From: Burkholderia sp. BCC0322 | GTDB lineage: Bacteria; Pseudomonadota; Gammaproteobacteria; Burkholderiales; Burkholderiaceae | Length of the DNA: 64,000 nt | Assembly: GCF_902833045.1 (NCBI RefSeq) | Contig: NZ_CADFDU010000001.1 | Coordinates: 310,001 to 374,000, forward strand | Direction of reading: 5' to 3' | Shown: positions 1 through 64,000 of the stretch, piece by piece | Layout: each line of letters opens with the position of its first letter | Position numbering within the stretch: position 1 is the stretch's first letter | Program-made: the position numbers and the translations under genes | Notes under the pieces: model-generated | Seen by the model: only the letters and a program-made list of their open reading frames with translations | Databases searched by the model: none | Told to the model about the DNA's origin: nothing

Positions 1-1157
1 TCGCGCCTCACGTGAAGGCGCGCTGGCTGCGTACCGGCCACCCCGACTTCGCGTCGTTCAATCACGACCTCTATCGCGGCATGTCGAAGCTGCCGTTCTG
101 GGTGATGGAGCAGCAGCCGGGCCCCGTGAACTGGGCGCAGTGGAACCCCGCGCCGCTGCCGGGCATGGTGCGCCTGTGGAGCTGGGAAGCGTTCGCGCAC
201 GGCGCCGGCTGCGTGTCGTACTTCCGCTGGCGGCAGGCGCCGTTCGCGCAGGAGCAGATGCATGCGGGCCTGCACACCCCCGATGACAAGCTCGACGAAG
301 GCGGCCGCGAGGCGCAACGCGTCGCGCGCGAGATCGCGGCCGTGCACGACGCCGGCGCGGACGCGGACGGCGCGGTGCGCGCCCCCGTCGCGCTGGTCTT
401 CGACTACGACGCGAAGTGGCTGTTCGAAGTGCAGCCGCAGGGCGCCGATTTCCATTACCCGCGCTTCGCGTTCGAGTACTACTCGGCGCTGCGCTCGCTC
501 GGCCTCGACGTCGACATCGTGTCCGCGCACGCGCCGCTCGACGGCTACCGGCTCGTCGTCGTGCCGCCGCTGCCGGTCGTGCCGGACGATTTCGCCGCGC
601 GGCTCGCGGCCTCGGGCGCGCATGCGGTGTTCGGGCCGCGCACCGGCTCGAAGACCGTCGACCTGCAGATCCCGCCGACGCTGCCGCCCGGCCCGCTCGC
701 GTCGATCCTGCCGGTGCGCGTGTGGCGCGTCGAATCGCTGCGGCCGAACGTGACCGAGCGGATCGACGGCACGCTGCGCGACGGCGCGCCGCTCGCGGGC
801 GAGGCGCGCCACTGGCGCGACTTCGTCGAGCTTCACGACAACACGCGCAGCCTCGTACGCGCACGCTTCGCCGACGGTCACCCGGCCTGCGTGTCGCACG
901 GCACGCTGCACTACTGGGCCGCGCTGTTCGACGATGCGACCACCGTCCGGCTGTTCGCCGATGTCGCGGCCGAAGCCGGTCTCGCGCCGACGCCGCTCGG
1001 CGACGGCGTGCGCGTGAGCCGGCGCGGCGGCCTGACCTACGTTTTCAACTATGGCGACACGCCGCACACGATCGACGCGGTGCCGCCGTCCGCGTTCGTG
1101 CTCGGCACGGCGCAAGTCGGGCCGCAAGACGTGGCCGCGTATCGAAGCCGTTCGTAG
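1..1157 (+). CDS. Beta-galactosidase, GH42 family (C-terminal part, cut by window start)
   Basis: The reading frame is already open at base 3, so this is the 3' part of a longer gene. The fragment starts near the end of the catalytic barrel: the motif VMEQQPGPVNW matches the GH42 nucleophile region, with the glutamate at about residue 33 from the GTG at 12. Next comes a trimerisation-like segment (VALVFDYDAKWLFE) and a C-terminal beta domain. GH42 enzymes hydrolyse terminal beta-galactosides, usually cytoplasmic oligosaccharides. The sugar ABC genes follow 63 bp downstream on the same strand, so the product probably acts on the imported sugar. Family assignment is firm; the natural substrate is not known. 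Confidence 0.9.
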   Translation, partial: APHVKARWLRTGHPDFASFNHDLYRGMSKLPFWVMEQQPGPVNWAQWNPAPLPGMVRLWSWEAFAHGAGCVSYFRWRQAPFAQEQMHAGLHTPDDKLDEGGREAQRVAREIAAVHDAGADADGAVRAPVALVFDYDAKWLFEVQPQGADFHYPRFAFEYYSALRSLGLDVDIVSAHAPLDGYRLVVVPPLPVVPDDFAARLAASGAHAVFGPRTGSKTVDLQIPPTLPPGPLASILPVRVWRVESLRPNVTERIDGTLRDGAPLAGEARHWRDFVELHDNTRSLVRARFADGHPACVSHGTLHYWAALFDDATTVRLFADVAAEAGLAPTPLGDGVRVSRRGGLTYVFNYGDTPHTIDAVPPSAFVLGTAQVGPQDVAAYRSRS

Positions 1158-1220
1158 CAACCGCCGCCGGCGCCACGATGCGCCGGTAACGTACAACGAC
1201 ACCCAGAACTGGAGACACGT

Positions 1221-2480
1221 ATGACACATCGCCCCCTTCGCGTCGCTGCCCGGCTCGCCACGGCCGCCGCTGTCGCACTGGCATCGCTCGGCATGACGGC
1301 GCCCGCCGATGCCGGCACGCTGACGATCAACATCGCGTTCAAGGGCGCGAGCCAGCGCGCGGTCTGGCAGTCGACGCTCGACGCGTTCCGCAAGGCGCAT
1401 CCCGACATCGACGTGAAGGCCACCTTCGTCGACGAGGAAGCGTACAAGGTGCAGCTCCCCGCGTGGCTCACCACCATCGCGCCGGACGTCGTGAACTGGC
1501 ACGCGGGCGAGCGGATGGCGTACTACGCGAAGCGCGGGCTGTTCGAGGACCTGAGCGGCGACTGGGCGAAGAACGGCTGGGGCGCGATGTACGCGTCGAC
1601 GCGCGACGCATCGTCGTACAACGGCAAGCAGTACGCGGCGCCGACCGTCTACTACTCGTGGGGGCTGTTCTACCGCAAGGACCTGTTCCACAAGGTCGGC
1701 ATCGCCGACGAGCCGAAGACCTGGGACCAGTTTCTCGACGCGTGCAGGAAGCTGAAGGCGGCCGGCATCACGCCGATCGCGATCGGCGGCCGCGACGCCT
1801 GGACCCTCGCCGGCTGGTTCGACTATCTCGACCTGCGCCTGAACGGCAACGTGTTCCACCAGCAGCTGATGGCCGGCGACGTGCCGTACACCGACCCGCG
1901 CGTGAAGAAGGTCTACACGACGTGGAAATCGCTGATCGACGCGGGCTACTTCATCGACAACGCGCTGTCCTACGATCTCGACGGCGCGCAGCCGTTCCTG
2001 TTCCAGGGCAAGGCCGCGATGATGCTGATGGGCACCTTCATCGCAGCGGGCTTCCCGCCGAACGTGAAGCAGGAAATGGGCTACTACCGCTTCCCGATCA
2101 TCGACCCGAAGGTGCCGACCGCCGAGGATGGCCCGGTCGAATCGCTGCATATCCCGACGAAGGCGAAGAACAAGGCCGACGCGCACACGTTCCTCGCGTT
2201 CGTCGAAACGCCCGAGATGGGCGCAAAACTCGCGGAAGGGCTCGGCTCGCTGTCGGCCAACAGCAAGTCGCCCGAGCCGGCCGATCCGATCTCGCGCACC
2301 GGCTTCCGGATCCTTGCCGACACGAAGGGCGGCGTCGCGCAGTTCTACGACCGCGACATGACGAAGGAAATGGCCGACGAGGGGATGAAGGGGATGCAGC
2401 AGTTCCTGGCCAATCCCGCGCAGCTCGATACGGTGCTCGCGCAGCTCGAACAGACCCGCAAGCGCATCTACAAGAAGTGA
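1221..2480 (+). CDS. Sugar ABC transporter, periplasmic solute-binding protein
   Basis: The 419-residue protein begins with a clear Sec signal peptide (basic start, hydrophobic stretch, predicted cleavage after about residue 31 in the ADAG region). A type-1 extracellular solute-binding fold follows (family 1, as in MalE and oligosaccharide-binding proteins), with typical segments such as VNWHAGERM and the aromatic YYSWGLFYRK. A GGAGA-type ribosome site lies just before the ATG at 1221. Two permease genes follow. With the GH42 enzyme upstream this fits uptake of a galactoside or related oligosaccharide; that specificity is inferred from context only. Confidence 0.92.
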   Translation: MTHRPLRVAARLATAAAVALASLGMTAPADAGTLTINIAFKGASQRAVWQSTLDAFRKAHPDIDVKATFVDEEAYKVQLPAWLTTIAPDVVNWHAGERMAYYAKRGLFEDLSGDWAKNGWGAMYASTRDASSYNGKQYAAPTVYYSWGLFYRKDLFHKVGIADEPKTWDQFLDACRKLKAAGITPIAIGGRDAWTLAGWFDYLDLRLNGNVFHQQLMAGDVPYTDPRVKKVYTTWKSLIDAGYFIDNALSYDLDGAQPFLFQGKAAMMLMGTFIAAGFPPNVKQEMGYYRFPIIDPKVPTAEDGPVESLHIPTKAKNKADAHTFLAFVETPEMGAKLAEGLGSLSANSKSPEPADPISRTGFRILADTKGGVAQFYDRDMTKEMADEGMKGMQQFLANPAQLDTVLAQLEQTRKRIYKK

Positions 2481-2534
2481 CCGCGTGACCCAACCGGCGG
2501 CCCCGCGCCGCCGCGCCCGTTCAGGAGGCTTGCC

Positions 2535-3479
2535 GTGTCCAGTCCGATCACGTCCACCCCGCCCGCCGGCACCGCACCGCCGCCGCGCGGGCCATCCGCC
2601 ACGGTGCTGACCGCGCGCCGCCCGTCGCCCGCCGTGCGGCGGCAACGGCGCGCCGCGTGGCTCTTTCTCGCGCCGGCCTGCGCGATGGTTGCCGTCTATG
2701 TGATCTGGCCGATCCTGTCGACGCTGTGGCTGAGCCTGTACAACTGGGACGGGATGACCGAGCGCACCTTCGTCGGTCTCGCGAACTACGTCGAACTGCT
2801 GCAGGCGCCGACGTTCTACACCGCGCTGCGCAACAACGTGATCTGGCTCGCGCTGTTCATGCTCGCGCCGCCGCTCGGCCTCGCGCTCGCGTTGTACCTG
2901 AACCAGGCAGTCAGCGGCATCCGGCTCGTGAAGTCGCTGTTCTTCGCGCCGTTCGTGCTGTCCGGCGTGGTGGTCGGCCTGATCTTCTCGTGGTTCTACG
3001 ATCCGACCTTCGGGCTGCTCGCGCTGATCGCCGGGCACGGCATCCCGGTGCTCGGCGACGCGCGCTATGCGACGTTCGGCATCGTGTTCGCCGCGCTGTG
3101 GCCGCAGACCGCGTACTGCATGATCCTGTACCTCACCGGCCTCACGTCGCTCAACCCGGAACAGATCGAAGCCGCGCGGATGGAAGGCGCGCGCGGCTTC
3201 GCGCTGCTGTGGCACGTGGTGCTGCCGCAGTTGCGGCCGACCACCTTCATGGCGATCGTCGTCACGGTGATCGGCGCGCTGCGCAGCTTCGACCTGATCT
3301 CGGTGATGACGAGCGGCGGCCCGTTCGAGAGCTCGACCGTGCTCGCGTATTACATGTACGACCAGGCGATCAAGTACTACCGGCTCGGCTATTCCGCGTC
3401 GATTGCGGTCGTGCTGTTCGCGATCATGCTCGTCTACATCGTGTTCCAGTTGCGCCGCCTGCTGCGCAACGAGCAATAA
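2535..3479 (+). CDS. Sugar ABC transporter permease (MalF-like)
   Basis: The 314-residue inner-membrane protein has about six membrane segments, the first near residues 38-60. The cytoplasmic EAA loop that contacts the ATPase is present (EQIEAARMEGARGF, about residues 208-222). The GTG start at 2535 is preceded by AGGAGG, a strong ribosome site. It pairs with the next gene to form the heterodimeric channel. No ATP-binding subunit lies between 1 and 4.4 kb, so the ATPase must be encoded upstream of the window or elsewhere. Confidence 0.93.
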   Translation: MSSPITSTPPAGTAPPPRGPSATVLTARRPSPAVRRQRRAAWLFLAPACAMVAVYVIWPILSTLWLSLYNWDGMTERTFVGLANYVELLQAPTFYTALRNNVIWLALFMLAPPLGLALALYLNQAVSGIRLVKSLFFAPFVLSGVVVGLIFSWFYDPTFGLLALIAGHGIPVLGDARYATFGIVFAALWPQTAYCMILYLTGLTSLNPEQIEAARMEGARGFALLWHVVLPQLRPTTFMAIVVTVIGALRSFDLISVMTSGGPFESSTVLAYYMYDQAIKYYRLGYSASIAVVLFAIMLVYIVFQLRRLLRNEQ

Positions 3480-3487
3480 CCTGACCG

Positions 3488-4348
3488 GTGGCCATCATGT
3501 TTCCGACTCCCGTTGCTCAATGGAAGCCTGTCTCGCGCAGGCTGTACAAGTTGTCGCTGCCCGTTGCGCTGCTGATCTGGCTGCTGCCGATGATCGCGGT
3601 GTTCGTCACGTCGGTGCGCTCGACCGAGGAACTGGTCGAAGGCCACTACTGGGGCTGGCCACGGCACTTCTCGATGATCGAGAACTATCGCGACGCGCTG
3701 ACGACGTCGCCGATGCTGCATTACTTCTGGAACAGCGTGCAGATCACGGTGCCGTCTGTTGTCGGGTCGATCGCGCTGGCGGCGATGGCGGGTTTTGCGC
3801 TGGCGACCTACAAGTTTCGCGGGAGTACGGCGCTGTTCGGAACGTTCGTCGCCGGCAACTTCGTGCCGGTGCAGGTGTTGATGATTCCGGTGCGGGATTT
3901 GTCGCTCAGGCTGGGTGTGTTCAATACGGTCGAGGCGCTGATCCTGTTTCACGTCGCGTTCCAGACGGGGTTCTGCACGCTGTTTCTGCGCAACTTCATC
4001 AAGCAGTTGCCTTTCGAGTTGATCGAGGCCGCGCGGATCGAGGGGGCGGGGGAATGGACGGTGTTCTGGAAGATCGTGCTGCCGTTGATCCGGCCTGCGT
4101 TGGCTGCGCTGGCGATTCTCGTTTTTACGTTCGTGTGGAATGACTACTTCTGGGCGCTGTGTCTCACGCAGGGCGATGAAGCCGCGCCGATCACGGCGGG
4201 TGTGGCCGCGTTGAAGGGGCAGTGGACGACGTCGTGGAATCTTGTTTCGGCCGGGTCGATTCTGGCCGCGTTGCCGTCGGTCGCGATGTTCTTCGCGATG
4301 CAGAAGCATTTTGTCGCGGGGCTGACGTTTGGTGCGACCAAAGGCTGA
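3488..4348 (+). CDS. Sugar ABC transporter permease (MalG-like)
   Basis: The 286-residue second permease has an EAA loop (FELIEAARIEGAGEW) and a typical membrane-segment pattern. It starts 8 bp after the previous stop, at GTG 3488 or ATG 3497; neither has a strong ribosome site, which suggests translational coupling. From about base 3750 onward third codon positions carry more G and T than in the first half of the gene and in its neighbours, a mild change that could mark a recombination joint. A rho-independent terminator follows, so this is the last gene of the operon. Confidence 0.92.
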   Translation: MAIMFPTPVAQWKPVSRRLYKLSLPVALLIWLLPMIAVFVTSVRSTEELVEGHYWGWPRHFSMIENYRDALTTSPMLHYFWNSVQITVPSVVGSIALAAMAGFALATYKFRGSTALFGTFVAGNFVPVQVLMIPVRDLSLRLGVFNTVEALILFHVAFQTGFCTLFLRNFIKQLPFELIEAARIEGAGEWTVFWKIVLPLIRPALAALAILVFTFVWNDYFWALCLTQGDEAAPITAGVAALKGQWTTSWNLVSAGSILAALPSVAMFFAMQKHFVAGLTFGATKG

Positions 4349-4397
4349 ACGCACGCGGCCCCGCGTATTCGTATCTCCCCCTCCGCATCGTGAGGTT

Positions 4398-4420
4398 GCC
4401 CGCTTCGGCGGGCTTTTTTT
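4398..4420 (+). terminator. Rho-independent terminator of the sugar operon
   Basis: A perfect 6-bp stem (GCCCGC, TTCG loop, GCGGGC) is followed by seven T residues. It lies 50 bp after the last permease gene. Confidence 0.9.
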
Positions 4421-4507
4421 CGACTACGCAACGCCTGGCGAACCGTGCCCAATAGCCATAATTTATCCCCGACACTCAGCAAACAGCGTAAACTCCAACC
4501 TATCAAA

Positions 4508-4831
4508 ATGATAGGTGTGCGATTGGGGCAACCATCCAAACGACAGCTTGAGAAGCACATCCGGGTATGTGCGGCCATTTCAGCGAACATCGTGTTCGTC
4601 GGCCATGCACGCGACCGGATGCGGCAGCGGAAGATCAACGATCCGATGGTGCTGGAAACGCTGCGCAAGGGCGTCATCGTGAGCGAGCCTGAACCGGACA
4701 TGCGGGCATCGGGCCTGCGCTGTGTGATGGAGCGGTATGTGTCGGGCGTCAATGTCGGCGTGGCCGTACTCGTGGATCACCCTGCTCCTCACCTCACGGT
4801 GATCACCGTGATGGAAGTCACCAAACGCTGA
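4508..4831 (+). CDS. DUF4258 domain protein, possible toxin of a TA-like pair
   Basis: This small protein is about 107 residues from the ATG at 4508; an in-frame upstream start at 4445 is possible. The core VGHARDRMRQRKINDPMV is typical of DUF4258, a fold related to RelE/BrnT-like RNases. The C-terminal strand (LTVITVMEV) also fits. The HTH gene starts just after the stop, which is the usual toxin-antitoxin order for this family. Local base composition is less GC-rich than in neighbours. The domain is a confident call; toxin activity is inference. Confidence 0.7.
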   Translation: MIGVRLGQPSKRQLEKHIRVCAAISANIVFVGHARDRMRQRKINDPMVLETLRKGVIVSEPEPDMRASGLRCVMERYVSGVNVGVAVLVDHPAPHLTVITVMEVTKR

Positions 4832-4853
4832 ATTGACGCACCAAGGGGCTGAT

Positions 4854-5324
4854 ATGTATCACTACACCGACGGTGGCCTGAAGAATGTATGGCTGACGAA
4901 CGGATATACGCTGCACAAGACACCCTATGGCGACGGTGTGTCCATCAACGATCTGGACGGACTCTGCACCGCAATCTGTCTCGCGCTCGCGAAAAAAACC
5001 GCTCCGCTCACGGGGGTCGAGTTTCGGTATGTGCGCAGCGCCGGCCTGATGCAATCGCAGAGCGGACTGGCCAAGCTGCTCGGCAACAACGAGCAGGCGG
5101 TCGCCCGCTGGGAGAAGTCGGGCAAAGTGCCGCGCTGGGCCGACAAACTGGTTCGCCTGCTGTACCTCGCACACGCGGACGGCAATATTCCTATCGCGTC
5201 GGCAATCGAGCGCATCAACGCGATCGAGCGTGCAGAAAAACAGCGAATCGTGCTGAAAGAAGCCAAGTCCGGCTGGGCATCCAGGCTCGAAGCGCAGGAC
5301 GATGCCGACTGCACGGCCACCTGA
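4854..5324 (+). CDS. HTH-domain protein, possible antitoxin
   Basis: The protein is about 156 residues from ATG 4854; a TTG at 4833 would add seven residues but the ATG has the better ribosome site (AAGGGG). It has an N-terminal segment (YHYTDGGLKNVWLTNGY) and a central Xre/MqsA-like helix-turn-helix (QSGLAKLLGNNEQAVARWEKSG, split here for length as residues about 73-94). This resembles the DNA-binding half of MqsA-type antitoxins without the zinc-binding cysteines. The arrangement with the DUF4258 gene suggests an autoregulated pair. Confidence 0.7.
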   Translation: MYHYTDGGLKNVWLTNGYTLHKTPYGDGVSINDLDGLCTAICLALAKKTAPLTGVEFRYVRSAGLMQSQSGLAKLLGNNEQAVARWEKSGKVPRWADKLVRLLYLAHADGNIPIASAIERINAIERAEKQRIVLKEAKSGWASRLEAQDDADCTAT

Positions 5325-5339
5325 CAAAAACCAACGCGC

Positions 5340-6152
5340 CTAAGTCCACCCTTCGAGCCGCAACGTCGACCGTACGAGCCGCTGCTCCTCCTGCTCGATC
5401 TCGCGCAAATACTCGACGCACTGGCGGATATGTTCGCTCGCGGTCTTGCGCGCCTGCTCGGGCAGCCGCCCCGTCACCGCGTTATAGAGCCGCGCATGCT
5501 GCCGATCGATCTGCTTCTTCAACGGCTCGCGGTGGTAAAGATTATTCACCGACGCAAACACCGAACTGAGCAGCAGATCCGTCAGCGACTGCAACGTATT
5601 CACGAGCACCGGGTTATGCGACGCCTCGCAGATCGCGAGATGAAATGCATGATCGAGCTTCGCACGCGCGGCGGGATCGAGATCCTGCGCATCGGCCGCG
5701 GTCATCTCCTCATAGCGACGCCTGATCAGGATGAAATCGGCCGGTGTGCCGCGCAGCGCCGCGAGCCGCGCGGCCTCCGTCTCGAGCATTCCGCGCACCT
5801 CGAACAGGTCGTACAGCGTGCGCGGCTGCGAGCCGAGCAGATGCATCATCGGCGTGATCTCGCGCTGCGGGGTCAGGCTCGCGACGAACGAGCCCTTGCC
5901 GTGCGTGGTGTCGATGATCCCGCGCGCGCGCAGCAGCTTCATCCCTTCACGCACGGCCGTGCGCGACACGCCGAGCTTCTCGGTCAGCCGCCGTTCGGAC
6001 GGCAATGCCTGCCCGGCTTTCAGCACGCCGTCGACGATCAGCTTCTCGATACGCTCGGCGACGACGTCGGCCACGTTCCGCGCCGGGCCTGCTCGATCCT
6101 GCATTTCCATACTGGTATGACCACTTCGAAAGGGTATCGGCGATTTTCTCAC
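5340..6152 (-). CDS. glcC: GntR/FadR-family regulator of the glycolate genes (GlcC-like)
   Basis: The protein has an N-terminal winged helix (LPSERRLTEKLGVSRTAVRE) and a C-terminal FCD ligand domain with the family's acidic and histidine metal-site residues (DHAFHLAICEASHN). It is divergent from glcDEFG, so it probably senses glycolate or a similar hydroxy acid and controls that operon. Start choice is open: GTG 6152 has an AAAGG ribosome site, ATG 6110 and ATG 6104 lie inside it. One operator (6113-6123) falls within the start region, which fits autoregulation. Confidence 0.88.
   Translation of the reverse strand: MRKSPIPFRSGHTSMEMQDRAGPARNVADVVAERIEKLIVDGVLKAGQALPSERRLTEKLGVSRTAVREGMKLLRARGIIDTTHGKGSFVASLTPQREITPMMHLLGSQPRTLYDLFEVRGMLETEAARLAALRGTPADFILIRRRYEEMTAADAQDLDPAARAKLDHAFHLAICEASHNPVLVNTLQSLTDLLLSSVFASVNNLYHREPLKKQIDRQHARLYNAVTGRLPEQARKTASEHIRQCVEYLREIEQEEQRLVRSTLRLEGWT
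6113..6123. promoter_or_regulatory. FadR-type operator TGGTATGACCA (proximal to regulator)
   Basis: This is a perfect TGGT-N3-ACCA palindrome, the half-site spacing known for FadR-subfamily GntR regulators. It overlaps the 5' end of the regulator gene. Confidence 0.75.
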
Positions 6153-6218
6153 AAAGCCTTTACAGCGTTGGGCTGACCGGCTGACATCGAAGCGGATTTC
6201 CGATCACCTTCCAAAAAC

Positions 6219-6229
6219 TGGTATGACCA
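6219..6229. promoter_or_regulatory. FadR-type operator TGGTATGACCA (proximal to glcD)
   Basis: This second copy has the same 11 bases, with matching flanks (ACTGGTATGACCA in both). The centres are 106 bp apart, ten helical turns, so both sites face the same side of the DNA and a loop is possible. Confidence 0.78.
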
Positions 6230-6330
6230 TGCGTGTTACGTCTGGACACGCATCCGCCATCCGCCAAGAATCCGTCCATTCGGCGCACCGCCCATCGCGC
6301 GGCGCCGCATGAAGGAGACGGAGACACCCG

Positions 6331-7830
6331 ATGAGCTTCACCTACGACGAACGGATCGACGGCCCGCTGGCGACCGTCGGCCGCGACGCACTCGTTGCCG
6401 CGCTGCACGCGGCAGCGCCCGGCCTCGACGTGCTGCACGAACGCGAGGCGCTCAAGCCGTTCGAATGCGACGGGCTCGCCGCCTATCGCACGGTGCCGCT
6501 CGCGGTCGTGCTGCCCGACACGGTCGACGAGGTGCGCGCGGTGCTGCGCGTCGCGGCCGCGCTCGGCGTGCCGGTGGTCGCGCGCGGCGCGGGCACGGGC
6601 CTGTCGGGCGGCGCGATGCCGCTCGAAAAAGGCCTCCTGCTCGTGATGGCGAAGTTCAACCGGATTCTCGACATCGACCCCGATGCCGGCATCGCGCGCG
6701 TGCAGCCCGGCGTGCGCAACCTGGCCATCTCGCAAGCGGCGGCGCCGTACGGCCTCTATTACGCCCCTGATCCGTCGTCGCAGATCGCCTGCTCGATCGG
6801 CGGCAACGTCGCCGAAAACGCGGGTGGCGTGCACTGCCTGAAATACGGCCTCACCGTGCACAACATCCTGAAGGTCGAGATCCTGACGATCGACGGCGAC
6901 ACGCTCACGCTCGGCGCCGACGCGCTCGACGCACCCGGCTTCGACCTGCTCGCGTTGTTCACCGGCTCGGAAGGGATGCTCGGCATCGTCACGGAAGTCA
7001 CCGTGAAACTGCAGCCGAAGCCGCCGAGCGTGAAGGTACTGATGGCGAGCTTCGACGACATCGCTAAAGCCGGCGCGGCGGTCGCGACAATCATCGGCGC
7101 GGGGGTGATCCCCGGCGGCCTCGAAATGATGGACAACCTCGCGATCCGCGCGGCGGAGGATTTCATCCACGCGGGCTACCCGGTCGACGCGCAGGCGATC
7201 CTGCTGTGCGAACTCGACGGCTCGCCGACCGACGTCGACGAAGACGCCGAACGCGTCGCCGCGCTGCTGCGCGACGCGGGTGCAACCGAGATCCGCGTCG
7301 CGCGCGACGAAGCCGAGCGCCAGCGCTTCTGGGCCGGCCGCAAGAACGCATTCCCCGCGGTCGGCCGCATGTCGCCCGACTACTACTGCATGGACGGCAC
7401 GATCCCGCGCCGCGAGTTGCCGCGCGTGCTCGAAGGCATCGCCGCGCTGTCCGCCGAATACGGGCTGCCGGTCGCGAACGTGTTCCACGCGGGCGACGGC
7501 AACATGCACCCGCTGATCCTGTTCGATGCGAACCGGCCCGGCGAACTCGACCGCGCGGAAGCGCTCGGCGGAAAGATCCTCGAGCTCTGTGTCGCGGCGG
7601 GCGGCAGCATCACCGGCGAGCACGGCGTCGGGCGCGAGAAGATCAACCAGATGTGCGTGCAGTTCAACGCCGACGAGATCACGTTCTTCCACGCCGTGAA
7701 GGCCGCATTCGATCCGCAGGGCCTGCTCAATCCCGGCAAGAACATCCCGACGCTGCACCGCTGCGCCGAATTCGGCGCGATGCACGTCCATCACGGCAAG
7801 CTGCCGTTTCCCGAACTGGAGCGCTTCTGA
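6331..7830 (+). CDS. glcD: Glycolate oxidase, FAD-linked subunit GlcD
   Basis: The 499-residue protein is the flavin subunit that oxidises glycolate (and often D-lactate) to glyoxylate. It has the PCMH FAD-binding fold with PDPSSQIACSIGGNVAENAGG near residues 146-166 and the C-terminal FAD-oxidase domain with ITGEHGVGREK near 428-438. Length matches the family. The ATG at 6331 follows a GGAGACGGAGA ribosome site. It is the first gene of glcDEFG; its stop overlaps the glcE start by one base. Confidence 0.96.
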   Translation: MSFTYDERIDGPLATVGRDALVAALHAAAPGLDVLHEREALKPFECDGLAAYRTVPLAVVLPDTVDEVRAVLRVAAALGVPVVARGAGTGLSGGAMPLEKGLLLVMAKFNRILDIDPDAGIARVQPGVRNLAISQAAAPYGLYYAPDPSSQIACSIGGNVAENAGGVHCLKYGLTVHNILKVEILTIDGDTLTLGADALDAPGFDLLALFTGSEGMLGIVTEVTVKLQPKPPSVKVLMASFDDIAKAGAAVATIIGAGVIPGGLEMMDNLAIRAAEDFIHAGYPVDAQAILLCELDGSPTDVDEDAERVAALLRDAGATEIRVARDEAERQRFWAGRKNAFPAVGRMSPDYYCMDGTIPRRELPRVLEGIAALSAEYGLPVANVFHAGDGNMHPLILFDANRPGELDRAEALGGKILELCVAAGGSITGEHGVGREKINQMCVQFNADEITFFHAVKAAFDPQGLLNPGKNIPTLHRCAEFGAMHVHHGKLPFPELERF

Positions 7831-8906
7831 TGCCACGTGACATCGAATCGATCGACGACAGCGCGGCGCTGGTGGCCCAGGTCGACGCGGCGATCCACGA
7901 CCGCCAGCCGCTGCACATCCGCGGCGCCGGCACGAAGGCGTTCCTCGGCCGCCCCGTCGAAGGCCGCACGCTCGACGTGCGCACGCATCGCGGCGTCGTG
8001 TCGTACGACCCGACCGAACTCGTCGTCACCGCACGCGCGGGCACGCCGCTCGCCGCACTCGAAGCGATGCTCGACGCGGCCGGCCAGGGGCTGCCGTGCG
8101 AGCCGCCGTCGTTCGGCGGCGCGGCAACGGTCGGCGGCATGTTCGCGGCGGCGCTGTCGGGCCCGCGCCGCCCGTGGGCCGGCGCGGTGCGCGACTTCGT
8201 GCTCGGCTGCCGCGTGATCACCGGCCACGCGAAGCACCTGCGCTTCGGCGGGGAGGTGATGAAGAACGTCGCGGGCTACGACGTGTCGCGGTTGCTCGCG
8301 GGCAGCTTCGGCTGTCTCGGCGTCGTAACCGAGGTGTCGCTGAAGGTGCTGCCGAAGCCGCGCGCGACGTGCGATCTTGCGTTGCCGCTTGCCGTGGACG
8401 AAGCCGTGCAGCGCATCGCCGCGTGGCGGCGGGCGGGGCTGCCGCTCGCGGGCGCATGCCACGCGGACGGCGTGCTGCGCGTGCGGATCGAGGGCGGCGA
8501 GGGCTCGGTGAAGGCCGCGCGCGACACGATCGGCGGCGAGCGCATGGACGATCGCGACGATGCGTTCTGGGCACGGCTGCGCGACCTCGCGCTGCCGTTC
8601 TTCGACGATCCGCGCCCGCTGTGGCGCGTGTCGGTGCCGGCCGCCGCGCCGCTCGACGCATTGCCCGGCGCGCTGCTTGCCGACTGGGGCGGCGCACAGC
8701 GCTGGCTGAAGAGCGACGCCGCACCGGCCGACGTGCAGCGGCTCGCCGCGCAATGGGGCGGTCACGCGAGCTGCTTCACGCCGGGCACGACGCGCGAGCC
8801 ATTCCAGCCGCTGCCGCCCGCGTTGTTGCGCGTGCACCGGCAGCTCAAGGCGCAGCTCGACCCGCTCGCGATTTTCAATCCAGGCCGGCTGTATGCCGAT
8901 TTCTGA
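7830..8906 (+). CDS. glcE: Glycolate oxidase, FAD-binding subunit GlcE
   Basis: The 358-residue protein is a second PCMH-type FAD-binding subunit, shorter than GlcD. It has GGAATVGGMFAAALSGPRRP near residues 94-113 and ends with the family tail (AIFNPGRLYADF). The ATG at 7830 shares its A with the glcD stop TGA, which indicates coupled translation. It works with GlcD and GlcF as the membrane-associated oxidase. Confidence 0.95.
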   Translation: MPRDIESIDDSAALVAQVDAAIHDRQPLHIRGAGTKAFLGRPVEGRTLDVRTHRGVVSYDPTELVVTARAGTPLAALEAMLDAAGQGLPCEPPSFGGAATVGGMFAAALSGPRRPWAGAVRDFVLGCRVITGHAKHLRFGGEVMKNVAGYDVSRLLAGSFGCLGVVTEVSLKVLPKPRATCDLALPLAVDEAVQRIAAWRRAGLPLAGACHADGVLRVRIEGGEGSVKAARDTIGGERMDDRDDAFWARLRDLALPFFDDPRPLWRVSVPAAAPLDALPGALLADWGGAQRWLKSDAAPADVQRLAAQWGGHASCFTPGTTREPFQPLPPALLRVHRQLKAQLDPLAIFNPGRLYADF

Positions 8907-8930
8907 CGCGAACCCGACCCCGACCCGCCG

Positions 8931-10151
8931 ATGCAAACCAATCTCAGCGAAGCAAGCAAGGCCCTCGCCCGGGCCGACGAAGCGGAAGCGATCCTGCGCG
9001 CGTGCGTGCACTGCGGCTTCTGCAATGCGACCTGCCCGACCTACCAGGTGCTCGGCAACGAGCTCGACGGGCCGCGCGGGCGCATCTACCTGATCAAGCA
9101 GCTGCTCGAAGGCGAGCCGTGCGGCGAGCGCACGCAGCAGCATCTCGACCGCTGCCTGACGTGCCGCAACTGCGAGACGACCTGCCCGTCCGGCGTGCGC
9201 TATCACACGCTGCTCGACATCGGCCGCGCGGAAGCCGAGAAGCGCGTGCCGCGGCCCGCGCGCGAGCGCCTGCTGCGCGCGGGGCTGCGTCATGTCGTGC
9301 CGCGCCCGGCGACGTTCGCCGCGTTGCTGAAGGCCGGCCGCGCGCTGCGCCCGCTGCTGCCCGGCACGCTACGGAACAAGATCCCGGCCGCCGCGCCCGT
9401 GGCCGCACCGCGCCCGCCCGTGCGCCATGCACGGCGCGTGCTGATGCTCGAAGGCTGCGTGCAGCCGTCGCTGTCGCCGAACACCAACGCGGCCGCCGCG
9501 CGCGTGCTCGACCGGCTCGGCATCAGCGTGAGCCCGGCGCGCGAAGCCGGCTGCTGCGGCGCGACCGAATACCACCTGAACGCGCAAGATGGCGGTCTGG
9601 CCCGCGCGCGCCGCAATATCGACGCATGGTGGCCCGCGATCGAAGCGGGCGCGGAAGCGATCGTGCTGACGGCGAGCGGCTGCGGCGCGTTCGTCAAGGA
9701 ATACGGCGACCTGCTGCGCTCCGACCCCGTCTACGCGGACAAAGCGCGACGGGTCAGCGCGCTCGCACGCGATCTCGCCGAGGTCATCGCGGCCGAGCCA
9801 CTCGACACGCTGGCCGGGTCGGCGCCACGCCGCATCGCGGTGCACTGCCCGTGCACGCTGCAGCACGCACAGCGCCTCGGCGGCGCGGTCGAACGCATCC
9901 TGGCGCGGCTCGGCTTCGATCTGACGAATGTCGCCGACGGCCATCTGTGCTGCGGCTCGGCCGGCACGTATTCGCTGACGCAGCCCGAACTCGCGACGAC
10001 ACTGCGCGACAACCGGCTCGACGCGCTCGAAGCCGCGCGGCCGGACCTGATTGTCACGGCGAACGTCGGCTGCCAGACTCACCTGAACGGCGCGGGCCGC
10101 ACGCCTGTGCGCCACTGGATCGAGCTCGTCGACAACCCCCTCGTCAACTGA
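8931..10151 (+). CDS. glcF: Glycolate oxidase, iron-sulfur subunit GlcF
   Basis: The 406-residue subunit carries electrons to the quinone pool. Two 4Fe-4S motifs are visible: CVHCGFCNATCP near residue 24 and CLTCRNCETTCP near residue 74. Two CCG domains follow (EAGCCGATEYH near 206 and LCCGSAGTY near 337), typical of GlcF/LutA-like proteins. The gene lies 24 bp after glcE. Confidence 0.96.
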   Translation: MQTNLSEASKALARADEAEAILRACVHCGFCNATCPTYQVLGNELDGPRGRIYLIKQLLEGEPCGERTQQHLDRCLTCRNCETTCPSGVRYHTLLDIGRAEAEKRVPRPARERLLRAGLRHVVPRPATFAALLKAGRALRPLLPGTLRNKIPAAAPVAAPRPPVRHARRVLMLEGCVQPSLSPNTNAAAARVLDRLGISVSPAREAGCCGATEYHLNAQDGGLARARRNIDAWWPAIEAGAEAIVLTASGCGAFVKEYGDLLRSDPVYADKARRVSALARDLAEVIAAEPLDTLAGSAPRRIAVHCPCTLQHAQRLGGAVERILARLGFDLTNVADGHLCCGSAGTYSLTQPELATTLRDNRLDALEAARPDLIVTANVGCQTHLNGAGRTPVRHWIELVDNPLVN

Positions 10152-10171
10152 CCTGATTCCGGAGAAATGCC

Positions 10172-10576
10172 ATGCAGACGAAACCCGAACTCGAACTCGC
10201 CGATGCCGACCGCATGCTCGCCGCCGCCCGCGCGGAAGCGGAACGCCACGGCTGGGCCGTGTCGATCGCCGTCGTCGACGACGGCGGCCACCTGCTCGCG
10301 TTCGCGCGGCTGAACGGCGCATCGCCGGCCAGCGCCACCATCGCGCAGGACAAGGCACGCGCGGCGGCGCTCGGCCGTCGCGAGACGAAGGCGTATGAGG
10401 ATATGATCAACGGCGGCCGCACCGCGTTTCTCAGCGCGCCGCTGACGGGGTTGCTCGAAGGCGGCGTGCCGGTCACGGTCGGCGGCCGGATCGCGGGCGC
10501 GATCGGCGTGTCTGGCGTAAAGTCCGAACAGGACGCGCAGATCGCCCGCGCCGGCACACAAAGCGTCGTGGCATAG
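10172..10576 (+). CDS. glcG: GlcG/HbpS-like protein (DUF336)
   Basis: The 134-residue protein has the compact GlcG/HbpS fold: VSIAVVDDGGHLLAFARLNGA near the N terminus and GGVPVTVGGRIAGAIGVSG near the C terminus. Members bind haem or cofactors; the exact role in glycolate operons is not settled. It lies 20 bp after glcF with a GGAGA ribosome site and is the last gene before the palindromic element. Confidence 0.9.
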   Translation: MQTKPELELADADRMLAAARAEAERHGWAVSIAVVDDGGHLLAFARLNGASPASATIAQDKARAAALGRRETKAYEDMINGGRTAFLSAPLTGLLEGGVPVTVGGRIAGAIGVSGVKSEQDAQIARAGTQSVVA

Positions 10577-10577
10577 G

Positions 10578-10870
10578 AGAGGGCCTGTTCACGCTAATAA
10601 CGGGCTTGCGCTGGCCGCCAGAAGGGCCGAGCGCAAGGATTTTGACGAAGCGAATACTCGACGTATTCGCAAGGAGCATGACGCAGCGATCGGCCCTTCT
10701 GGTGGGCAGCCCCACAAATGATTTTTTCCGATCAGGGGCACGAGCCTTGCCGGCCGCATTGCGGCGTCGCGCGTCGCTTGTTTGGCTCGGCCAAACGGCG
10801 CTCCTTGCTCCTTGCACTACGGCCGGCAAGGCTCGTTCGCAAGCCCGTTATTAGCGTGAACAGGCCCTCT
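10578..10870. repeat. 293-bp palindromic element with three predicted arms
   Basis: The ends are perfect 33-bp inverted repeats (10578-10610 and 10838-10870). Inside are two nested perfect inverted repeats: 13 bp (10618-10630 with 10690-10702) and 16 bp (10741-10756 with 10820-10835). Each encloses a further small hairpin, GCGAATAC/GTATTCGC and GTTTGG/CCAAAC. The whole can fold into a long stem with two side arms. It starts one base after the glcG stop and fills most of the gap to glcB. No coding frame or clear target duplication is seen. It may be a MITE-like interspersed element or a structured terminator/RNA. Confidence 0.8.
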
Positions 10871-10905
10871 AGCCGCGCGCGATTTTTTCCCCGGGAGGAT
10901 TAACG

Positions 10906-13080
10906 ATGATCGACCAAGCAGGACTGCAAGTCGCGCCAGCGCTGAGCCAGTTCATTGAAAACGAAGCGCTGCCGGGCACCGGCATCGACAAGGCCGCGTT
11001 CTGGAGCGGTTTCTCGGCCCTGGTGCACGACCTGGCGCCGCGCAACCGCGAGCTGCTCGCGGAACGCGACCGCCTGCAGCAGGAACTCGACACCTGGCAC
11101 CGTGCGCACCCCGGCCCCGTGCGCGACCACGCCGCGTATCGCGCCTTCCTCGAACACATCGGCTACCTCGTGCCGGTCCCGTCGAACGTCGCGGCAGCCA
11201 CCGCGAACGTCGACAGCGAGATCGCCACGCAGGCCGGCCCGCAGCTCGTCGTGCCGCTGTCGAACGCGCGCTATGCGCTGAACGCCGCGAATGCCCGCTG
11301 GGGCAGCCTGTACGACGCGCTGTACGGCACCGATGCGCTGCCTGAAGACGGCGGCGCCGAGCGCACCGCGACCTACAACCCGACGCGCGGCCAGCGCGTG
11401 ATCGACTACGCGCGCAACGTGCTCGACAACGCGGCGCCGCTCGCGAGCGGCTCCCACCGCGACGCGCTGCGCTACCGCGTGCAGGACGGCCAGCTCGCCG
11501 TCGAAACCGCCAAGGGCATCGTGGGCCTCGCGCAGCCGGCGCAGTTCGTCGGCTACCAGGGCGCGGCCGGCGCGCCGTCCGCGATCCTGCTGAAGCACAA
11601 CGGCCTGCACCTCGAGATCCAGATCGACGCGTCGACGCCGATCGGCCGCGCCGATCTCGCGAACGTGAAGGACGTCGTGCTCGAAGCCGCGGTCAGCACG
11701 ATCATCGACTGCGAGGATTCCGTCGCGGCAGTGGACGCCGACGACAAGGTCCAGCTCTACCGCAACTGGCTCGGCCTGATGCAGGGCATGCTGGTCGAGG
11801 AAGTCGCGAAGGGCGGCAAGACCTTCACGCGCCGCCTGAACGCCGATCGCGAGTACACCACGCCCGCCGGCGGCACGCTGTCGCTGCACGGCCGCTCGCT
11901 GCTGTTCGTGCGCAACGTCGGCCACCTGATGACCAACGGCGCGGTGCTCGACCGCGACGGCAACGAGATTCCGGAAGGGATTCTCGACGGCGTCGTCACG
12001 GTGCTGTGCGCGCTGCACGACCTGAAGGCGAAGCGCAACTCGCGCACGGGCTCGATCTACATCGTGAAGCCGAAGATGCACGGCCCGGTCGAAGTCGCAT
12101 TCGCCGATACGCTGTTCGCGCGCATCGAGGATCTGTACAACCTGCCGCGCAACACGCTGAAGATGGGCATCATGGACGAGGAGCGCCGCACCAGCGTGAA
12201 CCTCGCCGCGTGTATCGCCGCGGCCGCCGCACGCGTGGCGTTCATCAACACCGGCTTCCTCGATCGCACCGGCGACGAGATGCACACCGCGATGGAAGCG
12301 GGCCCGATGATCCGCAAGGGCGACATGAAATCGTCCGCGTGGATCCAGTCGTACGAGCGCAACAACGTGCTCGCGGGCCTGTCGGCCGGCCTGCGCGGCC
12401 GCGCGCAGATCGGCAAGGGCATGTGGGCGATGCCGGACCTGATGCACGCGATGCTCGAGCAGAAGATCGCGCATCCGCGCGCCGGCGCGAACACCGCATG
12501 GGTGCCGTCGCCGACCGCCGCGACGCTGCACGCGCTGCACTACCACCTCGTCGACGTGCAGGCCGTCCAGCAGGAACTCGAGAAGACGCCGTACGCGAGC
12601 GAACGCGACGCGCTGCTCGAAGGCCTGCTGACCGTGCCGGTCGTCGAGCGCGCCGAGTGGAGCGAGGCCGAGATCCTGAGCGAAGTCGAGAACAACGCGC
12701 AGGGCATCCTCGGCTACGTCGTGCGCTGGGTCGAACAGGGCGTCGGCTGCTCGAAGGTGCCCGACATCCATGACGTCGGCCTGATGGAAGACCGCGCGAC
12801 GCTGCGCATTTCGAGCCAGCACATCGCGAACTGGCTGCGCCACGGCGTGATCACCGAGGCGTTCGTGCTCGACGTGTTCAAGCGGATGGCGCGCGTCGTC
12901 GACCAGCAGAACGCCGGCGACCCGAACTATCGCCCGATGGCGCCCGACTACGACCAGTCGACCGCGTTCAAGGCCGCGTGCGCGCTCGCGCTGCAGGGCA
13001 CGTCGCAGCCGAGCGGCTATACCGAGCCGCTGCTGCACCGGTTCCGCCTCGCGTTCAAGGCGCAACAGCACGGCGGTTAA
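10906..13080 (+). CDS. glcB: Malate synthase G
   Basis: The 724-residue protein has the length of the G isoform, which condenses glyoxylate with acetyl-CoA to give malate. Landmarks fit: [19 protein letters not shown] near residues 421-430 (catalytic Glu and Arg region), [11 protein letters not shown] near 452-462 (metal ligand), and [12 protein letters not shown] near 627 (catalytic base region). The ATG at 10906 has a strong GGGAGGA ribosome site. It completes the glycolate pathway started by glcDEF. The palindromic element separates it from glcG, so it may be transcribed apart from them. Confidence 0.96.
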
Positions 13081-13098
13081 GCGCAAGGCGTGCTTCAC

Positions 13099-13135
13099 GA
13101 AACGGGCGGCCGCGACGGCCGCCCGTTTCATTTTC
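13099..13135 (+). terminator. Rho-independent terminator after glcB
   Basis: A perfect 14-bp stem (13099-13112 with 13116-13129) with loop CGA is followed by ATTTT. It starts 18 bp after the glcB stop. Confidence 0.88.
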
Positions 13136-13318
13136 GGGTTCGCCCGGCCGTTGAAACGGATAATCGGCGCATATCGTCTGCCTTCATTTTTCGCGGGCGC
13201 GTGCCGCTCACCGGATGGACTCGACGGCTGCTTGCCGCGCGCAATGGCCCGTTATGCCGCGAAGCCTTGCGCCACAACGCTCTGCCCGGAATTCGCAAGC
13301 GCGGGATTACACGGTAAT

Positions 13319-13376
13319 TTGATCCGGATCAACCGTCCGCAACATTTCGCGCGCGTGCGAACGCGCGCGTTATACT
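13319..13376 (+). promoter_or_regulatory. FNR/ANR-type box and TATACT promoter element
   Basis: The 475-bp gap 13136-13609 has no convincing gene. TTGATCCGGATCAA at 13319-13332 is a perfect match to the TTGAT-N4-ATCAA binding site of FNR/ANR. A good -10 element TATACT lies at 13371-13376, placing the box centre about 58 bp upstream of the expected start of transcription, close to a class I position. The leader to the cyclase gene would be about 225 nt; nothing else is clear in it. Confidence 0.6.
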
Positions 13377-13609
13377 CCGTTGAATTCGCGTTGCCCGATT
13401 CATCGGATCGTTGAATCGGCGCAGATGTCACCAGTGAACGCTTGATTTACCGGTATATCTGGCCGCGATTACCGATAATCGGCGTCCATTTTCTGCGCCG
13501 GGCGGCAGAAGGCGTCGAAATGGCCGCGTCACGGATCGCCGCCTGCACGTCATACGAACAATCGCATCGGCCCGCCTCCCGGCGGCAATGCCCACCGATC
13601 CACGGGACC

Positions 13610-15172
13610 ATGGCAGAAACCGACTACGCAATGCCCAGCGAATCCGGCCTGACGAGCCGTGTCGCCGCTCATCTGCGCCGGTTCCTGCTGCCGCACCTGA
13701 TCTTCTATACCGGGCTGCTGATCGTGCTGGTCCTGCTGCTCCTGTGCGGGATCGTGCTGTACGAAGGCCGCATCGACGCACGCGACCGCTCGACCGCGAT
13801 GCAGCAGAATCTCGCGCTGATGGCGTCGTGGGACATCGAGCGCAACATCGAGATCTATTCGCTGTCGCTGCAGGCCGTCGTGGAAGGCGAGAACGACCCC
13901 GCAGTCGTCAAGCTGCCGATGCCGCTGCGCCGCCAGGTGCTGTTCGACCGTGCGACGACCGCCAAGTACCTCGGCGGCATCTACGTGCTCGACGCGAAGG
14001 GCGACATCGCGGTCGATGGCGGGGGCGACGTGCCGCGCAAGGCCAACTTCGGCAACGAACCGTACTTCACCGTGCACCGCGACCACCCCGACGCCGGCCT
14101 GTACGTCAGCCCCCCGTATCATTCGCGGCTGCGCGGCGGCTCGCCGAGCATCGCACTCAGCCGTCGGATCACGAAGCCCGACGGCTCGTTCGGCGGCGTC
14201 GCCGTCATGTCGATCCGGCTCGAATATTTCCAGAATCTGTTCTCGCGCCTGTCGCTTGGCGATCGCGGCTCGATCGCGCTGATCAACACGGACGGCAAGA
14301 TGCTCGCGCGCGAGCCGTACGACCCGAAGATCGTCGGCCGCGACATCAGCCGCGCCAGCACGTTCCGGCGGTTCATGACCGCCAGCGAAGGCAGCTTCGC
14401 CGACACCGCGTCGATCGACGGCGTGCGGCGCCTGTACGTGTTCCGGCACCTCGAGAACCTGCCGCTCATCATCATGGTCGCGCGCTCGGAAGCGGATACC
14501 TACGCCGCGTGGTACGACCGTGCGATTCCGATCGGCTCCGCGATGGTCGCGCTCGCGATCGGCTTCGTCGGCCTGTCGCTGCTGCTCGACGTGCAACTGC
14601 GCAAGCGCCACCGCGCGGAAACCGAGCTGCAGGCGCTGGCGCGCACCGACGGCCTCACGGGCCTCGACAACCGCCGGATGCTCGACGTCACGCTCGCGCG
14701 CGAATGGCGCCGTGCCGCGCGCTCGCAGCACGCGCTGTCGCTGCTGTTCATCGACGTCGATTACTTCAAGCGCTACAACGACACCCAGGGGCACCAGGCC
14801 GGCGACGACGCGCTCGCCGCGGTCGGCCACTGCATCGCCGGCTGCCTGCGCCGCCCGGCCGATTACGCGGCGCGCTACGGCGGCGAGGAGTTCGTCGTGG
14901 TGCTGCCCGACATCGACACGGACGGCGCGGTGACGATCGCCGAGACGATCCGCACCAGCGTCCTCGATCTGGGCATCCGGCACGACGCCGGCGCCTCCGG
15001 CCGCCTGACGGTGAGCATCGGCGTGACGACCAGCTATCCCGAACACGACGACGACATGCAGCGCGCGCTGAAATTCGCCGACGATGCGCTGTATCGCGCG
15101 AAGGAAGGCGGGCGCAACCGCATCGTCGTGCACGCGGCCACTTCCGGCGGCCTCGCGGCGCGGCAGGCCTGA
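13610..15172 (+). CDS. Membrane diguanylate cyclase with periplasmic cache-type sensor
   Basis: The protein is 520 residues from ATG 13610. It has a membrane helix near residues 24-47, a periplasmic dCache-like domain, a second helix near 305-327, and a GGDEF domain. The active site is GGEEF at about 424-428 and the inhibitory I-site RPAD lies five residues before it, so product-inhibited c-di-GMP synthesis is expected. In-frame starts further upstream (13520 ATG, 13442 TTG) exist but would put a long polar tail before the first helix. The FNR-type box upstream suggests oxygen control. Confidence 0.92.
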   Translation: MAETDYAMPSESGLTSRVAAHLRRFLLPHLIFYTGLLIVLVLLLLCGIVLYEGRIDARDRSTAMQQNLALMASWDIERNIEIYSLSLQAVVEGENDPAVVKLPMPLRRQVLFDRATTAKYLGGIYVLDAKGDIAVDGGGDVPRKANFGNEPYFTVHRDHPDAGLYVSPPYHSRLRGGSPSIALSRRITKPDGSFGGVAVMSIRLEYFQNLFSRLSLGDRGSIALINTDGKMLAREPYDPKIVGRDISRASTFRRFMTASEGSFADTASIDGVRRLYVFRHLENLPLIIMVARSEADTYAAWYDRAIPIGSAMVALAIGFVGLSLLLDVQLRKRHRAETELQALARTDGLTGLDNRRMLDVTLAREWRRAARSQHALSLLFIDVDYFKRYNDTQGHQAGDDALAAVGHCIAGCLRRPADYAARYGGEEFVVVLPDIDTDGAVTIAETIRTSVLDLGIRHDAGASGRLTVSIGVTTSYPEHDDDMQRALKFADDALYRAKEGGRNRIVVHAATSGGLAARQA

Positions 15173-15344
15173 ACGGCCGGGGATCCACGCCACGCCGCCG
15201 AGCCAAGGCAGGGCGGCCGCCGGGCCGCCGTCGCCGCCCGTGCACAAAATCGCCGACAATGTCGCCTCGACATACCGCCGCACGCCGCCGCACGGCTGAC
15301 GCGCCCGGCCGGTCCGCGCCGGTGCGCGGCCGCTTCGCACCATC

Positions 15345-16730
15345 ATGAGACTCAAGGCAAAAATCTTCCTCCTGGCCATCGTGCCGTTCCTGCTCGCGAT
15401 CGCCGGCATCGGCTTCGGCGTGCGCCAGCAGGCGACGTCCCTCGCGCGCACGCAGCACGCGACGATCCAGGCCGCGTACCTGTCGAGCAAGGAAGTCGAG
15501 CTGAAGCACTACGTCGAGCTGGCGACGAGCGCGATCATGCCGCTCTACGACGCGAGCGGCCGCAACGCGCGCGACGACGCGCTGCTGCGCTTGCAGGCGC
15601 TCGCGATGCTGCAGAAGATGGATTTCGGCCCTGACGGCTATTTCTTCGTGTACGACCTGCACGGCAATTCGCTGATGCATCCGCGCGAGCCCGAGCGGGT
15701 CGGCCACAACTACTGGTCGATGCGCGACCCGCAGGGCGCGCTGACGATCCAGCAGCTGATCGGCGCGGCATCGAGCGGCGGCGGCTACGTGCGCTACGCA
15801 TGGCAGCGGCCGTCGACAGGCCGCGTCGCGCCGAAGCTCGGCTACGTCGTCGCGCTCGAGCGCTGGGGCTGGATGGTCGGCACCGGCATCTATCTCGACG
15901 ACGTCGACACCGCGCTGCAGCGCATCGACGCGCGCGCTTCCGCGAACATCGAGCGCACGATGAGCTGGCTCACCGCGATCGCGCTCACCGGCGCGGCGGC
16001 GATCGCCGTGTGCGCGCTGGTGCTGAACGTCAGCGAATCGCGCAGCGCCGACGCGAAGCTCAAGCTGCTCGCGCAGCGTGTGGTCGAATCGCAGGAGCAG
16101 GAGCGGGCACGGCTGTCGCGCGAGCTGCATGACGGGATCAGCCAGATGATGGTGTCCGCGAAGCTGATGCTCGAATCCGCGCTCGCACGTTTCGAACGCG
16201 GCTCGGCGCGCATGCCCGAGGCCGAGCAGGCGCTGGCTTCAGGCGTCGGGCGGCTCGGCGACACGCTGCGCGAAGTGCGCCGCATCTCACATGCGCTGCG
16301 TCCGTCCATGCTCGACGACCTCGGCCTCGCAGCCGCGCTCGAACAGCTTGTCCGCGAGCTCGGCGCCGAAAGCGGCATCGACATCGGCTATACGCAGGTT
16401 GCGCACAGCGGCGCCCGGCCGCTGCCCGAAGCCGTCAATACCGCGCTGTTCCGGATCGCCCAGGAAGCGCTCAGCAACATCGTGCATCATGCGCAGGCGT
16501 CGCGCGCGGCCGTCACGCTCGACGTCGGCGCGCAATCCGTCGTGCTGACCATCGCCGACAACGGCTGCGGCTTCGACGCCGAACGCTCGCAGGCCGACGC
16601 GCGCCACGGCATCGGCCTGCGCAACATGCGCGAGCGCCTCGATGCGCTCGGCGGCATGCTGACGATCTCGTCGCAGGTCGGCCACACGATCGTCGCCGCG
16701 CGCGTGCCGCTGCCCGGCGCCGCGTCATGA
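15345..16730 (+). CDS. Sensor histidine kinase with single-cache domain (NarX-like kinase core)
   Basis: The 461-residue protein has a first membrane helix at about 7-25, a periplasmic cache_2-like domain (FGPDGYFFVYDLHGNSLMHP), and a second helix near 209-228. A HisKA_3 dimerisation domain follows with RELHDGIS (His about 262), then HATPase_c with DNGCGF near 404 and GIGLRNMRERL. Cache_2 domains usually bind small organic acids; the ligand here is unknown. The stop overlaps an upstream in-frame start of the partner regulator, so the two are co-expressed. Confidence 0.93.
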   Translation: MRLKAKIFLLAIVPFLLAIAGIGFGVRQQATSLARTQHATIQAAYLSSKEVELKHYVELATSAIMPLYDASGRNARDDALLRLQALAMLQKMDFGPDGYFFVYDLHGNSLMHPREPERVGHNYWSMRDPQGALTIQQLIGAASSGGGYVRYAWQRPSTGRVAPKLGYVVALERWGWMVGTGIYLDDVDTALQRIDARASANIERTMSWLTAIALTGAAAIAVCALVLNVSESRSADAKLKLLAQRVVESQEQERARLSRELHDGISQMMVSAKLMLESALARFERGSARMPEAEQALASGVGRLGDTLREVRRISHALRPSMLDDLGLAAALEQLVRELGAESGIDIGYTQVAHSGARPLPEAVNTALFRIAQEALSNIVHHAQASRAAVTLDVGAQSVVLTIADNGCGFDAERSQADARHGIGLRNMRERLDALGGMLTISSQVGHTIVAARVPLPGAAS

Positions 16731-16759
16731 CGCACCCCATGACAGGAGACCTTTCACGC

Positions 16760-17404
16760 ATGAGCGCCCCCGACACCGCCCGGCCCGTTGCCCGACTGCT
16801 GCTCGTCGACGATCACCCGCTCGTGCGCGACGGCTTGCGGATGCGGCTCGAAGCGGCCGACCTGTCCGTGGTCGGCGAAGCCGGCAACGCCGACGAGGCG
16901 CTCGCGCTCGCCGCGTCGCTCGAACCCGATCTCGCGCTGATGGACGTCGGCATGAACGGGATGAGCGGCATCACGCTCGCGGGCGTATTCCACGAGCGCT
17001 TTCCGGGCATCCGCGTGCTGATGCTGTCGATGCACGACAACATCGAATACGTGACGCAGGCCGTGCGTGCCGGCGCGAGCGGCTACCTGCTGAAGGATTC
17101 GCCCGGGAGCGAGATCGTGCGCGCAATCGGCGCGGTGCTGGCCGGCCAGACGTTTTTCAGCGAAGGGCTCGCCGCGCGGATGATTCACGCGAGCGCGACC
17201 GCATCGCCGCTCGACCGCCTCACGCCGCGCGAACGCGACATCCTCGACGCGCTGGCGCAAGGGCTGTCGAGCAAGCAGATCGCGCAACAGACGGGGTTGT
17301 CCGTGCGCACGGTCGAGACGCACCGGCTCAATTTGAAGCGCAAGCTGGAGATCGAAGGGCAGGCCGAGCTGATCAAGTTCGCGGTGGAGCATCGGCGCAG
17401 GTAG
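16760..17404 (+). CDS. NarL/LuxR-type response regulator
   Basis: The protein is about 214 residues from ATG 16760, preceded by AGGAG at 16744-16748. An alternative ATG at 16727 overlaps the kinase stop. The receiver domain has LLLVDDHPLVRDG and the phospho-acceptor Asp in ALMDVGM (about residue 62). The output domain is a LuxR-type HTH (LTPRERDILDALAQGLSSKQ). It is the cognate regulator of the cache-kinase upstream. Targets are not visible, though the fimbrial operon lies 0.8 kb downstream. Confidence 0.93.
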   Translation: MSAPDTARPVARLLLVDDHPLVRDGLRMRLEAADLSVVGEAGNADEALALAASLEPDLALMDVGMNGMSGITLAGVFHERFPGIRVLMLSMHDNIEYVTQAVRAGASGYLLKDSPGSEIVRAIGAVLAGQTFFSEGLAARMIHASATASPLDRLTPRERDILDALAQGLSSKQIAQQTGLSVRTVETHRLNLKRKLEIEGQAELIKFAVEHRRR

Positions 17405-17569
17405 GACGCCATTCCGGTTGCGCACGCCACGCGCAAGTCGGCTTCCAATTTCATAGTTGTCCAATCGACTTCACCCCGAGGGCGATGGAATCCTTTCGCT
17501 TGCCGAACGCGCATCGTGCTCGTGTTTCGCATGACGTCTGCATGACCGGCACATACGGCGTGCCCGCAC

Positions 17570-17930
17570 CGAAACCGGCGGAAGTGCGCGTCGGCGAACT
17601 GACGGCCGCGCCCAGGACGCTGCTCCTCGCGCAGCGCGTGGAGGCAACGACCATCGGCGAGATCGTCGAGCACGCGCAGGTCGGCGAAGGGCACGTTCCA
17701 TCACTCCTTCGAATCGAAGTCCGACATGCTCGCCGCGCTCGCGCAGCGCTATACGTCGTCGTTCCTCGATCGCCTGCCGCTCGCGGTGGACGCATGCGCC
17801 ACCGACGACCGGCTCGCGCGCCTGCACGCGTGGATCCGCACGAACATCGAAACCAGTGCGATAACGACGATTGCCTGCGGATGCTCGACTCGGGCACCTG
17901 GCGCACAGCCACACACCCGGCGCCCGAGCG
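17570..17930 (+). pseudogene. Decayed TetR-family regulator gene
   Basis: One frame reads RTLLLAQRVEATTIGEIVEHAQVGEG, the start of a TetR HTH. The rest of the HTH and helix alpha-4 (TFHHSFESKSDMLAALAQRY) continues in another frame from about base 17693. One extra C near 17691 explains the shift. The later part runs to about 17870 (RLHAWIRTNIET) and then loses similarity, so the ligand domain is also truncated. The 773-bp gap 17405-18177 otherwise holds only the upstream region of the fimbrial operon. Confidence 0.75.
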
Positions 17931-18177
17931 CTAACGCCGTTCAGTCAAACTGAACAGCATTATTTGTTGGTGGTATCGCGAAGTGACAATTGTTCATCTT
18001 ACGAATCGTTGACACCGGTACGATTCGCTTCGTCCAAGTGTAACCAGGCCGAAAACACAATATTCGGTCGCGTGATGCCTTTTCGGGTTGCCCGTTGGAT
18101 GTCGCGTCGCGCTATCGAACGGATATCGCGTCGGCGTCGTATCTCCTTCAGATCGCTTCTTTCAGAAACCAGAAACC

Positions 18178-18726
18178 ATGCAAACCAAACTCATTACCGC
18201 CGTGTTGTTCGTGGCTGCAGCCACTGCGTCGCAAATCGCATCCGCAGCCGACGGCACGATCACGTTCAACGGCACCGTGCTCGCGCAAACCTGCACGATC
18301 AACGGTAACGGCAGCGGCTCGAACAACTTCAATGTCCCGCTGCAATCGGTGTCGACCAGCGCGCTGGCCGCCGCAGGCCAGTATGCCAACCGCACGCCCT
18401 TCAACATCTCGCTGACGGCATGCACGCCGGCGTCGGGCACCGTCCACGCCTACTTCGAGCCGGGTCCGACGGTCGACACCGCCACCGGCAACCTGATCCT
18501 GGCCGCAGGCGGCGCGACCAACGTCGAGATCCAGCTGCTGAACGGCGACGGCAGCTATTCGCCCATCAAGATCGGTGCGGCTGACGCCTCGCAAAACTCG
18601 AAGGCCGTCGCAATCAGCGCGGCCGGCGCCGCCACGCTGAACTACTACGCGCAGTATCTCGCGACCGGCGCTGCAACAGCGGGCGCGGCAACGTCGAGCG
18701 TGATGTACTCGCTCGTTTATCAGTAA
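18178..18726 (+). CDS. Fimbrial major subunit (type 1 pilin family)
   Basis: The 182-residue secreted protein has a signal peptide ending near ASAADG, followed by the pilin start DGTITFNGTVLAQTCTING. There are two cysteines (in QTCTI and LTACTP) as in the disulfide-bonded Ig-like pilin fold, and the C terminus ends in the donor-binding VMYSLVYQ motif. The start at ATG 18178 gives a normal signal peptide. It is the first gene of a chaperone-usher operon. Confidence 0.93.
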   Translation: MQTKLITAVLFVAAATASQIASAADGTITFNGTVLAQTCTINGNGSGSNNFNVPLQSVSTSALAAAGQYANRTPFNISLTACTPASGTVHAYFEPGPTVDTATGNLILAAGGATNVEIQLLNGDGSYSPIKIGAADASQNSKAVAISAAGAATLNYYAQYLATGAATAGAATSSVMYSLVYQ

Positions 18727-18814
18727 TCAATCATTTAGTTATACGTAGCAGATGGAGTGGGGCGGCACGACGTCGCTCCACCCGTCGTGCTAGCTACCGG
18801 CATCGATCCCTATC

Positions 18815-19588
18815 ATGAAGCTTCGAAAAACACTCCGGCGCGCGATCGCCACCGCGTGCGTCGCATCGCTCGGCTACCTGGCGACACCTGCCGTTGCATC
18901 GGTGGTGATCGGCGGCACGCGCGTGATCTATGGCGCGAGCGAGTCCGAGGTCACGCTCAAGCTGTCGAACGCCGGCCAAGCGCCCGCGCTCGTGCAATCG
19001 TGGGTCGATGCAGGTGACGCGCGCAGCGCGCCGTCCGCGATCAAGGTGCCCTTCACCGTCACGCCGCCGATCGCGCGGATCGATCCGTCCAAGTCGCAGA
19101 CGCTGCGCATCGTCTACACCGGCGAGCCCATGCCGCAGGATCGCGAGTCGGTGTTCTGGCTCAACGTGCTCGAGGTCCCCCCCAAACCGGGCGCGGCCGA
19201 CGCGGACATGAACCATATCCAGCTCGCGTTCCGTTCGCGCATCAAGCTGTTCTATCGTCCGGAAAAACTCAAGGGTTCATCGGCCGATGCGCCGGCGCAG
19301 CTCACCTGGCGGCTCACGCAGGCCGACGGAAAACCGGCCATCGAGGCGCACAACCCGACGCCGTTCCATGTGTCGTTGACCATGATCAGCGTGCAGTCGG
19401 GCGGACGCAGCGCGATCTTCGAAGATGGCGGCATGGTCGGGCCGGGCGAGACGCGCGCCTTCCCGCTGAAGGGCGACGTGCCCGGCGCGGCCGGCGCCAG
19501 CGTGCGTTACACGGCGCTGAACGACTACGGCGGCTCGGTCAGCGGCGAGACGCCATTGCGGTCCGGCCCCGCGGCGCCGCCTCGATGA
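18815..19588 (+). CDS. Periplasmic fimbrial chaperone (PapD/FimC-like)
   Basis: The 257-residue protein has a signal peptide (cleavage near AVAS, about residue 29) and a two-domain Ig-like chaperone. Family features are IGGTRVIYGASESEVTLKL at the start of domain 1, the DRESVFWLNVLEVPP motif and IKLFYRP leading into domain 2. It caps pilin subunits by donor-strand complementation before the usher. It lies 88 bp after the pilin gene. Confidence 0.94.
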   Translation: MKLRKTLRRAIATACVASLGYLATPAVASVVIGGTRVIYGASESEVTLKLSNAGQAPALVQSWVDAGDARSAPSAIKVPFTVTPPIARIDPSKSQTLRIVYTGEPMPQDRESVFWLNVLEVPPKPGAADADMNHIQLAFRSRIKLFYRPEKLKGSSADAPAQLTWRLTQADGKPAIEAHNPTPFHVSLTMISVQSGGRSAIFEDGGMVGPGETRAFPLKGDVPGAAGASVRYTALNDYGGSVSGETPLRSGPAAPPR

Positions 19589-19740
19589 TGCGCGGCTGAC
19601 CCCTTCCATTGCGCGAGGCGCGGGTAGCGCGCCACGTCCTTTCCACGGCAAGACCCAGCATGCCCGCCCGGGCAGGGCGCAGGCTTGCCCACGCTCGGGT
19701 GCCTATCGTGATCCAACGTCTTTCCAGTTTGCCGTCATTC

Positions 19741-22287
19741 ATGCGCTGGCGCCCGCGCCCGTGCTTCCTGCTCGCGCTGTCGATGTTCGCATCGACCGGC
19801 TCGATGGCGGAGACCACCGGCGCCACGCAAGTGGCGGAAGTCCAGTTCGACGACCTGTTCCTGCAGCGCCCGGGCGGCGCGCGCGTGGACGTCAGTCGCT
19901 TCGCAAAGGGCAATGTGGCGGCGCCGGGTTCGTATCGCGCCGACCTGTACGTCAATACGAACTGGATCGGCCGCGCCGAAATCACGCTGCGCCAGGTGGG
20001 CGACAGCCGGAACAACGTCCAGCCCTGCTTCGATCGCGAGCTGTTGCAGCAGGTCGGGGTGGATCTCGCGAAGCTGTCGCCCGAAGCGACGCACAGGTTG
20101 ACGGACTCGAACCATGCCTGCGCGACGATCGGCATGCTGGTGCCGGACGCCGTCGCCACCTTCGACAATGGCGAGCAGCGGCTCGACGTCAGCATCCCGC
20201 AGGCCTCGCTGAGCCGCGCGGCGCGCGGCTACGTGGATCCGCGCTACTGGGACGAGGGCGTGCCGGCCGCGCTGCTGTCGTACAACGGCAACCTCTACCG
20301 CGCCAACAACCGGGGCGCCTCGTCGACCCAGGCCTACCTGGGCCTGACCGCCGGCCTGAACGTCGGGCCCTGGCGCTTCCGCCACAACGGCAACACCACC
20401 TACGACACGCACGGCGGCACGCACTACCAGAGCGTGCAGACCAGCCTGCAGCGCTCGATCGCGCGCCTGAAGGCGCAGCTCGTGATCGGCGACGCGTTCA
20501 CCGACGGCACGATGTTCGACAGCGTGGGCTTTCGCGGCGTGCGGATCGCCAGCGACGAGCGCATGTATCCGGAATCGCAACGCGGCTATGCGCCGACCAT
20601 CCACGGCATCGCCAACAGCAATGCGCTGGTGCAGGTGCGCCAGAACGGCAACATCATCTACAGCGCCAACGTCGCGACCGGCCCGTTCGAGATCGACGAT
20701 CTCTATGCGACCGGTTATGGCGGCGACCTCGACGTCATCGTGACCGAAGCCGATGGCAGCATCCATACCTTCAAGGTGCCGTATGCATCGGCCGTCAGTT
20801 CGCTGCGGCCCGGCATCACGCGTTTCAGCGTGACAGCCGGCCAGTACCGCAGCCCGCTGCTGTCGAGCAAGCCGGCGCTGTTCCAGGCGACCGTACAGCA
20901 CGGTTTCACCAACCTGATCACCGGCTACGGCGGCATGACCTCCGCGCCCGGCTACCTGGCAGGCCTGCTCGGCGCCGCACTCAACACCGGGCTGGGCTCG
21001 TTCGCGTTCGACATCACGCAGGCCAACACCGATCTGCCCGGCATGGGCACGCGCCACGGCCAGAGCGTGAAGCTCTCGTACAGCAAGCTGATCAGTCCGA
21101 CCAACACCAACATCGCGGTGGCCGCCTACCGCTATTCGAGCAGCGGCTACCTGGGCCTGCAGGACGCCATGCAGTTGCGCGGCCAGCAGACGGGCGGCGT
21201 GAACGGCCAGCTGTCGGGCGGCGTACGTCGCGGTCAGTTCCAGGTCATGCTGAACCAGGGCCTGCCGGAAGGCTGGGGCTCGTTCTACCTGTCGGGCTCG
21301 ACCGTCAACTACTGGAATCGCGGCGGCAACGACACGCAGTTCCAGGCCGGCTACAACAATAATTTCCGGCGCATCAACTACGGCGTGTCGGCCGCGCGCC
21401 AATTCGACGCGACGCAAAACCGCTGGGACAACCGATTCATGTTGAACGTGTCGATCCCGCTGAACCTCGGCTCGCGCACGTTGTACTCGTCGACCAGCCT
21501 GCAGCACGACAGCCGTGGCACGACCCTGGTCCAGCAGTCGCTGACGGGTTCGCTCGGCGTCGACAACGCGCTCAGCTACGGCGTGAACGTCGGCCGTACC
21601 AGCGGCGGCGGCGCCGGGGCGACCGTCAACATGGGCGGCAACGTGTCCTACATGTCGCCGTATGCGACCTTCTCGGGCAATGCTTCGAAGGGCACCGGCT
21701 TTACGCAGTACGGCGGCGGCATCTCGGGCGGCATGGTGGCCTATGCCGGCGGCCTGGCCTTTGCGCCGACCATGGGCGAGACGATGGCGATCGTCGAGGC
21801 CAAGGACGCGAACGGCGCACGCGTGACGGCCGGCAGCGGCCTGCGCATCGATTCGTTCGGTCATGCGCTGGTGCCGAGCCTGACACCGTTCTCGACCAAC
21901 GAGGTGGAGATCGATCCGAAAGGCGTGCCGATGAGCGTCGAGCTGAAATCCAGCGCGCAGCACGTCGCGCCGACCGCGGGCGCGGTGGTGCGGCTGAAGT
22001 ACGAAACCGAGGGCGGCGGGCGCGCGGTGATCATGCGCGCGCGCATGAGCGACGGCGAGCCGGTTCCGTTCGGCGCGGAGGTGAGCAATGCGGCGGGGCA
22101 TAACGTCGGCACCGTGGCGCAGGATGGCCGCATCGTGCTGCGCGGCGTGAAGAGCGATGCCGGCACGCTGAAGGTGAGGTGGGGCGATACGGATGACGAC
22201 AGCTGTTCGCTTTCCTACATGTTACCGGCGGCAAGCAAGACGAGCAGGCAACGCTGGATCGATGCGGAGGCGGTATGCACGAAATGA
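19741..22287 (+). CDS. Outer-membrane fimbrial usher (FimD/PapC-like)
   Basis: The protein is about 848 residues from ATG 19741, which gives the cleanest signal peptide (MRWRPRPCFLLALSMFA). In-frame starts at 19609, 19660 and 19699 would lengthen it to as much as 892 residues. It has the N-terminal periplasmic domain (VQFDDLFL), the beta-barrel with a plug, and the C-terminal domains ending in DDSCSLSYMLPA. It secretes and assembles pilin subunits. The stop overlaps the next gene by 13 bp. Confidence 0.93.
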   Translation: MRWRPRPCFLLALSMFASTGSMAETTGATQVAEVQFDDLFLQRPGGARVDVSRFAKGNVAAPGSYRADLYVNTNWIGRAEITLRQVGDSRNNVQPCFDRELLQQVGVDLAKLSPEATHRLTDSNHACATIGMLVPDAVATFDNGEQRLDVSIPQASLSRAARGYVDPRYWDEGVPAALLSYNGNLYRANNRGASSTQAYLGLTAGLNVGPWRFRHNGNTTYDTHGGTHYQSVQTSLQRSIARLKAQLVIGDAFTDGTMFDSVGFRGVRIASDERMYPESQRGYAPTIHGIANSNALVQVRQNGNIIYSANVATGPFEIDDLYATGYGGDLDVIVTEADGSIHTFKVPYASAVSSLRPGITRFSVTAGQYRSPLLSSKPALFQATVQHGFTNLITGYGGMTSAPGYLAGLLGAALNTGLGSFAFDITQANTDLPGMGTRHGQSVKLSYSKLISPTNTNIAVAAYRYSSSGYLGLQDAMQLRGQQTGGVNGQLSGGVRRGQFQVMLNQGLPEGWGSFYLSGSTVNYWNRGGNDTQFQAGYNNNFRRINYGVSAARQFDATQNRWDNRFMLNVSIPLNLGSRTLYSSTSLQHDSRGTTLVQQSLTGSLGVDNALSYGVNVGRTSGGGAGATVNMGGNVSYMSPYATFSGNASKGTGFTQYGGGISGGMVAYAGGLAFAPTMGETMAIVEAKDANGARVTAGSGLRIDSFGHALVPSLTPFSTNEVEIDPKGVPMSVELKSSAQHVAPTAGAVVRLKYETEGGGRAVIMRARMSDGEPVPFGAEVSNAAGHNVGTVAQDGRIVLRGVKSDAGTLKVRWGDTDDDSCSLSYMLPAASKTSRQRWIDAEAVCTK

Positions 22288-23459
22288 GCGAAGCGGATGC
22301 GATGAACCTGGGAAAGAAGACGAACGAGAACGAAAAGCCGGCTGCGATGCGCAGGCAGACCAAAGCGGCGCATCGCGTGAGCCGTCTGGCATTCTGGCTG
22401 CTGACGCTGGTGGCACTGATGCTCGGCTTGGGTACCCGTCCCGTGTTCGCCGCGGGAACCATCAGTTGCTCGGGAACGGCGCAGACGGTGACGCTGTCGA
22501 TGCCGGCCTCGGTGACGATTCCGCGCGATGCAGCGGTCGGCACCCTGCTAACCGGCTGGTTCAGTACCTCGAACGTTCCCAACTACTACACGTGCACGGT
22601 ATCGGGTGTGGTTGTCGCCGGCATGGTCTTTGAACCGCAGTCGCTGACCAAGGCCGGCATGACCGTGGCCGGGCCAAGTGGTGCAACCTATACGGTCTGG
22701 AATACCAATGTGCCTGGCGTCGGTGTCGCGATCGGCGTGACGACGTACGCGAACCAATGCGGAACTCAGGCCTGGATCGATCTTTCCAAGTCGACTACTT
22801 CGCAGATCCCGATCCCATGGGCAGGCTGGGTCTGCAACACGAGCGGCACGGTTACTTCGATCACCAACGGTGGCCAGATCCAGGCGGCGCTGGTCAAGAC
22901 CGGCCCCATCACGGCAGGCACGGTGACGGGCGGCGTGATGGTCGTGGGAGCGTCGGCAACGGGCACCGGTGGCAGCGCCCCATATACGGTCGCCGCCTCG
23001 CCCCTCGTGTCGTTTTCGCTCACCCCGACCATCGTGAACGTCTCGGCGTGCACCACGCCGAATGTGACGGTCAACATGGGCTCACCCCTGCAGTCGGAAT
23101 TCACGGGCATCGGCTCGACCAACAAGCAGGCCGTCTCGCTCAACGTGGCGGTCAACGCCTGCCCGACCGGCCTGAACGCGATCCAGTACCAGTTCATCCC
23201 GGTCAATGCCGTGCTCGACGCCACCAACGGCGTGCTGGCGCTGTCGAGCGGGTCGACGGCCACCGGTATCGGCCTGCAACTGAAGGACAGCAGCGGCAAC
23301 GCGCTGAAGTACAACACGCCGTACACGCTGACGAGCTACAACAAATCGACGGGCGGCTCCTACGCGATCCCGCTCACGGCCCGGTACTACCAGACGGCCG
23401 CCAGCGTGACGCCCGGCAGCGCGAACGCGGTGCTGACTTTCACCATGACATATCAATAA
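22275..23459 (+). CDS. Fimbrial tip-adhesin-like protein, copy 1
   Basis: The 394-residue protein has an extended N terminus and then a signal sequence (WLLTLVALMLGLGTRPVFAAG). The exported part has an N-terminal two-thirds with cysteines, likely the adhesin domain, and a C-terminal pilin domain starting near PLVSFSLTPTIVNVSACT and ending VLTFTMTYQ. A GGAGG ribosome site inside the usher gene supports ATG 22275. It is closely related to the next gene. Receptor unknown. Confidence 0.85.
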   Translation: MHEMSEADAMNLGKKTNENEKPAAMRRQTKAAHRVSRLAFWLLTLVALMLGLGTRPVFAAGTISCSGTAQTVTLSMPASVTIPRDAAVGTLLTGWFSTSNVPNYYTCTVSGVVVAGMVFEPQSLTKAGMTVAGPSGATYTVWNTNVPGVGVAIGVTTYANQCGTQAWIDLSKSTTSQIPIPWAGWVCNTSGTVTSITNGGQIQAALVKTGPITAGTVTGGVMVVGASATGTGGSAPYTVAASPLVSFSLTPTIVNVSACTTPNVTVNMGSPLQSEFTGIGSTNKQAVSLNVAVNACPTGLNAIQYQFIPVNAVLDATNGVLALSSGSTATGIGLQLKDSSGNALKYNTPYTLTSYNKSTGGSYAIPLTARYYQTAASVTPGSANAVLTFTMTYQ

Positions 23460-23521
23460 GCACTGCGTATCAGGATTTGACGTAAGCGGGGCGATACGGA
23501 CGCAATGGGCGAGCGGATGCG

Positions 23522-24673
23522 ATGGACCAGGTAAATATCATGAAACGGAACGAGAAGCCGGCCGAGACGCGCGGGCAGACGAAATCGGTGCGAGGCACGA
23601 GCCGCCTCGCGTTCTGGCTGCTCACGCTGGCAATGCTGATGCTCGGTTTGGGCACACGTCCGGTGTTCGCCGCGGGAGCCATCAGTTGCTCGGGAACGGC
23701 GCAGACGGTGACGCTGTCGATGCCGTCCTCGGTGACGGTCCCGCGCGACGCTGTAGTCGGCACCATGCTGACCGGCTGGGTCAGTACGCCGAACGTCCCC
23801 AATTACTACACTTGCACGGTGTCGGGTACGGCGGCCGCAGGGATGGTCTTCGAACCGCAGTCGATGACCAAGGGCGGCATGACCGCAGCTTCGCCGAATG
23901 GTGGGACCTATACGGTCTGGAATACCAACGTGCCTGGCGTCGGTGTCGCGATCGGCGTGAGTACTTACGCGAACGGTTGCGGAAGCCTGCCCTGGAAGGA
24001 TCTCGGCGTGCCGTCCGCGCCGTTCCCCAGCCCGTGGACGGGGAACGCCTGCAACGCAAACGGAATTGTTACCTCGATCAGTAACGGCGGTATGGTGCAG
24101 GCGGCGCTGGTCAAGACCGGCCCGATCACGGCAGGCACGGTGACGGGCGGCGTGATGGTCGTGGGAGCGTCAGCGACGAGCACTGGCGGCAACGTGTATA
24201 CGGTCGCCACCTCGCCCCTCGTGTCGTTTTCGCTGACCTCGACCATCGTCAACGTGGCGGCTTGCACCACGCCGAACGTGACGGTCAACATGGGTTCACC
24301 CCTGCAGTCGGAATTCACGGGCATCGGCTCGACCAACAAGCAGGCCGTCTCGTTCAACGTGGCGGTCAACGCCTGCCCGACCGGCCTGAACGCGATCCAG
24401 TACCAGTTCATCCCGGTCAATGCCGTACTCGACGCCACCAACGGCGTGCTGGCGCTGTCGAGCGGGTCGACGGCCACCGGCATCGGCCTGCAACTGAAGG
24501 ACGGCAACGGCAATGCGCTGAAATACAACACGCCGTACACGCTGACGAGCTACAGCAAATCGACGGGCGGCTCCTACGCGATCCCGCTCACGGCCCGGTA
24601 CTACCAGACGGCCGCCAGCGTGACGCCCGGCAGCGCGAACGCGGTGCTGACCTTCACCATGACGTATCAGTAG
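23522..24673 (+). CDS. Fimbrial tip-adhesin-like protein, copy 2 (tandem paralogue)
   Basis: The 383-residue protein has the same layout as the gene before it. Signal region and C-terminal pilin domain are almost identical to copy 1 also at the DNA level. The central part (about residues 125-190) differs in sequence and length, for example IDLSKSTTSQIPIPWAGW against KDLGVPSAPFPSPWTGN. This suggests duplication followed by change in the presumed binding region. Start may be 23522 or ATG 23540. Confidence 0.85.
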   Translation: MDQVNIMKRNEKPAETRGQTKSVRGTSRLAFWLLTLAMLMLGLGTRPVFAAGAISCSGTAQTVTLSMPSSVTVPRDAVVGTMLTGWVSTPNVPNYYTCTVSGTAAAGMVFEPQSMTKGGMTAASPNGGTYTVWNTNVPGVGVAIGVSTYANGCGSLPWKDLGVPSAPFPSPWTGNACNANGIVTSISNGGMVQAALVKTGPITAGTVTGGVMVVGASATSTGGNVYTVATSPLVSFSLTSTIVNVAACTTPNVTVNMGSPLQSEFTGIGSTNKQAVSFNVAVNACPTGLNAIQYQFIPVNAVLDATNGVLALSSGSTATGIGLQLKDGNGNALKYNTPYTLTSYSKSTGGSYAIPLTARYYQTAASVTPGSANAVLTFTMTYQ

Positions 24674-24754
24674 GCCGCGGACAGCGGGCCTTGATGTGTG
24701 CACGCGGTCACGTCGGTCGTTCGACTGCTCTCCGGGCACCCCGGGTAAAGGACA

Positions 24755-24776
24755 AGGGCGCCCGAGGGCGCCCTTC
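24755..24776. terminator. Hairpin between convergent adhesin and hpnM genes
   Basis: A perfect 10-bp stem (AAGGGCGCCC, loop GA) lies between the two converging genes. The T-rich tail is weak on both strands, so it is a probable bidirectional terminator. Confidence 0.6.
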
Positions 24777-24809
24777 GTACTTCCGGATTCGGGACCGCGC
24801 GGCGCGCCG

Positions 24810-25406
24810 TCAGTTCGTCCGCGAATTGTGCTTCTGCAGATACGCGATCAGGCCGTCGATCCCGCCCGACGCGAGCTGGCTCTTGAACTGGCCCTGGTAG
24901 ACCTGGATCAGCCACGCGCCCGACATGTCGATGTCGTAGATCTTCCAGTCGTTGCCGACCTTGCCGAGACGATAGCCGACCGACTGGCTGTCGCCCGGCG
25001 TCGTGACCGTCGACTGCACGAGCGCGTCGGCGCCCGACGCGCCGCCGGCCTTGAACGAGAACTTCGCATCCTGGCTGCCGAGCTGCGCGAGCGACGCGGC
25101 GTAGGTGCGCGTCATCAGCAGCTTGAACTGCTTGTACAGCTCCTGTTGCTGTTGCGGCGTGGCCTGCTTCCATGCGTCACCGACCGCGATGCGGGTCGTG
25201 CGCTCGAAGTTGGTTGCGGGCAGGAAGCGCTGCTCGACGACCGCCGAGACCTTCGCCATGTCACCGCCGCGTGCGGCCGGATCGGCCTTCATCGCGTTGA
25301 CGGTGCCCTCGACCGCATTGCGGACGATATCGACCGGCGCGCTCTGCGCGAAAGCGGAAACCGACACGGCGGCCGCCGCGACGAAAGCAAACAGATGACG
25401 TTTCAT
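24810..25406 (-). CDS. hpnM: HpnM/MlaC-like periplasmic lipid-transfer protein
   Basis: The 198-residue protein has a signal peptide (MKRHLFAFVAAAAVSVSAFAQ) and an MlaC/Ttg2D fold (VEQRFLPATNFERTTRIAVGDAWKQ, cited as residues about 58-82; ELYKQFKLLMTRTYAASL). MlaC proteins ferry phospholipids across the periplasm; the copies in hopanoid clusters are called HpnM. It is divergent from hpnN here, which supports the hopanoid assignment. ATG 25406 is preferred over the upstream 25463. Confidence 0.85.
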   Translation of the reverse strand: MKRHLFAFVAAAAVSVSAFAQSAPVDIVRNAVEGTVNAMKADPAARGGDMAKVSAVVEQRFLPATNFERTTRIAVGDAWKQATPQQQQELYKQFKLLMTRTYAASLAQLGSQDAKFSFKAGGASGADALVQSTVTTPGDSQSVGYRLGKVGNDWKIYDIDMSGAWLIQVYQGQFKSQLASGGIDGLIAYLQKHNSRTN

Positions 25407-25731
25407 ACGAATATCGCTCGATGAGAAAAAACGACCGGTTGATTGCACCGGCCGACGGAGCAAAGTATACCGGGCCTGACGCCCCGGTGCGCCGCCGTGA
25501 CCGACTGTTACCTTTCAGCTTCGTTTGTCACAGGTGCGGGCGACGGCACGGCAGGGCAGCGAGGCGCCGATTATGTAAATATCCCCTTACAAAACAGCCG
25601 GCCACCGGTATCGATTCCGCCGCCGCGAACAAATCTCCTTCCCGCCCCGAAACCCGCAACGTCACGTCCTTCGCCACGCCGCGCCGGTATACTTGGCTAC
25701 TTTGCCCTTGCCAGCCGCTCCCCACCGCCAC
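25407..25731. other. Divergent promoter region of hpnM and hpnN
   Basis: The 325-bp gap between divergent genes has no credible coding frame. An AT-richer patch near 25571-25600 (TATGTAAATATCCCCTTAC) could hold promoter elements, but no clear operator or box is recognised. Confidence 0.4.
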
Positions 25732-28365
25732 ATGGTGACATCTCTCATCGTCCGACTCGTTGCGTGGTCGGTGCGACGCCCCGTCTGGGTCGTCGTCCTG
25801 TCGCTCGTCATCGCCGCGCTCAGCGGCGTCTATGTCGCGCAGCATTTCAAGATCAACACCGACATCAGCAAGCTCGTCGATGCGGAGCCGCAATTTGCCG
25901 CGCTCGGCCAGGCCGTCGATCAAGCGTTCCCGCAACGCAACGGCACGATCCTCGCGGTCGTCGAGGCGCCTGCGCCCGAATTCGCGAATGCCGCCGCGCA
26001 TGCGCTGACCGAAGCGCTGCAGAAGGATGCCGAAGCCGGCCGCATCGGCCAGGTTGCCGAGCCCGGCGGCGGGCCGTTCTTCGAGCACAACGGGCTGCTG
26101 TTCCTGTCGCCGCAGGAAGTCACCGATACGACCTCGCAGCTCGCGAGTGCGCGCCCGCTCGTCAACGAACTCGCGAAGAACCCGAGCCTGACCGGGCTCG
26201 CCACGACGCTCTCCACCACGCTCGGCCAGCCGCTGCTCACCGGCCAGGTGAAACTGCCCGCGATGGCGAAGCTGCTCGCACGCAGCGCCGCGACGGTCGA
26301 CGACGTGCTGGCCGGCAAGCCGGCCGCGTTCTCGTGGCGCGCGCTGGTCGACAACGACGCCGCGCGGCAGCCCGCGCGCGCGTTCGTCACCGTGCAGCCC
26401 GTGGTCAACTACGGCGCGCTGAAGGCCGGCGCGGAAACCAGCCAGGTGATCCGCGACGCGGCCCGTTCGCTCGACCTCGAGAAGCGCTTCGGCGCGGCCG
26501 TGCGCCTGACCGGCGAACAGCCGCTCGCCGACGACGAATTCGCGTCGGTCGAAGACGGTGCGGCGCTCAACGGCGTCTTCACGCTGCTCGCCGTGCTCGT
26601 CATCCTGTGGCTCGCGCTGCGCTCGAAGCGGATGATCGGCTCGGTGCTCGTCACGCTGTTCGTCGGCCTCGTCGTGACCGCCGCGCTCGGCCTCGCGATG
26701 GTCGGGTCGCTGAACATGATCTCGGTCGCGTTCATGGTGCTGTTCGTCGGCCTCGGCGTCGACTTCTCGATCCAGTACGGCGTGAAGTACCGCGAGGAAC
26801 GCTTCCGCGACCCGCGCATCGACCACGCGCTGATCGGCGCCGCGCACTCGATGGGCATGCCGCTCGCGCTGGCCACCGCGGCCGTCGCGGCGAGCTTCTT
26901 CTCGTTCATTCCCACCGCCTATCGCGGCGTGTCCGAGCTCGGCCTGATCGCGGGCGTCGGGATGTTCGTCGCACTGCTCACCACGCTCACGCTGCTGCCC
27001 GCGCTGCTGCGCCTGTTCGCGCCGCCTGGCGAATCGAAGACGCCGGGCTTCCCGTGGCTCGCGCCGGTCGACGATTACCTCGATCGCCATCGCAAGCCGA
27101 TCCTGATCGGCACGCTCGTCGTCGTGATCGGCGCGCTGCCGCTGCTCGCGTTCCTGCGCTTCGACTTCAACCCGCTGCACCTGAAGGATCCGAACAGCGA
27201 ATCGATGGCGACGCTGCTCGCACTGAAGGATTCGCCGGAAGCCGCCGTCAACGACGTCACGCTGCTCGCGCCGTCGCTCGCGGATGCCGACGCGGCCGCG
27301 AAGCGCCTCGACGCACTGCCCGAAGTCGGCCGCACGACCACGCTGTCGACCTTCATCCCCGCCGACCAGCCGGCCAAGCGCGCGGCGATCGCCGCCGCCG
27401 CGAGCGACCTGCTGCCCGCGCTGACGCAGCCGCCCGCGCCGCCCGCAACCGATGCACAGCGCGTCGCCGCGCTCAAGCGCGTGTCGGACCTGCTGAGCTA
27501 CGCGGCCGAAGATCACCCGGGCCCGGGCGCGGCTGCCGCGCAGCACCTGTCGGCGTCGCTCGCGAAGCTCGCCGCCGCGGACGCCGCGACGCGCGACCGC
27601 GCCGAGCGCGCATTCTCCGATACGCTGCGCATCGCGCTCAACCAGCTCGCGTCGCTGCTGCAGCCGCAGGACATCACGCGCGAATCGCTGCCGCCGCAGC
27701 TCGTGCGCGACTGGGTCGCGCCGGACGGCCATGCGCTCGTGCAGATCTCGCCGAAGGTGCCGAAGGGCGTCGACCCGAACGACGACACGATGCTGCGCCG
27801 CTTCGCGAAAGCCGTGAAGGCCGCGGAGCCGGGCACGACCGGCGGGCCGATCTCGATCCTGCATTCGGCCGACACGATCATCAACGCGTTCCTGCATGCG
27901 GCGCTGTGGTCGATCATCTCGATCACGATCCTGCTGTGGGCCACGCTGCGCCGCTTCGGCGACGTACTGCGCACGCTGGTGCCGCTGCTCGTGTCGGGCG
28001 TCGTGACGCTCGAGATGTGCGTCGTGCTCGGCATGCCGCTCAACTTCGCGAACATCATCGCGCTGCCGCTGATGCTCGGCGTCGGCGTCGCGTTCAAGGT
28101 GTATTTCGTGATGGCGTGGCGCGCGGGGCAAACCGGCTTGCTGCATTCGAGCCTCACGCATGCCGTCCTGTTCAGCGCCGCGACGACGGCGACCGCATTC
28201 GGCAGCCTGTGGCTGTCGCACCACCCGGGCACGTCGAGCATGGGCAAGCTGCTCGCACTGGCCCTGACCTGCACGCTGATCGGCGCCGTGGTGTTCCAGC
28301 CCGTCCTGATGGGCAAACCGCGCGTCAAACGCGCCAAGAACCAATCGCAAGGAATCAATGAATAA
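25732..28365 (+). CDS. hpnN: Hopanoid transporter HpnN (RND superfamily)
   Basis: The protein is 877 residues from ATG 25732. It has an N-terminal helix ([17 protein letters not shown]), a large periplasmic loop, a block of five or six helices around residues 280-440, a second periplasmic loop, and a final helix block. This is the RND layout with the MMPL/SSD-like [17 protein letters not shown] motif. HpnN proteins move hopanoids from the inner to the outer membrane. Its last bases overlap the start of the next gene by 8 bp. Confidence 0.92.
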
Positions 28366-29341
28366 GGTGCGAATCATTGCGGCGACCGTTGCCGCCAGCG
28401 CGGTGCTGTCCGGCTGCGCGACGGGACCGAACCGCAACCCCAATGACCCGCTCGAGCCGATGAACCGGGCGATGTACAAGTTCAACGACACCGTCGACAC
28501 GAACATCGCCCAGCCGATCGCAAAGGGGTACCAGAAGGTCACGCCGACGCCCGTGCGCACCGCGATCAGCAACTTCTTCTCGAACCTCGGCGATCTCGGC
28601 AACATCGCGAACAACCTGCTGCAGCTGCGCATCACGGATGCAACCGAGGACCTGATGCGCGTGGCGATGAACTCGGTGTTCGGCGTCGCCGGCCTGATCG
28701 ACATTGCGACGCCGGCCGGGCTGCCGAAGCATCACCAGGACTTCGGCCTGACGATGGCGCGCTGGGGCGTGCCGTCGGGCCCGTATCTCGTGCTGCCCGT
28801 GTTCGGGCCGAGCACGATCCGCGACGGCGTCGGCCGCGCGGTGGACGTGCGCTTCAACCTGCTGAACTACATCGAACCGGCCGCGCGCAACCCGATGTAC
28901 ATCGCGCAGTTCATCAGCGCGCGTTCGGACCTGCTCGGTGCAACCGACCTGCTGAAGCAGGCCGCGCTCGATCCGTATTCGTTCGTGCGCGACGCCTACC
29001 TGCAGCAGCGCAAGTCGCTGACGTACCGCAGCCAGTCGTCGTCGGGCACGCTGCCGACGTACAACGAACCGGGTGAATCGGGTAGCGCGCCCGCATCGGC
29101 ACCGGCCGCGCCGGGGCTGCCGAACTACGAGGATCCGGGCGAGTCGGGCGGTGCGTCGGGCACCACGCCGAACAACGCGCCGGCCGCGCCGGGGCTGCCG
29201 CAGTACGACGATCCGGGTGCCGATAATGCGATGCCGGCGAGCGCGCCTGCTGCCGCTTCGGCCGCAGTACCTGCCGCACCGGTTGCGGCATCGGCATCCG
29301 CACCGGCGACGCCTGCGAGCAGTCCGGCCGTGCAGCAGTAA
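28358..29341 (+). CDS. MlaA/VacJ-like outer-membrane lipoprotein
   Basis: The 327-residue lipoprotein has a lipobox (VLSGC, Cys at residue 20) and an MlaA domain ([18 protein letters not shown], then [18 protein letters not shown]). After residue 235 comes a low-complexity tail rich in Ala, Pro, Ser and Gly with three near-repeats of a PxYxxPGESG motif. MlaA normally removes misplaced phospholipids from the outer leaflet. Its fusion-like position after hpnN suggests a hopanoid or lipid trafficking job. A strong terminator follows. Confidence 0.9.
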
Positions 29342-29370
29342 TGCTGTAACGGCGATCGTCGCAAAGACAA

Positions 29371-29401
29371 AGAGCGCTGCAGATGCAGCGCTCTTTTTTT
29401 G
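29371..29401. terminator. Rho-independent terminator between mlaA-like gene and hpnG
   Basis: A perfect 10-bp stem (AGAGCGCTGC, loop AGAT) is followed by a run of T residues on the plus strand. The complementary strand gives A-rich then stem, so it may also serve the converging hpn operon. Confidence 0.9.
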
Positions 29402-29457
29402 TCCGCGAGAAACGGAAAACCGGGAAGGGAAGGGGCGAGAAACGCGGCCCGTGCCGC

Positions 29458-30162
29458 TCAACCGATCCGCATCGCGCCTGCACGCTCGAACGCGTGCCGC
29501 GCCTGGATCAGCGTCGTACGCGCCGCGCGCGCATCGCTCGCCACCTGCAGCAGCGGGCCGAGCTGCGACGGCTGCTTCAGCAACTCGCGCAGGATCGGCA
29601 GGATCGCCGTACTGCCGTCGTCGCGCAAGCCGGCCGTCGCCGCGCGCGGCAGCGTGCGCCACGCCGGATCGACGATCGCGCGGCACACCGCGAACGGCAC
29701 GCCGCGCGCGGCCGCGAAGGCCGCCGCGATATGCGACTCCATATCGACGGCGAGCGCGCCCTTCGCGTGGTGCAGCGACGCCTTCTCCTCTTCGCTGACG
29801 ACCGGGGCGCCCACCGCCGCGATCGTACCGCGCGTGACGCGCGCCCAGACGGGCGTGTCGTGCAGCGCGGCGACGAGCCGTGCGCTCCAGCCCGTATCGG
29901 TCTCGACACGACCGAACGGCCCGTCGATCGCGTTCGCGATCACGAGTGCGCCGGGCGCGAGGTCGGGCGCGAGCCCACCCGCCGTGCCGAAGCTCACGAT
30001 GCCCGTGCAACCGCGTGCGGTCGCCTCGGTCAGCGCGCGTTCGAGCCGGTCGGCCCGGGCGGCAAAGACGGCTTCGACGCCTTTGCCGCGCGCGATGCGC
30101 GCCTCGAATGCCATCCCCGTCACGGCGATGACGGGCAACGTGCCGGTGGGTTGCGGCGCCAC
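29458..30162 (-). CDS. hpnG: HpnG, hopanoid-associated nucleoside phosphorylase
   Basis: The protein is about 234 residues with a nucleoside-phosphorylase fold: VIAVTGMAFEARIA, SFGTAGGLAPDLAPG and the catalytic region VDMESHIAAAFAAARGVPF. HpnG is thought to release adenine from adenosylhopane to make ribosylhopane. The GTG at 30162 lies two bases after the shc stop, so the genes are coupled. The frame stays open upstream through shc, but that part is a shadow. Confidence 0.88.
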   Translation of the reverse strand: MAPQPTGTLPVIAVTGMAFEARIARGKGVEAVFAARADRLERALTEATARGCTGIVSFGTAGGLAPDLAPGALVIANAIDGPFGRVETDTGWSARLVAALHDTPVWARVTRGTIAAVGAPVVSEEEKASLHHAKGALAVDMESHIAAAFAAARGVPFAVCRAIVDPAWRTLPRAATAGLRDDGSTAILPILRELLKQPSQLGPLLQVASDARAARTTLIQARHAFERAGAMRIG

Positions 30163-30164
30163 GC

Positions 30165-32138
30165 TTACAGCCCGAACGTCACGCGCGTCGTGTTGTCGCG
30201 CTTCAGGTTGCGATAGCGGGCGAGCGCCCACAGCGGGAAGAACTTGCGATAGCCGTGGTAGCGCAGGTAGAACACGCGCGGGAAGCCCGTCGCCGTGAAG
30301 CGCGCCTCGTCCCACAGGCCCGCTTCGTTCTGGTTGGCGATCAGGTAGTCGACGCCGCGCGCCACCGCCGGGTGGTTCACCTCGCCGGCCGCCATCAGGC
30401 CGAGCAGCGCCCACGCGGTTTGCGACGCCGTGCTCGGCGCCTGCTCGAAGCCGCGATAGTTCAGCTTGTAGCTGTCGCCGTCCTCGCCCCAGCCGCCGTC
30501 CTTGTTCTGGATCGACAGCAGCCACTGCGCGCCGCGCTTCATGCGCGGATCGTCCGGCGTCAGGCCGGCCGCGTTCAGCGAGCACAGTGCCGTCCACGTG
30601 CCGTACACGTAGTTCATCCCCCAGCGGCCGTACCAGCTGCCGTCCGGCTCCTGCTCCTTCAACATGTAGTCGAGCGCACGGCGTGCCGGCTCGCTGTTCA
30701 GCGGCGTCTCGCCGAGCTGCGACAGCATCGACAGGCAGCGACCCGACACGTCGGCCGTCGGCGGATCGAGCAGTGCGCCGTGATCCGAGAACGGGATGTT
30801 GTTCAGGTAGTACTGCGTGTTTTCCGGTTCGAACGCGCCCCAGCCGCCGTCGCTGCTCTGCATCCCGACGACCCACTCGCGCGCACGCGCGATCGAATCG
30901 CGATAGGCGTCGTTCTGCTTGAGTTTCTGCGCGCGATCCATCGCCACCGCGACCACCGCCGTATCGTCGACGTCGGGGTAGTGTGCGTTCGCGTACTGGA
31001 ATGCCCAGCCGCCGGGGCGCACGTGCGGGCGGCGCGAGATCCAGTCGCCGCGCACGTCGAGGATCTGCAGCGGGCGCAGCCATTCGAGGCCGCGGATCGC
31101 GGCGTCCTCGGCACGCGCGTCGCCCGTTTCGAGCAGCGCATGCGCGGCGAGCGACGTATCCCACACCGGCGACAGGCACGGCTGGCAATACGCTTCGTCG
31201 TCGTGCACGACAAGCAGCTTCTCGATCGACTTGCGCGCGATCGCGCGGTTCGGGTGATCTTCCGCGTAGCCGAGCACGTCGTACATCATCACCGCGTTGG
31301 CCATTGCCGGATAGATCGCGCCGAGGCCGTCCTCGCCGTTCAGGCGCTCGTCGACGAACGACACGGCCTGGCGGATCGCGCGTTCGCGCGTGTAGTTCGG
31401 GAACAGGCCGTCGACCGCGCGCAGCGCATGGTCGACCACGCGGAAGAACGCGAACCAGCCGGGGCTCTGGTGACCCTGGCGCGGCAGCAGCCCGGCGTTG
31501 ACGGGCGGATCGATGAACAGTTCGTCGATACGCACGCCGCGCGGATTCTTCGCGAGCGGGCGCTTCGCGTTCAACACGAGCAGCGGCACGATCACGGTAC
31601 GCGCCCAGTACGACACCTTCGACAGATGGAACGGGAACCACTGCGGCAGCAGCATGATCTCGACCGGCATCATCGGCACCGCGCGCCACGGAATCGCACC
31701 GTACAGCGCGAGCTGGATGCGCGTGAATACGTTCGACATCTCCGCGCCGCCCATCGCGTGAATGGCACGGCGCGCACGCTGCATGTGCTCGGCGTTCTCG
31801 TCGTCGCCGATCACCTTCAGCGCGAAATACGCCTTCACGCTCGCGCTGATGTTCGGCGCGCCGTCGGTAAACAGCGGCCAGCCGCCGTCGGCCTGCTGGA
31901 TGCGGCGCAGGTACTTGCCGATCTTCTGCTCGAGCTCGAGGTTCGGCGTCTCGCCGAGATAGTGGACGAGCAGCACGTATTCGGCGGGAATCGTCGAATC
32001 GGCTTCGAGTTCGTAGACCCAGTGTCCGTCCGCGTTCTGCGCGGCCAGCAGCGCATCGGTCGCGCGCGAGACGGCTGTGTCGACGCCGGCCGGCACGGCG
32101 CCGGCGGACAGGGTAGCCATTTCGGTGAGATCGTTCAT
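30165..32138 (-). CDS. shc: Squalene-hopene cyclase
   Basis: The 657-residue enzyme cyclises squalene to hopene. The catalytic DXDD motif is present as DVDD near residue 387 and several QW repeats are visible (QNKDGGWGEDGDSY, QQADGGWPLF, QSSDGGWGAFEPEN). Length is as expected. ATG 32138 is preceded by GAGAGGGA. It lies between hpnE and hpnG in one minus-strand operon and acts at the inner membrane. Confidence 0.97.
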   Translation of the reverse strand: MNDLTEMATLSAGAVPAGVDTAVSRATDALLAAQNADGHWVYELEADSTIPAEYVLLVHYLGETPNLELEQKIGKYLRRIQQADGGWPLFTDGAPNISASVKAYFALKVIGDDENAEHMQRARRAIHAMGGAEMSNVFTRIQLALYGAIPWRAVPMMPVEIMLLPQWFPFHLSKVSYWARTVIVPLLVLNAKRPLAKNPRGVRIDELFIDPPVNAGLLPRQGHQSPGWFAFFRVVDHALRAVDGLFPNYTRERAIRQAVSFVDERLNGEDGLGAIYPAMANAVMMYDVLGYAEDHPNRAIARKSIEKLLVVHDDEAYCQPCLSPVWDTSLAAHALLETGDARAEDAAIRGLEWLRPLQILDVRGDWISRRPHVRPGGWAFQYANAHYPDVDDTAVVAVAMDRAQKLKQNDAYRDSIARAREWVVGMQSSDGGWGAFEPENTQYYLNNIPFSDHGALLDPPTADVSGRCLSMLSQLGETPLNSEPARRALDYMLKEQEPDGSWYGRWGMNYVYGTWTALCSLNAAGLTPDDPRMKRGAQWLLSIQNKDGGWGEDGDSYKLNYRGFEQAPSTASQTAWALLGLMAAGEVNHPAVARGVDYLIANQNEAGLWDEARFTATGFPRVFYLRYHGYRKFFPLWALARYRNLKRDNTTRVTFGL

Positions 32139-32149
32139 CGGTCCCTCTC

Positions 32150-33403
32150 TTATTGTGTCTGGAGCACGTCCGCGGCCATCTGGCCGGAGCGGATCGCGCC
32201 CTCGATCGTGGCGGGCAAGCCGGTGGCAGTCCAGTCGCCCGCCAGCACAAGATTGGTCCAGCGCGTACGCACGGCCGGACGTTTCATTTCCTGCGACGGC
32301 ACCGCCGCAAAACCCGCGCGCGGCTCGACGACGAGCTGCCACGCGGGGATGGTTTCCGGGTTCGCGCCGGTCACGCGCGCGACGTCTTCCCAGATGCGCC
32401 GCGCGAGCGTGTCGCGTGGCGTGTCGAGCCAGCGGCCCGCGTCGCGGATCGTCGCCGCGAGCTGGCCGCCGCCGGTGCGCACCGCATCGACGACACCGTT
32501 CACGACGGACGTCTGCAGCGGATTGCCGGCCTGCGCTTCGACCGCGAAATACGCGGTCACGACCGCGCTGAACGTGTCGGGTGCGGTGAGTTCGGGCACG
32601 AGCGGCTGCGCGACCTCGGGCGGCACGGCCAGCACGACGGCGTCGCCCGGCGCGAGATCGATCCGCTCGCCGCCGACCGAGATCGCATCGACCGCATTCC
32701 CGTGCGCGCCGAATTCGAACGCATCGAGCCGCGCGTTCAGCCGGATCTGCGCGCCACCGTGCTGCAGCATCCGCAGCGCCGGTTCGACGAAGGCGCTGCC
32801 GAGGCCGTGGCGCGCGACGAGCGGACGACAGCCGGGGCCACCCGCGGCAAACGTGCCGTACAGCGCCGCGCGCGCGAGTTCGGCACTCGCGTGGCGCGGC
32901 TCGACGTTCAGCACACCGAGGAAATACGGCCGCAGCCAACGTTCCCACAGCATGCCGTCGCATCGCATCGTCTGTGCGAGTGAGCGGCCCATGAGCGCGA
33001 ACGCGAGCGGGGCGAGCGCGAGGTAGTCGAGCGGCGTCGTGCCCGGCGCGCGCGACGCGGCATCGAACAGCCACGACGGCCAGCGCCCGTTGCCGAAGCG
33101 CAGCGTCCAGCGCTGCTGCGACGCAACGTCGACGACCGGAAATTCAGGCAGCGCGGGCCCCGCGAGCTGGTCGGCCGCGCCGATCGCGCGCAGGTAGCGC
33201 TGCGTCGCGGGCTGCCCCGCGAACACCGTGTGCAGCCCGCTGTCGAGCGTCGTGTTCAGCGTCCCGTCGAACCACGAGCGGCAGCGGCCGCCCGCATGCG
33301 CGTGCGCGTCGTGCAGCACGATGCGTCGCCCGCGACGTTGCAGCTCGACCGCGGCCGACAGGCCGGCAAGGCCGGCACCGATCACGTGGACGGTCCTGGG
33401 CAT
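32150..33403 (-). CDS. hpnE: Hydroxysqualene dehydroxylase HpnE
   Basis: The 417-residue flavoprotein has an N-terminal FAD-binding GxGxxG (VIGAGLAGLSAAVELQRRG) and an amine-oxidase/desaturase-like fold. HpnE reduces hydroxysqualene to squalene. It starts 14 bp after hpnD and ends 12 bp before shc. The C-terminal ETIPAW and DWTATGLPATIEGAIRSG fit the family's second FAD contact. Confidence 0.93.
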   Translation of the reverse strand: MPRTVHVIGAGLAGLSAAVELQRRGRRIVLHDAHAHAGGRCRSWFDGTLNTTLDSGLHTVFAGQPATQRYLRAIGAADQLAGPALPEFPVVDVASQQRWTLRFGNGRWPSWLFDAASRAPGTTPLDYLALAPLAFALMGRSLAQTMRCDGMLWERWLRPYFLGVLNVEPRHASAELARAALYGTFAAGGPGCRPLVARHGLGSAFVEPALRMLQHGGAQIRLNARLDAFEFGAHGNAVDAISVGGERIDLAPGDAVVLAVPPEVAQPLVPELTAPDTFSAVVTAYFAVEAQAGNPLQTSVVNGVVDAVRTGGGQLAATIRDAGRWLDTPRDTLARRIWEDVARVTGANPETIPAWQLVVEPRAGFAAVPSQEMKRPAVRTRWTNLVLAGDWTATGLPATIEGAIRSGQMAADVLQTQ

Positions 33404-33416
33404 CGACTCGGTCGGC

Positions 33417-34289
33417 TCAGAACAGCGCGTAGCGCGCGGCGATCATCAGCATGCGCGCTTTCGGCTTGCGCAGCGGTGCGCGCGGGAAGGCAAAGCCGCG
33501 TGCGATTGCGGCTTCGAGAATGCAGCGATACGCACCCGACATGATGCGCGGCGCCTTCACCTGCGCACGCGAGCAGGTATCCATCACCGCGTCGGCCTGG
33601 CGGAAATGCTCGAGCGCGCGCTCGACGAGCGTCGCGCACACGCGCGGCAGCGCCGGATCGCGCACGATCTTCGCCGGGTCGGTGATCGCGATGCCTTCGC
33701 GCGCAAGCAGCTCGCGCGGCAGATAGCAACGGTTGATCGCGGCATCGTCGTCGATGTCGCGCAGGATGTTGGTCAGTTGCAGCGCGCGGCCGAGGTGATG
33801 CGACAGCTTGATCCCCTCGGCTTCCGGCATCCCGAAAATCCTCACCGACAGCCGGCCGGCCGCGCTCGCCACGCGATCGCAGAAGAGGTCGAGCGTCGGC
33901 TCGTCGGGCGCGCAGATGTCTTCAACCGCATCCATCGCCATCCCGTCGATCATCGCGTGGAAATCGTCGCGCTGCAGGTTGAATGCGCGGATCTCGCGGT
34001 CGAGCGCGGCCAGGTGGCGCGGCGGGCAGCCGGCGAAGCACGCGTCGATGTCCGCGCGCCAGCGGTCGAGGCCCGCGTTGCGCTCGGCGCGCGGCAGGTC
34101 GCTGTCGGCGATGTCGTCGACCGCACGGCAAAACGCGTAGACCTGGAACATCGCATCGCGCTGCACGGCCGGCAGGATGCGCATCGCAAGATAGAAAGAA
34201 CTGCCCGATGTGACGGCAGCGGCGTCGGTTTCTTGTTCGTCCACGACGGAATGGGAAACGGCCAAGGCGAGCTCCACGGAGACACCCAC
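33417..34289 (-). CDS. hpnD: Presqualene diphosphate synthase HpnD
   Basis: The 290-residue enzyme belongs to the squalene/phytoene synthase family. The two Asp-rich motifs are seen (CRAVDDIADSD and NILRDIDDD). HpnD joins two farnesyl diphosphates to presqualene diphosphate. It is the first gene of the hpnD-hpnE-shc-hpnG operon. HpnC, the partner that makes hydroxysqualene, is not encoded in the window. Start is GTG/ATG near 34289, with shorter options. Confidence 0.92.
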   Translation of the reverse strand: MGVSVELALAVSHSVVDEQETDAAAVTSGSSFYLAMRILPAVQRDAMFQVYAFCRAVDDIADSDLPRAERNAGLDRWRADIDACFAGCPPRHLAALDREIRAFNLQRDDFHAMIDGMAMDAVEDICAPDEPTLDLFCDRVASAAGRLSVRIFGMPEAEGIKLSHHLGRALQLTNILRDIDDDAAINRCYLPRELLAREGIAITDPAKIVRDPALPRVCATLVERALEHFRQADAVMDTCSRAQVKAPRIMSGAYRCILEAAIARGFAFPRAPLRKPKARMLMIAARYALF

Positions 34290-34522
34290 GCGGGGCGATT
34301 GAAGAAGCCATGCCCGGCTGGGATGGTCAGGGTGTCATGCGTGCGAGATATGCGAACGATCGACGCAGACAGGCACAAATTACCGGCCGGAAGCCGGAAT
34401 TGGGCGAAAGTATAGCAATCTTTGAAGTTCGATGGCGGACACGCGCCGTGTGCGGCGGCGTGCCGGAAGCGGTTGGCCGGCAAGCGCGGCCGGCCCGGGC
34501 GGAACCCGGCGCCGGCGGCGCG

Positions 34523-34855
34523 TCAGCCGTAAACGATGTCGCGCTGCAGGTCGAGCGCAATGAGCCCCATTTCGGAGGTGAGCTGCAGCATCGCGCGGCG
34601 TTCGAGACGCGAGCCCATGAAGCTCGTCACGCGGCCGTCAGGCTCCGCGGTGAACTGGAAGACCGCGCCGCCCGTGCCGAACCACGCGCCCGGCACATCG
34701 GGCGATTCCTGCCAGTCGATCTGCGCGAACACGCGCGCGATGCCCGCGCGCACCAGGTCGCCCGGGCCGATCGGCGGCGCGATGTCGCCCAGGTCGTCGA
34801 GCGAGTAGGGGCCGGGTTTGTCCGGCTTCCGGTAAAAGAGGTAGTCGACGTTCAT
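34523..34855 (-). CDS. Conserved hypothetical protein, 110 residues
   Basis: The soluble protein starts MNVDYLFYRKPDKPGPYSL and has no signal peptide or membrane helix. It looks like a small alpha/beta domain; no function is recognised. The start at 34855 is chosen because further upstream the frame has non-conserved-looking sequence. It lies alone between the hpn operon and a divergent hydrolase gene. Confidence 0.65.
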   Translation of the reverse strand: MNVDYLFYRKPDKPGPYSLDDLGDIAPPIGPGDLVRAGIARVFAQIDWQESPDVPGAWFGTGGAVFQFTAEPDGRVTSFMGSRLERRAMLQLTSEMGLIALDLQRDIVYG

Positions 34856-35030
34856 GGGGCGCAATCGCAGGCAAAGTAACAAATTAGCGTGCTTCGGGAT
34901 AAATTCAAATCGGATACGAACGAAATGTGGCCTGTACGAGACAAGGGGGACAGATCGAATCCGGCCCATCTGGGCGCACGCGGGTTCGTCTAAGATGACA
35001 CCTTTCGCAAAATCTGAAGACCCGGACATC

Positions 35031-35915
35031 ATGGAGACGAACGCAAGCGCCACCCCGCAGTCCGATCATCCCGTTTTCGTGCTCGTGCACGGCGCCTGGC
35101 ACGGCGCGTGGTGCTACGCGCACGTCGCGGCCGCGCTGGCCGCACGCGGCCACCTGTCGATCACGCGTGACCTGCCCGCGCACGGCATCAATGCCCGCTT
35201 CCCCGCTTCCTACTTCGCACGCCCGCTCGACAAGGACGCGTTCGGCGCCGAGCCGTCGCCGGTCGCGAACACGACGCTCGACGACTACGCCACGCAGGTG
35301 ATGCAGGCGGTCGACGACGCGTACGCGCTCGGCCACGGCAAGGTCGTGCTCGTCGGGCACAGCATGGGCGGCCTCGCGATCACGGCGGCCGCCGAACGCG
35401 CGCCGGAAAAGATCGCGAAGATCGTCTATCTCGCGGCGTTCATGCCCGCGTCGGGCGTGCCGGGCCTCGACTACGTGCGCGCACCTGAAAACAACGGTGA
35501 AATGCTCGGCCCGCTGATGCTGGCGAGCCCACGCGTCACCGGTGCGCTGCGCATCGATCCGCGCAGCGGCGACGCCGCATATCGCGAACTCGCGAAGCGC
35601 GCGCTGTATGACGACGTGCCGCAGGCCGACTTCGAGGCCGTCGCGAACCTGATGACCTGCGACGTGCCGGCCGCGCCGTTCGCGACCGCGATCCCGACGA
35701 CCGCCGCGCGCTGGGGCGCGATCGACCGCCACTACATCAAGTGCCTGCAGGATCGCGTGATCCTGCCCGCGCTGCAGCAGCGCTTCATCGACGAAGCCGA
35801 CGCGTTTGCGCCCGGCAACCCGACCCACGTGCACCAGCTCGACAGCAGCCATTCGCCGTTCATGTCGCAGCCGGCCGTGCTGGCCGGCGTGCTGGCCGAC
35901 ATCGCGAAAAGCTGA
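35031..35915 (+). CDS. Alpha/beta hydrolase
   Basis: The protein is about 294 residues from ATG 35031 (or ATG 34995). It has FVLVHGAWHGAWCY (oxyanion HG motif), the nucleophile elbow GHSMGG near residue 108, a cap region, and a C-terminal catalytic His in LDSSHSPFMSQP. This resembles plant-type methylesterase/hydroxynitrile-lyase-like hydrolases (the HGAWHGAW signature). The substrate cannot be told. Confidence 0.88.
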   Translation: METNASATPQSDHPVFVLVHGAWHGAWCYAHVAAALAARGHLSITRDLPAHGINARFPASYFARPLDKDAFGAEPSPVANTTLDDYATQVMQAVDDAYALGHGKVVLVGHSMGGLAITAAAERAPEKIAKIVYLAAFMPASGVPGLDYVRAPENNGEMLGPLMLASPRVTGALRIDPRSGDAAYRELAKRALYDDVPQADFEAVANLMTCDVPAAPFATAIPTTAARWGAIDRHYIKCLQDRVILPALQQRFIDEADAFAPGNPTHVHQLDSSHSPFMSQPAVLAGVLADIAKS

Positions 35916-35969
35916 GCGCGGCACGCACCCAGGGCATCCGCTCCGCCCGCGGCGGGGCGGAAGCGCCGC

Positions 35970-36908
35970 CTACGCGTATGCGACCGACCGGTCGCGCCCG
36001 AGCCGCTTCGCGCGATAGAGCGCGGCATCGGCCTCGTTGACGAGCACGTCGCAGGTCGGCGCCCCCGTCCTCGCACACGCGCCGCCGACGCTCGCCGTCA
36101 CCGGCACGCTGACCCCCTCGGCATCGACCGGCGTGCTGCCGATCGCATCGCGCACCTTGTCGGCCACCCGCATCGCCTCGTCGAGATTCGTGCACGGCAG
36201 CAGCAGCGCGAATTCCTCGCCGCCGAAGCGGCCGAACGTATCCTGCGCGCGCACGATCGACGCAACGCGACGCGCGGTCTCGCGCAGCACGGCATCGCCG
36301 ACCGCATGCCCGAAACGGTCGTTGATCGTCTTGAAGTGGTCGAGGTCGAACAGCAGCACCGACATGTCGCCGCCGTAGCGCTGCCAGCGCGCGAATTCGT
36401 CACCGAGCCGCGCCTCGAAGAAGCGCCGGTTCGCGATGCCGGTCAGGCCGTCGCGATTCGCGTGCTCGCGCAGCTTCGCGACCGCTTCCTCGCGCTCGCG
36501 CTGCATCACGCTCACATGCGTGACGTCCGAGATCGTCACGCACACGGCCTCGACCTCGCGGCCGCGCGTGAGCGGCATGAACGTGCAGTCCTGCTGCATG
36601 TAGTCGACGCCGCCCGTGATCGGCCGATCGTGCTCGAAGCGGAACAGATAGGGCCGCTGCTCCCACGAGCTGAACGCAAAGCTGCCGAGCTGGAACACGC
36701 TCTCGAGCTTGCGCGACAGCCATGCGCGCGGCAGGTCGGGAAAGCAGTCGAACAGGTTGCGGCCGATCACGTCGGCGGCCGGGATACCACTGTGGTCCTG
36801 CATGAAGCGATTCCACATCAGCACGGTCATCGCGCGGTCGAGCACGAACAGGCCGAAGCCCACCCGCTCGATCACGAGGTCGCTCAGCGACGGAGAGGCG
36901 GCCGTCAT
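35970..36908 (-). CDS. PAS-GGDEF diguanylate cyclase
   Basis: The 312-residue soluble protein has an N-terminal PAS domain (FGLFVLDRAMTVLMWNRFM) and a C-terminal GGDEF domain. The active site is GGEEF and the inhibitory I-site RAQD lies five residues before it, so an active, feedback-inhibited cyclase is expected. ATG 36908 overlaps the CheC-like stop by 4 bp (ATGA). It is the last gene of a three-gene operon. Confidence 0.93.
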   Translation of the reverse strand: MTAASPSLSDLVIERVGFGLFVLDRAMTVLMWNRFMQDHSGIPAADVIGRNLFDCFPDLPRAWLSRKLESVFQLGSFAFSSWEQRPYLFRFEHDRPITGGVDYMQQDCTFMPLTRGREVEAVCVTISDVTHVSVMQREREEAVAKLREHANRDGLTGIANRRFFEARLGDEFARWQRYGGDMSVLLFDLDHFKTINDRFGHAVGDAVLRETARRVASIVRAQDTFGRFGGEEFALLLPCTNLDEAMRVADKVRDAIGSTPVDAEGVSVPVTASVGGACARTGAPTCDVLVNEADAALYRAKRLGRDRSVAYA

Positions 36909-37531
36909 AGCGCGGACAGCAACGCGTCGAGCGCGTCGCCCATCAGCCGGATCGAATCCTCGGCCATCAGCATCACGAAGTGGGCACGGAACGCGTGGTC
37001 CTCGAGCCCGAAGTTCACTTCCAGCAGCAATGCCACGCTCCATGCCAGCTCGGTCGGCTGGAATACGTCGTCGAACGACACGTTCGCGCCGAGCAGCCCC
37101 GGCGGAAAAAACACGGGCTTGCGGCCGAGCTCGTCGAGGATCGACGCGACGCACGCACCCATCAGCACGTTCGCGACGTCGAACACGACTTCGTCGGGCG
37201 TCGCCATCCCGCCGTACACGCCGTCGCCGAACGTGCGGTCGACGACCGACATGAGCCGCGCAATGCTCGCGGTGCGGCACAGCACGATCGCTTCGCCCTT
37301 GATGTCGGAACGGAAGCCCTGGCGCACGGCGGTCACGTTGTCGTGAATGCCCGTCATCTCGCGCAGCGCATCCCCCGCGTCGGTCGCTTTCACGACCCGC
37401 ACGCGCGGCACCGACAGCTCGATGAAGTGCCCGAGCAACAACGCGAGCCGCGCGGCGGCGCGGCCCATTGCGAGGTTGGCGATCTCCTGCAACGCGTCGC
37501 GTTGCTCCGCCGTGAACACCGAGTCAGGCAT
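36905..37531 (-). CDS. CheC-family protein (CheY-P phosphatase-like)
   Basis: The 208-residue protein has the two CheC/CheX-type helices: DALQEIANLAMGRAAARLA near residue 13 and DEVVFDVANVLMGACVASIL near 110. In active phosphatases each carries an E-x2-N pair; the first is intact (EIAN), the second reads DVAN. It probably dephosphorylates the CheY-like protein encoded by the overlapping upstream gene, and may set the activity of the cyclase downstream. Confidence 0.85.
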   Translation of the reverse strand: MPDSVFTAEQRDALQEIANLAMGRAAARLALLLGHFIELSVPRVRVVKATDAGDALREMTGIHDNVTAVRQGFRSDIKGEAIVLCRTASIARLMSVVDRTFGDGVYGGMATPDEVVFDVANVLMGACVASILDELGRKPVFFPPGLLGANVSFDDVFQPTELAWSVALLLEVNFGLEDHAFRAHFVMLMAEDSIRLMGDALDALLSAL

Positions 37532-37892
37532 ACAACCCATACTCCTTGAGAATGGGCAGCAATGCCTCCGACGTCACGGGTTTGGCTACGAATGCGATCG
37601 CGCCCAATTCACGCACGCGTGCTTGCGCCTGCGGCTGGATATCGGCGGATACCACGATCACGAACGTGTTCAGATCTTCGTGGCGCAGTGTCTCAAGAAC
37701 CTGATATCCACTCATGTCGGGCATCGTCAGGTCCAGAAACATCACGGAAGCTTTGCCGTCACGATAGAGCGCCAAGGCCTCTCGACCATTCGCGGCATAC
37801 GCGACTTCGACGTCCCAGCCTCCCGGCAGCGCCTTTGTCAGAAGTTTGCGAGCGAGCAGCGAATCGTCGGCAATTACAATCGGCAAAGGCAT
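37524..37892 (-). CDS. CheY-like single-domain response regulator
   Basis: The 122-residue receiver domain has the acidic pair (IADDSLLARK), phospho-acceptor Asp in FLDLTMPDMSG (about residue 54), Thr/Ser region (VSAD) and Lys in AKPV. There is no output domain. It overlaps the CheC-like gene by 8 bp. It is the first gene of the operon and likely the signal carrier. Confidence 0.93.
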   Translation of the reverse strand: MPLPIVIADDSLLARKLLTKALPGGWDVEVAYAANGREALALYRDGKASVMFLDLTMPDMSGYQVLETLRHEDLNTFVIVVSADIQPQAQARVRELGAIAFVAKPVTSEALLPILKEYGLYA

Positions 37893-38361
37893 GGAGCGAT
37901 GCGGTATACGGAATGGTCTCTCTCGCGTTAACGACCGCGCGGCGCACTTCTTTAGGCGCCATGCGTTCGGGTGCGGGCAACCGCCTTGCGGCCACGCGCG
38001 GGCGCCGCGACGCGGATGCGCGCGACGCGCCGCGCGGCGAACGCCGGCGGGCGCATATATCTGTCATAGGGAAAGCAAGGCGCGATTCTCTGAGTAAAAC
38101 GGAGGCGATGCAACTCGCCATTATCACCATTTCGAACAGAATCGGTCCGAACCAGCGCCATTCCGAAAACAAGCGCGACCATTTTCGAGATAAGCACGCA
38201 AAATTTTTCCTTGTGTACGTTTGCGCTGCCGGATTCGTCGCGTTTTCAATCTGACAATCTCCCCTGTCGGAATCGACAGGATTGCGGGCGTCCGGGGCCG
38301 CGCGGCGGCCTGTCGCAACTCGTTTATGATGGCAGGCACCTCTGCCTCACCCGCCTTTTCG
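37893..38361. other. Divergent intergenic region upstream of hybrid kinase
   Basis: This 469-bp stretch has no supported gene. It must hold promoters for the CheY operon (minus) and the hybrid kinase (plus). Composition becomes less GC-rich around 38100-38270. No known operator is recognised. Part of it could be coding if the kinase starts at 38326. Confidence 0.4.
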
Positions 38362-40620
38362 ATGACGTCCGACCGGCCCGCCGATTCCCACGCTCCCGCC
38401 TCCCCACCCGCCGACGACTGGCAGGACGACGGCAACTATGCGTCCGGTGCGCCCGAGCACGATTTCGCGGTGCGTCGCGTGACGCTGATCGTGCTGCTCG
38501 TCGCGGCGATCGTGCTGCCGTGCATCTACGTCGTGGTGATGGCGTACAACGACCTGAAGACGCGCGAGGCCGCCGCGAGCGACGTGACGATGCGCACGGT
38601 GCGGGTGGCCGAGGAGCACGCGCTCAAGGTGTTCGACCTGAGCGAGACGCTCGATGCGCGCATCGTCGATCTCGTGCAGGACATGGACGACGCGACCGTG
38701 CGCAACCGGGAGTCCGACATCCACGAAGCGCTGAACACGATCGGCGGCGGCTATCCGCAGGTGGCCGCCGTGTCGATCTTCGGCGCGAGCGGGATGCTGC
38801 TCGCGAACAGCCTCTACTATCCGGCGCCCTATGCGTCGATCGCGAACCGCGACGACTTCGCCGGCATCCGCGACGGCAAGGTCATCGAACACATCTCGCG
38901 GCTGATGATGGGGCCGCTCAAGCTCGAGAACATTCCCGTGTTCAACACGGGCGTCGCGCGTCGCCATAGCGACGGTTCGTTCGCCGGGATGGTGTCGATC
39001 GCGCTGAAGTCGTCGTATTTCAACGCGTTCTACCGCGACCTGCTCGGCGGTGCGAGCACGCCGATGACGATGGCGCTCTCGCGCTCGGACGGCGCGGTGA
39101 TCGCGTCGTATCCGCCGCCGCCGGCACTCGCGCACACCGATCGCGCCGTCACGTTCGGCGACGCGCGCAACGATCCGCGCGCCGGTGTCGTGCGCGTGCG
39201 TCACGACGGCGCGAGCAGCGAGATCGTCGCGTATCGCCAGGTCGGCAGCTATCCCGTCTACGTGACGTGCGCATATCGCACGTCGGCGATCTGGCATGAA
39301 TGGTACGAACACCTGAGCGTGCTGTTCATCTCGATGTTCGCACCGTCGGTCGCGCTGTGGTCCGTGATCTGGCTGTCGCTCAAGCGGCTGAAGGCGGAAG
39401 AGGAAGCGTGGGATCGCTGGCAGGCCGAAGCGTCGATGCGGCGCTCGATCGAATCGGCGTACCGGCAGTCGCGCAAGATGCAGGCGCTCGGCAACCTCGT
39501 CGGCAGCGTCGCGCACGACTTCAACAACCTGCTGATGATCATCTCGAGCAACGTGCAGATCGTGCGGCGGCGCGGGATCCAGCATCTCGACAAGGAGCTC
39601 GGCGCGATCGAACGCGCGCTGAAGAACGGGCAGTCGCTCACGCGCCAGCTCCTCGGTGTCGCGCGCAAGCAGCCGCTGCACAACGAGACGATCGACGTGG
39701 GGCATTGGGTCGGCACGTGCCACGAATTACTGAAGACATCGCTCGGTTCGAAATCGTCGCTGGTCGTCGCGATCGAGCCCGGTGTCTGGCCGATCCGCGT
39801 CGACGTCGCGGAGCTCGAGCTCGCGGTGATCAACCTCGCGGTCAACGCGCGCGACGCGATGGCGACCGGCGGCCGCTTCACGGTCGGCGCGCGCAACGTG
39901 ACGCTGCGTCGCGAGGACGGCTTTCCGCTGATCGGGGATTTCGTGCAGATCTCGCTCGACGATACGGGTTCAGGCATGGCGCCCGATGTGCTCGCGCGCG
40001 CGTTCGAACCGCTGTTCACGACGAAGGCGCAGGGGATGGGGACGGGGCTCGGCCTGCCGCAGGTGTTCGCGTTCTGCGAACGCTCGGGCGGCCTCGCGAC
40101 GATCGACAGCGCGGTCGGCGCCGGCACGTCGGTGCGCCTCTACCTGCCACGCGCGCGCGCCGAGGATGTCGTCGCGCGGCCACCGGCGGTCGCGCACGAC
40201 GCCGGGGCAGGCGCGCTCGCCGGCCTGCACGTGCTGCTCGTCGAGGACAACAGCGAAGTCGCGGCCGGCACCGAAGCGCTGCTGTCGCTGCTCGGGCACC
40301 GCGTGACCTACGCGCCCACCGCCGACGACGCGTTGCGCCTGATCGAAGGCGCAGCCGCGAACGACGCGTTCGACCTCGTGATTTCGGATATCCACATGCC
40401 GGGCCGCCTGAACGGCATCGACCTCGCCGAAGCAGTCGAGCAGCGGCCGGAGAAACTGCCCGTGATACTCGTCACGGGTTACGCGGAGGAGCTCGACCGC
40501 ACGCGCACCGTCAACGTCCGCGTGCTGTCGAAGCCGTTCGACATCGCGCTGCTCGACGAGATCCTGCTGGGCATCCGGGAAGCGCGCGATGCACGACACG
40601 CGCGGCACGCCGGCACGTGA
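38362..40620 (+). CDS. Hybrid sensor histidine kinase/response regulator
   Basis: The protein is 752 residues from ATG 38362; ATG 38326 or 38329 are also possible. A membrane helix lies near residues 43-63, then a periplasmic dCache-like sensor domain, and a second helix near 320-340. The HisKA has GSVAHDFNNLLM (His about 388), HATPase_c follows with DTGSGM and GTGLGLPQV, and a C-terminal receiver carries Asp in ISDIHMPG (about 677). The DFNNLL type H-box is typical of hybrid kinases that signal through the attached receiver. The signal is unknown. Confidence 0.92.
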   Translation: MTSDRPADSHAPASPPADDWQDDGNYASGAPEHDFAVRRVTLIVLLVAAIVLPCIYVVVMAYNDLKTREAAASDVTMRTVRVAEEHALKVFDLSETLDARIVDLVQDMDDATVRNRESDIHEALNTIGGGYPQVAAVSIFGASGMLLANSLYYPAPYASIANRDDFAGIRDGKVIEHISRLMMGPLKLENIPVFNTGVARRHSDGSFAGMVSIALKSSYFNAFYRDLLGGASTPMTMALSRSDGAVIASYPPPPALAHTDRAVTFGDARNDPRAGVVRVRHDGASSEIVAYRQVGSYPVYVTCAYRTSAIWHEWYEHLSVLFISMFAPSVALWSVIWLSLKRLKAEEEAWDRWQAEASMRRSIESAYRQSRKMQALGNLVGSVAHDFNNLLMIISSNVQIVRRRGIQHLDKELGAIERALKNGQSLTRQLLGVARKQPLHNETIDVGHWVGTCHELLKTSLGSKSSLVVAIEPGVWPIRVDVAELELAVINLAVNARDAMATGGRFTVGARNVTLRREDGFPLIGDFVQISLDDTGSGMAPDVLARAFEPLFTTKAQGMGTGLGLPQVFAFCERSGGLATIDSAVGAGTSVRLYLPRARAEDVVARPPAVAHDAGAGALAGLHVLLVEDNSEVAAGTEALLSLLGHRVTYAPTADDALRLIEGAAANDAFDLVISDIHMPGRLNGIDLAEAVEQRPEKLPVILVTGYAEELDRTRTVNVRVLSKPFDIALLDEILLGIREARDARHARHAGT

Positions 40621-40669
40621 CCCGCTGCGTGCGGGCCGGCGCCGCCGGCGTGAAAGAAGGGTGTGCCGC

Positions 40670-41224
40670 TCAGGCCGACTTCAGCAAGCGCACCCAGCCC
40701 GTGTAACGATCGACGAAGCCTTGCAGGAACTTGCGGGTGTCTTCGCTGACGATCTGGCCCTGGTCGTCGATGCGCGCCGGATCGTGCTTGATGAACATCT
40801 CGGGCTGCCCGAGCGTCTTCACGTCGAGATACGCGAGCACGTTGCGCAGGTGCTGTTGCGCGAGCGCGGTGCCGGTCGCGCCCGGCGACGTGCCGAGCAC
40901 CGCGCCCGGCTTGCCCGACCACGAGTTGGAACCCCACGGGCGCGAGCCCCAGTCCAGCGCATTCTTCAGCACGCCCGGAATCGAGCGGTTGTACTCGGGC
41001 GTGACGAACAACAGCGCGTCGGCGGCCTCGATCGACTGCTTGAAGCGCTTCGCGACTTCCGGGAAATCCGCGTCGTAGTCCTGGCTGTACAACGGCAGCT
41101 CGCCGATCTCGACGAACTCGAACGAGAAATCGGCGGGGGCGAGCGAGATCACGGCGTGTGCGAGCGCGCGGTTCCACGACGCGCGACGCAGGCTGCCGAC
41201 GATCACAGCGATGCGATAGGACAT
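40670..41224 (-). CDS. NADPH-dependent FMN reductase
   Basis: The 184-residue flavodoxin-like protein has the FMN phosphate-binding loop GSLRRASWNRALA and the TPEYNRSIPGVLKNALDW motif, typical of the ChrR/YieF/azoreductase group that reduces quinones, chromate or dyes. ATG 41224 has a GGAGAAT ribosome site. It is a single gene, divergent from the sigma-factor gene. Confidence 0.94.
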   Translation of the reverse strand: MSYRIAVIVGSLRRASWNRALAHAVISLAPADFSFEFVEIGELPLYSQDYDADFPEVAKRFKQSIEAADALLFVTPEYNRSIPGVLKNALDWGSRPWGSNSWSGKPGAVLGTSPGATGTALAQQHLRNVLAYLDVKTLGQPEMFIKHDPARIDDQGQIVSEDTRKFLQGFVDRYTGWVRLLKSA

Positions 41225-41337
41225 GGCATTCTCCTTCCGGTGAGTGAGGAATCGGATCGATTGCTTCCGAACGAGCGACAAAGGTCTGTTTATAGGCAAG
41301 CCAGCCCGCGAACCGCCCCACGGGGCCGCCCGGTCGA

Positions 41338-41372
41338 CTTTCCACAAGGTTTTCCACAGAAATTGTGGATAA
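41338..41372. promoter_or_regulatory. DnaA-box cluster upstream of the FMN reductase gene
   Basis: The 363-bp gap 41225-41587 holds a tight set of DnaA-box-like 9-mers. TGTGGATAA at 41364-41372 is a perfect TTATCCACA on the minus strand. TTTTCCACA (41350-41358) and CTTTCCACA (41338-41346) on the plus strand each differ by one or two bases. No gene is seen in the gap. It may be a DnaA-binding locus near the chromosome 2 origin or part of the promoter. Confidence 0.6.
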
Positions 41373-41587
41373 CTCGGCCGTTGTGTTCCGACGTTACAGA
41401 TTGCCCGCCGCGTGCCGTCACCGACACGCGACACAGGGTTCGGCAAGCATAGCGCAGCGCGCCGGCCGGTTTCGTGAATTCGTGACGGAACATGCATTGC
41501 AGGCCGGGACCGCGCCCAGTAAGCTGCTCGCACCGCGACGCGCCCGCTTGGGCAAGTGCGCTTGCCTCGAGACACCGCAACCCAGAC

Positions 41588-42187
41588 ATGCCGGCTGCTT
41601 ACGACGACCCCGCCTATCTCACGCAACTGCGACGCGACCTGCTGCGCTTCGCGCGACTCCAGCTCCGCGATACCGACGCGGCCGAAGACGCCGTGCAGGA
41701 AGCGCTCGCCGCCGCGTGGTCGCATGCGGGCGATTTCGCCGGACTGTCGGCACACAAGACCTGGGTGTTCGGCATCCTGCGCAACAAGCTGATCGACGTG
41801 CTACGCGCGCGGCAGCGGACGGTCAACCTGTCCGCGCTCGATGCCGAACTCGACGGCGAATCGGTGCTCGATCGCGAACTGTTCAAGGAAAACGGGCACT
41901 GGGCCGCACATGCGAAGCCGCGACCGTGGCCGCGCCCCGAGACGCTGTTGCAGCAGCAGCAGTTCTGGATGCTGTTCCAGGCCTGCCTCGATCACCTTCC
42001 GGAGCAGATCGGGCGCGTGTTCATGATGCGCGAATTCCTCGACGTGGAAATAACGGACATTTGCAGCGAATTGACGCTGACGACGAATCATTGCAGCGTG
42101 CTGCTGTATCGGGCGCGCACGCGCCTGCGAACCTGCCTGAGCGAACAAGGACTGACGACAGAAGATGCTGCCGGGGAAATGTACTGA
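41588..42187 (+). CDS. ECF-type RNA polymerase sigma factor
   Basis: The 199-residue protein has sigma region 2 (LLRFARLQLRDTDAAEDAVQEAL, residues about 15-37, and KTWVFGILRNKLID) and region 4 (LPEQIGRVFMMREFLDVE, and the HTH ICSELTLTTNHCSVLLYRAR). ATG 41588 gives the usual ECF length. The next gene encodes a small zinc-finger protein and overlaps it, so this is a sigma/anti-sigma pair. The regulon is not visible. Confidence 0.92.
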   Translation: MPAAYDDPAYLTQLRRDLLRFARLQLRDTDAAEDAVQEALAAAWSHAGDFAGLSAHKTWVFGILRNKLIDVLRARQRTVNLSALDAELDGESVLDRELFKENGHWAAHAKPRPWPRPETLLQQQQFWMLFQACLDHLPEQIGRVFMMREFLDVEITDICSELTLTTNHCSVLLYRARTRLRTCLSEQGLTTEDAAGEMY

Positions 42188-42386
42188 CGTGACGCGACTG
42201 CTGTCGGATGCTCTCGATCGGCATCTGACCCTGCATGAACGCCTGCAGGTGCGCATACACCTGCCGACCTGCAGTGGCTGCAGGGCCTATCGCGGCCAGA
42301 TCACGCTGCTGCGGACGGCCGCGAAAGCGGCGGCGGGGCGGGAGCCTGCCCCGGATGATGACGGTGGGTCGTCCGGGAAAAGCTAG
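42165..42386 (+). CDS. Small zinc-finger anti-sigma factor
   Basis: The 73-residue protein (65 from GTG 42189) has the HxxxCxxC motif of ZAS/zf-HC2 anti-sigma factors: the segment IHLPTCSGCRAY. It overlaps the sigma gene by 23 bp. It is soluble, with no membrane helix, so it would sense a cytoplasmic signal, as ChrR-like or RsrA-like proteins do. Confidence 0.8.
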   Translation: MLPGKCTDVTRLLSDALDRHLTLHERLQVRIHLPTCSGCRAYRGQITLLRTAAKAAAGREPAPDDDGGSSGKS

Positions 42387-42536
42387 GCCGGATTGCGTGA
42401 TGGCGATCGTTAGGGCGGTGGCGGGTGGTGGTGGGCAGTGGCGTGCTGCCCGGCGATCGTGCCGGCTTCGATTGCCGGCGCTTGCGCTAGTGCTCGCGCC
42501 GGGCTGACGCAATCAGAAAAATACGGCGGCCAAGAA

Positions 42537-42896
42537 TTATTCGAACAGCACCTGCACCGATTCGGGCGGCCGGCCGATGGCGGCCTTGCCGCGATAAACG
42601 ACGATGGGCCGCTGCAGCAGGATCGGATGAGCGGCAATTGCCGCATAAGCTTCCGCATCGGTCAGATCGGCGCGAGCAAGATTCAGCTCCTTGTACGGCT
42701 CCTCACCGTCGCGCAGCATGTCGCGAACCGGACGGCCAAGCTGCCGATGCAGCGCTTCCAGTTCCTCGACCGTCGGCGGCGTCTTCAGATACTCGACGAC
42801 ATTCAATGGCGCACCGGTGGTATTCAGCGACTCGACCAACGCAAGCGTCTCGCGCGACTTCGAGCATCGGGGGTTGTGGTAGATCGTGATCATCAT
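42537..42896 (-). CDS. arsC: ArsC/Spx-family reductase (arsenate reductase-like)
   Basis: The 119-residue protein has the thioredoxin-like ArsC fold with the single catalytic Cys in YHNPRCSKSRETL and the ILLQRPIVVYRGKAAIGRP region that supplies the phosphate-binding Arg. These are the glutaredoxin-dependent ArsC marks. It has no ars operon neighbours, so a YffB-like role cannot be excluded. Start is ATG 42896 or 42893. Confidence 0.88.
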   Translation of the reverse strand: MMITIYHNPRCSKSRETLALVESLNTTGAPLNVVEYLKTPPTVEELEALHRQLGRPVRDMLRDGEEPYKELNLARADLTDAEAYAAIAAHPILLQRPIVVYRGKAAIGRPPESVQVLFE

Positions 42897-43074
42897 TCAG
42901 GCCTGGAAGGTAGAGCCCTGTATTGTAGCTAGTCTGCATCGGCGGCTTGGTGGGGCGGTGGGCGCGGGATCTCGGGTGCGGATTCGCTGCTTCGTAGAGG
43001 CAGAGGCGGATGAAGCCGTACGACGGCCTGCGAGAGGAGAGTGCTGTTCGGGATGCGCTTCAATGAATTGGTAG

Positions 43075-43090
43075 GTTTATGCGCATAAAG
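43075..43090. promoter_or_regulatory. parS site 1
   Basis: GTTTATGCGCATAAAG matches the palindrome GTTTATGCGCATAAAC at 15 of 16 positions. It is the outermost of five sites in the 953-bp non-coding gap 42897-43849. Confidence 0.85.
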
Positions 43091-43196
43091 GTGAGCGGGA
43101 CTCTATCGCGGGGGGATGAATAAAGGTCCCGCACGCCTGATCAATACGAAGAGGGGCGATCTGAAAAGGGCGTCGCCGGTAGCGTCGCAGGCCGGT

Positions 43197-43212
43197 GTTT
43201 ATGCGCATAAAG
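43197..43212. promoter_or_regulatory. parS site 2
   Basis: GTTTATGCGCATAAAG has one mismatch to the palindrome. It lies 122 bp from site 1. Confidence 0.85.
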
Positions 43213-43389
43213 AGCGGGCGATTGCCGGGTAGGGTATCTCGTGATCCACGGCGTGGTGAGTACTGAAATTTCGGCGCGTCGGTGTGCTGCCTGCTCGGTG
43301 TGCTGCCTCGCAAGTAGATCGACGCGCACTGGATTCCGGCGCGGCGCGGTCGGGCGGTGATCCTTCGTCACTCGCCGTCTACGCTCGCG

Positions 43390-43405
43390 GTTTATGCGCA
43401 TAAAC
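43390..43405. promoter_or_regulatory. parS site 3 (perfect)
   Basis: GTTTATGCGCATAAAC is a perfect 16-bp palindrome. As I recall, this is the chromosome-2-type parS of B. cenocepacia, bound by its own ParB. Confidence 0.92.
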
Positions 43406-43552
43406 GTAGCGTCCGGATACCGTGTCGTGTCGACGTACGCTGGCTCAGTGGCATACCTCGACCTGCATGCCCAGCCAGGCGCACCACTCACATCCCACGC
43501 CCAGAAGCACCGCCCCTCCCGGTGCACAATCCAGCGCCACGGTTTCCGCGGC

Positions 43553-43568
43553 GTTTATGCGCACAAAC
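43553..43568. promoter_or_regulatory. parS site 4
   Basis: GTTTATGCGCACAAAC has one mismatch (T to C) to the palindrome. Confidence 0.85.
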
Positions 43569-43734
43569 TCTGCGGCTCTCAGGCAAGACCACCCCATCGG
43601 AGAGAAAGGGTAGTGCCCCGGGATCCTGCGGCAACTCGCTACGCCACGCGTGAAGACTCAACCACCGAGGTTACTCATCGACGTCTCCGGCATCCGCCAC
43701 ACCATCCAATCGAGCCACCGGTCATCGTCGCTTC

Positions 43735-43750
43735 GTTTATGCGCATAAAC
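43735..43750. promoter_or_regulatory. parS site 5 (perfect)
   Basis: GTTTATGCGCATAAAC is perfect and lies 100 bp upstream of parA, just before the likely parA promoter. Confidence 0.92.
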
Positions 43751-43795
43751 CGATAGCCCGAATGGCCAACGCGTAGTTGAAGAACGACAATTTCA

Positions 43796-43823
43796 TTGAA
43801 ATTAAAATATCGTCCTGTAGAAT
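43796..43823 (+). promoter_or_regulatory. Likely parAB promoter
   Basis: TTGAAA (43796-43801) and TAGAAT (43818-43823) with 16-bp spacing form a good sigma-70 promoter. It lies 46 bp after parS site 5, so ParB bound there could affect it. Confidence 0.65.
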
Positions 43824-43849
43824 TCCAACGACCAAAATAGGAGTGAAAA

Positions 43850-44512
43850 TTGGCCGCGGAAATCATTGCAGTCACTCAACAAAAAGGTGGCGTCGGCAAA
43901 AGCACGATTGCCATGCACCTCGGTGCCGCGTTCCATGAAAAAGGGAAGCGCGTCCTCGTCATCGACGCAGACCGTCAAAACACACTGGTTCACTGGTCAA
44001 GCGCGTCCGGCGACAGCGACACCGGCATTCCGTTTCCGGTCGTCAACCTGGCCGAAGCCGATGGCCAGATCCATCGCGAGATCAAGAAGTTCATCAACGA
44101 CTACGACATCATCGTCGTAGACTGCCCGCCGTCGATCACCGAAAAGGTATCGGGCGTGGTCCTGCTGGCCGCATCGATTGCCGTGATTCCGACGTCGTCG
44201 TCGCCGGCCGATTACTGGTCGAGTGTCGGGCTGGTCAAACTGATCCAGCAGGCGCAGGTCATGAACGAAGACCTCCGCGCCGTCTTCCTGCTGAACAAGA
44301 CCGAAGAGAAACGCATGCTGACCCGCGAGCTCAAGCGCGCGCTCGAGGAACTCGGCTTCCCGTTGCTGAAGACGCAAATCCCGACCCGAGAGGCGTACAA
44401 ACAGGCGATGGCGCTCGGTCAGACCGTGCTGCAGATGAACGATCGTGGCGGCAAGCTGGCCGCCTCAGAAATTCGCGCATGCGCCGACGAAATCGTCGCC
44501 ATGCTGCCCTGA
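43850..44512 (+). CDS. parA: ParA partition ATPase of the secondary chromosome
   Basis: The 220-residue protein has the deviant Walker A QQKGGVGKST, Walker A' VLVIDADRQN and Walker B IIVVDCPPS. It has no N-terminal HTH, so it is the short ParA form that would not repress as the plasmid type Ia proteins do. The TTG start at 43850 follows AGGAG with good spacing. ParA drives segregation of the ParB-parS complexes on the nucleoid. Confidence 0.95.
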   Translation: MAAEIIAVTQQKGGVGKSTIAMHLGAAFHEKGKRVLVIDADRQNTLVHWSSASGDSDTGIPFPVVNLAEADGQIHREIKKFINDYDIIVVDCPPSITEKVSGVVLLAASIAVIPTSSSPADYWSSVGLVKLIQQAQVMNEDLRAVFLLNKTEEKRMLTRELKRALEELGFPLLKTQIPTREAYKQAMALGQTVLQMNDRGGKLAASEIRACADEIVAMLP

Positions 44513-44528
44513 CTTTATGCGCACAAAG
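44513..44528. promoter_or_regulatory. Degenerate parS-like site between parA and parB
   Basis: CTTTATGCGCACAAAG keeps the TTTATGCGCA core and has three mismatches. It begins right after the parA stop and its last bases merge with the parB ribosome site (AAAGGAG), so ParB binding could affect parB translation or transcription. Confidence 0.6.
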
Positions 44529-44535
44529 GAGTCAC

Positions 44536-45597
44536 ATGAAACCCTCCCAATTTGCCAAAGGATTCCAAGCGCGCCCGGATATCACGACGAGCGAGAAGCG
44601 CACGGCGCTCGATCGACTCAATGCGATCGACGGCATCGTCAAGTCCGAGACGCCCGCTCCGGCACCGGCCCGATCCGCGAAAAAAGACATCGTGCCGCCG
44701 CCCGCTCCCGAATTCACGCTCGATCCGTCGATCGATGAATCGGCACAATATCGCGCGTGGCGTCTCGAGAACCGCTATGCGCCGGGGCAGGTGATCGAGC
44801 TGCCGCTGAAGGCAATCAAGCATAGCCCGTTCAATCCGCGGCACTTCTATCTGAAATCATCGATTGCCGAACTCGCGGTCAACCTCGCGAAGCAAGGGCA
44901 GCAGCAGGCGATCCACGTGATTCCGGACTACGAGAACCCGGGCACGTATTTCGTCAGCGACGGTGGCCGCCGCGTGCGGGCACTGAAGGAAGCGAACAAG
45001 GAATCGGTCAAGGCGACCGTGATCGACGTGCCGATCGGCATCCAGAGCTACAAGCTCGGCTACGATCTCAACGTCCAGCGCGATTCGCAAACGGTGTTCG
45101 ACAACGCCGTCGTGTGGCGCCGCTTCCTCGACGACAAGCATTTCCAGAGCCAGAAGGAGCTCTCCGAGCATCTCGGCCTCGATGAATCGACGGTGGCCGT
45201 CGCGCTGTCGATCGGCAAGCTGCCGGAAGCGATCATGCAGGAAATGGTCGCGCGCCCCGATCGCTTCGGTTCGAACATGGCGTATCAGGTCGGCCGCTAT
45301 CACAATGCGCGCGGCACCGAGGCCACGCTGCGGTTGATCAACAAGATCGTGTCGGACGATCTCAGCACGCGCCAGGTGTCGGACATCGTCAAGGGCCGTG
45401 TCGCGGCGCAAGAAACGCCGAAGGCTGCAGGCCGTCAGCGCTATGCGCAGCGTCTCGAAATCAAGCTCGGCGGCAAGTCGGTCGGCGACCTCAAGTCGTA
45501 TGGCGAAGATCGGATCGAATTGCGCCTGCGCGGTCTCCCAAAGGACAAGCGCGACGCGATCCTCGAGCAGCTCGAGCGGATGCTGTTGTCGGAGTGA
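44536..45597 (+). CDS. parB: ParB partition protein of the secondary chromosome
   Basis: The 353-residue protein has the ParB N domain (FNPRHFYLKSSIAELAVNLAKQG, residues about 97-119), the HTH (KELSEHLGLDESTVAVALSIGK) and a C-terminal dimerisation domain. The CTP-binding motif usually GERRxRA reads GGRRVRA, as in some plasmid-type ParBs. ATG 44536 follows AAAGGAG, 24 bp after parA. It binds parS and spreads. Confidence 0.95.
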   Translation: MKPSQFAKGFQARPDITTSEKRTALDRLNAIDGIVKSETPAPAPARSAKKDIVPPPAPEFTLDPSIDESAQYRAWRLENRYAPGQVIELPLKAIKHSPFNPRHFYLKSSIAELAVNLAKQGQQQAIHVIPDYENPGTYFVSDGGRRVRALKEANKESVKATVIDVPIGIQSYKLGYDLNVQRDSQTVFDNAVVWRRFLDDKHFQSQKELSEHLGLDESTVAVALSIGKLPEAIMQEMVARPDRFGSNMAYQVGRYHNARGTEATLRLINKIVSDDLSTRQVSDIVKGRVAAQETPKAAGRQRYAQRLEIKLGGKSVGDLKSYGEDRIELRLRGLPKDKRDAILEQLERMLLSE

Positions 45598-45686
45598 TGG
45601 AATCGGCCGGCAGGGCCGGTGAGGACGCCGGGCCCGCCAACTGAAGGCGGGGCCGGCGGCGGCCCGTCAGCGGGCCTGAGCGGGCC

Positions 45687-47054
45687 TCAGGCGGCCCGCG
45701 ACTGGTTTAGCGTGAACGACAGCAGGTCGCCGTCCGTCGGCTCGCCCCAGGTCCTCTGGGCCAGCCAGTCGAAAAAGGCCGTCTCGGCCAGTTTGGAATC
45801 GAGGCCGCGCTTGCGCCAGTCATCGCGCAGATGCGTGCCCATCGTCGGCAGCGCCTCCGATTCGAACGACTCGCGCGCCACTTCGCGCTCGGCGTCGCCC
45901 TGCTCTTCGTACAGCACCTTTGCTTCCTTGCGGCGGAACGCCGCAAACTCGCTCAGCAGGCGAGCCTTCAGATCGTCCGGCTGGGCCGCGGCGATCTTCG
46001 GGGACGGCGCGCCGGCAGGCAGCGCGTCGACCGACTCGACCGGCGGCGCATAACCCTTCTTCAGCGCATCCTTGAACAACGCCGGCGCGCTGCGCACCGG
46101 CGGCAGCGTCGTGCTGCGCATCCGCTGCTCGGTCATCTGGAGCGCGGCGCGAATGCGGTTCTCCTCGCTATCCGCATAGAGCGTCTGCGCTTCCTTCAGC
46201 GGGATCCCGAGCTTCACCATCCGGTCGACCAGCGTGCTGTCGAACACGTTCGGGTGCTCATCGAGCGCGAGCATCGGCTGCTTGCGTTCGGTCACGCGGA
46301 ACTGGATCTCCGCGACCCGGCGCCCCTCACGGTGCTCGATCAGCTCGACGAAGATGTTGGTAACCGCGTTGACTTCCGCGATCGCGGGGCGCAGATAGTC
46401 GCGCTTGAAGTACTTGTACTCGCGCTTTGCCTCGTCGCCGGCTTCCGTATCGGGCGTGCCCGACAGGATCGGCCGCCACCACTCCCACGGCTCGCGCATC
46501 GTCAGGTGACTCGGGTTCGTCAGGTAGCGCACACAGATCTCGTACAGCGCGAGTCCGGCGCTGCTGCGCAGCTGGCTCTGGAACTGCAGGCTCAGGCGCG
46601 CATACTGAACCGGGTCGAGCAGCTTCTTCTTGATCTTCGGCGCGAACGAGAATTCGACCCACACGCGGCGGGTGGCCGGATCCTCGAGAATTTCCGCGTC
46701 CGCGATCAGGGTCGAGATCCCCCACTTGCGGCCCGGCTTCTGGCTCGACGTCCCCGTGCTCCATTCGACCTGCACCGACACCATGCGGCGCAGGTGTTCC
46801 TTCACCAGTGCGGTGTCGTTCGAATCGAAGGCGGAGTTGGCGACGATGTCCGACAGCAGTGCGCGATACGTATCGCCCGAGTCGTCGGCCTGCTGCGCCA
46901 CGGCCAGCAGGACATTGAACAGCTTGCGAGTGAGGAGCGTGATCTTGCCGCTCTTCGGCTGAATCGCGATCGCCTCGACGGCCTTCCGCAATTCGGCTGA
47001 ACTGGCACTCACCACATCCACATCGGTTTTCTTGGCGCGCTTCGTCGTGGCCAT
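45687..47054 (-). CDS. repA: Replication initiator RepA (Rep_3 family) of the secondary chromosome
   Basis: The 455-residue protein has two winged-helix domains of the Rep_3 type: ITLLTRKLFNVLLAVAQ near residue 40 and LYEICVRYLTNPS near 190, with YFKRDYLRPAIAEVN. It is larger than most plasmid Rep_3 proteins. It converges with parB, 89 bp apart with GC-rich hairpins between. Upstream of its start lies the iteron array it should bind. It should load the replisome for chromosome 2. Confidence 0.93.
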   Translation of the reverse strand: MATTKRAKKTDVDVVSASSAELRKAVEAIAIQPKSGKITLLTRKLFNVLLAVAQQADDSGDTYRALLSDIVANSAFDSNDTALVKEHLRRMVSVQVEWSTGTSSQKPGRKWGISTLIADAEILEDPATRRVWVEFSFAPKIKKKLLDPVQYARLSLQFQSQLRSSAGLALYEICVRYLTNPSHLTMREPWEWWRPILSGTPDTEAGDEAKREYKYFKRDYLRPAIAEVNAVTNIFVELIEHREGRRVAEIQFRVTERKQPMLALDEHPNVFDSTLVDRMVKLGIPLKEAQTLYADSEENRIRAALQMTEQRMRSTTLPPVRSAPALFKDALKKGYAPPVESVDALPAGAPSPKIAAAQPDDLKARLLSEFAAFRRKEAKVLYEEQGDAEREVARESFESEALPTMGTHLRDDWRKRGLDSKLAETAFFDWLAQRTWGEPTDGDLLSFTLNQSRAA

Positions 47055-47174
47055 ACGTCGGGTCGGAGGAGAAGTTTTCCGGAAGGATAGCGCCTGCGGT
47101 GAAGTGCGTCCAGAACGACATGCTCACCATAGCGGGTGAAGCGCGCGTGCAAAACGGCACTCACCCCAGGCGCT

Positions 47175-48482
47175 CCCGAAAACCCTCACCGCTGCGGATT
47201 TGCAGCGTTCCGGACTCGTCCAGACGTGCTGCGGGATGCGCCGATTCACAGAATTTCACCTGTGCGCGACACGTGCGAAATGCGCTCCCGTATCGGCTCA
47301 CCTTTCGATTTGTCGCAATTTTACGACTGCGCGGCTGTGCGTTCGGCACAGGGTTGCGATCCCAGGTCACCGCGCTTCCCCGACGGCCCTCATCGGCCTG
47401 TATGCATGTACAGGCCTGACTCACCGGGAGATCGGGATCGGGTCCGGCGTCCCGAAAGACGCCCGCGAAACCGGCCCGCGCAACCCGATCGGGCCTGCTT
47501 TCGCGGCCCGGGCGCGCATTGTACAGTGCACAAACCGTATCGGGTCCCGAAAATACTCACCTTGAGCACAGTGTGTTCGTTCGTCCCGATATCGACGAAT
47601 GCCCGACACGCGGGGGATTCGCTACCCAAGCCTCCCGAAAACGCTCACCTTACGGAAAAATCGCTGTGCCCCCACAGGCATGCGAGAGGCTCCCGAAAAA
47701 CCTCACCGTAACTGGCTCGGTATCAAAAATCCCAATGCCTTCCGATACTTATGCACAAAAGGCATTTGGCAGTGCGCCCCCAACATCCCCCGAAAAGCCT
47801 CACCTTTCGCTGGAAATCCTTCATACGACAACCGCATGTCGCCCCCCGAAAAATCTCACCTGTGCCAAAAAGGGGCACAGCGAAAACCAGATTTCTTCCA
47901 GCCCTGGCGGGCTTTTCGGCGAATTCAGCCGTGCACAGGTCCCGAAAAGCCTCACCTGTGACCATTTTTCGGGCAAATGCCATTCCCGAAAAGTCTCACC
48001 TGTTGCCTGAATTACAGCCTGTGGTTCGCGCCCCGAAAAATCTCACCTTAACGGGATCCGGCCAGGAAAACCCGGATTTCCCTCCCGAAAAACCTCACCT
48101 TTAGGGCTTCACAGGCCCCCAGGAGCGCTATTGCTGTGCAAAATGGCGTTCGTTTCCCGGAAATCCTCACACCAAACTCCCGTGGAGTCCCGTGAAACCT
48201 CACCTTTCACAAAAACTGCCCAAAAGATGGGCAGAATCGGGGCACGAAGAAGGTCCTGCAAACTCTCACCTATGTCTGCACAGGCAGAAAACTGTGCAGT
48301 CAGGCACAGCGAGGGTTCCGTGGCTGTGAGGCCCCGAAAAGCCTCACCTTTGGGAAATCTCGTGTTTCACTGTGATCCCGAATCCGCTCACGACCTTTCC
48401 CGCAACGGCTCACGCAGCTCCCTGAACCCAATCACGTCAGCTCCCGCAGAAGATCACCTTGGCTCCCGTAAAACTTCACCTT
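47175..48482 (+). repeat. RepA iteron array, 18-bp repeat CCCGAAAAnnCTCACCTT
   Basis: All copies run in the same direction on the plus strand. Strong copies start at 47175, 47546, 47634, 47692, 47789, 47845, 47941, 47985, 48032, 48084 and 48333. Weaker ones start at 47287, 48156, 48189, 48255, 48377, 48399, 48443 and 48465. Spacing is irregular, from 22 to more than 200 bp, but densest at 47634-48101. The spacer of two bases inside the repeat varies most. Confidence 0.9.
47749..47757 (+). promoter_or_regulatory. DnaA box inside the iteron array
   Basis: TTATGCACA fits the TTATNCACA consensus fully. It sits between two strong iterons, so DnaA and RepA may act together. Confidence 0.7.
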
Positions 48483-48645
48483 GCCGGCCGGAAAGCCTTG
48501 CAGCATAAGGCTGTGCCGTGGCGTTAACGTTTTTAACTAAGGGTTCAAGGGTGTTTACTTCTAATACTCTCAAGACATCGGCCGACGAGTTTTCCACAGA
48601 CACCCCAACCCCTGAACACCGACCGGCCATCGGATCCGTGTTCAT

Positions 48646-48728
48646 GTGAAACAAATGCCCAAATTCCGGGCCCACAGGAAAATGCTTGCAACACAAGGAC
48701 TTGGCTGATTTTCTTCGCTTTGTTTCAC
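48646..48728. repeat. Spaced inverted repeat GTGAAACAAA/TTTGTTTCAC
   Basis: Perfect 10-bp arms (48646-48655 and 48719-48728) are separated by 63 bp in the AT-rich part of the origin. Each arm resembles half of the chromosome-1-type parS (TGTTTCAC). It could be an operator for the KfrA-like gene or another origin-binding protein. Confidence 0.5.
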
Positions 48729-48875
48729 GGAAAACTGGGCCACAGTCGTCCAGATTGGCTCACAGACCCGATTTCTGTGGACAGAGATGTAAATTCGCAA
48801 CGTTGTGCCGAAACAAGTATCAATAGATACGTATTTCGTTATTATTGACACATTTCAATCTCCGTGAGCACAGCG

Positions 48876-50057
48876 ATGACCCTGGACGAAATACGCCAAG
48901 CCATTCGGGATGAACTGGAATCGCTGCGCGCGAACGGTGCACGGCGGCAGGAATTGTCCCTGCACGCGTGCAAGCGATTGTTTTTCGATCTCGGCATCAG
49001 GCCATCGGCTGCCAACGTCCGCGATCTCACCCAGACCGGCAGCGCCAGCGATATTCCGAAAGACATCGATCATTTCTGGGAACGCATCCGTTCCGCCTCG
49101 AAGATCAGGCTCGACGGTGCCGCGATCCCGAAAGCCGTCGAGGAAAAGGCGGGAGCGTTGCTTGGCGCGCTCTATGAAGAAGCGTTGAAAGCCGCGCGGG
49201 ACAGCCTGGATGGCGATCGCGAGCAGGTTCGCGCCGGCATTGCCCATGCCGAACAGCGATTGCGCGACGCAATCGTCCGCCAGGAGACGCTCGAAGGCGC
49301 GCTCGCGCGTGGCGAAGCGAAAAACGAGCAGTTGCAGGCTCGCGTAACCGAACTCGAGGTCCAGCTCGCGTCGCAAACGACACACGGTTCGGCCAGCGAA
49401 GCGACGTTGCTCACCACAGTCGCTCGACTGGAAAAGGAACTGGCTGCAGCCGCCGGCCGCATCGAAGCCGAGCAGGCGCAGAACGCGACGCTGCGTGATC
49501 GCATCGATGCGCTGCAGGCCGAACTGCAGCAGCGCACCGAACACTATGCGCAACAAATCAAGGACGCCGTGGCCGAAGCCGAGCGCCGCGTCAAGCCGAT
49601 GCTCGTCGAGCTGGATTCGTTACGCAGCATGGCGTCGTCTTATCAGAGCGGTTTGCGCGACGTTCAGCGCAAGGAGTTCGACTTCCTGCAGCAACTGAGT
49701 TCGGCCAAGGCGCGTGCCGATCGGCTCGAAGAACAGTTGCGCAGCCAGGCCGATGAACTGGAACGTGCGACACGCGATGTGAGTTCGTTGCGCGCGAGCC
49801 GCGGCATGAATCCGGAAATCGCCGCGCTGATCCGCCGCCTGGCCGATGCCGGGCAACTGGATGCGGAGGCGTTTGCCGCGATCGGCACCTCGCTGGATCA
49901 GGAGATTTCGGTGCCGGCCCGATGTCCGCATTGCGACGGCGAGCCGGAGCTTTCACACAGCGAAGAAGGTTTCGAAGTGGCCTGTCCCGAGTGCGAGCAC
50001 GCCTCAGGGGCATGGCCGTCCCGATTCGAAGCCGTCGCGCGCTTTGCGCGCACGTGA
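48876..50057 (+). CDS. KfrA-like DNA-binding coiled-coil protein with C-terminal zinc ribbon
   Basis: The protein is about 393 residues from ATG 48876; GTG 48864 would add four. The N-terminal 100 residues match the KfrA_N DNA-binding region (MTLDEIRQAIRDELESLRANG, cited as residues 1-20 region). A long alanine- and glutamate-rich coiled coil covers about 100-335. The tail has two Cys pairs (CPHC and CPEC, near 357 and 377), a zinc ribbon. KfrA proteins are plasmid-borne and help stability or repress their own gene. Its position next to the origin suggests a similar job. Confidence 0.85.
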   Translation: MTLDEIRQAIRDELESLRANGARRQELSLHACKRLFFDLGIRPSAANVRDLTQTGSASDIPKDIDHFWERIRSASKIRLDGAAIPKAVEEKAGALLGALYEEALKAARDSLDGDREQVRAGIAHAEQRLRDAIVRQETLEGALARGEAKNEQLQARVTELEVQLASQTTHGSASEATLLTTVARLEKELAAAAGRIEAEQAQNATLRDRIDALQAELQQRTEHYAQQIKDAVAEAERRVKPMLVELDSLRSMASSYQSGLRDVQRKEFDFLQQLSSAKARADRLEEQLRSQADELERATRDVSSLRASRGMNPEIAALIRRLADAGQLDAEAFAAIGTSLDQEISVPARCPHCDGEPELSHSEEGFEVACPECEHASGAWPSRFEAVARFART

Positions 50058-50103
50058 CGCCAGGATCGGCTGCGCCGCACGGGTGAGATGATCCTGGGAG
50101 CCT

Positions 50104-50121
50104 GAGGTGAGATTTTTCGGG
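50104..50121 (-). repeat. RepA-iteron-like site outside the origin, A
   Basis: On the minus strand this reads CCCGAAAAATCTCACCTC, one base from the array consensus. It lies in the gap between the KfrA-like gene and the recombinase-like gene, in inverted orientation to the array. Confidence 0.8.
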
Positions 50122-50193
50122 AGCAGTGAAACGGTGAGGCTGTGCCACACAAGGCTGCTCACGGGTCGCTTCGTGTGAGCAGCCGTTTGGCGA

Positions 50194-51213
50194 TCAGTGA
50201 GTTTCGTCGCTGTCGGACGCGTCACCATTGCTGTTGGCCAAACCGTCGCGCCAGGTTTTCCATGCGCGATGCAGGCGGTTCGACGAGATCGGCCGCATGA
50301 AGCCCAGCCATTTGCCGACCCGTTCGGGCGGCACGTCGTGCTCGAACAGTTCAGCCGCATAGGTATTGCGCAGCGTTTGCGGGCTCGCGCGCGCGGTGCG
50401 CGACGACGTGAGCCCGGCGGATTCGACGATCGCGTCGATCGCGCGCAGCATCGTCGCCTTGTGCATCGGCCGCCCGGCATGGGAGGCCGGAAACACGAGT
50501 TCCCCCGGAATGTCCTGGCGCTTGCGCTCGGTGAGCCAGGCTTCCAGCAGGGCGATCGCGAACGATGCGAGGTGGGCTTCGCGAGCGAAATCCGGATGCG
50601 TCGACGCGATCTGCAGCGATGTTCCACTCGTATTGATGCAACTAATCGTGAGCGCTCGAGCTTCGCCGGTTTTAATGCCGGCACCGAGAAACGCGGCGAC
50701 GAGCGCACGGTCGCGCCGCTCTTTCCAGTAAGCAGAACCGGATACGCCGATCGGTGAAAACAGGTACGCGAGCAACGTCGCGCGCTCGGCAGGCGTGAGG
50801 AAACCGGTCGGTTCGTTGTCGCGCGCCTTGCGCCAGTTCGCTTCGCCATCCTGAGCAATGAACCGGGCCGGGTTGGTCGACGCGTATTCGGTGCGCCGGA
50901 TGTGATCGAGCACGCGCTCGATCAGCCGCAAGTAGCGCATCCGCTGGGTTTTCCGGATCGGCAGCTCTGCGACGAAATTCGCGATGGTTGCGGTATCGAC
51001 CGTTGCCAGATTCTTCTGGTGTGCGCGCATCCACGTGAGGAACGCGCCCCATTGCGCGCGATAGACGTCGGCCGACGAGCGGCGATAGTCCTGCATGGCG
51101 AGCCATGCATCGAATGCGGCTTCCGGCGAGACGATCCAGTCGGATGCGCCACGGTCGAACAGATCTGTTTCTTCCGGGCGTGCGAGGGTGTCGGGCGAGA
51201 CGGGAAGAGACAT
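50194..51213 (-). CDS. Tyrosine-recombinase-fold protein lacking catalytic residues
   Basis: The 339-residue protein has a phage-integrase SAM-like N-terminal domain and a C-terminal catalytic-type domain. Where active enzymes read GLRxSEL this one reads AGIKTGEA (about residue 174), so the first Arg is Lys. The HxLRH box is QTLRN (near 282): only the Arg is kept. The LGH box is LGF, and no Tyr is found where the nucleophile should be (SNRLHRAW near 312). It is thus unlikely to cut DNA and may act as an origin- or dif-binding factor. Confidence 0.85.
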   Translation of the reverse strand: MSLPVSPDTLARPEETDLFDRGASDWIVSPEAAFDAWLAMQDYRRSSADVYRAQWGAFLTWMRAHQKNLATVDTATIANFVAELPIRKTQRMRYLRLIERVLDHIRRTEYASTNPARFIAQDGEANWRKARDNEPTGFLTPAERATLLAYLFSPIGVSGSAYWKERRDRALVAAFLGAGIKTGEARALTISCINTSGTSLQIASTHPDFAREAHLASFAIALLEAWLTERKRQDIPGELVFPASHAGRPMHKATMLRAIDAIVESAGLTSSRTARASPQTLRNTYAAELFEHDVPPERVGKWLGFMRPISSNRLHRAWKTWRDGLANSNGDASDSDETH

Positions 51214-51316
51214 GTGACTTACTCCGTTAGTTGCGTATATGGTAGCCCTTTCCGCAACGTCTCGGGCAGCAAGAGGCTGGGTGAGGCCGCCTTAACGCGG
51301 CGGCCCGGGCGAGGAG

Positions 51317-51697
51317 TCAGTCGCCCCATGCCTTGGACGGGCGGTGAACGCGCTCGTGCGGCGCCGTGTCATTCGACGCGGTTGACGCGGCTTCATATGC
51401 GAGAACCGCGAACGAAAAAACGGCGGGCAGCGCATTCGAGCGCCCGAAGTCGATCGGATCGTCCGTTTCGGGAAACGTCATATCCAACTGCCGTTCGAAC
51501 AATTGACGCATGCCGGCCTCGTGCCGGCTGGCAAAGCCGAGATCGGCGAGTGCCTCGGCCTCGATGGCGTGCAGCAGGCGCCACGTCAGCGGGACGCGCT
51601 GGTGGATGTAGCGCCCGGCGATATGCCGGACGATCTGCTCGAGGTCGTGCGCGGCAGCCTTGAAGCTGAGCGCGGCCAAATTTTGTTCTTCTGTCAT
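51317..51697 (-). CDS. Conserved hypothetical protein, 126 residues
   Basis: The protein starts MTEEQNLAALSFKAAAHDLEQI and is mostly helical, with no signal peptide. I do not recognise a family. ATG 51697 follows a GGAGC ribosome site. It lies 103 bp upstream of the recombinase-like gene on the same strand, so it may share its transcript. Confidence 0.65.
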   Translation of the reverse strand: MTEEQNLAALSFKAAAHDLEQIVRHIAGRYIHQRVPLTWRLLHAIEAEALADLGFASRHEAGMRQLFERQLDMTFPETDDPIDFGRSNALPAVFSFAVLAYEAASTASNDTAPHERVHRPSKAWGD

Positions 51698-51837
51698 TGC
51701 AGGCTCCTGTCGACCGGGCGGGCGCCTCGGTGCGCCGGCTCCGGCCCATGCATGGCGGAATGTCCGTATACTGTACAAACATACAGTGTTTTCCGCAACT
51801 GGCCTGCAATTGGCCCTTCGGCCAGCTATACGCGCCG

Positions 51838-52449
51838 TCAGCGATGTATCACGATCAGCAGTGCACGCGCTTCGGCCTTGCCGGGATTGCGGATTGCGTG
51901 CGGCTCATCGGCTGGATAGCGCGCGGTGTCGCCCACCTTCAGGCGCCGGCTGGCTGCGGCGGCTTCGATTTCCATCGCGCCCTGCAGCACGGTGAGGTGC
52001 TCGCGCGTGCCGGGCTCGTGTGCGTTCGATATCAATGCGCCGCCGCCCGGCAGCGTCAGCTCGTACCACTCGAACTTGCCGGCGAGGTCGATCGGGCCCC
52101 ACACGCGCAACTGGTAGCGGCCGTCATGGCCGGCGAGCGTCGGGATGTCGTGCGGGCCGTCTACTCGAATGGTTTCGGGCGCCTTCGGCTGCGAGAACAG
52201 CTCGTCGAGCGTGATGCCGAGCGCGTTCGTCAGCCGCCACGCAACGGCGATCGTCGGGTTGGCCTTGTCGCGTTCGATCTCGGAGAGCATCGATTTCGAT
52301 ACGCCGGCCGCGCGCGACAGGTCGTCAAGCGTCAGCTTGCGTTCGTTGCGCAGCCGCTGGATCTGCTCGCCGACACGCGGCGGCGTGGCGGCCGGCGGTT
52401 GCGGTGCGGCGCTGGCAGGCGTGCGCCGCGAACCGGAGGAACTTGCCAT
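51838..52449 (-). CDS. XRE-cupin transcriptional regulator
   Basis: The 203-residue protein has an N-terminal HTH_3 domain (LTLDDLSRAAGVSKSMLSEI near residue 40) and a C-terminal cupin (GGGALISNAHEPGTREHLTVL, residues about 134-154, EIEAAAASRRLKVGD). It is divergent from kbl-tdh and so likely controls threonine or glycine use. Two half-sites in the shared gap fit its operator. Confidence 0.9.
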   Translation of the reverse strand: MASSSGSRRTPASAAPQPPAATPPRVGEQIQRLRNERKLTLDDLSRAAGVSKSMLSEIERDKANPTIAVAWRLTNALGITLDELFSQPKAPETIRVDGPHDIPTLAGHDGRYQLRVWGPIDLAGKFEWYELTLPGGGALISNAHEPGTREHLTVLQGAMEIEAAAASRRLKVGDTARYPADEPHAIRNPGKAEARALLIVIHR

Positions 52450-52472
52450 TTGGATTCCGTTCGCTTAGAGTT

Positions 52473-52501
52473 GTTCGGTATTTCGAATTCTAGTTCGGAA
52501 T
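52473..52501. promoter_or_regulatory. Candidate operator of the XRE-cupin regulator
   Basis: Two direct copies GTTCGGTAT (52473-52481) and GTTCGGAAT (52493-52501) are 20 bp apart, two helical turns, in the divergent promoter gap between the regulator and kbl. Confidence 0.5.
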
Positions 52502-52610
52502 ATCGGATAAATGCGGTCAACCGAACGACCGACTATAACAGTAGCAGGCCGTTGCGCCGCCGCCACGAGTGGCGCGTTGCGGAATGCGAAACCCTGTCAG
52601 GAGCTTTGCG

Positions 52611-53810
<1,200 letters not shown>

Positions 53811-53823
53811 AGGAGGCGCGACC

Positions 53824-54852
53824 ATGAAAGCACTGGCAAAGCTCGAACGCGGCCCCGGCCTCACGCTCACGCGCGTGAAGCGCCCCGAAGTCGGTCACAA
53901 CGACGTGCTGATCAAGATCCGCCGCACGGCGATCTGCGGCACCGACATCCATATCTGGAAGTGGGACGACTGGGCGCAAAAGACGATTCCCGTGCCGATG
54001 CACGTCGGTCACGAGTATGTCGGCGAGATCGTCGAGATGGGGCAGGAAGTGCGCGGTTTCGCGATCGGCGATCGCGTGTCCGGCGAAGGCCACATCACCT
54101 GCGGTTTCTGCCGCAACTGTCGCGCGGGGCGCCGCCATCTGTGCCGCAACACGGTCGGCGTCGGCGTGAACCGCGAAGGCGCGTTCGCCGAGTATCTGGC
54201 GATTCCTGCGTTCAACGCGTTCAAGATTCCGCCGGAGATCTCCGACGATCTCGCCTCGATCTTCGATCCGTTCGGCAATGCGACGCACACGGCGCTGTCG
54301 TTCAACCTCGTCGGCGAAGACGTGCTGATCACCGGTGCCGGCCCGATCGGCATCATGGCCGTCGCGATCGCGAAGCACGTCGGCGCGCGCAACGTCGTCA
54401 TCACCGACATCAACGACTACCGGCTGGAACTCGCGCGCAAGATGGGCGCGACGCGTGCGGTCAACGTCGCGCGCGAGTCGCTGCGCGACGTGATGTCCGA
54501 CCTGCACATGACCGAAGGCTTCGACGTCGGCCTCGAAATGTCGGGCGTGCCGAGCGCGTTCACGAGCATGCTCGAGGCGATGAACCACGGCGGCAAGGTC
54601 GCGCTGCTCGGCATTCCGCCCGCGCAGACGGCGATCGACTGGAACCAGGTGATCTTCAAGGGGCTCGAGATCAAGGGCATCTACGGTCGCGAGATGTTCG
54701 AGACCTGGTACAAGATGGTCGCGATGCTGCAGAGCGGCCTCGATCTGTCGCCGATCATCACGCATCGCTTTGCAGCCGACGATTACGAGAAAGGCTTCGC
54801 CGCGATGCTGTCTGGTGAAAGCGGCAAGGTGATTCTCGACTGGACAGCCTGA
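53824..54852 (+). CDS. tdh: L-threonine 3-dehydrogenase
   Basis: The 342-residue zinc-dependent MDR enzyme oxidises threonine to 2-amino-3-ketobutyrate. Catalytic zinc site [13 protein letters not shown] (near residue 38), structural zinc cysteines [15 protein letters not shown] (near 95-109), and the NAD-binding [16 protein letters not shown]. It forms an operon with kbl; a GGAGG ribosome site precedes ATG 53824. Confidence 0.97.
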
Positions 54853-54943
54853 GTGCTGAAGGGGCGGTGCGGCCTGTTTGCCGCCTGCCCCGTTTTGGTT
54901 TTACGTCTGCGTCTTCGCAGTCGAAACACGTGAATCCGGGCTC

Positions 54944-54961
54944 AAGGTGAGACTATTCGGG
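54944..54961 (-). repeat. RepA-iteron-like site outside the origin, B
   Basis: The minus strand reads CCCGAATAGTCTCACCTT, close to the iteron consensus. It lies in the 396-bp gap 54853-55248, which has no gene; a weak GC-rich hairpin after tdh (54857-54890) may be a terminator, and scattered GATCGCAC/ATCGGTG motifs are seen. Confidence 0.75.
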
Positions 54962-55248
54962 AGCTGTGAGTGTGCGCCGAATCGCGACACGATCGCACAC
55001 CGGTGACCTGCAATCGCACGTTCACTTCACCTGTAGGCAGTCGCCGGGCTTTCCGCCAGCACGCCGTTCGGCACCTGCTCCCCCTCTTCCGGGCACTTCC
55101 CTCCTGGCTTGCCGCGTGATCGTCCGCGACGCGCGCCATGCGATGCCGTGCCGAACCGCGCCATCAAGCGTGAGCCTTCACGCCTCGTTGCGACTCACTC
55201 ATGCGAGAAGCGATCGACATCGACAGACATCGATCGGTGCGCTGACCG

Positions 55249-55665
55249 CTACTTGATCCGTTCACCATTCGACCCTCGCGGGTCGAGTTGAAGACTCAAC
55301 ACGACGAGCCAGCGCTTCGGGCACCGCGGCGCGATGTCGGCCGGATCGCCCTGCGCGCCGGGAGCGGTGACGAACCCGTGCTGCGCCGCGTATTGATACG
55401 CGCGCAACGCATCCGCTTGCAGCCAGAAGCTGACGAGCGCGCACGTTACGAAGCGGAACAGCAACACCGTCGCGGCATCCGGCGCGAAGCCGGCCATGAC
55501 CAGCAGGCTTTCGAACGCGAACGCCAGCGCTTGGGCGACCGCGATCGTGAGAATCGTCAGCTTCAAGACCCCGCGCAGCCGCCGCGCCGCGCGCAAGCGC
55601 GCCTGCCGCACGTCGAGCCGGGTGTGATCGTCGCCGCGCTCGCGCTTCGGCGCCTCTTGTTTCAT
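55249..55665 (-). CDS. Small membrane protein, 138 residues, unknown function
   Basis: The protein has a charged N terminus and two hydrophobic segments near residues 36-58 (LTILTIAVAQALAFAFESLL) and 65-85. No family is recognised. ATG 55665 overlaps the GNAT stop by 4 bp (ATGA), so it is co-translated with that gene. Confidence 0.65.
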   Translation of the reverse strand: MKQEAPKRERGDDHTRLDVRQARLRAARRLRGVLKLTILTIAVAQALAFAFESLLVMAGFAPDAATVLLFRFVTCALVSFWLQADALRAYQYAAQHGFVTAPGAQGDPADIAPRCPKRWLVVLSLQLDPRGSNGERIK

Positions 55666-56300
55666 GATGCCGCACCCACATGCCGCGCAACGTCGAACTG
55701 TGTCGTATCGCAGGCAACGATGCGCTCGTTCGCGACGCTGACGGATTTGCACAGGATCGCGCTGTCGTAGTTGTGTCCCGGAAAGCGCATCACGTCGAGT
55801 GGCTGAAATCCTTCGCGACGATAGAAGTCGATGAGCCGGACCGCCGCGTACGGCGCGTCGAGTGCGAGATGCGTCGCGCCGCGCGCAGCGGCCCGCCGTT
55901 GCGCGAACGCGAGCAGCGAACGGCCGATGCCGCGATCCTGCCAGACGGGATCGACGGCCAGTTGGCCGAGTGTCGCGACGTGCCGGCTGCGGTACGGATC
56001 GCAGCGGGAATCCGGATCGTGCGAACGCATCGTCATCGTCGCGACCAGGTGTGCATTGCCGAGCGCGACGAAGCACTCGCCGGTGAGCACGCGTTCGCGT
56101 GTCGCCGAGGCCGGCTGATCGACGCACGGGCAGTTGAAGCCCAATGCGCCGAGCGGCGCAAACGCGCGATGCAGCAGCGCGGTCAACGTGTCGTACGAAT
56201 CGTTGCGCGGGTCGAAGCGCCGCACGACGACGCGGCCGTCGAGCCGCTTCGCATAAGCCGCATAGGCGCGCGCGGGGCGCGCGGATTCCGGTCGCTGCAT
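55662..56300 (-). CDS. GNAT-family N-acetyltransferase
   Basis: The 212-residue protein has a GNAT fold with the acetyl-CoA-binding motif QDRGIGRSLLAFAQRRAAARG and the preceding strand ATLGQLAVDPVW. The C terminus (GHNYDSAILCKS) is typical. The acceptor is unknown. ATG 56300 has an AAAGGAC ribosome site. Confidence 0.87.
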   Translation of the reverse strand: MQRPESARPARAYAAYAKRLDGRVVVRRFDPRNDSYDTLTALLHRAFAPLGALGFNCPCVDQPASATRERVLTGECFVALGNAHLVATMTMRSHDPDSRCDPYRSRHVATLGQLAVDPVWQDRGIGRSLLAFAQRRAAARGATHLALDAPYAAVRLIDFYRREGFQPLDVMRFPGHNYDSAILCKSVSVANERIVACDTTQFDVARHVGAAS

Positions 56301-56447
56301 GATGTCCTTTCGCCCAGACAGGGTGACCGAAGTGTAGTGAGCGTCGCGCGTCCGCTTCAAGAAAAAATGTCGTAAACGTGGCGGGCCGCGGCGCGCGGCC
56401 AGCGCGCGATTCATCCCTTTCGCCGACAGGGCTATTTCATGCGGGTG

Positions 56448-56476
56448 TTGACGATGGAGAACGATCGTTCTACCTT
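56448..56476 (+). promoter_or_regulatory. Promoter with palindromic TetR operator
   Basis: A -35 TTGACG (56448-56453) and a -10 TACCTT (56471-56476) are 17 bp apart. Between them is the perfect 14-bp palindrome AGAACGATCGTTCT (56458-56471), a typical TetR-family operator. The regulator gene starts 6 bp after the -10, so transcripts would be almost leaderless unless a start lies upstream; autorepression is likely. Confidence 0.7.
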
Positions 56477-56482
56477 AAACCC

Positions 56483-57088
56483 ATGAACACACCTCACGAC
56501 TCCTCCGGCGAACCGGGCGTTCGCGACCGGCTGCTCGATGCAGCCGAAGCGCTGATCTATTCGGGCGGCATCCATGCAACCGGCGTCGATGCGATCGTCA
56601 AGCGATCCGGCGCGGCACGAAAGAGCTTTTATTCGCATTTCGAATCGAAAGAGGCGCTGGTGGTCGCCGCGCTCGAACGCCGCGACGAGCGCTGGATGCG
56701 CTGGTTCGTCGACGCAACGCTGGCGCGCGGCAAGGCGCCGCGCGTGCAGTTGCTCGGCATGTTCGACGTGCTGCGCGACTGGTTCGGGCAGCCCGACTTT
56801 CATGGCTGCGCTTTCCTGAACGCGTCGGGCGAGATTCCCGACGCCGACGATCCCGTGCGCGTCGTCGCGCGTATGCACAAGGCGCGTCTGCTGGCATTCG
56901 TGCGCGAGCGGTTCGATGCGTATGCCGACGAAACGGGCATCGAGCGCCGCGGGCTCGCGCGCATTGCGCGTCAGTGGCTCGTGCTGATCGACGGCGCGAT
57001 CGGCGTGGCGCTCGTCAGCGGCGATGCAAACGCCGCGCGCGATGCACGCGCGACAGCCGAACTGCTGCTCGACACCGTTTCGCGGTAG
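56483..57088 (+). CDS. TetR-family regulator
   Basis: The 201-residue protein has a TetR HTH (GIHATGVDAIVKRSGAARKS and FYSHFESKEALVVAAL) and a ligand domain of the TetR_C type (FHGCAFLNASGEIPD). That GCAFLNA motif is typical of regulators of small-molecule stress genes. It is followed by the NTF2-like gene, probably its target, and is autoregulated through the palindrome just upstream. Confidence 0.9.
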   Translation: MNTPHDSSGEPGVRDRLLDAAEALIYSGGIHATGVDAIVKRSGAARKSFYSHFESKEALVVAALERRDERWMRWFVDATLARGKAPRVQLLGMFDVLRDWFGQPDFHGCAFLNASGEIPDADDPVRVVARMHKARLLAFVRERFDAYADETGIERRGLARIARQWLVLIDGAIGVALVSGDANAARDARATAELLLDTVSR

Positions 57089-57151
57089 TCGAAGCAGCGA
57101 ATCCGAACCGGCCGCGGTTGTCCGCGGCTACAACCTGAACAGGAGCAACTC

Positions 57152-57631
57152 ATGTCCGCTTCCCCCGAAGTCCGTCCGCCCGTTCCGCCCTTCACGCTCG
57201 AAACGGCACGCCAGAAGGTGCGCGCCGCCGAGGACGGGTGGAATACGCGCGACCCGCAGCGCGTGTCGCTCGCCTATACGCCGCAAAGCCGATGGCGCAA
57301 CCGTGCGGAATTCGTGACCGGCCGCGACGAGATCGTCGGGCTGCTGCAGCGCAAGTGGACGCGCGAGCTCGACTACCGGCTGATCAAGGAACTGTGGGCG
57401 TTCGACGGCAATCGCATCGCGGTGCGCTTTGCGTACGAATGGCATGACGATGCAGGCAACTGGTTCCGTTCGTACGGCAACGAAAACTGGGAGTTCGATG
57501 AAAACGGGCTGATGGCGCATCGTCACGCGTGCATCAACGACCTGCCGATTCGCGAACAGGATCGTCTCTTTCACTGGCCGCTCGGCCGTCGTCCGGACGA
57601 TCATCCGGGGCTGTCCGATCTCGGGCTGTGA
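57152..57631 (+). CDS. NTF2-like protein (DUF1348 family)
   Basis: The 159-residue soluble protein fits DUF1348: [42 protein letters not shown], residues about 51-71, and [19 protein letters not shown]. These NTF2-fold proteins are often found beside TetR regulators; the reaction is unknown. It lies 64 bp after the tetR gene with an AGGAG site. Confidence 0.88.
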
Positions 57632-57677
57632 CGCGCGCGTCGACTCGACGGATTGGTGAACGCATCACCGCGATTCA

Positions 57678-57695
57678 ACGGTGAGGAAATTCGGG
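57678..57695 (-). repeat. RepA-iteron-like site outside the origin, C1
   Basis: The minus strand reads CCCGAATTTCCTCACCGT. It lies 31 bp from a better copy (C2) in the 416-bp gap 57632-58047, which holds no gene. Confidence 0.65.
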
Positions 57696-57708
57696 AGCCA
57701 GTGTGCCG

Positions 57709-57726
57709 AAGGTGAGATTTTTCGGG
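57709..57726 (-). repeat. RepA-iteron-like site outside the origin, C2 (full consensus)
   Basis: The minus strand reads CCCGAAAAATCTCACCTT, a full match to the array consensus, about 9 kb from the array and inverted to it. Confidence 0.85.
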
Positions 57727-57858
57727 ACGAGGTGAAACGTCGCGTCGGACTGTGTGCTTCGAGCCGCTCGATGCGGCATCGTATCGGGCCAGGCGCACAG
57801 GCCGCACACGTCGACGTCGTGCGATGCACGTATCGGTGTGCTTCACCGCGTGATGCAT

Positions 57859-57933
57859 CTCACCGATCGCACAGGGCCGGCAGTGGATTGACGATCGGTG
57901 TGCGTGCGCGCGATGTGCAACTCACCGATCGTG
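57859..57933. repeat. CTCACCGATCG motif cluster
   Basis: CTCACCGATCG occurs at 57859-57869 and 57923-57933, with the inverse CGATCGGTG at 57892-57900 and a related TATCGGTGTG at 57831-57840. The CTCACC part equals the second half of the iteron. It may be a further binding motif or chance. Confidence 0.45.
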
Positions 57934-58047
57934 TCGACGTCAATGACGGATAGCGCGAGTCGTGTGCGTGGCGGGGCGACGTTGCCCACCGCTCGACTTC
58001 ACCGTGCGGGCGCTACCCGGCGCGCGCAATCACGCCGGGCGTGATCG

Positions 58048-59133
58048 TCAGCCCGCGATCCGCGCGGCGATCGCCTCACCTACTTCCTGCGTCCCCGCGT
58101 TGCCGCCGAGGTCGCGCGTATGTGGCCCGGCGCGCAGCACGTCCTCGATTGCGGCGACGATCGCATCGTGCGCTTCGCGTTCGCGGCCCACGCCGTTGCC
58201 GAGGAAGTCGAGCATCAAGGCCGCCGACCAGATCATCGCGACCGGGTTCGCGATGCACTGCCCCGCGATGTCGGGCGCGGAGCCGTGCACGGGTTCGAAC
58301 AGCGACGGAAATTTGCGATCGGGATTCAGGTTCGCCGAGGGCGCGATGCCGATCGTGCCCGTGCAGGCCGGCCCGAGATCCGACAGGATGTCGCCGAACA
58401 GGTTCGACGCGACGACGACGTCGAAGCGGTCAGGCTGCAGCACGAAGCGCGCGCATAGAATGTCGATGTGCTGCTTGTCGACGGCGATGTCGGGATAGCG
58501 TTCGGCCATCTCGGCCGTGCGCGCGTCCCACCACGGCATGCTGATCGCGATGCCGTTGCTCTTCGTCGCGACGGTGAGGCGCTTCGCGCGCCGCTGTGCG
58601 AGGTCGAACGCGAACTTCAGCACGCGCTCGGTGCCGTGGCGCGTGAAGATCGACTGCTGCATCACGATTTCGCGCTCGGTGCCTTCGAACATCGTGCCGC
58701 CGACCGACGAATATTCGCCCTCGGTGTTCTCGCGCACGATCATGAAGTCGATGTCGCCCGCGCGGCGGCCGGCGAGCGGCGACGGTACGCCGTCGAACAG
58801 GCGTGCGGGCCGCAGGTTGATGTACTGGTCGAATTCGCGGCGGAATTTCAGCAGCGAGCCCCACAGCGAAATGTGATCGGGCACCGTCGCCGGCCAGCCG
58901 ACCGCGCCGAACAGGATCGCGTCCATGCCCGACAACTGCGCCTTCCAGTCGTCCGGCATCATCTTGCCGTGCTGCGCGTAGTAGTCGCAGCTCGCCCAGT
59001 CGACCTGGACGAAGTCGAAGCGGATGCCGAAGCGCGCGGTCACGGCATCGAGTGCGCGCAGGCCCTCGGGCATCACTTCACGGCCGATCCCGTCGCCGGG
59101 GATCACGGCAATTCTGTAGGTCTTGTCGGTCAT
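58048..59133 (-). CDS. ttuC: Tartrate/D-malate dehydrogenase
   Basis: The 361-residue enzyme of the isocitrate/isopropylmalate dehydrogenase family oxidatively decarboxylates D-malate or tartrate. It has IAVIPGDGIGREVMPEG, MIVRENTEGEYSSVGG and the metal region SNLFGDILSDLG; the C-terminal FEPVHGSAPDIAG completes the NAD site. It is divergent from a LysR gene. ttuC and dmlA are very similar, so the substrate is not certain. Confidence 0.93.
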   Translation of the reverse strand: MTDKTYRIAVIPGDGIGREVMPEGLRALDAVTARFGIRFDFVQVDWASCDYYAQHGKMMPDDWKAQLSGMDAILFGAVGWPATVPDHISLWGSLLKFRREFDQYINLRPARLFDGVPSPLAGRRAGDIDFMIVRENTEGEYSSVGGTMFEGTEREIVMQQSIFTRHGTERVLKFAFDLAQRRAKRLTVATKSNGIAISMPWWDARTAEMAERYPDIAVDKQHIDILCARFVLQPDRFDVVVASNLFGDILSDLGPACTGTIGIAPSANLNPDRKFPSLFEPVHGSAPDIAGQCIANPVAMIWSAALMLDFLGNGVGREREAHDAIVAAIEDVLRAGPHTRDLGGNAGTQEVGEAIAARIAG

Positions 59134-59210
59134 GCAAAGCTCCTTGGCTGGTGGGCCGGCCGCGGGGTGAGGCAGCGGCGCGTCACGTCATTCTATTTAT
59201 TTCCATCCGG

Positions 59211-59234
59211 ATTAAAATCGCACTAAAGGTTAAT
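59211..59234. promoter_or_regulatory. Candidate LysR binding site between ttuC and its regulator
   Basis: ATTAA at 59211-59215 and TTAAT at 59230-59234 form an interrupted palindrome in the 117-bp divergent gap, consistent with LysR-type sites. Confidence 0.4.
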
Positions 59235-59250
59235 CGACTTTCCACGAATC

Positions 59251-60174
59251 GTGAACAAATCGCCGAATCTCGACGACCTGCGCGTGTTCAGCCTGGTCGT
59301 CCGCCTGACCAGCTTCAGCGCGGCCGCCGAGCAGCTCGCGGTATCGCCCGCCTACGTCAGCAAGCGCATCGCGTTGCTCGAGGCGCAGCTCGGCACGCGC
59401 CTGCTGCATCGTTCGACGCGCCGCGTGACGGTCACGGAAGCCGGCGAACGCGTGTACGCGCGCGCCGAGAAGATCCTCGACGACGTCGATCATCTCGTCG
59501 AGGACGTATCGACCACGCGCACGGTGCCGCGCGGCACGCTGCGCATATCGAGCAGCTTCGGCTTCGGCCGGCACGTCGTCGCGCCGGCGTTGCTCGACTT
59601 CACCTCGCGCTATCCGCAGTTGAACGTGCGGCTCGATCTGTTCGACCGGCTCGTCGATGTCGCGGGCGAAGGCTACGACCTCGATGTGCGCATCGGCGAC
59701 GAGATCGCCGATCACCTGATCGCGCGCCGCCTCGCCGCGAATTACCGCGTGCTGTGTGCATCGCCCGACTATCTTGCACGGCGCGGCACGCCACGCTCGC
59801 TCGCGGATCTCGCGTCGCACGACTGTCTTGCGATCAAGGAGCGCGATCACCCGTTCGGCGTGTGGCGGCTGAACGTGCGCGGCGAAACGGCCACTGTGAA
59901 GGTCGGCGGCGCGCTGTCGACGAACCATGGCGAGGTGGCCGTGCAGTGGGCGCTGGCCGGCCGCGGAATCGTGTTGCGCTCGATCTGGGAAGCCGCGCCG
60001 CTGATCGAACGCGGCGCATTGTGTCGCGTGCTGCCGGATGCAATCCAGCCCGCGAACATCTGGGCCGTGTATCCGGAGCGCGTTGCGGCGTCGGCGAAGG
60101 TGCGCGTCTGCGTGGATTTTCTGGTGGAGACGCTGGCCGGTTTGAATGCCGCCGCGGGTGACGAGACGGCCTGA
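59251..60174 (+). CDS. LysR-family regulator (DmlR-like)
   Basis: The 307-residue protein has an N-terminal LysR HTH (FSAAAEQLAVSPAYVSKRIALLE) and a C-terminal effector domain with GYDLDVRIGDEIADHLIARR, typical of the CrgA/DmlR group. It is divergent from the tartrate/D-malate dehydrogenase, which it probably activates. Start is GTG 59251. Confidence 0.92.
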   Translation: MNKSPNLDDLRVFSLVVRLTSFSAAAEQLAVSPAYVSKRIALLEAQLGTRLLHRSTRRVTVTEAGERVYARAEKILDDVDHLVEDVSTTRTVPRGTLRISSSFGFGRHVVAPALLDFTSRYPQLNVRLDLFDRLVDVAGEGYDLDVRIGDEIADHLIARRLAANYRVLCASPDYLARRGTPRSLADLASHDCLAIKERDHPFGVWRLNVRGETATVKVGGALSTNHGEVAVQWALAGRGIVLRSIWEAAPLIERGALCRVLPDAIQPANIWAVYPERVAASAKVRVCVDFLVETLAGLNAAAGDETA

Positions 60175-60183
60175 AACCGGCTA

Positions 60184-60201
60184 AAGGTGAGCTTTTACGG
60201 G
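60184..60201 (-). repeat. RepA-iteron-like site outside the origin, D
   Basis: The minus strand reads CCCGTAAAAGCTCACCTT. It lies 10 bp after the LysR stop, about 11.7 kb from the array, and is inverted to it. Confidence 0.75.
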
Positions 60202-60334
60202 AGCATGCGCGGAACGTCGGCAGGCACCCGTTTCCGGCTCGCAATCGCGTCGCGCGCTGGTAGCGACCCCCTTGCATCGACGCATCGGCGGCCGCGCTTT
60301 GCCGGGCCGGCCGACGAGGGTGCTCGCACGTGCC

Positions 60335-61282
60335 TTATGCCGCTTTCGCCACGTCTGCCGCACCGAGCATCAGGTCGAGATTCTGCACGGCAGCCCCGGA
60401 TGCCCCTTTGCCCAGATTGTCGAACACGGCGGACAGCAGCACCTGGCCGTGCTCGGCATTGACGAACACGCCGAGCCGCAGGTCATTGGTGCCGTTCAGC
60501 GCTTGCGGATCGAGATGTGTGATCGCTTGCGTGTCCGCGAGCGGCGTGACGTCGACATGACGCGCGTCGGCGTAATGGTGCGCAAGACACGCATGCAGCT
60601 GCTCACCGGTCACGCCGGCAGGGAGCAGCCGCAATTCGATCGGCACGGTGAGCACGATGCCTTGCCGATAGGCACCGTAGGCCGGCACGAACATCGGACG
60701 ATGCGTCAGGCCGGCATGCAGCCGGATCTCGGGCACATGCTTGTGTGCGAGTGCGAGGCCGTAGACCTGCAGCGGTTTCGTGCGCGTGGCGCCGTCTGAT
60801 TCGAATGCGTCGACGGCAGCCCGCCCGCCGCCCGAGTACCCGGAGACGGCATGGATGCTCACCGGGTAGTCACGCGGCAGCAGGCCGGCCTGCTGCAGGG
60901 GCCGCAGCAACCCGATCGCGCCGGTCGGGTAGCAGCCCGGATTGGTGACACGCCGCGCGTGCGCAATCGCCTGCGCGTGCCCGTTCGCCATCTCGGGAAA
61001 GCCGTAGACCCAATCCGGCTGCGTGCGATGGGCCGAACTCGCGTCGATCACGCGTACCGCCGGATTCCGGATGAAGCCGACCGCTTCGCGCGCGGCCGCG
61101 TCGGGCAGGCACAGGATCGCGATGTCGGCTGCGTTGATCGCTTCGGCGCGCCGCGCGGGATCCTTGCGCTCGGCATCCGGCAGCGTAACGAGCTGCAGGT
61201 CGTCGCGCCCGCGCAGGCGTTCGTGGATCAGCAATCCGGTCGTGCCTTGATCGCCGTCGATGTAGACAGTGGGCTGGCTCAT
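60335..61282 (-). CDS. argC: N-acetyl-gamma-glutamyl-phosphate reductase, type 2
   Basis: The 315-residue enzyme has [20 protein letters not shown] (NADP loop), the catalytic Cys in [14 protein letters not shown] (about residue 117) and a C-terminal [18 protein letters not shown]. The short form with this N terminus is the type-2 ArgC. No other arg genes are nearby, so it may be a second copy under its own LysR regulator. Confidence 0.93.
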
Positions 61283-61354
61283 GATGGTCGCGTTCCTTCG
61301 GTTCGGTCGTCGGGAAAGCCGTATCGTCCGCCGAACGCCTAGAATAGGAAAAGT

Positions 61355-61380
61355 TGAATTTACTGACTGCCAGATTCAGT
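61355..61380. promoter_or_regulatory. Candidate LysR site between argC and its regulator
   Basis: TGAAT (61355-61359) and ATTCA (61374-61378) form an interrupted palindrome, with ACTGA/TCAGT nested in it, just upstream of the LysR gene. Confidence 0.4.
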
Positions 61381-61402
61381 TTTCTTGAACGAGAGGTGGG
61401 GA

Positions 61403-62287
61403 ATGCGCGAGATCAGCCTGGACCGCCTGCGCACGCTGGTCGCCATCGCCGACCAAGGGTCCTTTGTCGCCGCGGCGCAATGGCTTCATCTCGCGCCGCC
61501 GACCGTCAGTCTTCACATTGCCGAACTGGAAAGCCGCATCGGCGCGCCGTTGCTGTCCCGCACGCGTGGAAACGTACGGCCGTCGGCCATCGGCGAAGTG
61601 CTGGTGGAGCGGGCGCGTCGCCTGCTGGCCGAGGTCGAATCCACGCTGGACGACGTGCAGCGGCAGGTGCAGGGGTTGACCGGGCGCGTACGCCTCGGCG
61701 CATCGACCGGCGCGATCGCGCACCTGCTGCCGCAGGCAGTGGCCCGGTTGCGCGAGCAGCATCCGGACATCGATGTCCAGATCGCGGTGCTTACTTCGCA
61801 CGACACGCTGGCGCGCATTGCGCAGGGCACGCTCGATATCGGACTGGTGGCGCTGCCGCAGGCGGCGGTCGCCGGGTTGTCGATTCGCGCGTGGCGGCGC
61901 GATCCGGTGATGGCGTTTCTGCCGGCGGACTGGCCGCTCCCGGCGCGCGTCACGCCCGGCTATCTGGCCGCCCGTCCGCTGATACTCAACGATGCGACCA
62001 CCCGCCTGTCGCGGCTCACGACCGAATGGTTCGCGCTCGGCGGCCACCGGCCGGAGCCGCGGATCGAACTCAACTACAACGATGCGATCAAGAGCCTGGT
62101 CGCCGCGGGTTACGGCGCGACGCTGCTTCCGCACGAGGCGGGCGCCCCGCTACCCGACGCACGCATCGTCATGCGGGCGTTGCGCCCGGCGTTGTGGCGG
62201 GAACTGGGTATTGCGCATCGGGCGGGGCCGGTCGAACGGGCGACGCAGCACGTGCTCGATGCGTTGTGGGCGCTGAAGGTGCGATAG
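61403..62287 (+). CDS. LysR-family regulator
   Basis: The 294-residue protein has a LysR HTH (SFVAAAQWLHLAPPTVSLHIAELE, from about residue 18) and an effector domain (TGAIAHLLPQAVARLREQHPDID). ATG 61403 is preceded by GAGAGGTGGGGA. It is divergent from argC, which it probably regulates. Confidence 0.9.
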   Translation: MREISLDRLRTLVAIADQGSFVAAAQWLHLAPPTVSLHIAELESRIGAPLLSRTRGNVRPSAIGEVLVERARRLLAEVESTLDDVQRQVQGLTGRVRLGASTGAIAHLLPQAVARLREQHPDIDVQIAVLTSHDTLARIAQGTLDIGLVALPQAAVAGLSIRAWRRDPVMAFLPADWPLPARVTPGYLAARPLILNDATTRLSRLTTEWFALGGHRPEPRIELNYNDAIKSLVAAGYGATLLPHEAGAPLPDARIVMRALRPALWRELGIAHRAGPVERATQHVLDALWALKVR

Positions 62288-62357
62288 CGCGTGGAATGCG
62301 GGACAGCCGGCGCGGCGGTTCGTACCGCACGCCGATACGCATCCACCGCGCGCCGTC

Positions 62358-62822
62358 TCAGAGCCGGTTGTCCTTCGCGAGCGTCAGCACGCGTGCCCAG
62401 CGCTGCGCATCACGCTTGTCCATCATCGGCAGCTTCCATTCGCCGCGCACGGCATCGCGCACGCGCACGACGAGATGCCAGCGGCCGCCGATCGGTGCGG
62501 CCTGACAGCCGTCGAGTTGCGACAGCGTATAGCGGCCGTCCGCGCCGTCGTGCGACAGCCACAGCAGCCCCTGCGTCGCGGACACACGGAGCTCGCCCCA
62601 CGCGCGATGCACGACGTGGGTCCAGCCTTCTTCCTTCGTATTCGGTGCGATGTCGCGGCGGCGCTTGATCCACCACGCGACCAGCGCGATCAGGATCGCG
62701 GCGGCGAGCACGGCGGCCGCGATTGCGACCGGCTGGCCGAACTGCGCGGCGATGACGTGAAACAGGTGAACCGCGCCCCATCCGGCAGCGATGAGCGCGA
62801 ACAGTGCAATGAAAATCGGCAT
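62358..62822 (-). CDS. Small inner-membrane protein of unknown function
   Basis: The 154-residue protein has two hydrophobic segments at the N terminus (residues about 3-22 and 30-49) and a soluble C-terminal part (GEWKLPMMDKRDAQRWARVL). No family is recognised. ATG 62822 is chosen because it gives a normal first helix. It lies 60 bp after the patatin gene on the same strand. Confidence 0.75.
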   Translation of the reverse strand: MPIFIALFALIAAGWGAVHLFHVIAAQFGQPVAIAAAVLAAAILIALVAWWIKRRRDIAPNTKEEGWTHVVHRAWGELRVSATQGLLWLSHDGADGRYTLSQLDGCQAAPIGGRWHLVVRVRDAVRGEWKLPMMDKRDAQRWARVLTLAKDNRL

Positions 62823-62882
62823 GGCTGATCGGAGAGGAGGACGGACCGGCGCATGCATCGCGCCGATCCGTCGCACACGGCA

Positions 62883-64000
62883 TTACCGTTTGCGGTGAAT
62901 GTCGTGCGTCACGAAGCCCGAGTCGTTGTTGGGCAGCGCGAGGCCGTCCTTGACCGCGAGCGTCTTGCGGATGTCGTCGAGACCCGCGGACCAGTGGTCA
63001 CGCATCGTCGACAGACCGAACTGATAGTCCTTGTAGTGATGCTCGTACGCCTTCTGCTGGTAGATCAGGTGCTGGATGTTGTACTTCTTGCTGCACGACA
63101 TCGCATCGGCCTCGATGCACCACGGATCCGCCTTGCGCTGCTCTTCCGGCACCTGGTCGAGCACGTGGCGCAGCACGTTGCGGTAGCGTTGCTCCCGCTG
63201 CAGCGTGTCGGTGACGAAACGCGTGCGGCTCGAATACTGCACGTCCTTCGTGCGTTCGGCGACGTCGGCCATCGTGCGCGGCAGCGGCCCGCGTGCACTC
63301 CACAGATCGACCTGGAACGCGAGCGTGTCGCGACGCGGCCGGGCGCGGAGCACTTCCATCAGCGGCGTGTTCGACACGACACCGCCGTCCCAGTAGTACT
63401 CGCCGTCGATCTCGACCGGCGGGAACGCGGGCGGCAGCGCGCCGGACGCCATGAAATGCTCGGGCGCGAGACGGATGCGCGAGTTGTCGAAGTACACGAA
63501 GTTGCCGGTACCGACGTTGACCGCGCCGACCGACACGCGCGTTTCGCCCGAATTGATCCGGTCGAAATCGCACAGCTTCAGCAGCGTCGCGCGCAGTTGC
63601 GACGTGTCGTACCAGCTGATCTTCTCCGGATGATCCGACACGCCCGGCAGCGGCGGCGGGAAGCGCGGCACGAAGAAGCCCTGCTGGCCCTGCATCATCG
63701 CGCTCGCGGCCTGCGACGCGGTGAAGAACGTGCGGATCTGGTCGATGCTGTTGAACAGCGCGAACTCGAATGCGGCCGGAATCGTCGGGAAGAACGCCGG
63801 CTTGCAGATCGTCTCCCAGAACTCGCGCAGCCGCTCGACACGATGCTCGGGCGCGTTGCCCGCGATCAGCGCGGTGTTGAGCGCGCCGATCGAGATGCCC
63901 GCGATCCAGTCGAGCGGAATGCCCGCCTCGTGCAGCCCTTCGAACACGCCGGCCTGGTACGCGCCGAGCGCGCCGCCGCCTTGCAGCACGAGCGCGATCG
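62883..64000 (-). CDS. Patatin-like phospholipase (N terminus cut by window end)
   Basis: The frame is open to the window end, so the N terminus is missing. The visible part starts with LVLQGGGALGAYQAGVFEG (oxyanion hole) and GISIGALN (GxSxG, nucleophile Ser), and a DGG motif (YYWDGGVVSNTPL) supplies the catalytic Asp. A C-terminal DUF3734-like region follows. It is a Ser-Asp dyad lipase acting on phospholipids or PHB-related lipids; the substrate is unknown. Confidence 0.93.
   Translation of the reverse strand, partial: IALVLQGGGALGAYQAGVFEGLHEAGIPLDWIAGISIGALNTALIAGNAPEHRVERLREFWETICKPAFFPTIPAAFEFALFNSIDQIRTFFTASQAASAMMQGQQGFFVPRFPPPLPGVSDHPEKISWYDTSQLRATLLKLCDFDRINSGETRVSVGAVNVGTGNFVYFDNSRIRLAPEHFMASGALPPAFPPVEIDGEYYWDGGVVSNTPLMEVLRARPRRDTLAFQVDLWSARGPLPRTMADVAERTKDVQYSSRTRFVTDTLQREQRYRNVLRHVLDQVPEEQRKADPWCIEADAMSCSKKYNIQHLIYQQKAYEHHYKDYQFGLSTMRDHWSAGLDDIRKTLAVKDGLALPNNDSGFVTHDIHRKR

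Follow-up and report, generated by a model that had tools for sequence, protein, structure and literature searches.

Introduction

In E. coli, the initiator sites datA and DARS lie away from the origin, and datA doubles soon after firing; among plasmids, P1 carries an iteron control locus, incA. Both datA and DARS are named in PMC3937223, and incC, the iteron control locus of F, is named in PMC11711613. In V. cholerae, external RctB sites near the chrII origin inhibit chrII replication (Baek and Chattoraj 2014, PMC3937223). For B. cenocepacia, Du et al. 2016 (PMC4948915) gave the iteron consensus ctCCCGAAAAacCTCACCTtt for chromosome 2 (c2) and tCCCATAAacggntACCtnt for the third replicon (c3), and these are the motifs used in the present scans. 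Extra iterons and a second cluster are already mentioned in that paper, and some of the inverted sites described below may be among the reversed near-origin iterons marked in its S1 Table; in the portions of its text used here, the link between chromosome 1 and c2 is left unexplained. Relative to those portions, what we add is the conservation of the sites, their pairing, the context of a Pat-like gene, and c2-type sites near the c3 origin.

The Burkholderia sites lie outside the origin as the RctB sites do (PMC3937223), and the comparison drawn in an earlier note on this DNA is apt. They differ in motif and in having a Rep3-domain initiator. The nearest of them is 1.6 kb from the array, they occur singly or in pairs, their orientation in the genus is inverted, and the third replicon carries some as well. 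Inhibition was demonstrated in V. cholerae, whereas for the Burkholderia sites it is a prediction. Like datA and DARS, they are distant from the origin, but those are DnaA sites of the main chromosome and these are putative sites of a plasmid-type RepA. Like crtS of V. cholerae, some may be initiator sites carried by a different replicon, with the potential to set the order of the two; unlike crtS, which is on chromosome 1 and has a sequence unlike iterons, the foreign sites here are on c3 and match the c2 iteron (PMC11711613 and PMC6090056, as far as these describe crtS). Finally, incC of F and incA of P1 are iteron blocks beside an origin that pair with it to restrain firing, as the outer sites here may do, but they are compact and adjacent, while the Burkholderia sites are spread over about 18 kb, with a remote block in addition.

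Results

The window, the whole 64,000-nucleotide stretch that was analyzed, is a Burkholderia c2 origin region (Table 1). The initiator matched Rep3_N (3.6e-12) and Rep3_C (7.8e-10) and, weakly, the R6K PI protein in the PDB (E 0.0069). The c2 origin has two features of the Rep3 iteron type, an array of direct repeats and, beside it, a Rep3/RepB-type initiator gene. The parS2-like 16-mers are presumably the ParB sites of chromosome 2. DnaA-box-like 9-mers with one mismatch each were found at 48590, within the AT-rich stretch, and at 47749; the window as a whole held 5 such boxes against 2.5 expected, a count reached by 9 of 100 shuffles. An Rfam scan of positions 42500-64000 gave no matches at the gathering score.

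Table 1. Coordinates of features in the window; mismatches of 18-bp sites are counted over the 16 specified bases.
Feature	Position	Strand
Match with 2 mismatches within squalene/phytoene-synthase-like gene	33831..33848	+
Five 16-mers with at most 1 mismatch to the parS2-like motif	43075..43750	+
ParA-like ATPase gene	43850..44512	+
ParB-like gene	44479..45597	+
c2 initiator RepA gene, Rep3_N/Rep3_C, 455 aa	45687..47054	-
Origin iteron array, 16 copies with at most 3 mismatches to CCCGAAAANNCTCACCTT	47175..48482	+
AT-rich stretch adjoining the array, AT 0.37-0.62 per 60-base bin	48508..48860	.
Gene for KfrA-like coiled-coil DNA-binding protein, lying between the array and locus A	48864..50057	+
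Locus A, inverted iteron-like site, 1 mismatch, directly 3' of KfrA-like gene	50104..50121	-
Locus B, inverted site, 1 mismatch, after zinc-dehydrogenase (Tdh-like) gene	54944..54961	-
Locus C partner, 3 mismatches, 31 bp from main site	57678..57695	-
Locus C main site, 0 mismatches	57709..57726	-
Locus D, inverted site, 1 mismatch, convergent gap	60184..60201	-

The window contained 22 iteron matches at no more than 3 mismatches, against 0.20 expected, and none of 100 shuffles reached this number. The outer sites have the same core as the origin iterons, CCCGAAAA-NN-CTCACC. The five 18-bp sites of loci A to D had been picked out in the earlier note, which placed them correctly; as it said, one is a full iteron match (the main site of locus C), all lie on the strand opposite to that of the array, and all fall between predicted genes. 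In the genus consensus, locus A has a degenerate partner 24 bp closer to the array. The note followed the row up to 11.7 kb beyond the origin array; in relatives the row runs past the window edge, with a pair in G001 about 17.5 kb past the array. The note's statement that none was seen left of the origin does not hold in the strict sense, given the plus-strand match at 33831. Since that match is inside a gene in the window and its copy in G001 is likewise coding, we left it uncounted, judged it a coding coincidence and rejected it as a member of the network.

To the right of the array, 61 c2 regions of the genus (1.10 Mb) held 288 matches at no more than 2 mismatches, of which 287 were inverted, a ratio that does not represent 287 independent events because about five loci of shared descent account for the bias. 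The sole site that broke the inversion was in G059. Twelve permuted patterns gave no match eleven times and one match once, and the reversed pattern gave none. The scan ran without the c2 regions of G016, G046, G047, G063 and G075 (5 of the 61 genomes in the genus genome set), and far loci may be missed in eleven scanned genome regions and in the window, which extend less than 20 kb on this side. Locus A, 1.6-1.8 kb past the array, was present in 61 of 61 genus regions at no more than 3 mismatches and in 58 at no more than 2; in G074, G061 and G067 the best match had 3. The sites are conserved in relatives, and the lack of conservation that the earlier note had named as a ground for refutation was not seen.

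We compared the conservation of each site with that of its flanks and obtained scores (site/flank) of 0.95/0.76 for A, 0.96/0.71 for B, 0.96/0.61 for C, 0.98/0.67 for D and 0.97/0.84 for E, where entry into the alignment took a match at no more than 3 mismatches, which keeps the site scores from falling below about 0.81. Locus A was found in all regions and its alignment had no drop-outs; the other loci were not free of them. At A and D the site was the top-conserved 18-base window of a 318-bp stretch, at C it was outscored only by its own partner, and at B only by the end of the preceding gene. The two free bases were less conserved than the specified ones. One could suppose that the sites are left over from a larger ancestral array, or that they are chance matches preserved because the gaps in general are conserved, and locus E would suit this, as its gap is well conserved as a whole and other non-coding windows equal or exceed the site (0.99, 0.96), leaving no clear footprint. 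We give this account hardly any probability, given that the sites outscore their non-coding flanks at A to D and on c3 while their free bases drift, and that the permuted controls were near zero.

Many sites were paired. There were 99 close pairs, with spacings of 22 bp (35 pairs), 24 bp (21) and 29-34 bp (43) and none of 25-28 bp, which corresponds to about 2 or 3 helical turns. A crude gene caller placed 152 of the 287 inverted sites (relatives and window) in convergent gaps, 67 in tandem gaps and 37 in divergent gaps, with 11 inside predicted genes and 20 at an edge.

A second cluster, mostly on the left arm in relatives, is arranged on both sides of a Pat-like gene in all 15 regions looked at, which were selected because matches marked the cluster; coordinates put it 114-271 kb from the array. 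In each of the 15 it consisted of facing blocks, with sites in both orientations. The first and second upstream sites were spaced by 300-302, 313 or 323 bp, and the sequence between them was poorly conserved. Clusters also appeared in the match lists of W02, G006, G009, G022, G023, G024, G047 and G070, all outside the gene-context set. No Pat-like gene was present in the six regions of G125, G119 and G169 that were looked at in other genera. Three sites lie upstream of the Pat-like gene, at about 190-600 bp in 12 of the 15 regions and about 940-1550 bp in the other three, as might be expected if RepA were a transcription regulator or local DNA organizer of nearby genes (KfrA-like or Pat-like) and not a replication controller. 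The near-origin inverted sites argue otherwise, since only 37 of 287 are in divergent, promoter-bearing gaps versus 152 in convergent ones, and locus A follows the end of the KfrA-like gene and does not precede its start; we regard a purely local role as improbable.

We searched eight genomes (G001, G009, G016, G022, G024, G025, G047 and G070) at no more than 2 mismatches and found 249 matches, against 11 for the reversed pattern, so that the sites are far above the chance rate that the earlier note had named as a ground for refuting its reading. The motif was concentrated on c2 (219 of the 249 matches), with few on c3. Outside these two replicons there were 14 matches, 5 of which were one recurrent match, and the other 9 were at about the level of the reversed-pattern control over all eight genomes. 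The recurrent match partly covers the end of a predicted gene, within a block conserved at 83-98% identity in 20 other genomes, and we rejected it as a crtS-like trigger. The suggestion of a crtS-like site on chromosome 1 is therefore not supported, and no conserved chromosome 1 site was found with the c2 iteron motif in these eight genomes. One set of five genomes was chosen for holding one exact 18-mer.

From 39 genomes outside the genus with a c2 RepA of at least 78% identity, 20 regions were fetched. All 17 non-reduced regions, which came from five other genera, had locus A at no more than 3 mismatches, and 16 of them had it at no more than 2; the adjoining KfrA-like protein was only 48-62% identical there. 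Three reduced genomes (c2 contig 61-72 kb) retained the array, but the 20 kb read there contained neither a KfrA-like gene nor an inverted site; this loss is weak evidence because the KfrA-like gene went with site A and the array itself is being worn down by AT drift. Sites farther than 3 kb beyond the array were of mixed orientation outside the genus, 24 inverted versus 13 not.

These orientations bear on two further readings. If the sites were oriented for the replication fork, as polar pause sites or as a strand-biased motif like KOPS with the G-rich strand leading, the common orientation of the right-arm genus sites relative to the fork would follow, but we consider this very improbable in view of both orientations within the remote cluster of each of the 15 regions, the mixed far sites in other genera, and the rarity of the motif in the rest of the genome. 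Plain titration, in which the outer sites merely soak up RepA and neither position nor orientation matters mechanically, would agree with the mixed far sites and with c2 of G001 (C6), where matches at no more than 2 mismatches are about as many outside the array as in it (14 and 14). We nevertheless think it unlikely to be the whole account, as the recurring places, the fixed pair spacings and the genus-conserved inversion exceed what titration needs.

Although c3 has an initiator and iterons of its own, sites of the c2 type were found near its origin in 42 of 51 c3 regions, at about 550-720 bp beyond the c3 array. These sites, too, were better conserved than their non-coding flanks, with drifting free bases, in an alignment that left out G075, one of the 42. 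The c3 regions of G016, G004 and G067 were short. In the reverse direction, there were no c3-type iterons at no more than 2 mismatches in 61 c2 regions, and in six genomes searched at no more than 1 mismatch only 3 of 66 c3-type matches were off c3, none common to genomes, against 7 for the reversed control.

Discussion

As for external sites, copies of the initiator motif lie off the origin of the replicon itself; they exceed chance and are conserved. With the second cluster and the c3-origin sites, the network is wider than the earlier note described. The note's reading of the sites as distal initiator control sites is partly supported. From sequence, we consider it probable that the inverted 18-mers are external binding sites for c2 RepA that form, with the second cluster, a conserved regulatory network around the c2 origin. 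We infer that RepA binds the outer sites and acts negatively there; by analogy with the RctB sites of V. cholerae, their most likely effect is to restrain c2.

In the mechanism that we propose, RepA molecules bound at the array would bridge in cis with those at the facing outer sites, by looping or handcuffing, and the outer sites would additionally soak up RepA. Because the two arms of a plectonemic supercoil are antiparallel, inverted sites paired across it would meet in the same sense, and pairing of this kind would fit the inversion. After the c2 origin fires, it would take at most about half a minute for the near sites to double and about 3.5-8 minutes for the remote cluster, if forks move at about 33 kb/min as in Du et al. 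2016 (PMC4948915). The doubled sites would then block re-firing until RepA builds up, much as is thought for datA and the external RctB sites.

The outer sites may perhaps also couple c3 to c2, with the c2-type sites near the c3 origin letting c2 RepA read out or delay c3 firing. We put forward only tentatively, as a possibility that may well fail, a cascade timer in which c2 RepA at these sites ties the firing of c3 to the state of c2, c3 RepA having no conserved site on c2 in return. If true, the cascade would couple two plasmid-derived chromosomes in one direction only, through iteron-type sites in place of a crtS-type element, and could explain why c2 origins are observed to separate before c3 origins.

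A 2026 survey (PMC13342612) names, in the part used here, the search for timers of chromosome synchrony beyond Vibrio and Agrobacterium as a task. The present analysis yields a small, exact set of conserved c2 and c3 sites that are open to direct test by removal. It appears to offer a second case of a plasmid-type initiator gaining outer control sites as its replicon became a chromosome, and the conservation of the sites hints at wiring that may keep the copying of the chromosomes in step.

Results

Inverted 18-mers beyond the c2 array

The window is set at a Burkholderia chromosome 2 (c2) origin, and its closest plasmid-collection records, from B. arboris and B. cenocepacia, were 89–90% identical. 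At ≤3 mismatches the 18-mer iteron motif occurred 22 times, against 0.20 expected from shuffling, and 16 of these matches formed the array. The scan recovered all five minus-strand sites outside the array that an earlier note had described; its statement that none lies left of the origin did not fully hold, as one match does occur there, at 33831, albeit inside a squalene/phytoene-synthase-like gene.

Features of the c2 origin, in window order. Loci are recurring inverted sites; distances past the array are from the genus-wide scan. Mean conservation is from alignments of sites picked by a ≤3-mismatch match, which gives site scores a floor of about 0.81.
Feature	Window position	Past array (kb)	Site/flank	n
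parS2-like sites
ParA
ParB
Rep3 initiator (RepA), minus strand
Iteron array, plus strand	47175–48482
AT-rich stretch
KfrA-like gene
Locus A	50104	~+1.6	0.95/0.76	61
Phage-integrase-family gene, immediately past locus A	50194–51213
Locus B	54944	~+6.5	0.96/0.71	44
Locus C (partner 57678)	57709	~+8.2–9.4	0.96/0.61	54
Locus D	60184	~+10.7–12	0.98/0.67	53
Locus E		~+14–18	0.97/0.84	35

RepA was found in 61 genus genomes. The scan covered 61 regions in all: 56 c2 regions from these genomes, four named records and the window. Some species may be repeated between the named records and the other genomes. To the right of the array, 1.10 Mb held 288 matches at ≤2 mismatches, of which 287 were inverted and one, in G059 at +7.1 kb, was not. 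Of 12 permuted consensus controls, eleven gave 0 and one gave 1, and the reversed pattern gave 0. The five recurring loci held most matches, only 13 sites in 7 regions falling outside them (≤3 mismatches); the sites are conserved in other Burkholderia. By a crude gene caller, only 11 of the 287 inverted sites lay within predicted genes, though 73% of the sequence is coding, and convergent gaps, at 37% of gap length, contained 152.

When 18-base windows across 318 bp were compared, the site scored highest at loci A and D, and at C it was surpassed only by its own partner. Locus B had a higher score at the end of the preceding gene; at E other non-coding windows equalled or exceeded the site, which therefore leaves no clear footprint. 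The two free positions of the 18-mer scored lower. Individual loci retained their own departures from the consensus; locus D, for example, has T at position 5 and locus B has T at position 7. Close pairs (n = 99) were spaced 22, 24 or 29–34 bp apart and never 25–28, the pattern that helical phasing would give.

Statements about whole genomes are drawn from relatives. In eight such genomes, at ≤2 mismatches, c2 had 219 matches, the ~8.8 Mb of chromosome 3 (c3) had 16 and the remaining ~29 Mb had 14; the reversed pattern matched 11 times across all replicons together. Genome-wide, the 18-mer is far above chance in these relatives.

Beyond the genus

The c2 RepA (E ≤1e-60) was present in 9 of 25 sampled genera including Burkholderia, at only 37–41% identity in three of the nine. 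Five other genera, represented by 20 regions, showed the same array motif, and locus A was present in all 17 ordinary regions outside Burkholderia (≤3 mismatches; 16 at ≤2), where the KfrA-like protein just before it is only 48–62% identical. Three reduced genomes (1.1–1.2 Mb, c2 contigs of 61–72 kb; L179, L180, L181) retained a c2-type RepA and array, and the 20 kb read contained no KfrA-like gene and no inverted site. More than 3 kb past the array in other genera, 24 sites were inverted and 13 were not; inversion is therefore well established at locus A and within the genus but is not universal.

A second c2 cluster

RepA-type sites flanked a Pat-like gene (CoA-binding, succinyl-CoA-ligase-like and GNAT domains) in all 15 regions examined, which came from 13 genus genomes, W01 and W03 and were chosen by their matches (e.g. 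L048:7896-10259). A published study (PMC4971506) reportedly linked DnaA acetylation with YfiQ (Pat/YfiQ) in E. coli, which makes the gene at most an intriguing neighbour. Three upstream sites are oriented into the gene in 15/15 regions, and one to eight downstream sites (≤3 mismatches) point back toward it, spaced in several genomes at multiples of ~23 bp. This layout was kept in the six regions where the Pat-like protein is only 71–77% identical. Spacing between the first two upstream sites was 300–302 bp in 12 regions, while two others had 313 bp and one had 323 bp; these distances approximate whole helical turns, despite poorly conserved sequence between the sites. Listed coordinates, with contigs taken to be circular if necessary, place the cluster 114–271 kb away from the array; 13 regions have it on the left arm and two (G007, G068) on the right. 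A table legend in Du et al. 2016 (PMC4948915) mentions a second cluster on c2, 140 kb away from its origin.

c2-type sites on c3

c3 has its own iterons and encodes a separate RepA that shares 34% identity with the c2 protein. Nevertheless, a c2-type site was present beyond the c3 array in 42 of 51 c3 regions (≤3 mismatches; 38 at ≤2), 553–722 bp away in 41 and ~2 kb away in G075; of 20 scans with permuted controls, 19 returned 0 matches and one returned 2. Orientation was uniform: at ≤2 mismatches there were 39 plus-orientation sites and no minus-orientation ones. Pairs 32–35 bp apart (≤3 mismatches) occurred in 25 of these 42 regions. Across 41 aligned regions, the site scored 0.93, the position 33 bp on, which played no part in region selection, 0.92, and the flanks 0.48–0.84 per 30-bp bin. 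Another conserved element, containing CTCACC, precedes the pair (L035, ~38 bp upstream of 4374, and relatives). The c3 RepA of G075 sits on a chromosome-sized contig (C2, L087, 4.85 Mb), perhaps a fusion with another chromosome.

No c2-type site was found in the other nine c3 regions (G022, G047, G070, G064, G067, G014, G054, G076, G077). Of the first five of these, which were followed farther out, G022 and G047 have a perfect site ~18.5 kb away from the c3 rep gene, G064 has a 1-mismatch site ~74 kb away, and G070 has only a 2-mismatch site, at ~85 kb; the G067 c3 contig had none at ≤1 mismatch. An additional c3 site is one exact 18-mer shared by five genomes that were selected for carrying it. 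The convergent-type gaps in which it lies are orthologous, but the gap sequence around it has diverged; at ≤2 mismatches the site was found on c3 in three of eight genomes searched (G001, G016, G024).

We found no conserved reciprocal c3-type site on c2. On c3 itself, remote 1-mismatch copies of the c3-type iteron (G071 C3:1293526, 1293552, 1293604; G024 C3:580573, 580625) lie 26 or 52 bp apart, roughly 230–260 kb from the rep gene, and perhaps repeat the c2 layout; isolated remote matches could be due to chance, since the reversed control gave 7 in 6 genomes.

Discussion

The simplest reading of these sequences is that c2 RepA binds the outer 18-mers. Chromosome II of V. cholerae is restrained by external RctB sites (PMC3937223), and RctB is described as looping its origin through inhibitory sites; by analogy, the outer sites may restrain c2. 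The facing blocks, array against locus A and upstream against downstream of the Pat-like gene, would suit bridging across a supercoil. Given a fork speed of ~33 kb/min (Du et al. 2016, PMC4948915), outer sites within 18 kb would be duplicated after about half a minute and the remote cluster after 3.5–8 minutes. A literature search that took in few subscription journals, and Du et al. without its supplementary table, turned up no description of conserved c2 iterons that are distal, inverted or on c3.

According to a 2026 survey (PMC13342612), the third replicons of Burkholderia strains complete replication ahead of the chromosome; a restraint on c3, if there is one, thus does not lead to a late finish. 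Origin foci double on c2 nearly always before c3 (Du et al. 2016, PMC4948915), and the c2-type sites on c3 are a candidate basis for that order.
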